Assembly (NCBI GenBank): GCA_003152225.1
Contig: PLZQ01000272.1
Coordinates: forward strand, 3,707-42,893
Reading direction: 5' to 3'
DNA: 39,187 bases
From: Limisphaerales bacterium
GTDB lineage: Bacteria; Verrucomicrobiota; Verrucomicrobiia; Limisphaerales; UBA8199
Part shown: piece after piece, positions 1-39,187 of the stretch
How positions within the stretch are numbered: position 1 is the stretch's first letter
Layout: each line of letters opens with the position of its first letter
Translations under genes and position numbers: made by a program
Notes under the pieces: model-generated
What the model saw: only the letters and a program-made list of their open reading frames with translations
What the model was told of the DNA's origin: nothing
Databases searched by the model: none

Positions 1-225
1 CTCGGTGATGGCCGGGTGCCCGTGGCCCAGCGAACTGACGGCAATGCCGCCGCCCAAATCCAGGTAACGCCGGCCCGTGATGTCGTAGAGATGGCGGCCC
101 GACCCGTGGGTCAGCACGATATCGAAGCGGCCGTAACTGGGCACGACGTTCTGCTGGAACAGCGCCTGGATGGCCGCCGCGTCGTTGCGCACGACCGGCG
201 GCGGCGCCGGAACAATGTCTTTCAT
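1..225 (-). CDS. argD: Acetylornithine aminotransferase ArgD, N-terminal part (runs off left edge)
   Basis: Reading the complement leftwards from an ATG at 225 gives 75 uninterrupted codons up to the window edge. The protein starts MKDIVPAPPP, continues with QQNVVPSYGRFDIVL, and then has the class-III PLP aminotransferase N-terminal pattern G-R-x-L-Y-D-x-x-G-x-x-Y-L-D-L-G-G-G-I-A-V, followed by LGHGHP. In ArgD this segment precedes the PLP and substrate-binding region. The enzyme makes N-acetylornithine from N-acetylglutamate semialdehyde with glutamate as amino donor. The upstream argC, argJ and argB on the same strand support ArgD over other class-III aminotransferases. The PLP lysine lies outside the window, so activity cannot be judged. 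No clear ribosome binding site precedes the ATG. Confidence 0.88.
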   Translation of the reverse strand, partial: MKDIVPAPPPVVRNDAAAIQALFQQNVVPSYGRFDIVLTHGSGRHLYDITGRRYLDLGGGIAVSSLGHGHPAITE

Positions 226-351
226 ATTCTACGCGTCAAACAAATCAGGGAAATCATTAGCAGGAGTTCGGGAGGAGGGAAGTCCAATATTGAGATTTGG
301 CAGGGCAACAGAAGAGCGGCGCGGATGCGAGGAAGGCGGTTCGTTCGAGGC

Positions 352-532
352 CAAATCCGATATCCGAAGGCCGAAATCCGAAAGAAATCCGAAGGCCGAG
401 AAGCGAATGCAAAGGCGCTTTAGCGAGGCTTGCGGCCTCACGGACAAGGCCATTTGCAGGTTTCGGTTTTCGGCCTTGCTTCGAGTTCCTGTTTTCGGTC
501 TTCGGATTTCCGCCATTCCTCACGTTTCGGCC
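352..532. repeat. Paired CCGAA-word arrays in inverted orientation
   Basis: The region 226-519 contains no gene. From 352 to 400 the + strand carries repeated words of the type ATCCGAAGGCCGAAATCCGA. From about 460 to 532 the complementary words TTTCGG and CTTCGGATTTC appear, so the two halves could pair imperfectly around a loop of about 60 nt. The right half overlaps the last four codons of the nucleotidyltransferase gene. The period is irregular, so it is neither a CRISPR nor a classical REP element. Function unknown. Confidence 0.6.
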
Positions 533-1122
533 TGAAGCGCGTCCCACGTCTCCAGGTACAGTGCGCGAACGGCTGGGGCGACGGACAATCCGCGCGGCAG
601 CTTGCGGCGGAGGATGAGCTCGACCACATCCGTCTTGTCCCGGAGCCGGCGCAGCGGCGAGTGGGCGGAGCTGTCCAGTTTGAGCGAGAGGAGTTCCTCC
701 AGTTTGATGATCTGCAGTTTCTCCGCCGCCGTGGTCGGTTGCGGAAAGGGCACCTTGCAGCCGCGCTTCAAAACCTGGCCTGCCGGCAAGAGATCGACCT
801 GCACGCCGTTTCGCCGGTCTTCTACCCTATCCTGACAACCCTTGACTCGCGCGAATGGACCAGTCAAGTCGGCCGTGAGGAATTCCACGGCCTCCAACAC
901 GTCGGGCACGACGATATCAACATCAATGGTTGCGCGCGGATAGCCATGCTCCTGGACGGCAATTCCGCCGACAATGAGATGGGGGATGTCATAGGCAGCC
1001 AGAGTTGCGACGGCTGTTTGGGCAGTTTGGAGGACCCCGGAAGTCCCGGTATTCTCACGGATCAGGTAAGCAGCTTGGTTCCTCACACCAGAGAGAATCG
1101 CATATTGCGCCTGGTGGCTCAA
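520..1122 (-). CDS. Orphan nucleotidyltransferase-fold protein (AbiEii/MNT-like)
   Basis: This 200-residue protein has the pattern I-V-G-G-I-A-x5-G-x-x-R-A-T-x-D-V-D-I near residues 50-70. That is the core of minimal nucleotidyltransferases: GG for nucleotide binding, and Asp67 and Asp69 as metal-binding acids. Such proteins include AbiEii-type toxins, MNT-domain proteins and uncharacterised relatives. The C-terminal half is helical and charged. The called start is TTG at 1122; a GTG 12 codons further in is possible. It sits between argB (57 nt upstream) and argD, with no recognisable antitoxin partner beside it. The stop codon lies inside the CCGAA-word array. A role in arginine synthesis is not implied; it may be an insertion into the operon. 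The fold is fairly sure, the function is not known. Confidence 0.7.
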   Translation of the reverse strand: MSHQAQYAILSGVRNQAAYLIRENTGTSGVLQTAQTAVATLAAYDIPHLIVGGIAVQEHGYPRATIDVDIVVPDVLEAVEFLTADLTGPFARVKGCQDRVEDRRNGVQVDLLPAGQVLKRGCKVPFPQPTTAAEKLQIIKLEELLSLKLDSSAHSPLRRLRDKTDVVELILRRKLPRGLSVAPAVRALYLETWDALQAET

Positions 1123-1179
1123 TTCTTTTCCGCACTCCGCACGCTGCGTTCTCTCAGGAATTCGCAGGGCGCTTCAGAG

Positions 1180-2055
1180 TTACAGAACCACTTCGGTCCC
1201 CACGCCTTCATCGGTGAAAACCTCCATCAGCACCGCGTGCGGCACGCGGCCATCAACAAATGAGACTTTCGCCACACCCGCCTGGATGGCGGCCACGGCA
1301 CTATCGACTTTTGGAATCATCCCTTTGTCGATAACTCCGCCCTGTTTTAGTGCATCCACCGCGCCGAGCTTGAGGCGGGAAATGACGCTGTCCGGTTTGT
1401 TCGGATTCTGCAGCAGCCCCGGCACGTCGCTCATGAAGATCAGGCGCCGGGCTTTCAGCGCAATGGCCGCCTGCGCCGCGGCCACGTCGGCGTTGCAGTT
1501 GTAGATCTTGCCATCCTCGCCCCGCGCGGTAGGGCTGATGACAGGCGTGATGCCCTGCGCAATGCATTCGAGCAGCGGGGCCACGTTAACGCCGGTGACC
1601 TCGCCTACGTAGCCCAAGTCCAGCGACTGGCCGTCCGGTCCTTTCATCCGTGCCCTGCGGCACCGGAAAATATCCGGGCCCGCAAACCCTTTGGCCAGGC
1701 CGCCCAGCGACTTGATGGCCGCCACTACTTCGGGGTTGATTTCGCGTGATAGCACATTGTCGGCAATCTGCACCGTCGCCTCGTCGGTCACGCGCTGGCC
1801 TTGAATGAAGCTGGCCTTGAGACCGGCCTTCTCCATTGCCCGGGTGATGGCTTTCCCGCCACCGTGAACCACCACGGGGTTGATCTCGACCGCCTCCAGA
1901 AAGACAAGATCACGCGCTACGCCGTTGCGTGTTTCCGGGTCTGGGGAGTCCATGAAACTGCCGCCGTATTTGATGACGAACGTGGCGCCGCTGAATCGTT
2001 GGATGTAAGGCAACGCCTCCAGTAAGGTGGCGGCTTTGGCAATTAGGTTTTGCAT
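1180..2055 (-). CDS. argB: Acetylglutamate kinase ArgB
   Basis: ArgB phosphorylates N-acetylglutamate with ATP, the second step of arginine synthesis. Seen: the N-terminal FVIKYGGS phosphate-binding motif with its lysine, VHGGGK (substrate-binding glycine loop), the central IxPVISPTARGEDGKIYNCNAD segment typical of the family, and MSDVPGLL near the nucleotide site. The length of 291 residues is usual. I start at the ATG at 2055 (MQNLIAKA), because the open frame further upstream runs into argJ and encodes nothing ArgB-like. The gene begins 13 nt after the argJ stop, so the two are almost certainly co-transcribed and probably translationally linked. In many bacteria this enzyme is feedback-inhibited by arginine; the N-terminal helix linked to inhibition is only partly evident here. 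Confidence 0.96.
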   Translation of the reverse strand: MQNLIAKAATLLEALPYIQRFSGATFVIKYGGSFMDSPDPETRNGVARDLVFLEAVEINPVVVHGGGKAITRAMEKAGLKASFIQGQRVTDEATVQIADNVLSREINPEVVAAIKSLGGLAKGFAGPDIFRCRRARMKGPDGQSLDLGYVGEVTGVNVAPLLECIAQGITPVISPTARGEDGKIYNCNADVAAAQAAIALKARRLIFMSDVPGLLQNPNKPDSVISRLKLGAVDALKQGGVIDKGMIPKVDSAVAAIQAGVAKVSFVDGRVPHAVLMEVFTDEGVGTEVVL

Positions 2056-2068
2056 ATAAAATGAGAGT

Positions 2069-3394
2069 TCACCCGCCCAGCGAAGTTGGGTCGCTGACAT
2101 CGCCCTTATTGAACTCCACATACTCTTCGGTCAGGTCAGCCGCATACATCAGAGCGCCGGCCTGCCCGAGGTTGAGATTGATGTGGAGGTCGAATTCCTT
2201 GGGCGCGACCGCAGCGCAGAGCGTCTTGAAGGCGGCCTTGGTCGGCTGCCCACGCTTGAGGCTCCAGAGAATGTCGCGGCTGCCGGGTGCGCTGTAGCCG
2301 ATGTCCACCTTCTCCTCGACAATCGTCGCCGGGCTGTAGCCGACGGCAGCGAGGATGCGGCCCCAGTTGGGATCGCCGCCATGCCAACTGGTCTTGACGA
2401 GCGGGCTGTTCGCCACGGCTCGCGCCGCCGCATCGGCGTCGGAGAAGGTCTTCGCGCCCTTGACCCGCACCGTGACGAATCGGGACACGCCTTCACCATC
2501 GCGCACGATCATCTTGGCCAGCGCCAGGCAGACGTGGGTCAGGGCGGTTTGGAATAGTCCAAAGTCTGAAGTCCCAAGTCCAAAGTCACGGTTGCCGGCG
2601 AGGCCGTTGGCGAGCACGAGCACTGTATCGTTCGTGCTCATGTCGCCGTCCACCGTTATGCGGTTGAAACTGTTGGCCACGGCCTCATGCAGCGCGGCGT
2701 TAAGGACTCTGGGCGCAACCACTGCGTCGCTCGTGATAAAGCACAACATCGTCGCATGGAGCGGCGCGGCTGCGGGCCGCTTGCCTGTGGCGCTCATGCC
2801 AGGCTGAATCATGCCGGCGCCTTTGCAGATGCCGCCGACGCGGACCAACTTGCCACCCAGCTTGACCTCGACGGCGACTCGCTTTGAGCGCGTATCGCTG
2901 GTCATGACGGCTTCGGCGGCTTGCGCGGCGTGGTCCGGTGTGGACCCCAGCAGGGCCGCGGCTTCAATAATGCCGGCGCGCACATTGTCCATCGGCATCG
3001 TGACCCCGATACGGCCCGTGGAACCGACGAGTGCCAAACCCTGCGGGAGGTTGAGTGCGCGTTCCGTGAAGCGCACCATTTCCAGCGCGTCTTGCATTCC
3101 TTGCTTGCCGGTGCAAGCGTTGGCGTTGCCGGAGTTCGCAACCACCGCTTGGGCGCGGCCTTTCTTCACGCGCGCGGCGCACACTTTGACCGGCGCTGCG
3201 CAGGCCTGGTTGGTGGTGAACATGCCGGCCACGGTGGCGGGCACCTCCGACACGATGAGCGCGAGGTCGCGCTTCATCCCCTTATCCGAGCCTTTGCCGG
3301 TGCCAAGACGTTTGATGTCGCAGAAGACGCCGGCGGCGCGAAAACCTTGCGGCGCGAGGATGGAACCTGGGATCTCAGTTAGTTTAGCTTTCAT
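2069..3394 (-). CDS. argJ: Glutamate N-acetyltransferase / amino-acid acetyltransferase ArgJ
   Basis: ArgJ moves the acetyl group from N-acetylornithine to glutamate, so the pathway is the cyclic one. Seen: the N-terminal GFRAAGVFCDIK, VVANSGNANACTG, STGRIGV (oxyanion region), KGAGMIQPGM and HATMLCFITSDA, whose Thr is the conserved self-cleavage nucleophile, and the C-terminal DPNWGRILAAVGYS. Two oddities are reported as findings. Twelve extra residues (SATGKRPAAAPL) separate QPGM from HATML, where most relatives join directly. The loop after LANGLAGN is built from a DNA word repeat. An upstream GTG at 3418 could also start translation; I prefer ATG at 3394 because the product then begins close to the conserved domain. 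The gene follows the CE15 gene by 40 nt and precedes argB by 13 nt. Confidence 0.95.
   Translation of the reverse strand: MKAKLTEIPGSILAPQGFRAAGVFCDIKRLGTGKGSDKGMKRDLALIVSEVPATVAGMFTTNQACAAPVKVCAARVKKGRAQAVVANSGNANACTGKQGMQDALEMVRFTERALNLPQGLALVGSTGRIGVTMPMDNVRAGIIEAAALLGSTPDHAAQAAEAVMTSDTRSKRVAVEVKLGGKLVRVGGICKGAGMIQPGMSATGKRPAAAPLHATMLCFITSDAVVAPRVLNAALHEAVANSFNRITVDGDMSTNDTVLVLANGLAGNRDFGLGTSDFGLFQTALTHVCLALAKMIVRDGEGVSRFVTVRVKGAKTFSDADAAARAVANSPLVKTSWHGGDPNWGRILAAVGYSPATIVEEKVDIGYSAPGSRDILWSLKRGQPTKAAFKTLCAAVAPKEFDLHINLNLGQAGALMYAADLTEEYVEFNKGDVSDPTSLGG
2556..2587. repeat. AGTCCAAAGTC word array inside argJ
   Basis: On the + strand AGTCCAAAGTC occurs, then TGAAGTCCCA, then AGTCCAAAGTC again, an imperfect tandem of about 10-11 nt. 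It is in frame with argJ and encodes DFGLGTSDFGL on the minus strand. It occupies the variable surface loop between LANGLAGN and FQTAL. Confidence 0.75.
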
Positions 3395-3434
3395 GCTGGC
3401 AGTTAGTATTTCTGTCACAGATCGATACTCGGGC

Positions 3435-4727
3435 TCACTTGCGCCATTGGCTGTCGGCGAAGTTCATAAACGTCGCCCAGTCATCCGGCGTCATCGAATG
3501 CTTGCCCTCGCGCAGATAATAGCCGAGGGGACTTGATACGAGTTGGCGCCGGGGCGGCATTTCCTTTGCTGCCAATCCTTCGGCGCCGAGAAAGCGATAG
3601 ACCGGGTCGGCAGCCTGGAGCACTTGGAATTGGCCGGCCGGATTGGCCCATTGGTCTCCTTCGGCGGCGGAGAACAGCACGGGTCGCGGGGCGCAGAGTG
3701 CTACCAGGCAATTCTGGTCGAACGGCAACCTCTCCGGCGCATCGTTGAACTGCTTGAACTCGGCGTTGAACCAGTGTGGAAACTGGCTGTTAATGGCCTT
3801 TACGGATTCGCCGGTCTTCCCGCGGCTCGGCGCGGAGCCGCCGCAGCCGGCCTGGTGCGGGAACGCGATAGCAATGCGCTCGTCGAAGGCCGCCGCCAGC
3901 AGCGCTGTCTTGCCATTGCGCGAATGGCCCAAGGACGCGATGCGGTGCGCGTCCACGCTCGGCTCAGTGACCAGGTAGTCCACACAACGGTGGTAGCCCC
4001 AGGCCCATGCGGCAATCGTGCCCCGGTTGGTCGGATTGTTCCTGGACGGATCGTCGCCTGCCAGCCAGGCGTAGAGGCCCTCGCTGACCTCTTTGCGGTC
4101 GGGATCTACGTCCCCGCTATAAAACGCCGCCAGGGCGTAGCCGCGCCGGACAATCTCGGCAAGCGGCCAGTCGCCGGCCTGCGAGCCGCGGGCGGCCTCG
4201 GTAGCGGTGCTGTTCGTGCACCCCTTGCAATTATCGCCCAGCCAACTCCGGGCCAGCGGCACGCGCGGATCAGCCGTGAGGGCATGGTTGCCGCAAAAAT
4301 CCATGGCCAGAAAGACCGGTGCGGGGCCCGGGCGCACGTTTGGCACTACCAACATCAAGTCAATCCGCGGCGCCTTGCCTGGGCCCATTTCCAGTCTCAC
4401 AAGCTTGAGCGTCGCCTTGCCGTTCAGGAAATCGGGGTATTCCCCGAGGTTCGTGGCCTTAGTGTGTTCCGGCTTGGGGGGGATGGCGCCATACATATAG
4501 TGCTGAAACAGCGCTTTCAGCTCGGGCCGGCGTTCCTGGAACCACTGATCCCGGGAGGTAACGCGCCGGCCATCCTCCATCACCAACGGGTCTGGCAGAG
4601 CTGCTTGGGGCCGCAATGCTGAGGGCGCAGGGAATGACGCCTGACTTGTGGGCGCGGCACCCGTAACAGGAAAGACCCCGCAGAGCCCGGCGGCCAAGGC
4701 GAGAACGGAACAGCAGCTCAGGTTCAT
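3435..4727 (-). CDS. Secreted CE15-like glucuronoyl esterase / alpha-beta hydrolase
   Basis: The protein starts with a signal peptide (MNLSCCSVLALAAGLCGVFP, likely cut near AAP), so it acts outside the cytoplasm. The mature part resembles carbohydrate esterase family 15: nucleophile motif GHSRNGK (Ser269), then a DERIAIAFPHQAGCGGS block, an acidic GDQWANP segment near 357-363, and a late His in EGKHSMTPDDW (His410). CE15 enzymes split ester links between lignin alcohols and glucuronic acid on xylan; the substrate here is unproved. I start at ATG 4727 because it overlaps the argC stop as ATGA and directly opens the signal peptide. The 430-residue length fits the family. Its location between argC and argJ is unexpected for a polysaccharide esterase. 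A more general esterase role cannot be excluded. Confidence 0.85.
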   Translation of the reverse strand: MNLSCCSVLALAAGLCGVFPVTGAAPTSQASFPAPSALRPQAALPDPLVMEDGRRVTSRDQWFQERRPELKALFQHYMYGAIPPKPEHTKATNLGEYPDFLNGKATLKLVRLEMGPGKAPRIDLMLVVPNVRPGPAPVFLAMDFCGNHALTADPRVPLARSWLGDNCKGCTNSTATEAARGSQAGDWPLAEIVRRGYALAAFYSGDVDPDRKEVSEGLYAWLAGDDPSRNNPTNRGTIAAWAWGYHRCVDYLVTEPSVDAHRIASLGHSRNGKTALLAAAFDERIAIAFPHQAGCGGSAPSRGKTGESVKAINSQFPHWFNAEFKQFNDAPERLPFDQNCLVALCAPRPVLFSAAEGDQWANPAGQFQVLQAADPVYRFLGAEGLAAKEMPPRRQLVSSPLGYYLREGKHSMTPDDWATFMNFADSQWRK

Positions 4728-5761
4728 ATTAACCCCGCGGTCTCCGGGAATCCGCACATGAGGTTCATGCTTTGCACGGCTTGCCCGCTGGCGCCTTTGA
4801 CCAGATTGTCCTCGGCGCTCATTACGATGAGCCGTCCCGTCCGTGGGTCCAGCCGCCAGGCAATTTCAATCACGTTGGTGCCGACCACATTCTTCGTGTC
4901 CGGCAAAGCCTTGCCCTCCAGCAGCCGCACGAACGGCTCGTTGGCATAGGCCGCCTGGTAACAAGCGGTCACTTGGTCGAGGGTCGCCTTGGCCGGTGTC
5001 AGATACAGCGTGGTGAGGATACCGCGGTTCACTGGAATCAGGTGCGGGGTAAACTGGATGATCACCGACGTGCCGGCCGCGACGGACAGTTCTTGTTCGA
5101 TTTCAGACAGGTGCCGGTGCTTGGGGATACCGTAAGGCCGCACGCTCTCGTTGCACTCGACGAAGAGGTAATCAAGCTCGGCTTTTCGACCCGCGCCGCT
5201 AACGCCGCTCAGCGAATCGGCGATGATGCCGGTCGGTTGCACCAGTCCCGCTCTCAGCAGCGGCACCGTTGGCAGCAGGATGCTGGTCGGGTAGCAGCCC
5301 GGCGAAGCGATGAGCGAGGCCTTTTGAATCTGGGCGCGATAGACCTCTGGCAAACCATAAACCGCTTGGGCCAGCAACTCCGGGGCAGGGTGCTCATGGG
5401 CGTAAAAGTCCTTATAGACCGCCGCGCTCCTGACGCGGAAATCAGCGCTCAGGTCAATGACCTGGCAGCCGAGCTGGAGCAGGGGCACGGCGAATTCCGC
5501 GGCCACGCCGTGCGGCAACGCCAGGAACACGATCTGCGCCTGTTTAGCCAGCAGCTCCGCCTTGGGCTCGCTGAAGCGTAGCCCCCTGGCGCGCGGATGA
5601 TGCGCGAACTTTCGGAAGATCTGCGCCAGCGTCTGCCCGGCATATTGGCGCGAGGTGACGGCGGTCAGCTCTGCGTGCGGATGCGACAGGAGCAGGTGAA
5701 CGAGTTCCTCGCCGGAATAACCCGACGCACCGACTATGGCTATCTGTTTGGTCTTTATCAT
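4724..5761 (-). CDS. argC: N-acetyl-gamma-glutamyl-phosphate reductase ArgC
   Basis: ArgC reduces N-acetylglutamyl phosphate to the semialdehyde with NADPH. Seen: the N-terminal nucleotide-binding GASGYSGEELVHLL, ALPHGVAAE, VIDLSADFR, the catalytic-cysteine motif ASPGCYPT (Cys156), LSGVSGAGRK, and a C-terminal GASGQAVQSMNLM typical of the family. The 345 residues match a full-length enzyme. It is the first gene of the arginine cluster on this strand. Its ATG directly touches the U-run of the rpsI terminator, so there is almost no room for a separate ribosome binding site. The stop overlaps the start of the CE15-like gene (ATGA), which suggests coupled translation. Confidence 0.96.
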   Translation of the reverse strand: MIKTKQIAIVGASGYSGEELVHLLLSHPHAELTAVTSRQYAGQTLAQIFRKFAHHPRARGLRFSEPKAELLAKQAQIVFLALPHGVAAEFAVPLLQLGCQVIDLSADFRVRSAAVYKDFYAHEHPAPELLAQAVYGLPEVYRAQIQKASLIASPGCYPTSILLPTVPLLRAGLVQPTGIIADSLSGVSGAGRKAELDYLFVECNESVRPYGIPKHRHLSEIEQELSVAAGTSVIIQFTPHLIPVNRGILTTLYLTPAKATLDQVTACYQAAYANEPFVRLLEGKALPDTKNVVGTNVIEIAWRLDPRTGRLIVMSAEDNLVKGASGQAVQSMNLMCGFPETAGLI

Positions 5762-5792
5762 AAAAAAACCCCGCCGGATTGAACCAGCGGGG
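5762..5792 (-). terminator. Intrinsic terminator after rpsI, abutting argC start
   Basis: On the minus strand a 9-bp stem (CCCCGCTGG at 5792-5784 with CCGGCGGGG at 5777-5769, one G-U pair) encloses a 6-nt loop and is followed by seven T residues at 5768-5762. The next three bases are the argC ATG. The 3' arm contains the only G-rich stretch just upstream of that ATG. Confidence 0.85.
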
Positions 5793-5812
5793 CGGAGAAA
5801 TATCCAGTGCGA

Positions 5813-6229
5813 TTAACGTTTGCTGTACTGGAAGCGTTTGCGCGCGCCCGGCTGGCCGTACTTTTTGCGCTCCTTCATGCGTGGGTCGCGGGTGAGGTAG
5901 CCTTCAGCCTTCAAGACGGGCCGCAGGTTGGCGTCCACCGTGAGCAACGCGCGAGCGATGCCATGGCGCACTGCGCCAGCTTGGCCGGCCGGGCCGCCGC
6001 CGGTGACGGTGATCTGCGCGTCGAACTTGCCGGCCGACCCGGTGACCGTGAACGGCTGGGAAACAACGACCCGCAACGATTCCATTGGGAAATAGTTCTC
6101 GAGCGGTCGGCCATTGACGACGATCTTACCGGTGCCCGTGGCGAGGCGCACGCGCGCCACTGCGGACTTGCGGCGGCCAGTGCCGAGATTCTGGGGAGCT
6201 TTGACTTCGGGAATCTTTATGTCAGACAT
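5813..6229 (-). CDS. rpsI: 30S ribosomal protein S9
   Basis: The 138-residue protein carries the S9 landmarks: [15 protein letters not shown] near the N-terminus, [11 protein letters not shown], the central [20 protein letters not shown], and the basic tail [10 protein letters not shown]. In S9 that tail reaches the tRNA anticodon stem in the ribosomal P site. A non-canonical N-terminal extension of about 15 residues ([10 protein letters not shown]) precedes the core. It follows rplM by 42 nt, the usual rplM-rpsI pairing, and is closed by a strong hairpin terminator about 20 nt downstream. Confidence 0.97.
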
Positions 6230-6271
6230 GCCTGGAGAAAGTTAGTGGTTAATAATCGATAATTGGCGGCT

Positions 6272-6706
6272 CTACTTGGCGGGAGCCAATGGCTGGGGTT
6301 GCTGGGCGGCATGCGGATGCTTGTCACCTTTGAACACTTTCAATTTGGTCATCAGCACCCGGCCGAGCCGGTTCTTGGGAACCATGCCCCGCACGGCGTG
6401 GGTGATGAGCTTCTCGGGTTGCTGCGCGCGCACCTCTTCGACTGTGCGATAGTGCTCGCCGCCTTTCCAGCCGGAGTAGCTCATGAACTTCTTCTGGGTT
6501 TCCTTTTTGCCCGTGAGCACGACTTTCTCGGCGTTAATGACGACGACAAAATCGCCGGCATCAAGATGCGGGGTATAGACAGGTTTGTTCTTTCCTCGCA
6601 AAATATCGGCGACTTGCGCCGCCAGGCGGCCCAGGACGGCGCCATTGGCGTCAATCACGTGCCACTTACGTTGGTCCAAATTCACTTTCGGCAAATGCGT
6701 CTTCAT
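6272..6706 (-). CDS. rplM: 50S ribosomal protein L13
   Basis: L13 is an early-assembling protein of the large subunit. Seen: WHVIDANGAVLGRLAAQVA, ILRGKNKPVYTPHLDAGDFVVVINAEKV (the most conserved block), TGKK, the Y-S-G-W-K-G-G turn, AVRGMVPKNRLGR and the late YKG-like VFKGDKHPH. Its 144 residues are normal; the tail QQPQPLAPAK is slightly longer and proline-rich. No Shine-Dalgarno sequence is visible before the ATG. It is the first gene of the rplM-rpsI unit, facing away from lspA. Confidence 0.97.
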   Translation of the reverse strand: MKTHLPKVNLDQRKWHVIDANGAVLGRLAAQVADILRGKNKPVYTPHLDAGDFVVVINAEKVVLTGKKETQKKFMSYSGWKGGEHYRTVEEVRAQQPEKLITHAVRGMVPKNRLGRVLMTKLKVFKGDKHPHAAQQPQPLAPAK

Positions 6707-6732
6707 CTCAAATCTTAATCAAAGGAGGGTGG

Positions 6733-6760
6733 AAAATAGCAAACGGAGCTACCAAGTCAA
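6733..6760 (-). promoter_or_regulatory. Candidate sigma70-type promoter for rplM-rpsI
   Basis: On the minus strand, TTGACT (6760-6755) and TATTTT (6738-6733) are separated by 16 nt, about 27 nt before the rplM start. Spacing and -35 fit well; the -10 matches four of six positions. By eye only. Confidence 0.45.
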
Positions 6761-6782
6761 CAGACATTTCAATTGTTTTGCA

Positions 6783-6811
6783 TTGTCTTCCGCAGGGCGC
6801 CCGATTATATC
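6783..6811 (+). promoter_or_regulatory. Candidate promoter for lspA-rluD
   Basis: TTGTCT (6783-6788), a 17-nt spacer and TATATC (6806-6811) lie just before the lspA ATG at 6828. It is back to back with the candidate rplM promoter. Moderate match only. Confidence 0.35.
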
Positions 6812-6827
6812 GAAACCGATCTCTGGC

Positions 6828-7358
6828 ATGAGTCCACTGAATTTGTTGCACCGGACGCCGAATCGCCGCATCGCGTTGATCGCCCTGCTGGTGGTCGCAC
6901 TCGACCAGATCACGAAGCAGATCGTGCTCCGGTTCCTCGGGTATGCGCAGGAGAAGGTTGTGATCGCGGGCTTCTTCAAGTTCGTGCACTGGGGGAACAC
7001 GGGCGCCGCCTGGAGCCTGTTCCGCGGCAATAACGGGTTGCTGGCTGGTGTTGCCCTCATTGCCTTGCTGGTTTTATACTTTAGTCGTCATCATTTTGAC
7101 TCTCGCACCTTACTCAGCCAGATTGCCTTTGGCCTGATCGCCGGCGGGATCGTGGGGAATCTCATCGACCGGCTTCGGGTAAAGCACGTGATCGATTTCA
7201 TCTACTTTTACTTCCAGCAGAAGAACGGCGCCGAAATCGGCTTTCCCGCCTTCAATGTGGCCGATAGTGCCATTTGCACCGGCGTCGGATTGGTGTTCCT
7301 GATCACCTGGTGGAGCGATCGCAAGCTCACGCCGGTCGAACCGTCGCCGTCCAAGTGA
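6828..7358 (+). CDS. lspA: Lipoprotein signal peptidase LspA
   Basis: LspA is an inner-membrane aspartyl protease that cuts signal peptides from prolipoproteins after lipid attachment to the +1 cysteine. The 176-residue protein has four hydrophobic segments. It contains the conserved LDQITK near residue 25, a GNTGAAWS loop, GNLIDR (catalytic Asp114) and FNVADS (catalytic Asp146), all in family order. I place the start at ATG 6828, because the open frame upstream runs through the divergent rplM region and is not LspA-like. Lipoprotein-type signal peptides occur elsewhere in the window (for example in the NamZ fusion protein). It is followed after 34 nt by the pseudouridine synthase gene. Confidence 0.95.
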   Translation: MSPLNLLHRTPNRRIALIALLVVALDQITKQIVLRFLGYAQEKVVIAGFFKFVHWGNTGAAWSLFRGNNGLLAGVALIALLVLYFSRHHFDSRTLLSQIAFGLIAGGIVGNLIDRLRVKHVIDFIYFYFQQKNGAEIGFPAFNVADSAICTGVGLVFLITWWSDRKLTPVEPSPSK

Positions 7359-7392
7359 GGGGAACAGTGGGAATTGCGAGGCCCTGACAGCC

Positions 7393-8331
7393 ATGTCCTC
7401 CCGCAGTGAAGTTTTGACCATCGAACACACGCTTCCGTCCGAGCGGCTTGACACCTTCTTGCGCGGCAAGTTTCCGGCAGTATCCCGGGGCGCGATTCAG
7501 CGGCTGATTGAGCAGGGCCACATCCAGGTCAACGGCCGGACCGTCAAGCCGACGCATACGCCGCGAGCGGGAGAACAAGTCGAGGTGCACTGGCCCGAAG
7601 CGCGCGCCGCCGAAGCCCAGCCGGAGGAGATGGCGCTCGACGTTTTGTTCGAGGATGAGACTCTGCTGGTTTTGAACAAGCCGCCGGGACTGGTGGTGCA
7701 TCCGGCGGCGGGCCATGAGGAGCATACGCTGGTCAACGCCCTGCTTCACCATTGTGCGGGGCAATTGAGCGGCATTGGCGGCGTGGCGCGGCCGGGCATC
7801 GTTCACCGTCTCGACAAGGACACCAGCGGCTGCCTGGTGGTGGCCAAGAATGACGAGACGCACCTGGCGCTCTCCGCCCAGTTTGCCACTCGTAAGGTAG
7901 AGAAGATTTACCACGCGATCCTTTGCGGTGAGTTGCCGCGCGACCAGGGCGAAATCCATGCGGCTATTGCCCGGCATCCGTCGCATCGTAAACGCATGGC
8001 GGTGGATGACGCAGCCGGGCGTGACGCGCGGACCAGCTATCATGTGCTGGAGCGTCTGCAGGGGGCAACCTTGGTCGAGGCAGTTTTACACACCGGTCGC
8101 ACCCACCAGATCCGCGTGCATTTCCAGTTCCTCGGCTTCCCGCTCGTGGGCGACGCGACGTATGGAAACCGCCAAAACCAACATCTTTCGGACCTCGCTG
8201 GCTACGCCGCGCCGCGCCAAATGTTGCACGCCTGGCATTTGACGTTCAGCCATCCTCGAACCGCCAAGCGCCTGAGCTTCGAGGCGCCGCTGCCAGAGGA
8301 TTTCCTGGACGCGCTAGCTGCCCTGCGCTAA
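7393..8331 (+). CDS. rluD: RluA/RluD-family 23S rRNA pseudouridine synthase
   Basis: An N-terminal S4 RNA-binding domain (RLDTFLRGKFPAVSRGAIQR to about residue 65) is joined to an RluA-type catalytic domain. The catalytic motif is GIVHRLDKDTSG with Asp141 as nucleophile, preceded by LLVLNKPPGLVVHPA. The late HTGRTHQIRVH and FLGFPLVGDATYG motifs are also present. RluD isomerises uridines in helix 69 of 23S rRNA; lspA-rluD is a common neighbour pair, which supports RluD over RluC. Assignment to the exact uridine sites is inference. Length of 312 residues is normal. Confidence 0.92.
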   Translation: MSSRSEVLTIEHTLPSERLDTFLRGKFPAVSRGAIQRLIEQGHIQVNGRTVKPTHTPRAGEQVEVHWPEARAAEAQPEEMALDVLFEDETLLVLNKPPGLVVHPAAGHEEHTLVNALLHHCAGQLSGIGGVARPGIVHRLDKDTSGCLVVAKNDETHLALSAQFATRKVEKIYHAILCGELPRDQGEIHAAIARHPSHRKRMAVDDAAGRDARTSYHVLERLQGATLVEAVLHTGRTHQIRVHFQFLGFPLVGDATYGNRQNQHLSDLAGYAAPRQMLHAWHLTFSHPRTAKRLSFEAPLPEDFLDALAALR

Positions 8332-8368
8332 GGCGGATCGGTCTCGGAAGAGGTGGGTTGGTTAGGGT

Positions 8369-8398
8369 TTGACACAGGGAGCAGGATGATAGTATTTT
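8369..8398 (+). promoter_or_regulatory. Candidate promoter for korAB
   Basis: A perfect TTGACA (8369-8374) and TATTTT (8393-8398), separated by 18 nt, lie about 80 nt before the korA ATG, in an otherwise gene-free gap of 147 nt after rluD. The leader is AT-rich. Confidence 0.45.
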
Positions 8399-8478
8399 AT
8401 ATCAACGGTTATGGGGACTGATTTGGTTTCAGTTCTCTAACCTTGCGCAGTTCAGACAAACTTTGATTAATATATTTC

Positions 8479-10302
8479 ATGAGCGATCCAATACTGGCTA
8501 GCGGGAGGGAAGGCGTGGCCCCCAAAGTCTCGAAGATCTCGGAGGCCGTCATCCGCATTGCGGGCAATTCCCAGGACGGTATCCAGGCGATCGGCGGTTT
8601 CCTGGCGAGGTTGGCCGGCCGCAGCGCCCAGGAGGTTATGACCTTCATGACGATTCCTTCGACCATTTCGGGGGGGCCTTCGATCTTCCAGGTACGGATC
8701 GGCTCGGGCGAAGTGCTCAGCGCGGGCGATGACGCCGATGTGCTGCTGGCCTTCTATCAGCATTCTTACGAAGAGCACATCGGATCGCTGAAGCAGGGCG
8801 GGATCGTGCTTTACGACTCCGACCACGTGGAGCCCAACGCGGAGTGGCAGCAGCAATATCATCACGTGGGCGTTCCAATCTCCAGTTTGACGATTGAGGC
8901 GATCGGCGGCACGGCCAAGGACAAAGGGAAGAACATCTTCGCGTTGGGCCTGGTGGCCCGCATCTTCGACCTGGATGTCGCGAAACTGGAGGCGCTGGTC
9001 AGCGAGCGCTTCGGTGGCAAGGATGCGAGCGTCCTGAATAACGCGCTGGCGGCCTTCCGGGCCGGATACAATCACTCGCTCGGCGATGTGCTGGAGACGT
9101 TCAGGTTCGTAGAGAGCCAGGGCAAGAATCGCAACCAAGTCGTGATGAACGGCAACGAGTCGCTGGCTTACGGGCTGATCGCCGCGGGTGTTCGCTTCGG
9201 CGCGGCCTATCCCATCACGCCCTGGTCGGACGTGATGGAAATCCTGCGCCGCGAGCTGCCCAAGTATGGGGGCACTTTCGTGCAATGCGAAGATGAGATC
9301 GCGGCCATCTCGATGGCCAACGGGGCGAGTTTCGCCGGTCGCGTCGCCGTGACCGGCTCCAGCGGGCCGGGCATCTCGCTAAAGATGGAATCGCTCGGCT
9401 GGGCGGTGATGGCTGAGGTTCCGTTGGTGGTGATTGACGTCCAGCGCGGCGGCCCTTCCACCGGCCTGCCGACGCAGGTCGAGCAATCGGATTTGAACCT
9501 GGCCTGCTTTGGCAGCCATGGGGACGCGCCGCGTGTCGTGCTCGCCCCGGCTGGCGTGGAGGATTGTTTCTACACCGCTATCGAAGCTGTCAATATCGCC
9601 CGCCGATACAACGTGCCGGTATTCGTGCTCAGCGACCAGGCGATCGCCACCCGCATCGAGGCATTTGCTGAGCCGGATCTGGAGAGGATCTGCCAGGACA
9701 TTAGCCCGGACCTAACGCCGGTGGCCGACTACAAACCCTACGACCTGTCCTCCCCCGACGGCGTGACGCCCCGGGTGGTACCGGGCACGCCAATTTTGAG
9801 CGGTCGCTATCCCATTGCCGGCGGTCTAGAGCATGACGAGCTCGGCCATCCGACCGGCTCACCTGAGTTGCATACGCAGATGACGGCCAAGCGGCGCAAG
9901 AAACTGCAAGCGCTGGCGGCCACGCTGCCGACCCCCAAAGTGAATGGTCCAACCGAAGGCAACCTGCTGTTGGTGGGCTGGGGTTCGACGCAAGGCCCAA
10001 TCCGGGAAGCCGTGGACCGCGCCCGGGCTGCAGGCAATAGCGTTTCCGCCCTGCACATCAAGTATCTCAATCCGCTGCCGCCGGGATTGGAAAACATCTT
10101 CTCCGGCTTCAATGCCGTCCGTGTGGTGGAACTGAATGACGAAGGCCTTTACGGCTACGGCCAGCTCGCCGGTCTGCTGCGCGCACGCTATTGCGATCCC
10201 AAGATTCGCGGCTACAACAAGACCGACGGCCTGACCTGGAAAGTGAAAGAAATCCTCGAACGCGCCAAAGCCGACGTCAATGCCGCCTTGCGCAAGCACT
10301 AG
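8479..10302 (+). CDS. korA: 2-oxoacid:acceptor (2-oxoglutarate:ferredoxin) oxidoreductase, fused gamma-alpha subunit
   Basis: This 607-residue subunit joins two domains. Residues about 20-200 form the gamma (KorC-like) domain with IAGNSQDGIQAIGGFLARLA. Residues about 215-600 form the alpha domain with GNESLAYGLIAAG, AAYPITPWSD, QCEDEIAAISMANGASFAG, TGSSGPGISL and QRGGPSTGLPTQVEQSDL, all classic for the pyruvate/2-oxoglutarate:ferredoxin oxidoreductase family. The enzyme decarboxylates 2-oxoacids with coenzyme A and passes electrons to ferredoxin. The gamma-alpha fusion with a separate short beta subunit fits KorAB. No separate ferredoxin or delta subunit gene is nearby. The acid specificity (2-oxoglutarate) is inferred from architecture, not proved. 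Confidence 0.9.
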   Translation: MSDPILASGREGVAPKVSKISEAVIRIAGNSQDGIQAIGGFLARLAGRSAQEVMTFMTIPSTISGGPSIFQVRIGSGEVLSAGDDADVLLAFYQHSYEEHIGSLKQGGIVLYDSDHVEPNAEWQQQYHHVGVPISSLTIEAIGGTAKDKGKNIFALGLVARIFDLDVAKLEALVSERFGGKDASVLNNALAAFRAGYNHSLGDVLETFRFVESQGKNRNQVVMNGNESLAYGLIAAGVRFGAAYPITPWSDVMEILRRELPKYGGTFVQCEDEIAAISMANGASFAGRVAVTGSSGPGISLKMESLGWAVMAEVPLVVIDVQRGGPSTGLPTQVEQSDLNLACFGSHGDAPRVVLAPAGVEDCFYTAIEAVNIARRYNVPVFVLSDQAIATRIEAFAEPDLERICQDISPDLTPVADYKPYDLSSPDGVTPRVVPGTPILSGRYPIAGGLEHDELGHPTGSPELHTQMTAKRRKKLQALAATLPTPKVNGPTEGNLLLVGWGSTQGPIREAVDRARAAGNSVSALHIKYLNPLPPGLENIFSGFNAVRVVELNDEGLYGYGQLAGLLRARYCDPKIRGYNKTDGLTWKVKEILERAKADVNAALRKH

Positions 10303-10359
10303 CCGATGACCGATCACTCATCAACCATCACCGCTTTAACGCTTTAACGAACTAACAAT

Positions 10360-11298
10360 ATGACTGCCCCAGCAATAGAGATCCCTGCCCCCAAAGCCAG
10401 TACGGTTGTCTCCCCGCCTTCCGCCGAACGCAAGCCGCTGACGAAAAAAGAAATCGCTGCCGATCATCCCACCTGGTGTCCCGGCTGCGGTGACTTCTCC
10501 GTGCTCGCGCTCTACTTCAAGATGATCGAAAAGCGCAAGCTGTGGCAGGAGAAGTTCACCACCATCTCCGGCATCGGCTGTTCGAGCCGCTTCCCGTATT
10601 TCGTGCAGGCCTACGGCGCGCACTATATCCACGGCCGCTCGCTGCCTTTCGCCAGCGGGATCTCCCTTTCCCGGCCCGACCTGCACGTGTTCGTGTTTGG
10701 CGGCGACGGCGATCTCTTCTCCATCGGCGGCAATCATTTCACCCACACCGCCCGCAAGAACGTCAAGCTGACCTGCGTGGCGATGGACAACTGGGTCTAT
10801 GGCCTGACCAAGAAACAGACCTCGCCCACGTCGCCCGTCGGTTTCAAAAGCAAGACCGACATTTGGGGCGCGGTGGATTACCCGATCAACCCAATGAAGC
10901 AGGCCATCGCAGCGGGCGCCAGCTTTGTCGCGCGGACCACGAGCACCAATCCGAATCACCTGCTTCAGATGATGGAAGCGGCGATCGATCACGACGGCTT
11001 CAGCTTCATTGAATGCCTGAGCGAATGCGTGGAGTTTTATGAAGGCGCTTTCGACGCCGCAAACCCGCGCAAGGGCGGCGTCTTCAACGTTGTCCCGCCC
11101 GATCACGATGTAACCGACGAGGCGGCGGCGTATAAGCTCGCGGACGAGCCATTCCCCGGCTACTTCGGCATCTTCTACAAGAAGACCAAACCGACCAAGA
11201 ATACCAAGGAAGCCGGCCTCAGCGCCGCGGCAGTCGAGAAGGTCAAGGGCCTCAAGGATTGGCAGATACTGCAGAAGACCTTTGATCGGACGAAGTAA
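10360..11298 (+). CDS. korB: 2-oxoacid:ferredoxin oxidoreductase beta subunit (thiamine-diphosphate binding)
   Basis: The partner of the preceding subunit. Seen: HPTWCPGCGDF with Cys40 and Cys43, which in this family help bind the 4Fe-4S cluster, IGCSSRFPYF, HGRSLPFASG, the thiamine-diphosphate motif GGDGD (114-118) ending at MDNWVYGLTKKQTSPTSP, and HDGFSFIECLSECVEF. The 312-residue length and missing ferredoxin domain match KorB. It begins 57 nt after korA, in a spacer that contains a short tandem CTTTAACG word. It is followed by gluQ after about 20 nt, so the three genes probably share a transcript. Confidence 0.92.
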   Translation: MTAPAIEIPAPKASTVVSPPSAERKPLTKKEIAADHPTWCPGCGDFSVLALYFKMIEKRKLWQEKFTTISGIGCSSRFPYFVQAYGAHYIHGRSLPFASGISLSRPDLHVFVFGGDGDLFSIGGNHFTHTARKNVKLTCVAMDNWVYGLTKKQTSPTSPVGFKSKTDIWGAVDYPINPMKQAIAAGASFVARTTSTNPNHLLQMMEAAIDHDGFSFIECLSECVEFYEGAFDAANPRKGGVFNVVPPDHDVTDEAAAYKLADEPFPGYFGIFYKKTKPTKNTKEAGLSAAAVEKVKGLKDWQILQKTFDRTK

Positions 11299-11319
11299 GT
11301 TTGTTACGTAGCGGGTGTG

Positions 11320-12198
11320 ATGACTCAGGTCACACCAGGTGCCACATACCGGGGACGCCTCGCGCCCTCGCCCACGGGCTACCTGCATCTCGGCCACGCG
11401 CGCACCTTCTGGATTGCGCAGCAACGCGCCCAGGCCAACGGCGGCGTGCTCGTACTGCGAAATGAGGACCTGGATGCCACGCGCTTCAAGCTGGAGTTTG
11501 TCAGCGCCATGCTCGAAGACCTCGGGTGGTTTGGCTTTGCCTGGCAAGAAGGGCCGGATTGCGGCGGACCGTTTGGGCCCTACAACCAAAGCGAACGGCG
11601 CGAGTTCTATCTGGCTGCTATGCGAAAGCTGCTGGCCGGCGGGTTTATCTATCCGTGCACTTGCTCGCGGTCCGACGTGCGGCGGGCATTGGCGGCGCCG
11701 CACCAGGGCGAGGATGAGCCCGTGTATCCAGGCACTTGCCGCGCGAAGTACAAGGCGGGCGGCAAGGAGGGCTCATTCGATCCGGAATCGACGAGCGGCT
11801 CACCACACAAGAGGAATTGGCGCTTCCGTGTTCCAGACGGCGAGGTGATCGCGTTCGAGGATGGCGCGTGCGGGCCGCAGCAGTTCATCGCGGGCAAGGA
11901 CTTTGGCGATTTCGTGGTATGGCGGCATGATGGCGTTCCGGCTTACCAGCTTTCCGTCGTGGTGGACGACGCGGCGATGCAGATAACAGAAGTGGTGCGC
12001 GGCGCCGACTTGCTCCCATCAACCGCCCGGCAATTGCTGTTGTATCGCGCGCTTGGAGCGCCCGCTCCCCAATTCTACCACTGCCCGTTGATGACGGATG
12101 AGAAGGGAGTCCGCCTAGCCAAGCGCCACGATTCCTTGAGCCTGCGCCGCCTGCGCGCGGAAGGAAACTCCCCGGCGCAACTCCGCGCCCGGTGGTGA
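11320..12198 (+). CDS. gluQ: Glutamyl-Q tRNA(Asp) synthetase
   Basis: GluQ-RS attaches glutamate to queuosine at the wobble position of tRNA(Asp). It is a truncated paralog of glutamyl-tRNA synthetase without the anticodon-binding domain. Seen: YRGRLAPSPTGYLHLGHART (HIGH-type signature), LRNEDLDATR, a cysteine-rich zinc region (CTCSRSD and later GTCR), VVWRHDGVPAYQLSVVVDDA, VVRGADLL and the KMSKS-like LAKRHDS. At 293 residues it is too short for a full GltX. GTG at 11317 directly precedes the ATG I use, and either could start translation. A queuosine pathway elsewhere in the genome is implied. Confidence 0.92.
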   Translation: MTQVTPGATYRGRLAPSPTGYLHLGHARTFWIAQQRAQANGGVLVLRNEDLDATRFKLEFVSAMLEDLGWFGFAWQEGPDCGGPFGPYNQSERREFYLAAMRKLLAGGFIYPCTCSRSDVRRALAAPHQGEDEPVYPGTCRAKYKAGGKEGSFDPESTSGSPHKRNWRFRVPDGEVIAFEDGACGPQQFIAGKDFGDFVVWRHDGVPAYQLSVVVDDAAMQITEVVRGADLLPSTARQLLLYRALGAPAPQFYHCPLMTDEKGVRLAKRHDSLSLRRLRAEGNSPAQLRARW

Positions 12199-12232
12199 CG
12201 CCGGACGCACTGGGCTTAGCGGCATGCACCGA

Positions 12233-12832
12233 TCACGGCAACGGTTGACCGGCCGCCTGCCAGGCTTTGATCGCCTCGACCGGGTGCAGGAGCATGATGA
12301 TGTTCAGGGTCAGATTATCCCGTACCCACAGCGCACAGCCAATTTCCATGATGATAACGGCGGCCACACTGACCCACGGACGTACTCGGGATGCGAACAG
12401 AAAGCCGAGGGACATCATTGAGATGTCGCTCAGCGAATTCATCACACTATCGCCGACGTAGCCCAGCGCAATGGTCGCCTCGCGGTAGCGGTTGATGATC
12501 AACGGAGAGTTCTCAAGCAACTCCCAGCCCGCCTCGATCAGCACTGCGATCAGGAATCGGTGGCGGACCGGCATTTTGCGCGCTACCAGCCACAATAGCC
12601 CGAAGAACAATATGCCGTGCGCGAGGTGCGAAAATGAGTAAGGATCGGCCAATCGTTGGGAACATTCGCTGCTCCAAATATTCCCTTCCCACAGGCCAAA
12701 CCTGCCGTCCGGCCCGAGAAGGGACCGGCCCATCGAAAGCTCAATGCCACCCGTCAGCACCAGCACTGAAAGAAAAGCGACGATGCTCCAATGGTAGTCT
12801 CTAAGGAATGCAGGGATGGCCTCGGATGCCAT
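12233..12832 (-). CDS. DUF2585 (UPF0314) integral membrane protein
   Basis: The protein has five or six hydrophobic segments and the family signature WEGNIWSSECSQRLADPYSF, followed by SHLAHGILFF, EAGWELLENSPLIINRYREA, ALGYVGDSVMNSLSD and VRDNLTLNIIMLLHP. I recognise this as DUF2585, whose biochemical function is not known. I choose ATG 12832 because GAGGT lies seven bases upstream; a GTG at 12862 would add ten residues without family resemblance. It converges with gluQ, leaving only 34 nt between stops. A role in envelope biology is only a guess from its membrane location. Confidence 0.88.
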   Translation of the reverse strand: MASEAIPAFLRDYHWSIVAFLSVLVLTGGIELSMGRSLLGPDGRFGLWEGNIWSSECSQRLADPYSFSHLAHGILFFGLLWLVARKMPVRHRFLIAVLIEAGWELLENSPLIINRYREATIALGYVGDSVMNSLSDISMMSLGFLFASRVRPWVSVAAVIIMEIGCALWVRDNLTLNIIMLLHPVEAIKAWQAAGQPLP

Positions 12833-13424
12833 GCGGCAACCTCGCCGCAAAGCATCGAACACTGAGAATGATGCTTCTTCCCGGCTATTAATGCGGTTAG
12901 CGTGGCATGGCCACGGTAAGCCATCAAGCTCGAATGAGTGACCCGGCCCACAGCCTGGGAGGCATCAAGCTTGCGAGGACCGCTTGCATACGGCGGAGCG
13001 GTCATACCTCCGCCTTCCATCGAGTGCCAATCGCCGTTTACCTGCCTTCCAAAGCGGTCTGAATCCCGCTTCTCTGCTGCCCGCTTCCTGAATCCCATGA
13101 TTCCCTCTGGCCGGAACGGGCGGTTTCGCCTATTCAGTGAGGTCTCCAGCGGTGTATCTCAATATTGGACAGTTTCCCGTCTCGCAACCTGAAGAGCCAG
13201 CATTTATCCCAGTTCCTTCGTTGGCCGGGGTGGACTAACCGGGCGGAACTGCGTGCCAAGGAGACCACCCGCCCAGCCCCAACACGGACATTTCGGCGGA
13301 ACGCCCCTGTCGGCTTTGACTGAAGTCGGGAGGCTGAGGTGCCTGTCCATGGCTGCCGCCGTTTCCTGCTTTCCGAGGCGGCGGCTTTCGACTAAGCTGT
13401 TCCTGAGTAAATAAACAGGACGCT
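12833..13424. other. Gene-free intergenic stretch of about 590 bp
   Basis: No reading frame here has convincing protein character; the 114-residue minus frame at 12754-13098 overlaps DUF2585 and looks like a shadow. It contains the alternative hairpins at 12978-13014. It also has a 9-bp stem (GCTGCCGCC with GGCGGCGGC, one G-T pair) near 13345-13390, not followed by a T-run. I see no RNA gene. Confidence 0.5.
12978..13014. repeat. Overlapping alternative hairpins
   Basis: GACCGC (12978-12983) pairs with GCGGTC (12998-13003). GGCGGAG (12992-12998) pairs with CTCCGCC (13008-13014). The two stems share one base and have overlapping loops, so only one can form at a time. Function unknown. Confidence 0.5.
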
Positions 13425-13934
13425 ATGCCAATATACGAATATGCCTGCCCGAAGTGCCGGGTGATCTTCAACTTCCTGTCGAAGCGGATCAAGCCTGACC
13501 GCTTGCCGGTCTGCCCCAAGTGCGGAAACAAGAAGATGACCAAGCAGATGAGCCGGTTCGCCATGTCCCGCGGGCTGAAGGAGCCGGCGGCGAAGAGCGA
13601 GCCGGGAACGGGTGAACCGCCGATGCCCGATTTCGATGATCCGCGCATGGAGAAGGCCATGATGGAGATGGAGCGGGACATGGAGCACCTGGACGAGAAC
13701 AACCCCAAGCACATGGCCCACATGATGCGCAAGATGAAAGATCTCATGCCGCCGGGCACGGTGCCCAAGGAACTCGATGTCGCGATCAAACGCCTCGAAG
13801 CGGGCGAGGACCCGGAGAAGATTGAGGAGGATATGGGCGATGTCCTGGGCGATTTCATGGGCGGGCCGGACGAAGAGGGCGGGATGGGCGGCGGCGCTCC
13901 GTACTCGCACGATAGCGGGTTGTATGACTATTGA
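13425..13934 (+). CDS. FmdB-type zinc ribbon protein with acidic, Met-rich extension
   Basis: The first 40 residues match the FmdB zinc ribbon: MPIYEYACPKC, with Cys8 and Cys11, then a second pair, Cys30 and Cys33, in CPKCG. The family name derives from a putative regulator of formamidase genes, but its real role is uncertain. After the ribbon comes a long extension (about residues 50-169) rich in Met, Glu and Asp, predicted helical around EKAMMEMERDMEHLDE, ending in a Gly-rich, tyrosine-terminated tail. Plain FmdB proteins are often near 70-110 residues, so the extension is notable. AGGA lies four bases before the ATG. The Nudix gene follows after a 130-nt gap holding an inverted repeat. Confidence 0.82.
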   Translation: MPIYEYACPKCRVIFNFLSKRIKPDRLPVCPKCGNKKMTKQMSRFAMSRGLKEPAAKSEPGTGEPPMPDFDDPRMEKAMMEMERDMEHLDENNPKHMAHMMRKMKDLMPPGTVPKELDVAIKRLEAGEDPEKIEEDMGDVLGDFMGGPDEEGGMGGGAPYSHDSGLYDY

Positions 13935-13951
13935 TTGGTTACATGGTTGCA

Positions 13952-14048
13952 GGGTTACATCGTTACATGAGGAACGCCCGGGAAGATTAGCGTCGCAGTC
14001 GCCACCTTGCCGACCCTGTACCCATGTAACCATGTAACGATGTAACCC
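13952..14048. repeat. Inverted repeat of GTTACATG words
   Basis: An 18-nt arm at 13952-13969 (GGGTTACATCGTTACATG) is perfectly complementary to 14031-14048. Both arms are made of the word GTTACATG with neighbouring copies outside the perfect part. The 61-nt interior shows no gene. The pair fills the space between the FmdB and Nudix genes. Confidence 0.85.
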
Positions 14049-14063
14049 TTCCAAAAGAAGCCC

Positions 14064-14522
14064 ATGGCCCATATCCACGAGAAAATTGACTTCACGGTCT
14101 CCATCTTTGTCGTTCAGGACGGCAAGGTTCTGTTGATCCACCACCGCAATCTGAACAAGTGGTTGCCGCTGGGCGGGCACGTCGAGCTGGACGAAGACCC
14201 GGAAACCGCCGCTTTGCGCGAGGCTAAAGAGGAGAGCGGATTGGAAGTCGAGTTGCTGGGCGAACGCCCGCCCACGACGGAACCGGGCACCCGCGCCCTG
14301 ATTACCCCGCGGTTCATGGATATCCATCGCATCAGTGCCACACACGAGCACATCGGCTTGATTTACTGGGCGCGCCCGAAGAGCGGCACGCTGACGCTGG
14401 CCCCCTCCGAGCACCACGACATCCGCTGGTGCTTCGCCGAAGACCTGAACACTCTGCACCCGCCAATGACCGAAGCGGTGAAATGGTACTGCCGCGCGGC
14501 CCTGGAGGAAGTTGAGGGTTGA
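14064..14522 (+). CDS. Nudix hydrolase
   Basis: Residues 38-60 fit the Nudix box G-x5-E-x7-R-E-x-x-E-E-x-G-x exactly (GHVELDE then REAKEESGL), so this is a pyrophosphohydrolase acting on a nucleoside diphosphate linked to another group. The 152-residue length is a single Nudix domain. The start MAHIHEKIDFTVSIFVV suits the first beta strand. The neighbours (FmdB, MFS) do not reveal the substrate. The gene end overlaps the beginning of a TTGAG word array. Confidence 0.92.
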   Translation: MAHIHEKIDFTVSIFVVQDGKVLLIHHRNLNKWLPLGGHVELDEDPETAALREAKEESGLEVELLGERPPTTEPGTRALITPRFMDIHRISATHEHIGLIYWARPKSGTLTLAPSEHHDIRWCFAEDLNTLHPPMTEAVKWYCRAALEEVEG

Positions 14523-14586
14523 GAGTTGAGAGTTGAGGGATCGGAGTCCCGGATACCCTTCACGCATCACGCATCACGCATCACGC
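14511..14586. repeat. Two adjacent short tandem word arrays (GAGTTGA and GCATCAC types)
   Basis: From 14511 to 14539 the word GTTGAG repeats with period 7 (GTTGAGGGTTGAGAGTTGAG and on). From 14561 to 14586 CACGCAT repeats three to four times, also with period 7. The arrays bridge the Nudix stop and the MFS start. Confidence 0.8.
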
Positions 14587-14591
14587 CCCTC

Positions 14592-15767
14592 ATGTTTTCG
14601 CGCCGACTCAAGTCCGGATACTTCGTCCTCGAAGGCCTTAACTCCTTCGCGACGGTTTACTATTTCTACTATTTCTACTTCTTCATGCAGACGGTGTATG
14701 GCTTTGGCAACAAGGCCAACCTCGCGCTCGCTGCGCTGAACGGGGCAGTGTATGCGGTCATGGCCTGGCAGGGCGGGAATTTTGCCCAGCGCTTCGGCTA
14801 TTTCACCGCACTCAAGACAGGTTTTGTGATTATGATGGGGGCGCTCGCTGTCGGCAGCCAGGTTCATTCCGCTGGCGGGCACATCGTCGTCATGGCCGTG
14901 ACGGTGGTCGGTATGTGCTTCACCTGGCCAACGCTTGAGGCGCTCGTGAGCGAAGGGGAAACGCGCGCTGGTGTCCAGCGCATGGTCGGGATCTATAACA
15001 TGACGTGGGCCGGCGCTGGTGCCGTATCCTACTTCATCGGCGGCGCAATGCTTGAGAAGCTCGGGCCGCGGAGCCTGTTCTACGTCCCGGTGGGAATCCA
15101 GATCATCCAGCTCAGCCTGACGTTGTGGCTGGAGTCACAGGCTCGTAAGGCCGCGCCTGCAAGTGTGACGGAATCGGCCCCTTCAGTCCCAGACCCGCAT
15201 CCGCATCCCGCCGCCATGACCAAGGTGTTTCTTCGTCTGGCGTGGCTAGCCAATCCGTTCGCGTATATCGCCATCAACACCCTTATCGCCGTGATTCCCG
15301 GCGTAGCGAAACGGATGGATCTCTCAACCATGCTTGCCGGCTTCTGCTGCTCGATCTGGTGCTTTTCGCGGCTGGGAGCGTTCTTTGTGCTGTGGCGTTG
15401 GAACGGCTGGCATTACCGCTTCCGCTGGCTGCTCGTTTCTTACCTGGTGATGGTGGGGACGTTTGCCGCCATTTTGCTGGTGCCAAACCTTGCGGTGCTG
15501 ATCCTGGCGGAAATCATCTTCGGCTGCGTGGCCGGCCTCATCTACTACTCGTCGCTGTTTTACTCAATGGACCTCGGCGACACTAAAGGCGAGCACGGCG
15601 GCATTCACGAGGCCGCGATTGGTCTGGGCAATTTCGCCGGCCCGGCCGTCGGCGCCGCCTCGCTCTATTTCCTCCCCCAATACGCCAATAGCGGGGCGTT
15701 TGCCGTGAGCGGCCTGCTGCTCCTCGGCCTGGGCGGCTTGCTCGCCATCTGGCATAAAGGAACTTAG
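14592..15767 (+). CDS. Major facilitator superfamily transporter
   Basis: A 391-residue polytopic membrane protein with about 11-12 hydrophobic segments, for example around YYFYYFYFFMQ, VIMMGALAVGSQ, ILAEIIFGCVAGLIYY and GLLLLGLGGLLAIW. A hydrophilic Ala/Pro-rich linker, near the middle (ESAPSVPDPHPHP), separates two halves, as in MFS carriers. I start at ATG 14592 because the upstream frame encodes only the repeat arrays. The N-terminal signature is degenerate and the substrate cannot be inferred. The next gene, fabI, lies beyond a long inverted repeat. Confidence 0.8.
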   Translation: MFSRRLKSGYFVLEGLNSFATVYYFYYFYFFMQTVYGFGNKANLALAALNGAVYAVMAWQGGNFAQRFGYFTALKTGFVIMMGALAVGSQVHSAGGHIVVMAVTVVGMCFTWPTLEALVSEGETRAGVQRMVGIYNMTWAGAGAVSYFIGGAMLEKLGPRSLFYVPVGIQIIQLSLTLWLESQARKAAPASVTESAPSVPDPHPHPAAMTKVFLRLAWLANPFAYIAINTLIAVIPGVAKRMDLSTMLAGFCCSIWCFSRLGAFFVLWRWNGWHYRFRWLLVSYLVMVGTFAAILLVPNLAVLILAEIIFGCVAGLIYYSSLFYSMDLGDTKGEHGGIHEAAIGLGNFAGPAVGAASLYFLPQYANSGAFAVSGLLLLGLGGLLAIWHKGT

Positions 15768-15785
15768 GTGCGGGCAACGAAACCC

Positions 15786-15967
15786 AACCACAGATGGACA
15801 CAGATGAACTCAGATATCCGCGAATTACGCGAATACACGCGAATTGGGAACGGACATCAACAACCAGCAAGGGGGCGGAGCGACTCAGGAACATAAGAAT
15901 TCGTGTCAATTAGCGTAATTCGCGGATAATCAGGTTTATCTGTGTTTATCTGTGTCCATCTGTGGTT
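15786..15967. repeat. Long inverted repeat with CACAGATGGACACAGAT words
   Basis: The left arm (about 15786-15844) begins AACCACAGATGGACACAGAT and continues into CCGCGAATTACGCGAAT. The right arm (about 15907-15967) is its imperfect reverse complement, ending ATCTGTGTCCATCTGTGGTT. Each arm has two word types, an ACAGAT array and a CGCGAATTA array, in mirror order. The interior of about 60 bp has no open frame. It lies in a 317-bp gap between MFS and fabI. It resembles a miniature non-autonomous element, but no flanking duplication was identified. Confidence 0.85.
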
Positions 15968-16084
15968 AATCCCTGGATTTGGACACCGGCAAATCCCCTT
16001 GCGCCCGGCGCCAATGTGGCCTACTGATTTCTGCACCGAGATTACGCTCTAACGTTTTGACTATTTAACACATTCAAACAACAC

Positions 16085-16855
16085 ATGTCCTTACTGGCTG
16101 GCAAAATGGGAATCGTCTTCGGTGTGGCTAACAAACGCTCGATTGCGTGGGCCATCGCGCAGGCGTGGCACAGCGCGGGCGCGAAACTGGCGTTTACCTA
16201 CCAGGGCCAACGCCTCAAGGAGAACGTGGAGGAACTGGCCGGCGCGTTCGGCCCCGACACTCTGATCCTGCCGTGCGATGTCACCAAGGACGATGAGATT
16301 GCGGCTGTTTTCAAGACGGTTGGGGACAAATTCGGCAAACTGAACCTGCTGCTGCACGCGGTGGCTTTTGCGCCCAAGGACGCCCTGGAGGGCGAATTCG
16401 TCAACACCAGCCGCGAGGCCTTCCGCATCGCTCACGACGTCAGCGCCTATTCGTTGGTGGCGCTGGCGCGCGCCGCCGCGCCGCTCATGCTGGACGGCGG
16501 TAGCATCGTCGCTATGAGCTACTACGGCGCGGAGAAAGTCGTGCCGCACTACAACGTGATGGGCGTGGCCAAGGCTTCCCTCGAAGCCAGCACGCGCTAT
16601 CTGGCCTACGATCTCGGCCCCAAGAAGATCCGCGTCAACTGCATCAGCGCCGGTCCGGTGAACACGCTGGCGGCCCGCGGCATTGGGGGCTTCAACGAAA
16701 TGCTCAAACATTACGAAGCCCACGCGCCCCTCAAGCGCAACGTCCTGCCCGAAGAACTGGGCGCCACCGGCCTGTTCCTCGTCAGCGATGGCGCGGCGGC
16801 CATCACCGGGCAGGTCCTGTACGTGGATTGCGGATATCAGATCATGGGGATGTAA
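16085..16855 (+). CDS. fabI: Enoyl-ACP reductase FabI
   Basis: FabI performs the last reduction of each fatty-acid elongation cycle with NAD(P)H. Seen: the N-terminal FGVANKRSIAWAIAQ cofactor loop, HAVAFAPK, and a divergent-SDR active site with Tyr156 and Lys163 (YNVMGVAK), matching the numbering of E. coli FabI. SAGPVNTLAARGIGGF and the late GQVLYVDCGYQIMGM are also present. The length of 256 residues is normal. It is flanked by repeat-rich spacers, and probably forms its own transcription unit. The family is the target of triclosan. Confidence 0.96.
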   Translation: MSLLAGKMGIVFGVANKRSIAWAIAQAWHSAGAKLAFTYQGQRLKENVEELAGAFGPDTLILPCDVTKDDEIAAVFKTVGDKFGKLNLLLHAVAFAPKDALEGEFVNTSREAFRIAHDVSAYSLVALARAAAPLMLDGGSIVAMSYYGAEKVVPHYNVMGVAKASLEASTRYLAYDLGPKKIRVNCISAGPVNTLAARGIGGFNEMLKHYEAHAPLKRNVLPEELGATGLFLVSDGAAAITGQVLYVDCGYQIMGM

Positions 16856-16885
16856 GCCGGTTGACGGACGACCATGCGTTGGGTC

Positions 16886-16902
16886 TCAGGCCGAAGGCCT
16901 GA
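16886..16902. terminator. Weak hairpin after fabI
   Basis: TCAGGCC and GGCCTGA form a perfect 7-bp stem with a GAA loop about 30 nt after the fabI stop. No T-run follows, so a terminator role is uncertain. Confidence 0.3.
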
Positions 16903-17040
16903 TTACCTTCTGGCCTCGAAGAATTCTGTCGCCCATTGCAGCCTTGAGCAGCAAGCGTATTGCCTTGACGCACAGTCCACTTCGTCCCAGAATCAGGAAG
17001 CTTGAACTCGTAGCGGGTTCAAATCAGAAAGCGAGATGCT

Positions 17041-20000
17041 ATGAAGACTTGGATTCTCAGCAACCAGTGCGCAGCCCTGCTGCTCCTTGCGGGCGCTGCC
17101 ATGCCGGCAGCGGCTCAGACGAATCAGTTGATCTCTACCTCTGATGCCCCCGAAAGCGCGGTCGCGGGAGGCGGGGGTGATTCCGGGGCGCCGGTCATCA
17201 GCCCGGATGGACGCTATGTGCTGTTCGCCAGCTCGGCCGGCAACCTGTCATTGACTAGCAGCAACACCGCTATCCCGACACGTGTTCTTCCTGTTCTGAA
17301 CGTCTTTCTGCGCGACCGCACCAACGGAACAACCTCCCTGGTGAGCGTTAATCTGACCGGGACAAGCGGTGGCGACGATAATTCCGTGCCCGTGGACCTC
17401 TCGACCAATGGCCGCTATGCGGCCTTCCAAAGCAGCGCGAGCAACCTGGTCGCCGGTGATACTAACGGCGCCACGGATATATTCGTCCGCGATCTGGTGG
17501 AAGGGACAACCATCCTGGTGAGCGTCAGCACCAATGGCGACGTTGGCAATGGCGCCTCGCGCAGCGCCGTCATGACTCCCGATGGCCGGTATGTCGCCTT
17601 TGTCAGCGAGGCCAACAATCTGGTCGCTCGGGACAGCAACGGCATTCCCGATGTGTTCGTCCGTGACTTGCAGTCCGGCGTGACCACATTGGCCAGTGTC
17701 GGGGCCAAGCGGGTCACGACCGGCAACAGTTCGGAAGCTCCCGACATCACGCCGGATGGCCGCTACGTTGCTTTCTATAGCACCGCGACCAGCCTGGTTG
17801 CTGGCACGGTGAATTCGCAAGACATCTATGTCCGGGATCTCGTTAACGGCGCCACCACTTGGGCCAGCAAGGGAGCGGGCGCGGCGGCGCTTTCCATGCT
17901 GCGCGCATCCAAGGTCTCCTGTTACAACCACGCCATAAGCGCCGATGGCAGGTTCGTGGCTTACGAGGCCAGCGCCGCGCCGGGCTCCATCCCCTCGTAT
18001 CCAGGACTCATACTCCGCTGCAACCTGGACACCGGCGCAACGGATCTGGTTCACACGAATGCCGCCATCCAGCCGCCCACCTCTCTGGATTTCTTCAATC
18101 TGGATATGACCCCGGACGGGCAGCGGATCGTCTTTGTAGCCAGCACCAACGGCACATCGGGCTCCACCACTTGCATCCTGCTCTGGGACGCGGGGACGGG
18201 CGCCATTACGCTGGTCAGTGGAGACCTGAGCAACCAGGTGGCCACCAATTACAACTGTGACCGGCCCACCATCGACCCCACCGGTCAATTGGTCGGTTTC
18301 AGCAGCACCGCTGCCAACCTGACTACCAACATGCTGCGGGGCGATTGGCACCTCTACTTGCGCGACCTTCAGGCGGGCGCCACCACGCTGCTGGATGCTG
18401 ACACCAACGGCGTCGGCTCACCCATCGGCGGCCTCACGATGCCTTGCCTGAGCGCCAACGGCCGATTTGTGGCTTTCGAGTGCAATGACGGAAACCTCGT
18501 TCCCAACGACCGTAACCACGACTCAGATGTCTTCGTGCGCGACCTGGCTACGGGCGCGGTCGAACTCATCACGGCCCACGATCCCGCCCTCGCATCGCTT
18601 ACGCCAAATGGGTCGAGTTGGCTTTCGACCTGCGGCGTAAGCGCCGATGGGAACCGCGTCGCCTTCGCTAGTGACGCGGACAACCTGGTCGCTAGTGACA
18701 CCAACGGCTTCCGGGATGTTTTCGTGCGCGACCGGTTGAACGGCACGAATATGCGCGTGAGCGTCGGCACCAATGGATTCGGCGGGGACGGCAATTCGTT
18801 TGAGCCGGCGATCTCTGCTGACGGGCTCTATGTCGCCTTCACCAGTTATGCCGACAATCTCGTGGCGGGAGACGCCAACCGGGCGTCGGATGTCTTCGTC
18901 CGCGACCTGCAGACCGGGCTCACCACCCTTGTGAGCGTCAACAGTAGCGGGGTTGGCTCGGGCAACAAAGACTCCTACTCGCCCATAATCAGCTCCGGCG
19001 GCAGATACGTGATGTTTCGTAGCAAGGCGACCAACCTGGCCGCCGGTTCATTCAGCGGCACGGAGAACCTGTTCGTGCGCGACATGCAAGCCGGCACGAA
19101 CTACGCGCTCACCGCAAGCGGCTTGTGCTGCGCGGCGATGACCCCGGACGGGCGCTTTGTGGCGTTTGTGGACATGGCAGGAGGCAGCAGCGGCAAGCTG
19201 TATGTCTGGGCTTCAGGCACTGATAGCCGGGTTTACACAAACAGTTATATCAGCCTCACCTCCGTCGCCATCAGTCCCGACGGGAATCGGATTGCCTACT
19301 GGGCCGGCTCCAGTTCCATGACCTTGTTCGCGACAGATCTGGCCGCGCGAACGAACTGGACGATCGGTTCGTATTCATTCCCGGTTCGTCCGGGTCTCCG
19401 TTTCAGCGGGGACAACCGGTTCCTGGCCTACGCCGCCTCTGTGAGCGCGCGCGGCCAGGTCTATCTTCACGACTTCCTGACTGGCACCAATCTCCTGGTC
19501 AGCCGCTGCTACTCTTCAACCTCGGGAGGCAGTGACTCATCCGATTCGTGCGACATCAGCGCTGATGGCCGCTTCATTGCCTATCGCAGCGCCGCGACCA
19601 ACATCGTCCCCGGCGACGCGAACGGCACGCGGGACATCTTCCTGTTCGACCAGCAAAGCGGCGCTACGACGCTTCTGAGCGTGAGCCGGTTCGGAAACCG
19701 CGCTGCGAATAACTGCTCGCGCACTCCCATCTTCAGCGCCGACGGCCAGACCCTCGTCTTCCAAAGCTGGGCTTCGGACCTCGCTGACGCGGACTTTAAC
19801 CAGGGCAGCGATGTGGTGGCCTACAGCCTTAGCGCCTCTGGCTCCATCCCCGTGTTCTATGCTAACATCTATCCGGGCAGCACCTCGGGGCAAGGTTCCT
19901 GGATTACCTGGCAAGCCGTGCCGGGCAAGAGCTACCGCGTTCAATTCAAGAACAGCCCCGACGACCCGAGTTGGCAGGAACTGGGCGGCGGCGTGACGAT

Positions 20001-20076
20001 CCTCGGCAACCAGGGATACTGCCAGGACCTCGCGCCGGCGGCCGCCAGCCGGTTTTATCGGATTGTGGGCTATTGA
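17041..20076 (+). CDS. Large secreted PD40/TolB-type beta-propeller protein
   Basis: The 1011-residue protein starts with a signal peptide (MKTWILSNQC, hydrophobic core LLLLAGAAMPAAAQ). Most of it is a series of roughly fifteen repeats of about 60 residues. Each carries the PD40 pattern I-S-x-D-G-R-Y-V-A-F-x-S-x-A-x-N-L-V-x-G-D-x-N, then a D-I-F-V-R-D strand and T-x-L-V-S-V. Such WD40-like repeats form beta-propellers that bind proteins or polysaccharides; no enzymatic motif is seen. The final 70 residues form a separate module (TWQAVPGKSYRVQF to SRFYRIVGY) whose tail resembles the end of the LRR protein downstream. It is followed after 17 nt by the pseudopilin gene. Substrate unknown. Confidence 0.85.
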   Translation: MKTWILSNQCAALLLLAGAAMPAAAQTNQLISTSDAPESAVAGGGGDSGAPVISPDGRYVLFASSAGNLSLTSSNTAIPTRVLPVLNVFLRDRTNGTTSLVSVNLTGTSGGDDNSVPVDLSTNGRYAAFQSSASNLVAGDTNGATDIFVRDLVEGTTILVSVSTNGDVGNGASRSAVMTPDGRYVAFVSEANNLVARDSNGIPDVFVRDLQSGVTTLASVGAKRVTTGNSSEAPDITPDGRYVAFYSTATSLVAGTVNSQDIYVRDLVNGATTWASKGAGAAALSMLRASKVSCYNHAISADGRFVAYEASAAPGSIPSYPGLILRCNLDTGATDLVHTNAAIQPPTSLDFFNLDMTPDGQRIVFVASTNGTSGSTTCILLWDAGTGAITLVSGDLSNQVATNYNCDRPTIDPTGQLVGFSSTAANLTTNMLRGDWHLYLRDLQAGATTLLDADTNGVGSPIGGLTMPCLSANGRFVAFECNDGNLVPNDRNHDSDVFVRDLATGAVELITAHDPALASLTPNGSSWLSTCGVSADGNRVAFASDADNLVASDTNGFRDVFVRDRLNGTNMRVSVGTNGFGGDGNSFEPAISADGLYVAFTSYADNLVAGDANRASDVFVRDLQTGLTTLVSVNSSGVGSGNKDSYSPIISSGGRYVMFRSKATNLAAGSFSGTENLFVRDMQAGTNYALTASGLCCAAMTPDGRFVAFVDMAGGSSGKLYVWASGTDSRVYTNSYISLTSVAISPDGNRIAYWAGSSSMTLFATDLAARTNWTIGSYSFPVRPGLRFSGDNRFLAYAASVSARGQVYLHDFLTGTNLLVSRCYSSTSGGSDSSDSCDISADGRFIAYRSAATNIVPGDANGTRDIFLFDQQSGATTLLSVSRFGNRAANNCSRTPIFSADGQTLVFQSWASDLADADFNQGSDVVAYSLSASGSIPVFYANIYPGSTSGQGSWITWQAVPGKSYRVQFKNSPDDPSWQELGGGVTILGNQGYCQDLAPAAASRFYRIVGY

Positions 20077-20093
20077 CCATTGGGGACAGCGAT

Positions 20094-21146
20094 ATGATGA
20101 CGAAAACAACGTGCCCTCTTGTTCGCGGCCAAGGGTTGCCCGGGACCACCGCCGAGCCTCCCAAGCGGTGTAAGGTGCTCAATCGAGCCCCCGGAGTGCG
20201 CCCGTCCTCGGCCGCAGCAATGTCCGCAAGTACTGGGGAGCCGGAGTTTCCCAAAATGCCGGCCAGCTCGGAACCTGCTGCGCCCGAGGACGGGCGCACT
20301 CCGGCCCGATCGCTTGCGGGAACTGGAATCGTACGACACATCCGTGCATTCACGCTTATAGAACTGGTGGTAGTCATCGCGCTGTTCGCGCTTCTGGCCA
20401 CCTTGCTCATGCCGGCCTCGGCGCACACCCGGCCCAACTCCCAGGCCATCCAGTGCCTGAACAACCTCAGGCAGATGGCGAACGCATGGCAAACGTATGC
20501 CGAGGATAACGGCGGCAGGATAGTTTCGGCCTATCCCAACTACGGGGGATTTGCAGGCACGTGGTGCGCCGGCAACGCCGAGAGCGGCGGGGGTTCCGCA
20601 AGTTACACTTATGGGGGAGCCGACCCGACGGGCATCCAGAAGGGGCTGCTCTGGAATTACACGAAGTCGCTTGGTCTCTATCGTTGCCCGACCGATCATC
20701 GTATTGCCGACGGTAGTGGCGTCCCAACGCAATTCGTGGGGAAGCCGATTCTGCGGACCATATCGATGAACTCCTACATGGGAGGCAGGAACTTTGGCGC
20801 AAACCCGACTTGGGTGGTAACCAGTCCGAACGGCCCGCAGGACCCAAACCACCCAGTCTATCTCAAAGACACCGAAATCAAGCTGCCAAAGCAGACTTGG
20901 GTGTTGGTGGATGAGGACCAGGACAGCATTAATGACGGTATGTTTTTCGTGGACGTAGGGGGAACGTATGAATTCATAGATCTGCCGTCGCGCGCTCATC
21001 GGTTCGGCTATGGCATTTGTTTTGCCGACGGCCACGTTGAAATAGATCAGTTCAAAGACGATGCCAGCAAAGACTGGCGGATAGGCCTCCCGGGCGGGTT
21101 CAATGATTGGATGCGTTTTACGAATATCACCACCCACCCGCTGTGA
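20094..21146 (+). CDS. Type II secretion pseudopilin-like protein with long pre-prepilin leader
   Basis: The prepilin motif AFTLIELVVVIALFALLATLL is followed by QAIQCLNNLRQMANAWQTYAEDNGG, the standard start of the G/H-type pseudopilins abundant in Verrucomicrobia and Planctomycetes. The C-terminal half contains YRCPTDH, MNSYMGG, WVLVDEDQDSINDGMF and FADGHVEID, typical of that group. The cleavage site has Ala rather than Gly before Phe, which is common in these phyla. I start at ATG 20094 (preceded by GGGGAC), giving about 80 residues before the cleavage site. Much of that leader is encoded by an inverted repeat (20191-20304). An internal ATG at 20220 would shorten it. Likely role: surface or secretion filament subunit. 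Confidence 0.8.
   Translation: MMTKTTCPLVRGQGLPGTTAEPPKRCKVLNRAPGVRPSSAAAMSASTGEPEFPKMPASSEPAAPEDGRTPARSLAGTGIVRHIRAFTLIELVVVIALFALLATLLMPASAHTRPNSQAIQCLNNLRQMANAWQTYAEDNGGRIVSAYPNYGGFAGTWCAGNAESGGGSASYTYGGADPTGIQKGLLWNYTKSLGLYRCPTDHRIADGSGVPTQFVGKPILRTISMNSYMGGRNFGANPTWVVTSPNGPQDPNHPVYLKDTEIKLPKQTWVLVDEDQDSINDGMFFVDVGGTYEFIDLPSRAHRFGYGICFADGHVEIDQFKDDASKDWRIGLPGGFNDWMRFTNITTHPL
20191..20304. repeat. Long palindromic element inside the pseudopilin gene
   Basis: A 29-nt arm at 20191-20219 (starts CCGGAGTGCGCCCG, ends CCGCAGCA) is complementary to 20276-20304 with a single mismatch. The 56-nt interior contains the word CCGGAG again. The whole element is open in the reading frame of the pseudopilin. 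Confidence 0.9.
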
Positions 21147-21188
21147 TGTGAAGCAACGCGCCGGGCAGAACCGAGCATCTCCCGCGCC

Positions 21189-22529
21189 TCACAGCGAGCG
21201 GAGGCGGTAGAGGCGGACAGGATAATTCGTCCACTGGGGATCGCTGAAGTAGAAAGAGTCGCCAGTGAAGGTATTGGTTTGCAGGGGAGACCAGATGGGG
21301 TTGGCCAGATTCGGGCAGGCTTCTACCACGACGACCATGCCGCTGGCCCAGTTGACGTTGAATCCGAACCGGTTCGTCTGCACGCCGAAGCTGGCATCCT
21401 TGGCGATCTGTGGTTTCCAGAGCGCGGTGGGACGACCGTCAAGCGTCGAGAACCAGTTTGTGGTCCCCGGTAAGTAATAAATGGTCGCATTGATGTCGCT
21501 GTAAAACACAGACGCGCCAACACTGGGAGCATTCCCCCCGAAATAGACTTCCGTTAGGTTCGTGCAGTCATTGAACGCATAACTTCCGATGTTAGTGACG
21601 CTGGCGGGGCTCACGACGCTGCTCAGGCGGGTGCAAGTACTGAATGCAGAGCTTTCGATGCTGGTGACGCTGTTGGAGATCGTGTAGGTTCCGGCTCTGC
21701 CCGCTGGGAACTGCACAAGGGTGGCTTGGCTCTTGTCAAACAAGACTCCATCTACACTGCTATACACGGGATTTAGCGCCTCTACCGATATCGTTGTAAG
21801 GCTTCCGCAGGCATAGAACCCAAAGCCTCCGATGTTGGTGAGGCTGCTTGGGATCTTGACGCTGGTCAGGCTGGTGCAGGCATAGAACGCAGAGCTTTCG
21901 ATGCTGGTAACACTGTTGGAGATCGCATAGGCTCCGGCTCTGCCTGTTGGGTACTGTTTGAGCGCGGCTTGGCTCTTGTCGAACAAGACCCCGTCCGCAC
22001 TGCTATACACGGAGTTTAGGGCGTCCACCGATATGGTTGTAAGGCTGCTGCAGGATATGAACGCAAAGCTTCCGATACCGTTGAGGCTGTTTCCTATTGT
22101 GACGGTCGTCAGGCTGGAGCAACCATCGAATGCATAGCTTCCGATGTTGGTGACGCTGTTCGGGATTGCGACGGTCGTGAGGCTTGTGCAGCCATAAAAC
22201 GCAAAGTTTCCAACGCTGGTGACGTTAGTGCCAATCGTAACGCTGGCCAGGCTGGAGCACCAATAGAACGCACTGTTTCCGATGTTGGTGAAGCTGTTGG
22301 GGATCGTGACGGTGGTTAGACTGTTGCATAGTATGAACGCATAGTCCCCGATGCTGGTGACCGGCAGGCCATTGGTCGTGCTCGGGAGGGTTACAGCATC
22401 GCCGCAACCGGTGTATCGCGTGATGGTGAGCGCGCCGTTATTGGTCGTGAAAGTGAATTGGGCTTGCACCACGACGGGCAGCGCCAACAGAGAAAGCAAC
22501 GACAGCAGCCCTTTGAAAGATGTTTTCAT
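21189..22529 (-). CDS. Secreted BspA-type leucine-rich repeat protein (LRR_5)
   Basis: A signal peptide (MKTSFKGLLSLLSLLALPVV) is followed by about ten repeats of the LRR_5/BspA type: S-L-T-x-V-x-I-P-x-S-V-T-N-I-G-x-x-A-F-x-x-C. This pattern is used by surface proteins for binding other proteins or carbohydrates. Two 65-residue blocks in the middle, each starting LTTISV and containing VDGVLFDKSQA or ADGVLFDKSQA, are near copies, so a recent internal duplication is likely. The C-terminal 75 residues form a different beta-rich module ending RLYRLRSL. It faces the pseudopilin gene with 42 nt between stops. Function beyond binding is not inferable. Confidence 0.88.
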   Translation of the reverse strand: MKTSFKGLLSLLSLLALPVVVQAQFTFTTNNGALTITRYTGCGDAVTLPSTTNGLPVTSIGDYAFILCNSLTTVTIPNSFTNIGNSAFYWCSSLASVTIGTNVTSVGNFAFYGCTSLTTVAIPNSVTNIGSYAFDGCSSLTTVTIGNSLNGIGSFAFISCSSLTTISVDALNSVYSSADGVLFDKSQAALKQYPTGRAGAYAISNSVTSIESSAFYACTSLTSVKIPSSLTNIGGFGFYACGSLTTISVEALNPVYSSVDGVLFDKSQATLVQFPAGRAGTYTISNSVTSIESSAFSTCTRLSSVVSPASVTNIGSYAFNDCTNLTEVYFGGNAPSVGASVFYSDINATIYYLPGTTNWFSTLDGRPTALWKPQIAKDASFGVQTNRFGFNVNWASGMVVVVEACPNLANPIWSPLQTNTFTGDSFYFSDPQWTNYPVRLYRLRSL

Positions 22530-22617
22530 GCCACATTCTGATTTCCGGGAGAAAGACGCACCCGCTCATTCTCCAAGTATGCCGTTTTACTCCTTTGGTG
22601 GAGCCAGGCAAGAAGAA

Positions 22618-23442
22618 TCAGGCTATGCGCCGATAGACTTTGTGGACGGCGGCCTGGTCCACAGGCTTGACGAGCAGTTCGTCGATGTTCACGTGCGCGG
22701 GACGGTTGGCGACCCAGACCAGAATGTCCGCAATGTCTTCGGCGGTGAGGGGGCGGGTTCCTTCATAGACCTTTTTGGCCCGGGCAACGTCACCTTTGAA
22801 GCGGGTGATTGAGAACTCGGTTTCAGCCAGGCCGGGGTCAACGGTCGTGACGCGGATGCCGGTGCCGTTGAGTTCGAGGCGCAGGGCGCGGGTGATCTGC
22901 AGCTCGCCGGCCTTGGCCGCACAATAGGCGGCGCCGCCTTCGTAAGCGACATGGCCGGCAATGGAGCCAATGTTGATCAAGGAACTGCCGGGGTTATCGA
23001 GCATGAGGGGCAGGGCGGCGCGGGTCATGCGCAGAATGCCGAGCACGTTGCTTTGCAGCATGGCTTCCCAGTCTTCGTCTTTGCCCGCGGCGACGGTGTC
23101 CAGGCCGTGGGCGCCGCCGGCGTTGTTGATGAGCACGTCGAGGCGGGGCAGAGGAGACTGGTGACTGGGGACTGGTGACTGGTGGTGGGTGATTGTTTCT
23201 CTGGCCCAGGCGACGAAGGCGTCCACGCTGGAGGTCTTGCTGACATCCAGGGAGTGGAAATGGGCTTCGGGCGCTCCGGCGCGGTGAGCCTCGGCGGCAA
23301 CCTGCTCCAGGCGATCAACGCGCCGGGCGCCGAGTAGTAGTTTGGAACCTTCCGCGCCGAAGGCGCGGGCTGCCGCGGCGCCGAAGCCGCTGGAGGCACC
23401 GGTGATCAACACCCATTTGTTCTTCAAAGTCATAACGTGCAT
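22618..23442 (-). CDS. Short-chain dehydrogenase/reductase (SDR), with in-frame repeat insertion
   Basis: A classical SDR. Seen: the N-terminal TGASSGFG cofactor motif, LDVSKTSS, NNAGG, and the catalytic set Ser160, Tyr173 and Lys177 (AAYCAAKAG), with VDPGLAETEF after it. Overall it resembles the YdfG / 3-hydroxy acid dehydrogenase group; the substrate is not known. Between helix and strand, residues 85-99 (THHQSPVPSHQSPLP) replace the short loop before LDVLINNAGG; this stretch is encoded by a DNA word array. ATG at 23442 is called; ATG at 23433 is equally possible. It follows the cytochrome cluster on the same strand but lies behind a hairpin, so it may be transcribed separately. Confidence 0.9.
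   Translation of the reverse strand: MHVMTLKNKWVLITGASSGFGAAAARAFGAEGSKLLLGARRVDRLEQVAAEAHRAGAPEAHFHSLDVSKTSSVDAFVAWARETITHHQSPVPSHQSPLPRLDVLINNAGGAHGLDTVAAGKDEDWEAMLQSNVLGILRMTRAALPLMLDNPGSSLINIGSIAGHVAYEGGAAYCAAKAGELQITRALRLELNGTGIRVTTVDPGLAETEFSITRFKGDVARAKKVYEGTRPLTAEDIADILVWVANRPAHVNIDELLVKPVDQAAVHKVYRRIA
23156..23184. repeat. GACTGGT word array inside the SDR gene
   Basis: On the + strand GACTGGT, GACTGGG, GACTGGT and GACTGGT stand in tandem with period 7-8. The array is in frame and encodes the loop HQSPVPSHQSP of the SDR. It resembles the intergenic arrays but sits in a coding sequence. Confidence 0.8.
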
Positions 23443-23522
23443 TCAGTCGTTCTTGTACTCACCTACAGACGGCTTGCGCATTTGCGGGCAGAGCTTTTCA
23501 TAGACGGAGAGCAAAAGCAACG

Positions 23523-23549
23523 AAGCGATTGGAGCAAAAGCAATCGCTT
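23523..23549 (-). terminator. Candidate terminator after the cytochrome cluster
   Basis: AAGCGATTG (23523-23531) and CAATCGCTT (23541-23549) form a perfect 9-bp stem with a 9-nt loop, about 65 nt past the stop of the membrane-protein gene. A weak T-rich tract follows on the minus strand. Two copies of GAGCAAAAGCAA, spaced by 23 nt, also overlap it, so it may instead be an operator for the SDR gene. Confidence 0.4.
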
Positions 23550-23614
23550 ATTATTAGGCCGAACAGGCTGCTGGCTGCCGCCGACCTAATCATTCTGCAG
23601 CGGTATTTGATGGC

Positions 23615-24577
23615 TCACCGAGCGGACTGGGGGCTCGGCGCCTCGAGAGCGTGCAACCAGGTATAGATGGTTTCATAAACGATCACGGTGGCCCAGGTGA
23701 CCCCAAGCCACAAAAGCGAGGCCTCCAACGGCAGACCGCAGAAACCGTTGACGAGCAATCCGATCATTTGCCGGGGCTGATACCCCCACCACTGATAGGG
23801 GACCGCGATGGCCGCTTCCCAGAAAAGGCTCACTAACAGAATAAACAGGAACGCCAGGCTGAAAGCGCGCCAGTTGATGTAAGGATTAGCCACCGGAAAG
23901 AAGATGGTGCTGGGTGTGATGGTCACCGCTGTCAGGAACAAAAAGTAGCTGGGAAATCCTTCGTGCCAAGGATGGGGCCCGAACTTCTTGTAGAGCAAAC
24001 CCAACCCGAACACCACCGCTCCGAATATGGCCGAATGCGGGTGGAAGCAGAACAGGTCGCGCAAGCGAGTGGTTCGGCGAGGACCATCATCGCGATTGTA
24101 GGCGCCAAACCAAATTTCGTCTCCCCAAACATAGGCCAGCAAAACTGCGACGATGCCAAAGGTGTAGAAGCCAATCTCCTCGATTGGTATCGTCTTTTGC
24201 CAGCCCTGCCCGAAGGAGTAGCCCCAGAAGGTTGCTCCCAACGTCGCCCCACGATTGGCGAAAGTGAAGAAGCTCAGGCCAAAGCACACGTCCAACAGAA
24301 TGCCAGCACCACTCAGCAGTCCGGCCGTAAGCCAGAAGGCGCGCTTTTGAATTGGGTTTTGCCGCCGGAGGGATACCCACAAGCCCAACACGACAACCGG
24401 CACGATGAAGAGGGAGAGGCTCCAGGTGTAACCGTGCGGTGTGGGGTTAGTGGTCAAATCGGTGACCAGCGGACGCGGCCCTTGGATGGTCATCAGCGTC
24501 AGGACGAAAGGAACCACCAGGACTGCTGCCATCCCGAGCAGCACCTTGGCATCCCTGTGCATAAGCCTTCGCGGCAT
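23615..24577 (-). CDS. Polytopic membrane protein with lycopene-cyclase-type motifs
   Basis: This 320-residue protein has about eight hydrophobic segments. Two regions carry the motif pattern of heterodimeric or fused lycopene cyclases (CrtYc/CrtYd type, P-x-E-E-x-x-F): TIPIEEIGFYTFG near residues 129-141 and GLPLEASLLWL near 281-291. The second is preceded by FWEAAIAVPYQWWGYQP, like the W-and-G block before the motif in those enzymes. The second motif has only one of the two Glu residues. The protein may therefore be a carotenoid or polyisoprenoid cyclase-like membrane enzyme, but this is inferred from motifs only. ATG 24562, preceded by AAGG, is an alternative start. It lies 70 nt after the hydrolase gene, in the cytochrome cluster. 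Confidence 0.6.
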   Translation of the reverse strand: MPRRLMHRDAKVLLGMAAVLVVPFVLTLMTIQGPRPLVTDLTTNPTPHGYTWSLSLFIVPVVVLGLWVSLRRQNPIQKRAFWLTAGLLSGAGILLDVCFGLSFFTFANRGATLGATFWGYSFGQGWQKTIPIEEIGFYTFGIVAVLLAYVWGDEIWFGAYNRDDGPRRTTRLRDLFCFHPHSAIFGAVVFGLGLLYKKFGPHPWHEGFPSYFLFLTAVTITPSTIFFPVANPYINWRAFSLAFLFILLVSLFWEAAIAVPYQWWGYQPRQMIGLLVNGFCGLPLEASLLWLGVTWATVIVYETIYTWLHALEAPSPQSAR

Positions 24578-24647
24578 ACGCCGATGTCACCGGGCCTGGT
24601 GCCGGGCAACCGAGCCGTTCTGGCGCCGGCGCCGGCGCGTCTGCCGA

Positions 24648-25973
24648 TTAGTAAAGATTGAAAAGCTTGGCATCCTGGGTTCGTTCCACGGTGATGTCCA
24701 TCAGCAGGGTTTCGTTGGGGCGCCAGAACAAAGGATAACTGGCACTGTCCTTGTCCAATGGCAGCTCGCCCAAGCTATCGGTATTGCCGACCGAATAGCC
24801 GATCGTATGGCTTGGATTCGCCGCTGAGAGACTGAACACCAATTCCTCGCCCCCGCCGATGACGCCGTTCAGAGTTGTGAGATCGAAGATGAAAGAACGG
24901 TAGCTTTCATCGTTCTTGTAGTTGTGAACAGTTTGGAGCACATCCGTGTGGAGCTTGACCATCAAATCATCAATGGTCACCGCTTCTTCAGGCGTATGAG
25001 GGCGCTCATAGAATTCAAGGAAATAGTCTGGAATGGACATGCCGAGATCGTCGGTTACCCTTGAGACCAGGTTTTGGAATGTGTGGAGCGTGCTTCTGTC
25101 GGGGGACGCGGGTAGAGTCTGACGTGTGCGCGCGTCGCACGCGTCGGCGAACTCCTGGTAATTGGCGAGGTCGAGCCGCAGGAACTTCACGATGAAAGTG
25201 CCGAGCTCCGGGTCGAGCGTGTCGGGACGAATAATGGAGGCATGGTCCCGGTTGGGGAAGACGGCCATGGGAATCGGGCCGGCGGACTTCGGCCAGGTCC
25301 GGACGGTGGGGGCCTGGCTGTTGGCTGTGAAATTCAGCGAGAGCCCAGTCGCGTTGAGATTGGCCGTGCAAACATAGACGGTGCCATCGGTGCCGTCTTT
25401 ATCGATGAGTTGCCTCAGGGCGCCCTGGTAGGGCTGGCTGCCGACCAGGATGGCGCTCAGACAGGTTTCAGGCACGTAAAAGGAACGGGGGCCAAAAAGG
25501 TCGCGTTGGGCGAGTTTCCATGAGTAGGGCGAGCCCATCTCCAAGGCGTCGAGGATATGGGTCCCGGTCTCAAAGTTGGTCTGCCAGCCTTTGACGATCC
25601 TACCGAACATCGTCCGCCCCAGGGCTGCCAGCGGCGAGCCTAGATTGGCCGGCGCCAGCATCAGGAACCTGCGCACGGGACACTCTTTCCCAGTTTCCAG
25701 ATAGTAGCGGGTCATCCATTCCCGTGCCACGAGCGTGCCGGTGGAATGGACAATGAGATTGATACTCTTCGGGTCTGTGGGAATGCCTTTGTCGAGCAGG
25801 ATCTTCTGGAAGGACTTGGCCAGGTCTTCGATCGTGATGTGGTCTTCCAGCGAGACGTAATCTCCCAGCACGATGTCGGTCACCGTAAAGCCGTTGGCGC
25901 CGAGGAATTGTTGCAGGGGAACAAACGATTGTCGGGTGTCGCTATACCCGTGAAGGATGATTACGTTTGGCAT
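24648..25973 (-). CDS. Alpha/beta hydrolase (lipase/esterase-like) with extra C-terminal domain
   Basis: The protein begins NVIILHGYSDTRQSF, the first strand and oxyanion loop of an alpha/beta hydrolase. The nucleophile elbow is LIVHSTGTLV (Ser in H-S-x-G; the usual leading Gly is Val), followed by REWMTRYYLE and LMLAPANLGSPLA, as in lipase-like proteins. A candidate acid/His region is RDHASI. No signal peptide is visible. The C-terminal 150 residues (from about 280) have no obvious relative; they include FIFDLTTLNGVIGGGEELVF. The position between a di-heme cytochrome (15 nt upstream) and the lycopene-cyclase-like protein suggests hydrolysis of a lipid or ester substrate or product. GGAG lies nine bases before the ATG. 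Confidence 0.8.
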   Translation of the reverse strand: MPNVIILHGYSDTRQSFVPLQQFLGANGFTVTDIVLGDYVSLEDHITIEDLAKSFQKILLDKGIPTDPKSINLIVHSTGTLVAREWMTRYYLETGKECPVRRFLMLAPANLGSPLAALGRTMFGRIVKGWQTNFETGTHILDALEMGSPYSWKLAQRDLFGPRSFYVPETCLSAILVGSQPYQGALRQLIDKDGTDGTVYVCTANLNATGLSLNFTANSQAPTVRTWPKSAGPIPMAVFPNRDHASIIRPDTLDPELGTFIVKFLRLDLANYQEFADACDARTRQTLPASPDRSTLHTFQNLVSRVTDDLGMSIPDYFLEFYERPHTPEEAVTIDDLMVKLHTDVLQTVHNYKNDESYRSFIFDLTTLNGVIGGGEELVFSLSAANPSHTIGYSVGNTDSLGELPLDKDSASYPLFWRPNETLLMDITVERTQDAKLFNLY

Positions 25974-25988
25974 AAAACTATTCTCCGA

Positions 25989-27452
25989 TTACAGGGTTTT
26001 CAAGTATTCGAGCAGCGCTTCCTTTTCGCCGGCTGGGAGGGCTGTGCCGTAGGTGTGTCCCTGATTTCCATTGCCGCGCTGGCGTGTGTCCAGCAGGAAG
26101 CCGCCGCGCTCGGCCGCCGGTCCCGAGCTGACGAAGCCGACGTTGGCCGGATCGTAGAGGTCGCCGCCCCGATAAAAGGTCTGCGGGCGCTGTTCTGGTG
26201 GTTGGAGAAGAGCGCGGAGATTGGGAACGGAGCCGTTGTGTAGATAGGGAGCGCGGAGCCAGAGGCCATCGAGCGGCGAAGCCAGATAGCCTACGTTCTT
26301 GATGGTATCCGGCCGGTGGGCGCCCATCCCCTCATTGATGGCTCGGTTGGTCTTGCGGGACGCTTCCGGCGTCCAGGAATCAAACCGCTCGCGGTCAGTG
26401 CCAATCTCCTTGATAGGGACGGGGTGATTGCATTGCGGTTGGCCGGGCTCGTGGCAGGAGGCGCATTGCTGTTGGTAAAGGGCTTTGCCGGTGGCGGCCA
26501 AGTCGGCCTTGATAGCGTACGGACCATTGGGATAGGGCCAGTGCGGTGGTTGGAGCCGGCTGAGAAAACCGTCCAGGCGTTTCATATTCGGTTCGAAGTC
26601 CCGGGTCGGTCGCGCGCCGACTCCAACCGAGGAATCGACCAGCACTGTATAGACCGAGGGGCTTTCGCCGCCCCAGTTGAGGAACAGGTTGGTGCCCTTG
26701 CGAACCTGCAGGTTCCAGGCGGAAGCGAAGTCGCACTGGCCGACGGAGTGGTCCTCGGGCAGATGGGCCAGGAAGTATTTCGGAAGGTTAAAGGCGTCGT
26801 CGCGGCCCGGACCCCAGTCGGGCTTGCCAGGTCGGTCCATCCAGGCAAGCTGCTGGCCTTGCTGGATAAAGGCTCTACGGGTGAAGGGGATGATCGCGAA
26901 CCGATACAGCAACCGGTCGCACAAGCCGAGGTCGTAGTTTTGATTGATCTCGCTCAGCAGGGTATTGGCGTTAAATCGCGGGTCATTTGCGGCCTGCGAA
27001 AAGAAACGGAACATAGCCTGAACGTTGAAGCTGTGGGCTGGAGCACCTAGAACCACCACGGGATTCTCCTCTTCCTTGAGCCGGTAGGTCGTCACATGGC
27101 ACAGGGCACAGTTGTTGCCGACGCGCGGAAACCCAACGGTCTTTTTCGTGAACCCGACCGGCAGTTCGGAGCCTGGTTCCCAAACTACGCCGAACGACTT
27201 GTAGCCGCCGGTCCCTGGCATGAGGTCAGGGAAAATGCGCGGCAGGACCACCCAAATCCAATAAGGAATGCCAAACTGGCTCTCGCTGCCCAGCGAACCA
27301 TGCTTGAACCATTCCTCGTCGCTGGCGATGGGCGTGGGTTCGACCTGCCGGAAGAACTTATACCAGCCGAACCAGGCGGTCGCCCCGCCAGCGGCCAAGA
27401 CCAGCACGAAAATGAGGAAGCGTCTTTTTCGGGGGCGGGGGTTCGATTTCAT
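25989..27452 (-). CDS. Di-heme c-type cytochrome (CCP/RoxA-like), paralog 3
   Basis: An N-terminal basic stretch and hydrophobic segment (residues 11-30) anchor or export the protein. Two heme c motifs are present: CALCH (115-119) and CASCH (330-334), about 215 residues apart. Landmarks shared with the upstream paralog are GPGRDDAFNLPKYFL, GQCDFASAWN, APYLHNGSVPNLRALL and the C-terminal ALPAGEKEALLEYLKTL. These belong to the di-heme cytochrome c peroxidase-like superfamily; true peroxidase or oxygenase activity cannot be decided from the sequence. It starts 12 nt after the previous gene and is followed by the hydrolase after 15 nt. Its 487 residues differ from classical CcpA (about 320). Confidence 0.85.
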   Translation of the reverse strand: MKSNPRPRKRRFLIFVLVLAAGGATAWFGWYKFFRQVEPTPIASDEEWFKHGSLGSESQFGIPYWIWVVLPRIFPDLMPGTGGYKSFGVVWEPGSELPVGFTKKTVGFPRVGNNCALCHVTTYRLKEEENPVVVLGAPAHSFNVQAMFRFFSQAANDPRFNANTLLSEINQNYDLGLCDRLLYRFAIIPFTRRAFIQQGQQLAWMDRPGKPDWGPGRDDAFNLPKYFLAHLPEDHSVGQCDFASAWNLQVRKGTNLFLNWGGESPSVYTVLVDSSVGVGARPTRDFEPNMKRLDGFLSRLQPPHWPYPNGPYAIKADLAATGKALYQQQCASCHEPGQPQCNHPVPIKEIGTDRERFDSWTPEASRKTNRAINEGMGAHRPDTIKNVGYLASPLDGLWLRAPYLHNGSVPNLRALLQPPEQRPQTFYRGGDLYDPANVGFVSSGPAAERGGFLLDTRQRGNGNQGHTYGTALPAGEKEALLEYLKTL

Positions 27453-27464
27453 TCCTTGGTGTTC

Positions 27465-28967
27465 CTAGAAGGTTTTTAGGTATTCCACGACGGCGTCCTT
27501 CTCCCCCGCGGTAAGGTCGGTGCCGTATTCCCTGCCTTCATGGCCGTAGTTGCCGTTCCCCGGGAGGCGAGTGTCATAATGAAAGAACTTGCGCCCTTTC
27601 TCCTCGGCAATGTTCCAGACAAAGCCAACACGCTTGGGCTCATACACATCGTAGCCGCGGTAGAACTCCGGCGGACGGTTGGTGGAGTATTCCAGCAGAT
27701 CGCGCAGGGCTGGCACTGAACCGTTGTGCAGGTAAGGCGCGCGCAGCCAAAGGCCGTCCAAAGGCTGGTTCGCGTAACCCCAGGTCTTTCGGAAATGGGA
27801 GAAACGCTCATCGCCGTAGCCTGCATACAACAGGTTCTGGTTGGCGCATAGCTCCGGCGTATAAGAATCGAGCCTGTGCCGGTCGGTCTTGACCTTTTCA
27901 ATCGGGGTAACCTGGCCGACATATTCGCCGGTAAAGTCGGTGCCGTCTTTGCCGTGGCAACGGGAGCAGTATGCTTCGTAAATCGGCTTACCTTGATCGG
28001 CCATCCTCCTGTCGATAGGATAAGGGAAAGGGGGCGGCGTGGCGTCAAGCAACCAATCTTCCATTCGTTTCACTGACGCCCGATCGAGGGTGGGCGGGGT
28101 GGCGCCGGTGCCAAAAGCGGCGCTCCGGTTTCGCTCTTGAACAGAGTTATTATTGCCGTCCCAGTGAAGCCACAAGCCCTGGCGTTTGCGCTGGTTCCAG
28201 ATGGATGGAAAGTCGCACAAGCCGACCCACTCGTTGGTGCTGAGGAGGTCCATGCGGAAGTTCAGCAGCACTTTGGGCGGGTTGAAGGTGTCCACTCGTC
28301 CGGGACCGCAATCGGGTTCGCGTTCCATGAAACTGAAGCGCTGTCGCAGCAGCAGCAGTTTTTCACGAGCCAGGCTGATGCCCGCCAGGCGCAACAGCAA
28401 TCGATTGAACCAATCTTCGCCTCCGCGCCGCGCGATTTCGGGCACGAGGCGTCCGGCGGAGAACTTCTCATCCACGGCGCAGGCGAATAGAAATCGTTCG
28501 AAGGCCTGAAGATCGACGGTATTGGCGGGCATGCCGACGATAACGCGGGGCTTGCTTTCCGGCGTGTCGCGCACAGTGCCGGCGTGGCAAACCGCGCAGT
28601 TTAGGAAGACCCGGTCGATGCCCATCACATTCCGTCGAGAGGTGCCGACCGGCAGGTCTTTGCCTGGCTCATAAATGAAACCAATGGCGGGGAGACCATC
28701 GCCGGGCAAATACTCCCGGAAGAGCTCCGGCAGCGTCTTCCATAAAGAAACGGGGACGCCGGAGCCGCGTTCGCCCCCCGTGGAGCCGTACTTCATGTGC
28801 TCGACCGCGTCGGCGTAGGTCACCGGCACGTCGCGCGTGAATCGGAAGGCGAGGTAAACGAGCACCGCCAGGAACAGTAAGACCGTGAGCGCACGGAGCC
28901 TGCCGCAACGCCTGCAATTGCGTTGGGACGGCTCCGGGGAAGTGGGCTGGACAGGGTCAACGTTCAT
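27465..28967 (-). CDS. Di-heme c-type cytochrome (CCP/RoxA-like), paralog 2
   Basis: A 500-residue membrane-anchored or exported protein: one hydrophobic segment at about 24-42, then the catalytic body. Heme motifs CAVCH (124-128) and CSRCH (334-338) are 210 residues apart, as in the next gene. Shared blocks are CGPGRVDTFNPPKVLL, VGLCDFPSIWN, APYLHNGSVPALRDLLE, FYRGYDVYEPKRVGF and the tail GEKDAVVEYLKTF. The two mid-size cytochromes are clearly paralogs, with little difference in length. Neither CXXCH heme motif is degenerate. It begins 19 nt after the small unknown protein. Function could be electron transfer to, or maturation of, the large cytochrome; this is inferred from order only. Confidence 0.85.
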   Translation of the reverse strand: MNVDPVQPTSPEPSQRNCRRCGRLRALTVLLFLAVLVYLAFRFTRDVPVTYADAVEHMKYGSTGGERGSGVPVSLWKTLPELFREYLPGDGLPAIGFIYEPGKDLPVGTSRRNVMGIDRVFLNCAVCHAGTVRDTPESKPRVIVGMPANTVDLQAFERFLFACAVDEKFSAGRLVPEIARRGGEDWFNRLLLRLAGISLAREKLLLLRQRFSFMEREPDCGPGRVDTFNPPKVLLNFRMDLLSTNEWVGLCDFPSIWNQRKRQGLWLHWDGNNNSVQERNRSAAFGTGATPPTLDRASVKRMEDWLLDATPPPFPYPIDRRMADQGKPIYEAYCSRCHGKDGTDFTGEYVGQVTPIEKVKTDRHRLDSYTPELCANQNLLYAGYGDERFSHFRKTWGYANQPLDGLWLRAPYLHNGSVPALRDLLEYSTNRPPEFYRGYDVYEPKRVGFVWNIAEEKGRKFFHYDTRLPGNGNYGHEGREYGTDLTAGEKDAVVEYLKTF

Positions 28968-28986
28968 CCCGGGCCCAAGTGTGCGC

Positions 28987-29424
28987 TCAACTCGCGAACC
29001 TCAGGGCGAAGTCGATCAGTTTCTTCTTGCCCCAAAAGACAATCCCCAGATAAACGCCCTCACCGACCTGGCGGATTTCGTCCCTAATCCAATGAGCCAG
29101 CAGGGAGGTTTGGGAATAATCGAGGACGATGCACTCCTTGCCATCGTACCAACTCGCATCCTTATAGACCTTGGCAATCACCGCCTTGACGCCAATGGGA
29201 AGCAGTTTGTTGCGCAGTTCGCCTTTGCTGGCGTCGAATACCTTCCCCTGCCAGGCGAACAGGTGGATGAACTTGGCCGCAGTCTCCTCCAGTTCGGTGC
29301 CAGGAGCAATAATGGCAGTGCCGGTGGCATCACCGTTGGGGATTTCGCCGGCCGGGCTGGCTTTGAATAAGCCGTCCAGCTCAGCCTGTGACATCTTCAT
29401 CAGTTGGGGTATGTCCACTGCCAT
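28987..29424 (-). CDS. Uncharacterised 145-residue protein in cytochrome cluster
   Basis: I do not recognise a named family. The protein has no signal peptide and no membrane segment; it is compact and mixed alpha/beta. Notable parts are LDGLFKASPAGEIPNGD near the start, KVYKDASWYDGKECIVLDYS in the middle, and LAHWIRDEIRQVGEGVYLGIVFWGKKKLIDFAL at the end. The latter could form a small ligand-binding or catalytic barrel. The start is well supported: AAGGA lies six to seven bases before the ATG. It sits between the large di-heme cytochrome (53 nt) and paralog 2 (19 nt), so it probably acts with them. Confidence 0.75.
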   Translation of the reverse strand: MAVDIPQLMKMSQAELDGLFKASPAGEIPNGDATGTAIIAPGTELEETAAKFIHLFAWQGKVFDASKGELRNKLLPIGVKAVIAKVYKDASWYDGKECIVLDYSQTSLLAHWIRDEIRQVGEGVYLGIVFWGKKKLIDFALRFAS

Positions 29425-29477
29425 GGTCTATCCTTTTGTTTCGCCCACCTCCCGGAGCGAGCGGTTATGGGTGCGCA

Positions 29478-31607
29478 TCAGAGAGTCTTGAGATACTCGA
29501 TGAGCGCCCGCTTGTCTTCGTCGGCTAACTCCGTGCCGAAATAATGGCCCTTGTCCTCGATGAGATCGGGGCATTTGCTGATTCGGAACAGGTCCGGTGC
29601 CAGCTCATCACGCATCAGGGCCTTGGAGGCCGCGGCGTCCAGATGCTTCAGCTTGATTTCGAGCAGCACCTTCTTGATCTTCAAGCAAAGCCCCAGCAGC
29701 TTTGCGGGGTCGGCTTCGGGATCGATGTTGGCGAGCAAGTTGATGGGCGTCCCTTCGGGGATTGGCCCAATGCGCAAATAGCCATCGGGGTCCATGTGCG
29801 GTTTCAGCAGCGTGCGCAGCGGCTCGGGGATGACTGAGGCCTGGAGTTGCAACTTGCACTCCTGGCTGGTCCGCCAAATGGAATTGGTGCCCAGCCGCTT
29901 TTCGGGCCATAACAGCTTTTCGATGGCGTCGTTGAACGCAGTCATCCTTCCCTTGACGGACGGGTCACCCGTGAATACGCCGAGTGTATTGTTGTGGAGC
30001 AGCGGGGCGGAGGACCAAACGCTGATCAGGGAGGCCGTACGGTAATATCCGTTGCCGCCGCCGGGCACAGTCCAGTTCTCCATCTTGTCGGTGTAAGGAT
30101 TCCAAACCTCAATATCCCCTGGTGACTCAAGCCCCTTGTAGGTCTCCGAGGAGAAGTTGGCCCAGATATGTCCCCGCTTGGCGTTGGTGCCGCAGGCGCG
30201 GGCGGAGTTGCTCTTAATCTTGGTGATGGGGTAGCGATGATCGTCCGAGAAGAAGTTCCCATCCTGGAAATCCGGCTTAAGGACTTCCTGGCGATACCAC
30301 TCGACGTCATCTGCTCCGACAGATGGCCGCTTGCTCGAGTGGCAGCGGGCACAGTTCTCGGCGAAAACCACCTTGCCGCGCGTCAACACTGCCTGGTCGG
30401 ATGTGAGGTATTCTTTTCCGTCGGGCGCGTCCTCCAGCCGGAACGCTTTGAGGCGGGTGAAGAACTTGCCGACATTGGTGAACTTCTGCTGCGTGGCCAG
30501 CCAATATACTGAGTTCTTCTGCGCCATGCTGATTTCGAACGGTTTCTGGCCGGTTAACCCGATCAATGCGTTGTGCTGCTGGAGGAAATGCTGCGAATAC
30601 ATGCCGATGTTGACATAGACGCGCAAGGTGGCGCCAACCACCCCGACTGAATCCGCACCATCTTTGAGGATATGAGGGACGTTCGCCGTGGGGGTGACGC
30701 CCGGCAGCAGCAGCGTCTCACCGGCCAGGACTTCCGGTTCGGCTACGGACAGGCGCGACCCGAGTTGGAAGATCGGGTTAATGGCATTGGGGTTGTTGAT
30801 ATTGTCCGTGGCGACGCGGGACGTGTCCGAGGTTCCGGGCGGCTGAGTCTTGAGCATTTCCCAGAAGAAGCCTCCTTCTTTTACCAGGTTGGCGAACACT
30901 TTGCCCTCGCGGATATATTGGTTGCCGATTGCCGAGGCCAGGTTGTCCCATTTCGGATTCGCCGGATCGGCGGGCGGCTTGCAGGGATTGAACGCGATGT
31001 GGCAAGCGCCGCAGGAGATGCCGACACGATAGGGGCGGACCAGGTCGCGGCGTATGGCGTAATCCGGGTCTGCGTAATAGCGGTTGCCATCCCATTTCTT
31101 GACCGCCTCACCCTTGAAATCCGGGTTCTCAAACAAACGGAACCCCATGATCCCCGTGGGGTGGCCATAGACTTTAGGATCGATGGCCGCCGGTTCGGGC
31201 TCGACCGCCTCATCGATCCAGAGGCCATACTGGTCGGCCTTGGAAGCCTGTTTGTAGCCGGGCTCGTTGATGAGCCCGAACTCCTTGAACCGCTCGCCGC
31301 GCTTGCGGGAGTCGATCGTCTTCAGCAAGTCAATCAGACCGAAGCTTTCCCGCGACATCCGTTCCCAGAACTGCTCATCGCCCCCGCACCAGAGATTCCA
31401 GGTATTGCGGCCCTTGATTTCCTCCGGGCTGAGCGTGAGCCCGCCATCCATCGGTTGGAAAACATCGGCCCCCAATTCGGGGAAATCCGCCGGCGTGCGG
31501 CCACCGCCGTTGTCGGCCAGCGGATTGGTGCTCCTGCAGCCGAAACCCGCGAATAGGCCCAGCACGCCCAGCGTAAATAACATCAGAATCAGTCTCGTCC
31601 TCATCAT
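29478..31607 (-). CDS. Large di-heme c-type cytochrome with RoxA-like architecture
   Basis: The protein is about 709 residues from the ATG at 31607, which has AAAGGG six bases upstream; an ATG at 31625 is possible. A hydrophobic segment ending at FAGFGC gives a weak lipobox, so it may be a lipoprotein. Two heme motifs, CGACH (about 199-203) and CARCH (about 419-423), are 220 residues apart in a protein of about 700 residues. That size and spacing match rubber oxygenase RoxA, and differ from the shorter cytochrome c peroxidases. The tail GTELADEDKRALIEYLKTL resembles its two paralogs downstream. RoxA-type proteins cleave polyisoprene, while related di-heme proteins make hydroxy fatty acids; the real substrate here is unknown. 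It is the first gene of the cluster and has the best promoter. Confidence 0.82.
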   Translation of the reverse strand: MMRTRLILMLFTLGVLGLFAGFGCRSTNPLADNGGGRTPADFPELGADVFQPMDGGLTLSPEEIKGRNTWNLWCGGDEQFWERMSRESFGLIDLLKTIDSRKRGERFKEFGLINEPGYKQASKADQYGLWIDEAVEPEPAAIDPKVYGHPTGIMGFRLFENPDFKGEAVKKWDGNRYYADPDYAIRRDLVRPYRVGISCGACHIAFNPCKPPADPANPKWDNLASAIGNQYIREGKVFANLVKEGGFFWEMLKTQPPGTSDTSRVATDNINNPNAINPIFQLGSRLSVAEPEVLAGETLLLPGVTPTANVPHILKDGADSVGVVGATLRVYVNIGMYSQHFLQQHNALIGLTGQKPFEISMAQKNSVYWLATQQKFTNVGKFFTRLKAFRLEDAPDGKEYLTSDQAVLTRGKVVFAENCARCHSSKRPSVGADDVEWYRQEVLKPDFQDGNFFSDDHRYPITKIKSNSARACGTNAKRGHIWANFSSETYKGLESPGDIEVWNPYTDKMENWTVPGGGNGYYRTASLISVWSSAPLLHNNTLGVFTGDPSVKGRMTAFNDAIEKLLWPEKRLGTNSIWRTSQECKLQLQASVIPEPLRTLLKPHMDPDGYLRIGPIPEGTPINLLANIDPEADPAKLLGLCLKIKKVLLEIKLKHLDAAASKALMRDELAPDLFRISKCPDLIEDKGHYFGTELADEDKRALIEYLKTL

Positions 31608-31673
31608 CGTTAACCCTTTCAGCATGGTGGTTGTACACTCTTTTTGCCTGCCTGGATTGGTATTACGGAATTT

Positions 31674-31702
31674 ATCATAGCGTACCTGCGGCTGGTTGAC
31701 AA
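31674..31702 (-). promoter_or_regulatory. Strong candidate promoter of the di-heme cytochrome cluster
   Basis: On the minus strand TTGTCA (31702-31697), a 17-nt spacer and TATGAT (31679-31674) lie about 70 nt before the first gene. The -35 differs from consensus by one base and the -10 by one. The word GGTTGACAA, overlapping the -35, recurs at 31747-31755 in the same orientation, 53 nt upstream, as a possible operator pair. Confidence 0.6.
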
Positions 31703-32300
31703 GAACCTTTTATGATGCTGATAACTTTTGAAGATTGTGAACAGCCGGTTGACAATCCGCGCGAGCCGCGTAACAGTGCCGCAGTTCCATAGACAGCACC
31801 TATACCCGCACTGGGGAATGTTCGGGCCTACCAGAAGGACGAAGGGAAAAGGGGTCGGGGCAGAGCCATTGCTGCGCCGGAATTGCGAAATACGTACAAC
31901 GGACACCCAAGGGATGTGTAAGGGAAGTACAAAGGAAGTACAAGGGACCAACCGGCTCACAACCGGCTCACAGCACGCTGGCCCATCCGTTGCTCCACGG
32001 TCACTCCATGGTACCCGCACCCTCCACCCACCGAGGTTGCTGGCGTGGTGATCCGAAGCTGCACCGTGAGACCCGCTTGCCGTGGCGCGGGGTTGCATAA
32101 CTGGGGAATGTTGATCGTCTCTATCCTGTCCTGCAGGTTGCGGAGCCTATGCCAAAGTTTCCTCTGTAACGTAAGGAGACGCGGTCGGGTGATCCCGGGG
32201 AGAGCGGTTGGCCCAGTATTTCTTCGTGGGGGAGGTGGAAACCCGTTACACGCAAGAAAGCAGTTGTCGGCATCGGGGAGCTGGCTCTAAGGTGTGGCCC
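31703..32300. other. Gene-free intergenic stretch of about 600 bp with word repeats
   Basis: No frame here looks coding; the two frames of about 110 and 160 residues lack family features. It contains a tandem GGAAGTACAA word (about 31920-31950), two adjacent ACCGGCTCACA words (about 31950-31975), and the stretch AAAAGGGGTCGGGG near 31847. A 13-bp direct repeat, ACTGGGGAATGTT, occurs at 31810-31822 and 32100-32112. The start of the NamZ fusion gene lies at its right end; I see no strong promoter for it. Confidence 0.5.
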
Positions 32301-34688
32301 ATGATGAAGTATTCGCGCCGGCTGGCGGCCTGTTCTTGCAGCCTCTCTCTCTTCCTCTTGGTGTGCTTGTGCGCTTGCAAGACCTCGCCCCCGGCGCGCC
32401 CCGCTGCGGCGCCGTTCTACGCGCCCAAACTGGCGGAGATGGACGCCGCCATCGACCAGGCCATCGCGGCCAGGAAGTGCCCCGGCGGCGTGCTGTGGGT
32501 GGAGCATCGCGGGGTGACGTATCATAAGGCCTATGGGCATCGCGCGCTGGTTCCCACCGAAGAGCCGATGACCGAGGACACCGTTTTCGACCTGGCGTCC
32601 CTGACGAAAGTGATCGCTTGCACCCCGGCGGTGATGCTGCTGATCGAGCGCGGGCAGGTGAAGCTGGATGAGCCGGTGAAGACTTACATCCCGGAATTCA
32701 AGGGCCAGGACAAGGATCCCATCACGGTGCGGCAACTGATGACGCACACTTCCGGGCTGCGCGGGGACATTGAGACAAAGACCGATTGGCACGGCCAGCC
32801 AGCGGCCATTGAAAAGGCGTGCGCGGAGAAGCTGCAGGGCGCGCCGGGCAGCGTGTTCCGATACAGCGACATCAATTTCTTCCTGCTGGGTGAGATTGTG
32901 CAGCGCGTCAGCCACACTCCGCTGGAAGAGTTTGTGGCGCGCGAAATCTATCGGCCACTGAACATGGCCGACACCGGTTACCTGCCGCCGAAAGAGAAGC
33001 TGGCGCGGATTGCGCCGACCGAAGTCTTGAACGGGGTTCCTTATCGCGGGGTGGTGCATGATCCGACGGCCCGGCACATGGGTGGAGTCGCGGGCCACGC
33101 GGGCCTGTTTTCGACGGCGGCTGACCTGGCGCGATATGCCCGGATGCTGCTGAACCACGGCTCGCTGGATGCCGTGCGCATCTTTAAGCCGGAAACGGTG
33201 GAGCTGATGACCAGCGTCCAGTCGCCGGAGTCGCTGCCCGTCCGGCGCGGGCTGGGGTGGGACATTGACTCCGGCTACAGTGGACCGCGCGGGAAGCTAT
33301 TCCCGGTTGGCTCCTATGGCCACACCGGTTGGACGGGCACGTCGATTTGGATCGACCCGTTCTCCCAGACGTTCGTGATCTTCCTGTCCAATCGCAACCA
33401 TCCTAATGAGAGCGGAAACGTGGGGGCGTTGCGCGCGAAGCTCGGGACGCTGACCGCGGAGGCGATCCAGGATTTCAATTTTGCGTCCGTGCCGGGAGCC
33501 CTCGCCTCCGCGCCAGAGCCGGAGAAGGGCGCCGTGGCCGGAAGGAGCGAGCCCAAAGTCGCCGAGCTGAGGAGCCTCAATGGCATTGACGTGCTCGTAC
33601 GGCAGAAGTTTGCCCCGCTCAAGGGACTGCGCCTCGGGCTGGTTACCAATCACACCGGGGAGGACCGCGGCCGCAACCCCACGATTGATCTGCTCAAGAA
33701 TGCGCCTGGGGTTGAACTGAAGGTGCTGTTCAGCCCGGAACACGGCATCCGGGGAGAGGTGGACGAGGGAGTGGGCGACACCGTGGATATGAAGACCGGT
33801 TTGCCTGTGTATAGCCTCTATGGCCAACGGTCGAAGCCAACGCCCGAACAGCTCAAGGACCTGGATGCGCTAGTGTTTGACATTCAGGACATCGGCTGCC
33901 GCTTCTATACCTACACCGCCACGATGGGGCTGACGCTGGAGGCGGCGGGCGAGAACGGGAAGAAGTATTTTGTGCTGGACCGGGTCAACCCGATTAACGC
34001 CGTGACGATCGACGGGCCGGTCCGGGTGGGCAAGGGGAGCTTCGTGGCGTATCACGAGGTGCCGCTGCGCTACGGGATGACGATTGGCGAGTTGGCGCGG
34101 ATGTGCAACGTCGAGCATAACTGCAAAGCCGACCTCACCGTGATCCAGGTCGAGAACTGGCGGCGCGATGCGTGGTTCGACCAAACGGGGCAGCCGTGGG
34201 TCAACCAGTCGCCCAATATGCGCAACCTGACCGAGGCCATCCTGTATCCCGGCATCGGTCTGCTGGAGAGCGTGATGTCGGTGGGACGGGGCACGGACAC
34301 GCCGTTCGAGGTGGTGGGCGCGCCGTACGCGGACGATGTGAAACTGGCGGAAGCGCTCAACGGAGCTGGCCTGCCCGGCGTAAGGTTCGTGCCCATCGAA
34401 TTCACGCCGACGTACAGCGTTCACAAAGGCAAGCTCTGCAAAGGGGTCTATATCATGCTTACGGACCGGGACCGGTGCAACGTCGTGGACGTGGGCTTGC
34501 TGATCGCGGAGACGATGTATCGCTTCTACCCGAAGGATTTCAACCCGGACAACATGCGCCATCTGCTGCTGCATCCTCCCACCTTCGAGGCCGTCAAAGC
34601 CGACAAGCCGCTCAGCGAAATCCACGCCTTGTGGCAGAAGGACCTGGACCAATTCATGGCGCGCCGGGCGAAGTATTTGATCTATTAA
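32301..34688 (+). CDS. Lipoprotein fusing serine beta-lactamase-like hydrolase with NamZ-type muramidase (DUF1343)
   Basis: Starts at ATG 32301: a lipoprotein signal peptide with lipobox LCAC (Cys26). Residues about 45-400 are a serine hydrolase of the class C beta-lactamase / penicillin-binding family: SLTK (Ser100, Lys103), Tyr188 in YSD and HTG (341-343). Residues about 425-795 form the DUF1343 domain of exo-beta-N-acetylmuramidase NamZ: GLVTNHTGEDRGRNPTIDLL, FSPEHGIRG, VFDIQDIGCRFYTYTATMG, YPGIGLLESVMSVGRGTD and LTDRDRC. The fusion would trim peptides or esters and MurNAc ends of peptidoglycan fragments in the envelope; this is inferred from the domains. The 795-residue length is full for both halves, with a short Ala/Pro/Glu linker between. 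Confidence 0.9.
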   Translation: MMKYSRRLAACSCSLSLFLLVCLCACKTSPPARPAAAPFYAPKLAEMDAAIDQAIAARKCPGGVLWVEHRGVTYHKAYGHRALVPTEEPMTEDTVFDLASLTKVIACTPAVMLLIERGQVKLDEPVKTYIPEFKGQDKDPITVRQLMTHTSGLRGDIETKTDWHGQPAAIEKACAEKLQGAPGSVFRYSDINFFLLGEIVQRVSHTPLEEFVAREIYRPLNMADTGYLPPKEKLARIAPTEVLNGVPYRGVVHDPTARHMGGVAGHAGLFSTAADLARYARMLLNHGSLDAVRIFKPETVELMTSVQSPESLPVRRGLGWDIDSGYSGPRGKLFPVGSYGHTGWTGTSIWIDPFSQTFVIFLSNRNHPNESGNVGALRAKLGTLTAEAIQDFNFASVPGALASAPEPEKGAVAGRSEPKVAELRSLNGIDVLVRQKFAPLKGLRLGLVTNHTGEDRGRNPTIDLLKNAPGVELKVLFSPEHGIRGEVDEGVGDTVDMKTGLPVYSLYGQRSKPTPEQLKDLDALVFDIQDIGCRFYTYTATMGLTLEAAGENGKKYFVLDRVNPINAVTIDGPVRVGKGSFVAYHEVPLRYGMTIGELARMCNVEHNCKADLTVIQVENWRRDAWFDQTGQPWVNQSPNMRNLTEAILYPGIGLLESVMSVGRGTDTPFEVVGAPYADDVKLAEALNGAGLPGVRFVPIEFTPTYSVHKGKLCKGVYIMLTDRDRCNVVDVGLLIAETMYRFYPKDFNPDNMRHLLLHPPTFEAVKADKPLSEIHALWQKDLDQFMARRAKYLIY

Positions 34689-34870
34689 GGTCTGGTATGA
34701 GTGACGCCTTTCGCGTCCCCCAGAGCTTCCCCCGAAGCCCTGGCTATATCCTGGCCGCAAAGAATTCTGTCCTTCGCCCTGAACCCGGTTCTAACGCTCT
34801 TCACTATCGCTCTTCAAGACGGTAGAAGCGCAAGACTCAGGTTAACCTGGCGAGTCATATCGGCGCTGGG

Positions 34871-35419
34871 TTACTTGCCCGCCAAACCTGCCTCAACGGC
34901 CTGAACCAATTCCGGCGAGTCCGGCTTCACCTTGGATTCGAACCGTTTCAATATCTTCCCATCGCGCCCAATGAGGAACTTGCTGAAGTTCCATTTGATG
35001 TCACCGGGAAAGGGAGAGCCCTCGCCGGCCAGCATCGTATAAAGTTGGTGCCGGTGGGGGCCATTGACCTCGATTTTGTCGAAGAGAGGGAAGGTTACCT
35101 GGTACTTCGACGAGCAGAACTGTTTGATCTCCTCATTGGTCCCGGGTTCCTGCCCCCCGAACTGGTTGCAGGGGAAGCCAAGCACGGACAGGCCCTTGTC
35201 CTTGTATTTTTCCTGGAGCGCCTCCAGGCCGGCGTATTGGGGGGTGTATCCGCATTTTGAAGCGACATTGACAATCAGCAGCACCTTCCCTTTATACGCC
35301 TTCAGAGAGGTTGGCTGGCCATCGATGTCTTTGAGCGGAATGTCGTAAAGGGTGTCAGCCGCTTGGGCTGCAACCACCTGCAAAAGCAACAATGCAAAAA
35401 GGAGCATGGATATCTTCAT
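34871..35419 (-). CDS. Periplasmic glutathione peroxidase-family protein (Cys type)
   Basis: A signal peptide (MKISMLLFALLLLQVVAAQA) precedes a full GPx domain. Peroxidatic Cys56 sits in NVASKCGYTPQ, followed by GFPCNQFGGQEPG (with the catalytic Gln86) and the late WNFSKFLI (Trp143, Asn144). The protein uses cysteine, not selenocysteine, like the thioredoxin-dependent bacterial enzymes. I start at ATG 35419 so that the signal peptide is intact; a longer frame adds 12 residues without merit. It follows the flavoprotein gene by 51 nt on the same strand, so they may be co-transcribed. Role: removal of peroxide in the periplasm. Confidence 0.92.
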   Translation of the reverse strand: MKISMLLFALLLLQVVAAQAADTLYDIPLKDIDGQPTSLKAYKGKVLLIVNVASKCGYTPQYAGLEALQEKYKDKGLSVLGFPCNQFGGQEPGTNEEIKQFCSSKYQVTFPLFDKIEVNGPHRHQLYTMLAGEGSPFPGDIKWNFSKFLIGRDGKILKRFESKVKPDSPELVQAVEAGLAGK

Positions 35420-35470
35420 GCCTGAAAACATGCATGGGGATGCCTCGCTCGTCAAATCGGGTGAGGGCTT

Positions 35471-36670
35471 TCACACCCCCAATCGACCGGAGACGAGGCG
35501 AATAAACGCGTCCTGCGGGTCAGCCGCGGACGGAAGCATCGAGTAGGCTTTCCAGAAGTAATTCTCCGGCGTGGCGTTCGTCTGGTAGAAGAAATAAATG
35601 AATTGCCGATAGCGCCCTACCAACTGCTGGACCGTGGTTTCGTAATCAGCCAACGCCTGGGGCGTTCCCGATTGGAATGACTCCTTGATCGCCCGGGCCG
35701 CCAGCCGAGCGCTCGTTGTCGCAAGCATGATCCCGGTGGACCAAATAGGGTCAATGAAGTTCCCAGCATCCCCGGCCAGCAGGAACCCGGGACCCGCCAA
35801 CCGGCTGGGCCGATACGAATAATCCGCTATAGACCGCAGCTCGGTGACCCGGGTCGCTCGGGCAAGCAGCTCCCGGGTGTAAACACTCTTCTGCAGGGCC
35901 GATTCGTAGAACGCGGTCCGGTCACCGGCCGCCGGGGACAACTCGGCTTTCGTGATCAACCCGACGCTGTTGGTGCCGTCATGGAGCGGGATATTCCAGA
36001 ACCAGCCAAGTTCCATCGCTTCGCAAAGGATCGAGTGAGCCTCTCGCCCTGGCAGCCGGGCCGCGTCGCGAAAGTAGGCGAAAACCGCTACATTCCTCAG
36101 GAAGGGGTCGTATTTGCGAAGTTTGAACTTAGAGGCCAGCCAGCCGGCCTGTCCCGAGCAATCGACCACCAGTCTCGCCTGCAACTCGAGTGGTTCTCCG
36201 TCAGCCAGCGTGGCGGTGAGCTTCGCGCCCGTCCAATTTGATCCCGCCACCGGTTGCTCCGCGAACTCGCGTGCCAGGACGCCATGCATGACTTCCGCGC
36301 CGCAAGTCTGGGCGTGCTCCAGCAGGATCTTGTCGAAGACCGAACGCACCACCTGGTAAGCATAGGTGAACCGATAGCGCTCCCTGGCTTCGTCGAAATG
36401 GAAGGTCCAGGGTTCGGGCTTGGTGCCCCAGCGAAACACCCCGCCTTCCTTGCGTAGAAAACCGGCGCTTTCGACCGCTGGGAGGGCACCGGACTCCTCC
36501 AGCACATCCAGGACTTCTGGCACCAACGACTCCCCAATGTGATACCGCGGGAATGTCTCCCGCTCCAGGACCGTGACATCCAGGCCGGATCGAGCCAGGA
36601 GTGCTGCCAAGGTTGACCCGGCCGGTCCGCCGCCAACGATAATCACATCACGTTGCCTCACGGGTGACAC
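35471..36670 (-). CDS. FADH2-dependent halogenase-like flavoprotein
   Basis: The N-terminus has the FAD-binding VIIVGGGPAGSTLAALLARSG, then FPRYHIGESLVPEVLD, typical of halogenases and geranylgeranyl-reductase-like enzymes. RKEGGVFRWG places Lys74 where PltA/CndH-type halogenases have their catalytic lysine. The halogenase fingerprint W-x-W-x-I-P is present (WFWNIP, 223-228), and GDAGNFIDPIWSTG closes the FAD site. The 399 residues are on the short side for phenolic or pyrrole halogenases. No carrier protein, NRPS/PKS gene or flavin reductase is nearby. The GTG at 36670 is used here; GTG at 36661, with GAGGTG six bases upstream, is a better initiation site. A hydroxylase or reductase role remains possible. 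Confidence 0.78.
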   Translation of the reverse strand: MSPVRQRDVIIVGGGPAGSTLAALLARSGLDVTVLERETFPRYHIGESLVPEVLDVLEESGALPAVESAGFLRKEGGVFRWGTKPEPWTFHFDEARERYRFTYAYQVVRSVFDKILLEHAQTCGAEVMHGVLAREFAEQPVAGSNWTGAKLTATLADGEPLELQARLVVDCSGQAGWLASKFKLRKYDPFLRNVAVFAYFRDAARLPGREAHSILCEAMELGWFWNIPLHDGTNSVGLITKAELSPAAGDRTAFYESALQKSVYTRELLARATRVTELRSIADYSYRPSRLAGPGFLLAGDAGNFIDPIWSTGIMLATTSARLAARAIKESFQSGTPQALADYETTVQQLVGRYRQFIYFFYQTNATPENYFWKAYSMLPSAADPQDAFIRLVSGRLGV

Positions 36671-36777
36671 CTCGCTTTGACCATCTTCGCCATGCGCGTG
36701 ACAATGCCATCCAAGGGAGCGATGGTCTAATCAAAAGCACTGCGTTCGTTGATTTGGGTCATCTTAATAATGCTAGC

Positions 36778-36845
36778 AGGGCGCGTTACTCCGTGCGCGC
36801 CGGGTAGCCACAGAGCACGACGGCGCGCACGGAGTGACGCGCCCT
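36778..36845. repeat. Long palindromic element (REP-like)
   Basis: A 25-nt arm at 36778-36802 (begins AGGGCGCGTTACTCCG) pairs with 36821-36845 with a single G-T pair, around an 18-nt loop. It lies in the gap between the divergent halogenase-like gene and the propeller gene. No other copy was seen in this window. Confidence 0.9.
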
Positions 36846-36944
36846 ACCGCTGTCGCTGACCGGTTACCGTGCAGGCACATTTCCTGTTGCGGCGAGTGCC
36901 TGGCGGGGTGACGGTGTCGGGAACACATGACCAAGGTAACCATC

Positions 36945-39187
36945 ATGAACACCTTAACCGCCTTGTCCCGATACGTCTCGATTAGTCTTTGCCTCTGGAT
37001 TGCCAACATCTCACTGGCCGCAGCGCCGGCTCCCGAGGTTTCTCGAACGCCGGCGGGCACTCAGACGCGGCGGTCATGGGCCCCGGTGGCGGACGAGGTC
37101 TTCCTGCAGGAAGTAGGCGAGAAGGTCGCCACGGATAAGCCGGCCACGGCGCTGGCATTGCGCGGAGACGTGGCGTATGTGGTAGTCGGGGGCGCACTGA
37201 AGACTCTGCGCGGCGGCGTTTTGGTTGATGCAGAAGGCGCGCCGGGCGGGGTGAAGCGCTTGCGGTCGCTCGACGGGGCGCTCTGGGCCGTGGCGGAGCA
37301 GGGGACGTATCGCTACGCTGGGAAAGCCTGGGAGCGAGTGGATGAACGCCCGTTCACCGACCTGTGCCTGCACTTGGGCAAAGTCTGCGGCGCTACCCGC
37401 GACGACCTCTTCCGCTTCGAGGACGGGAAATTCGTCAACATGCGACCTGCCGGCGGCTACTTGTCCACCGACACTACTCTGATCCGAGAGGACTTTTCTC
37501 AGGAATTGGCCGACCCGGTGGAGATTGGGCCGCTGGAGAGGATCGCCTCCTACAGCGGGACGCTCTACATGCTCCGCCCGGGCAAGCTGGCACTGTTGGA
37601 AGGAAAGACCTTCGTGCCGGACATCGCGGATTGGGGAGCGCTGCCGTCACCCATCACCCGCGACCTGCTCTCGCTCGGCAGCCGACTCTTCGTGGCAACG
37701 GACCGTGGTGTGGCGTTGCTGCGCGGCATGGCGTTGACCAGCCTGCGTGGCCCGGACGGCCTCCCCTACGAAGACACGACCTGCCTGGCCGCAGGGTTCG
37801 ACGGCGACGTGTGGATCGGCACGTCTCGGGGCGCCATTCGCAAGACCGAGGGCGAGTACCACTACTTCGGCGCCCAACATTGGCTGCCAGGCGATTACGT
37901 GCGCGACATCGCGGTGGGAGATCACGTGGTCTATATCGCGACTGACGGCGGGCTGGGCATCATTCGCTACGAGCCCTACACGCTGCTGAAGAAGGCGGCT
38001 TACTTCGAGCGCGAGTTGGAGGAGTGGGGATTCAAGCGGCTGGGCTTTGTCCACCAACTTTACTGGGCGGGAGACAAAGACGGCTGGCTCCGCGAAATCA
38101 GCGACAACGACGGCGGAAACACCGCCCAATACCTGGCCGCCATGACCTTCAAATATGCGGCCACCGGCGACGAAAAGGCCCGCGCCGAGGCGGTCGAAGC
38201 CTTCAAGGCCATGGTGTGGCTGGACGACATCACGACCAAGCCTGGCTTTATTGCGCGCGCGGTCTGGTCGGTCAAGGGCGACAAAGGGCAGCGATCCTCG
38301 CGGGGCTCGGGCGGGCTGCCGGCCAAGTGGTATCCGACGGCGGACGGGCTTTGGTTCTGGAAAGGCGACACGTCGAGCGATGAAGTGAACGCGCACATGC
38401 ACTCCGTCAGCCTGTTCCACGATCTCGCCGCCCGCGGACCGGAGAAGCCGCGCGCCGCCAAACACATTGCGAATATCGCCTCGCATATCAAGGACAACGG
38501 CTGGGTGCTGCGCGACATGGACGGCAAGCCTACTCGCTGGGGCCGCTGGGACCCTGAATACCTCCTGCGCCCGTACGGCATGATGTCGCGCGGGTTGAAC
38601 GGCATGGAGGCGCAGACTTATATGCAGACGGCCTTTGCCCTGACCGGGGACGCGCAATTCCAGGCCGGTCTCGACCAACTCCTGAAATGGCGTTACCACA
38701 CCTACACCGTGCGGCAGAAGCTCACGTATCCGCCGGAGGAAGTGGTGCCGTGGGACGACGAGCTGGCTTTCCGCTGCTACCACCCGCTGCTCCGCTACGC
38801 CACCGACCCGGAGCTGCGCTCCATCTATTTGCGGAGTCTCGAACGGCACTGGGAGGTGATGCGGATGCAGCAGATCCCGTTCTTCAACTTCATCTATGGC
38901 GCCTTGACCGGGAACGATTGCGAAGCACCCCAAGCCGTCCAACACTTGCGCGAGTGGTCGCTCGACCTGGTGAACCACAGCTACCACAACTCGCACCGCA
39001 GCGACGTGGCGCCGCGGCCGGGTTACGTTCCTTACGCCGGAGGCACACGGGCCATCTCGCCCCGCGAATCGTGCGCCAAATGGGGCAGCCGTTCCGCTTT
39101 GGAATACGACGGCGGCGACGGTGGCCACAGCGTCACGCCGCCCATCGGGTGGCTCGAGGATTACTGGATGGGCCGGTATTACGGGTT
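36945..39187 (+). CDS. Large secreted propeller protein with glycosidase-like C-terminal region (runs off right edge)
   Basis: One frame stays open from ATG 36945 (AAGGT eight bases upstream) to the window end: 747 codons and no stop. The N-terminus is a signal peptide (MNTLTALSRYVSISLCLW, then LAAAPAPEV). Residues about 50-345 contain short propeller repeats of the two-component-regulator type: SRLFVATDRGVALLRG, DGDVWIGTSRGAIRK and VVYIATDGGLGIIR. After that comes a helical, Trp-rich region (LYWAGDKDGWLREISDNDGG, NAHMHSVSLFHDLA, RWGRWDPEYLLRP, GLNGMEAQTYMQTAF, VPWDDELAFRCYHPLLRYA) that looks like an alpha/alpha-barrel of glycosidase or polysaccharide-lyase type. Catalytic residues cannot be assigned. 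The reverse-strand frame at 37647-39128 is a shadow. Confidence 0.82.
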   Translation, partial: MNTLTALSRYVSISLCLWIANISLAAAPAPEVSRTPAGTQTRRSWAPVADEVFLQEVGEKVATDKPATALALRGDVAYVVVGGALKTLRGGVLVDAEGAPGGVKRLRSLDGALWAVAEQGTYRYAGKAWERVDERPFTDLCLHLGKVCGATRDDLFRFEDGKFVNMRPAGGYLSTDTTLIREDFSQELADPVEIGPLERIASYSGTLYMLRPGKLALLEGKTFVPDIADWGALPSPITRDLLSLGSRLFVATDRGVALLRGMALTSLRGPDGLPYEDTTCLAAGFDGDVWIGTSRGAIRKTEGEYHYFGAQHWLPGDYVRDIAVGDHVVYIATDGGLGIIRYEPYTLLKKAAYFERELEEWGFKRLGFVHQLYWAGDKDGWLREISDNDGGNTAQYLAAMTFKYAATGDEKARAEAVEAFKAMVWLDDITTKPGFIARAVWSVKGDKGQRSSRGSGGLPAKWYPTADGLWFWKGDTSSDEVNAHMHSVSLFHDLAARGPEKPRAAKHIANIASHIKDNGWVLRDMDGKPTRWGRWDPEYLLRPYGMMSRGLNGMEAQTYMQTAFALTGDAQFQAGLDQLLKWRYHTYTVRQKLTYPPEEVVPWDDELAFRCYHPLLRYATDPELRSIYLRSLERHWEVMRMQQIPFFNFIYGALTGNDCEAPQAVQHLREWSLDLVNHSYHNSHRSDVAPRPGYVPYAGGTRAISPRESCAKWGSRSALEYDGGDGGHSVTPPIGWLEDYWMGRYYG

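Follow-up and report, generated by a model that had tools for sequence, protein, structure and literature searches.

The window analysed here, a 39,187-nucleotide stretch of a contig from a Limisphaerales bacterium (Verrucomicrobiota), carries an operon that encodes three di-heme c-type cytochromes. The largest of these (denoted as BIG) is placed by its sequence in a divergent subfamily, as yet without a name, of the RoxA/MauG/cytochrome c peroxidase superfamily, and the subfamily recurs across phyla with a conserved gene neighbourhood. Since BIG often lies beside lipid-cutting and flavin enzymes, its job is most likely the oxidation of lipids rather than of rubber. On the basis of gene context and family, we give about even chances to the reading that the locus encodes a membrane-anchored, periplasm-facing di-heme system for lipid oxidation.

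BIG comprises 715 residues and is encoded on the minus strand at positions 29478–31625 (first ATG to stop). The upstream end at 31607 assigned in the preliminary description is the ATG of Met7, and the first ATG lies further out, at 31625. The exported protein with two CXXCH motifs about 220 residues apart that was described there is otherwise borne out. The heme 1 motif, CGACH (residues 205–209; 30999–31013, minus strand), and the heme 2 motif, CARCH (residues 425–429; 30339–30353, minus strand; PF00034, E 1.5e-5), are separated by exactly 220 residues. Both motifs, including the Cys/Cys/His positions, are invariant in the 31 to 33 relatives compared, which span several phyla, and are therefore not chance occurrences. 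The strict two-Cys/Cys-His DNA pattern occurs nine times in the window, versus 2.2 ± 1.5 times in shuffled sequences (none of 100 shuffles reached nine), and six of the nine copies are in frame, two apiece in BIG and in the smaller di-heme proteins CYT2 and CYT3 encoded downstream. The N-terminus of BIG is a hydrophobic export segment that ends in a cysteine (...FAGFGC); its lipobox, GFGC, is imperfect, and the relatives L007 and L009 carry LVSC and LAGC, respectively. BIG is thus predicted to be exported and membrane-anchored, probably as a lipoprotein. Plus-strand shadow ORFs (e.g. 30672–31556) were judged not to be genes.

The generic Cytochrom_C model (PF00034; 26.7 bits versus a cut-off of 21.3) was the sole family model that BIG passed. 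The RoxA-like cytochrome c model PF21419 gave 12.7 bits, under its gathering score of 26.7, and matched 13 of 31 BIG relatives at E ≤ 0.01. The NCBIfam model NF040606 gave 39.6 bits, under its cut-off of 150, yet matched all 31 family members at E ≤ 0.01; its name, di-heme cytochrome C peroxidase, establishes no function. The HMM comparison with RoxA and RoxB that had been proposed went against membership in these groups: the RoxA, RoxB and RoxC models gave 12.3, 14.4 and 17.7 bits (cut-offs 1000, 900 and 900) with matches confined to the last 25 residues of BIG, and the strongest match to these models among the 31 relatives had an E value of 2.8e-7. A classical CcpA/MauG (CCP_MauG-type) Pfam domain was absent from BIG and, at E ≤ 0.01, from its 31 relatives, and the Pfam scan of the same proteins gave no match to PSD domains, so that neither of the two assignments named earlier as competitors arose. 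A PDB sequence search with BIG alone gave no significant match, while profiles of the BIG family recovered only the RoxA tail and c-type heme segments, those of cbb3 among them. BIG is accordingly best regarded, at the sequence level, as a remote relative of RoxA and as a member of none of the RoxA, RoxB and RoxC groups.

The RoxA-like architecture proposed for BIG stands with respect to motif order, spacing and the C-terminal Gly-His; it fails with respect to the RoxA/B/C and PF21419 cut-offs, none of which is reached, and to the MauG-type motif, which is degenerate. RoxA (Steroidobacter cummioxidans 35Y, PDB 4b2n) likewise has about 700 residues and binds its two c-type hemes at sites about 200 residues apart. 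With RoxA positions taken from PMC6311187, the heme 1 His is residue 209 in BIG and 195 in RoxA, the heme 2 His 429 and 394, the MauG-motif position 544 and 517, and the C-terminal Gly-His 694 and 641; the order of the four elements is identical and their spacings are close. In RoxA, Phe317 lies over heme 1, Trp302 lies between the hemes, His394 and His641 are on heme 2, and the MauG motif reads PYFHNGSVP (PMC6311187, PMC10837239). The corresponding stretch in the alignment of BIG is APLLHNNT (residues 541–548, with His544; 29982–30005, minus strand), in full APLLHNNTLG, and in about 13 of the 33 relatives Gln, Leu or Asn takes the place of its histidine. His694 (29544–29546, minus strand) lies in the C-terminal segment (K/R)GHYFGT...ALIEYLKT, a region whose final 25 residues can be aligned with the C-terminus of RoxA. 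It is invariant in the relatives' alignment and is a candidate for the role of second axial ligand to heme 2, the putative counterpart of RoxA His641. Between the hemes, the alignment of relatives reveals a highly conserved family-signature motif, LKDGADSVGVxxAxxRVYVNIG (residues 320–341; 30603–30668, minus strand), which, placed by eye, may be the counterpart of the RoxA WDG...F segment. Under this placement Lys321 would occupy the position of Trp302; hhalign covers the segment without confidence, and no confident counterpart of F317 or W302 emerged in BIG. BIG further differs from RoxA in being membrane-anchored and in occurring in other phyla and in another gene context. RoxA itself has a stable Fe(II)-O2 species at heme 1, and its production required the native host, since E. 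coli did not yield it. An AlphaFold2 model of BIG built from a 14-sequence alignment (pLDDT 59.5, pTM 0.49) was set aside as evidence on the fold or active site. Its best structural matches were weak ones to MauG (Foldseek E 0.86; Z 4.9), and the absence of RoxA 4b2n from the matches of so poor a model is uninformative either way.

The RoxA-type signature is better preserved in the two smaller proteins, CYT2 (500 residues; 27465–28967, minus strand) and CYT3 (487 residues; 25989–27452, minus strand), which are di-heme members of the RoxA-like family with N-terminal transmembrane anchors. Both pass PF21419 (50.5 and 60.2 bits; cut-off 26.7) and NF040606 (164.9 and 194.3 bits; cut-off 150), under which BIG falls far short, a search with their profile recovers RoxA 4b2n at E 1.2e-23, and the MauG motif PYLHNGSVP is present in both. 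The earlier view of two small paralogs beside BIG holds as to their presence and homology, but CYT2 and CYT3 are closer to RoxA than BIG is. Comparison by hhalign shows BIG and the CYT profiles to be homologous, with a probability of 98 and E values of 8e-14 to 1e-14 across the heme 2 segment, and some alignments extend to the MauG-type motif; a full-length alignment of low confidence brings heme 1, heme 2, the MauG-type motif and the C-terminal His into register. In CYT2, Trp269 within HWDG corresponds to the inter-heme Trp of RoxA, and Phe285 (in SAAFGTG) is the probable counterpart of F317, with a two-residue offset between the HMMER and MAFFT alignments. The CYT2 of the window and those most closely related to it have Phe at this position (Tyr in one); cyanobacterial, rhizobial and some acidobacterial CYT2 proteins have Leu or Ile. 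CYT3 retains the Trp and has Val, Leu or Ile, among others, in place of Phe at the F317 position.

The operon comprises five genes on the same strand, in the order BIG, SMALL, CYT2, CYT3 and an alpha/beta hydrolase, with intergenic gaps of 53, 19, 12 and 15 bp, and the order BIG–SMALL–CYT2–CYT3 is identical in Verrucomicrobia and Blastocatellia. SMALL (145 residues; 28987–29424, minus strand) has no signal peptide and is predicted to form a lipocalin-like barrel: its model (pLDDT 80) matches 4mve at Z 12.4 and lipocalin-type barrels at lower values (Z about 5–6.5). Since SMALL is fused N-terminally to CYT2, ahead of its transmembrane helix, in L003 and L005, it is probably cytosolic. In the window's clade, SMALL and BIG are encoded within about 3 kb of each other. 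All six genomes with a strong SMALL profile match in the phylum of L002 also carry BIG, as do all five in a further profile search, and within the window's own phylum a profile search found SMALL in the window's genome only. The hydrolase (24648–25973, minus strand), which begins 15 bp after CYT3, is lipase/thioesterase-like (DUF7379, 2e-5; Palm_thioest and LCAT, weak) and is weakly similar (E 2e-5) to the hydrolase beside the cyanobacterial relative L076. A 320-residue membrane protein with a weak lycopene-cyclase-domain match (23615–24577, minus strand; TIGR03462, E 0.014) is possibly the last gene of the operon. A few kilobases upstream of the cassette lies a glutathione-peroxidase family gene with a signal-like N-terminus (34871–35455, minus strand; PF00255, E 4e-46), whose product could reduce lipid hydroperoxides. 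The gene at 35471–36670 (minus strand) encodes an FAD-dependent halogenase/monooxygenase-like protein whose similarities to CmlS, QhpG and geranylgeranyl reductases all stay under the NCBIfam cut-offs, and that at 32208–34688 (plus strand) an 826-residue protein in which, judged by eye, a second domain is joined to a beta-lactamase-like serine hydrolase.

BIG had been called an orphan; its family proved to be conserved in several phyla, in a gene neighbourhood that recurs. A degenerate-pattern scan of genome contigs located 17 loci, in Verrucomicrobia, Blastocatellia, another Acidobacteriota, Rokubacteria, Gemmatimonas and Oscillatoria. BIG was found in 2 of the 289 genomes searched from the window's own phylum and in 3 of 292 from the phylum of Oscillatoria, while the phylum of L002 gave strong matches in about 15 of 297 genomes. 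It is also present on 21 plasmids, every one from Rhizobium, Sinorhizobium or Mesorhizobium, and the viral contigs searched contained no relative. The family thus ranges over Verrucomicrobia, Acidobacteriota, Gemmatimonadota, Rokubacteria, cyanobacteria and rhizobial plasmids. In the tree, the BIG protein of the window is placed among intermixed Blastocatellia and Verrucomicrobia copies that share 70–72% identity across phyla, an intermixing that suggests horizontal transfer or mis-binning of metagenome-assembled genomes.

Across 40 loci, the partners beside BIG are GMC oxidoreductases (18), CYT2/CYT3-like proteins (16), patatin-type phospholipases (8), Old-Yellow-type flavin reductases (7) and DyP-like proteins (6); these counts rest on similarity to representatives, on which Pfam was run, and include loci that end at contig edges and rhizobial loci that are mutually related. 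A GMC oxidoreductase lies near BIG in 12 of 21 genomes, where about 0.25 genomes would be expected by chance within 10 kb, a figure obtained by simple arithmetic from the only 0–12 GMC genes in each of the 21 BIG-bearing genomes. Lipid-cleaving enzymes near BIG include Lipase_3 (L002 and L003), patatin (L018, L075 and L079), a Tle1-like phospholipase (L071) and a PGAP1/lipase-like hydrolase (L076). The GMC and lipase partners are not universal, since GMC genes are absent from the genome of the window and none of the probed partners was found at L073, L074 and L077, whose flanks are complete. A compact seven-gene version occurs on plasmid pRL11 of Rhizobium johnstonii (RL_RS32270 to RL_RS32240), with near-touching genes in the order OYE, CYT2, a small membrane protein, CYT3, BIG, GMC and patatin, and most of this run is also present in S. 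fredii and Sinorhizobium sp. B11.

The BIG family is nameless, its members are annotated as 'hypothetical protein' or 'cytochrome c', and it occurs in a cassette conserved in soil bacteria, cyanobacteria and rhizobia; the pRL11 copy in R. johnstonii 3841 makes its function directly testable by genetics. To our knowledge, a substrate has been established for very few RoxA-type di-heme oxygenases, and the small number of bacterial di-heme oxygenases that act on lipids come from Pseudomonas. The superfamily is already known. Neither the large BIG subfamily nor the gene cassette appeared in the open-access literature searched; searches on the combination of cassette genes, on 4mve and on rhizobial locus tags (with guessed tag numbers) returned nothing relevant.

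The lipases, patatins, Tle1-like phospholipase and lipocalin-like protein encoded nearby point to a lipid substrate. As far as we know, the characterised large monomeric enzymes of the superfamily act on polyisoprene or unsaturated fatty acids (PMC4496055, PMC6311187), and these substrates, together with the lipid-enzyme neighbours, favour lipid oxidation in the periplasm. The placement in the superfamily, the conservation of the heme motifs, the operon layout and the recurrent neighbours are direct observations. In the scheme that we infer for the substrate, the chemistry, the division of labour and the location of SMALL, the neighbouring lipase or phospholipase would free or expose an unsaturated acyl chain or another lipid, and one di-heme protein would insert O2 at its N-terminal heme. 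CYT2 is the likeliest candidate for this oxygenase because it keeps the RoxA-type active-site signature. The remaining di-heme proteins might act on the product as oxygenase or peroxidase or relay electrons, with BIG as a second oxidase or relay, and SMALL might serve as a cytosolic lipid-binding barrel. In many relatives, the GMC and Old-Yellow-type flavoenzymes would process alcohol or enone products; such enzymes suit alcohol-to-ketone and enone reduction steps. It is possible, though on balance doubtful, that the cassette constitutes a previously undescribed, oxylipin-type lipid-oxidation pathway, shared across phyla and carried also by rhizobial plasmids, in which a phospholipase or lipase, two RoxA-like di-heme oxygenases, the BIG subfamily, a GMC alcohol oxidase and an Old-Yellow-type enone reductase would cooperate. 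The chemical parallel to jasmonate formation in plants, which likewise combines a lipase, a dioxygenase and an enone reductase, is only an analogy.

Characterised systems offer partial counterparts. PA2077 of Pseudomonas aeruginosa is a RoxA-like di-heme fatty-acid 10S-dioxygenase that acts on oleate and needs both hemes (PMC4496055). The FadCcp proteins PA2077 and PA2078 resemble the present system as tandem RoxA-like di-heme periplasmic proteins with a heme spacing of 235–245 and a lipid substrate, and the Trp of PA2077 is kept in CYT2 and its Phe probably too; they form a pair, however, whereas BIG loci combine three such proteins with lipases and flavoenzymes. The RoxC lipoproteins resemble BIG in being exported, 700–800 residues long and di-heme, and have no shown rubber activity; they are proposed to oxidise unsaturated fatty acids (PMC10837239). 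In contrast to BIG, they retain PYxHNGSVP and are recognized by their own model, with its cut-off of 900 bits. MauG and the classical bacterial cytochrome c peroxidases share the di-heme superfamily with BIG but are about half its size.

Several considerations count against the lipid reading: the GMC and lipase partners are not universal, lipase genes are common, BIG has no confident counterpart of F317 or W302, and the di-heme fold also serves peroxide reduction and protein modification. Together, electron transfer and peroxide removal claim a substantial probability, short of even. BIG and its partners might take electrons from a flavin dehydrogenase to the respiratory chain without activating O2, as cytochrome acceptors do in membrane-bound gluconate or alcohol dehydrogenases. 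The GMC oxidoreductase is indeed the commonest neighbour of BIG, often encoded by the next gene, and the candidate bis-His coordination of heme 2 is typical of electron transfer. We nevertheless regard this explanation as unlikely: the cytochromes are exported while the GMC protein has no apparent export signal (Rj_GMC begins MSDGPTHDYIVIGSGAGG), no gluconate-dehydrogenase small subunit was seen, and the window's genome contains no GMC gene at all. Ranking below it in likelihood is a role of the di-heme proteins as periplasmic peroxidases that clear H2O2 or lipid hydroperoxides from nearby flavin oxidases. This would suit a superfamily that includes the bacterial cytochrome c peroxidases, the name of NF040606, the glutathione-peroxidase gene upstream and the DyP-like genes near relatives. 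CcpA-type peroxidases, however, have Met as the C-terminal ligand, where BIG has a RoxA-type Gly-His; neither BIG nor its 31 relatives match the classical CcpA/MauG Pfam family, and three different di-heme enzymes would be unusual for one detoxification.

A MauG-like role, in which one di-heme protein would modify a partner protein during cofactor maturation, is very improbable. The weak similarity of the BIG model to MauG would fit it, as would the QhpG/LodB-like flavoenzyme at 35471–36670 and a LodA-type oxidase near a Mesorhizobium relative, but the low quality of the model deprives this similarity of weight, the flavoenzyme gene lies outside the cassette, and the conserved neighbours include no common partner protein. 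Least probable of all is that BIG is a genuine oxygenase of rubber (polyisoprene) or another terpenoid. Its size and heme spacing are RoxA-like, and the weak lycopene-cyclase-domain membrane protein and the geranylgeranyl-reductase-like flavoenzyme lie nearby; the RoxA and RoxB cut-offs, however, exceed the bit scores of BIG more than 50-fold, its MauG motif is degenerate, and the contexts are those of lipases and patatins, not of rubber catabolism. Even RoxC, which is nearer to RoxA than BIG is, has no rubber activity (PMC10837239).

Several loci show further arrangements around BIG. The GMC oxidoreductase of L078 (10425–15566) and L081 (10825–15513) lies within very long ORFs of 1714 and 1562 residues, respectively. 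The second part of the long Mesorhizobium ORF resembles the patatin-type protein of L018, and oxidoreductase and phospholipase appear to be fused there. A conserved protein pair, represented by L002 (11714–13003 and 13020–14522), is found near BIG in several loci; one member is weakly DyP-peroxidase-like and the other, of 430 residues, has no Pfam match. DUF4331 proteins adjoin the BIG–GMC pair in L072 (12447–14294) and L075 (11480–13045), and L063 carries two divergent BIG copies (5428–7914 and 11476–14007) on either side of one GMC oxidoreductase.
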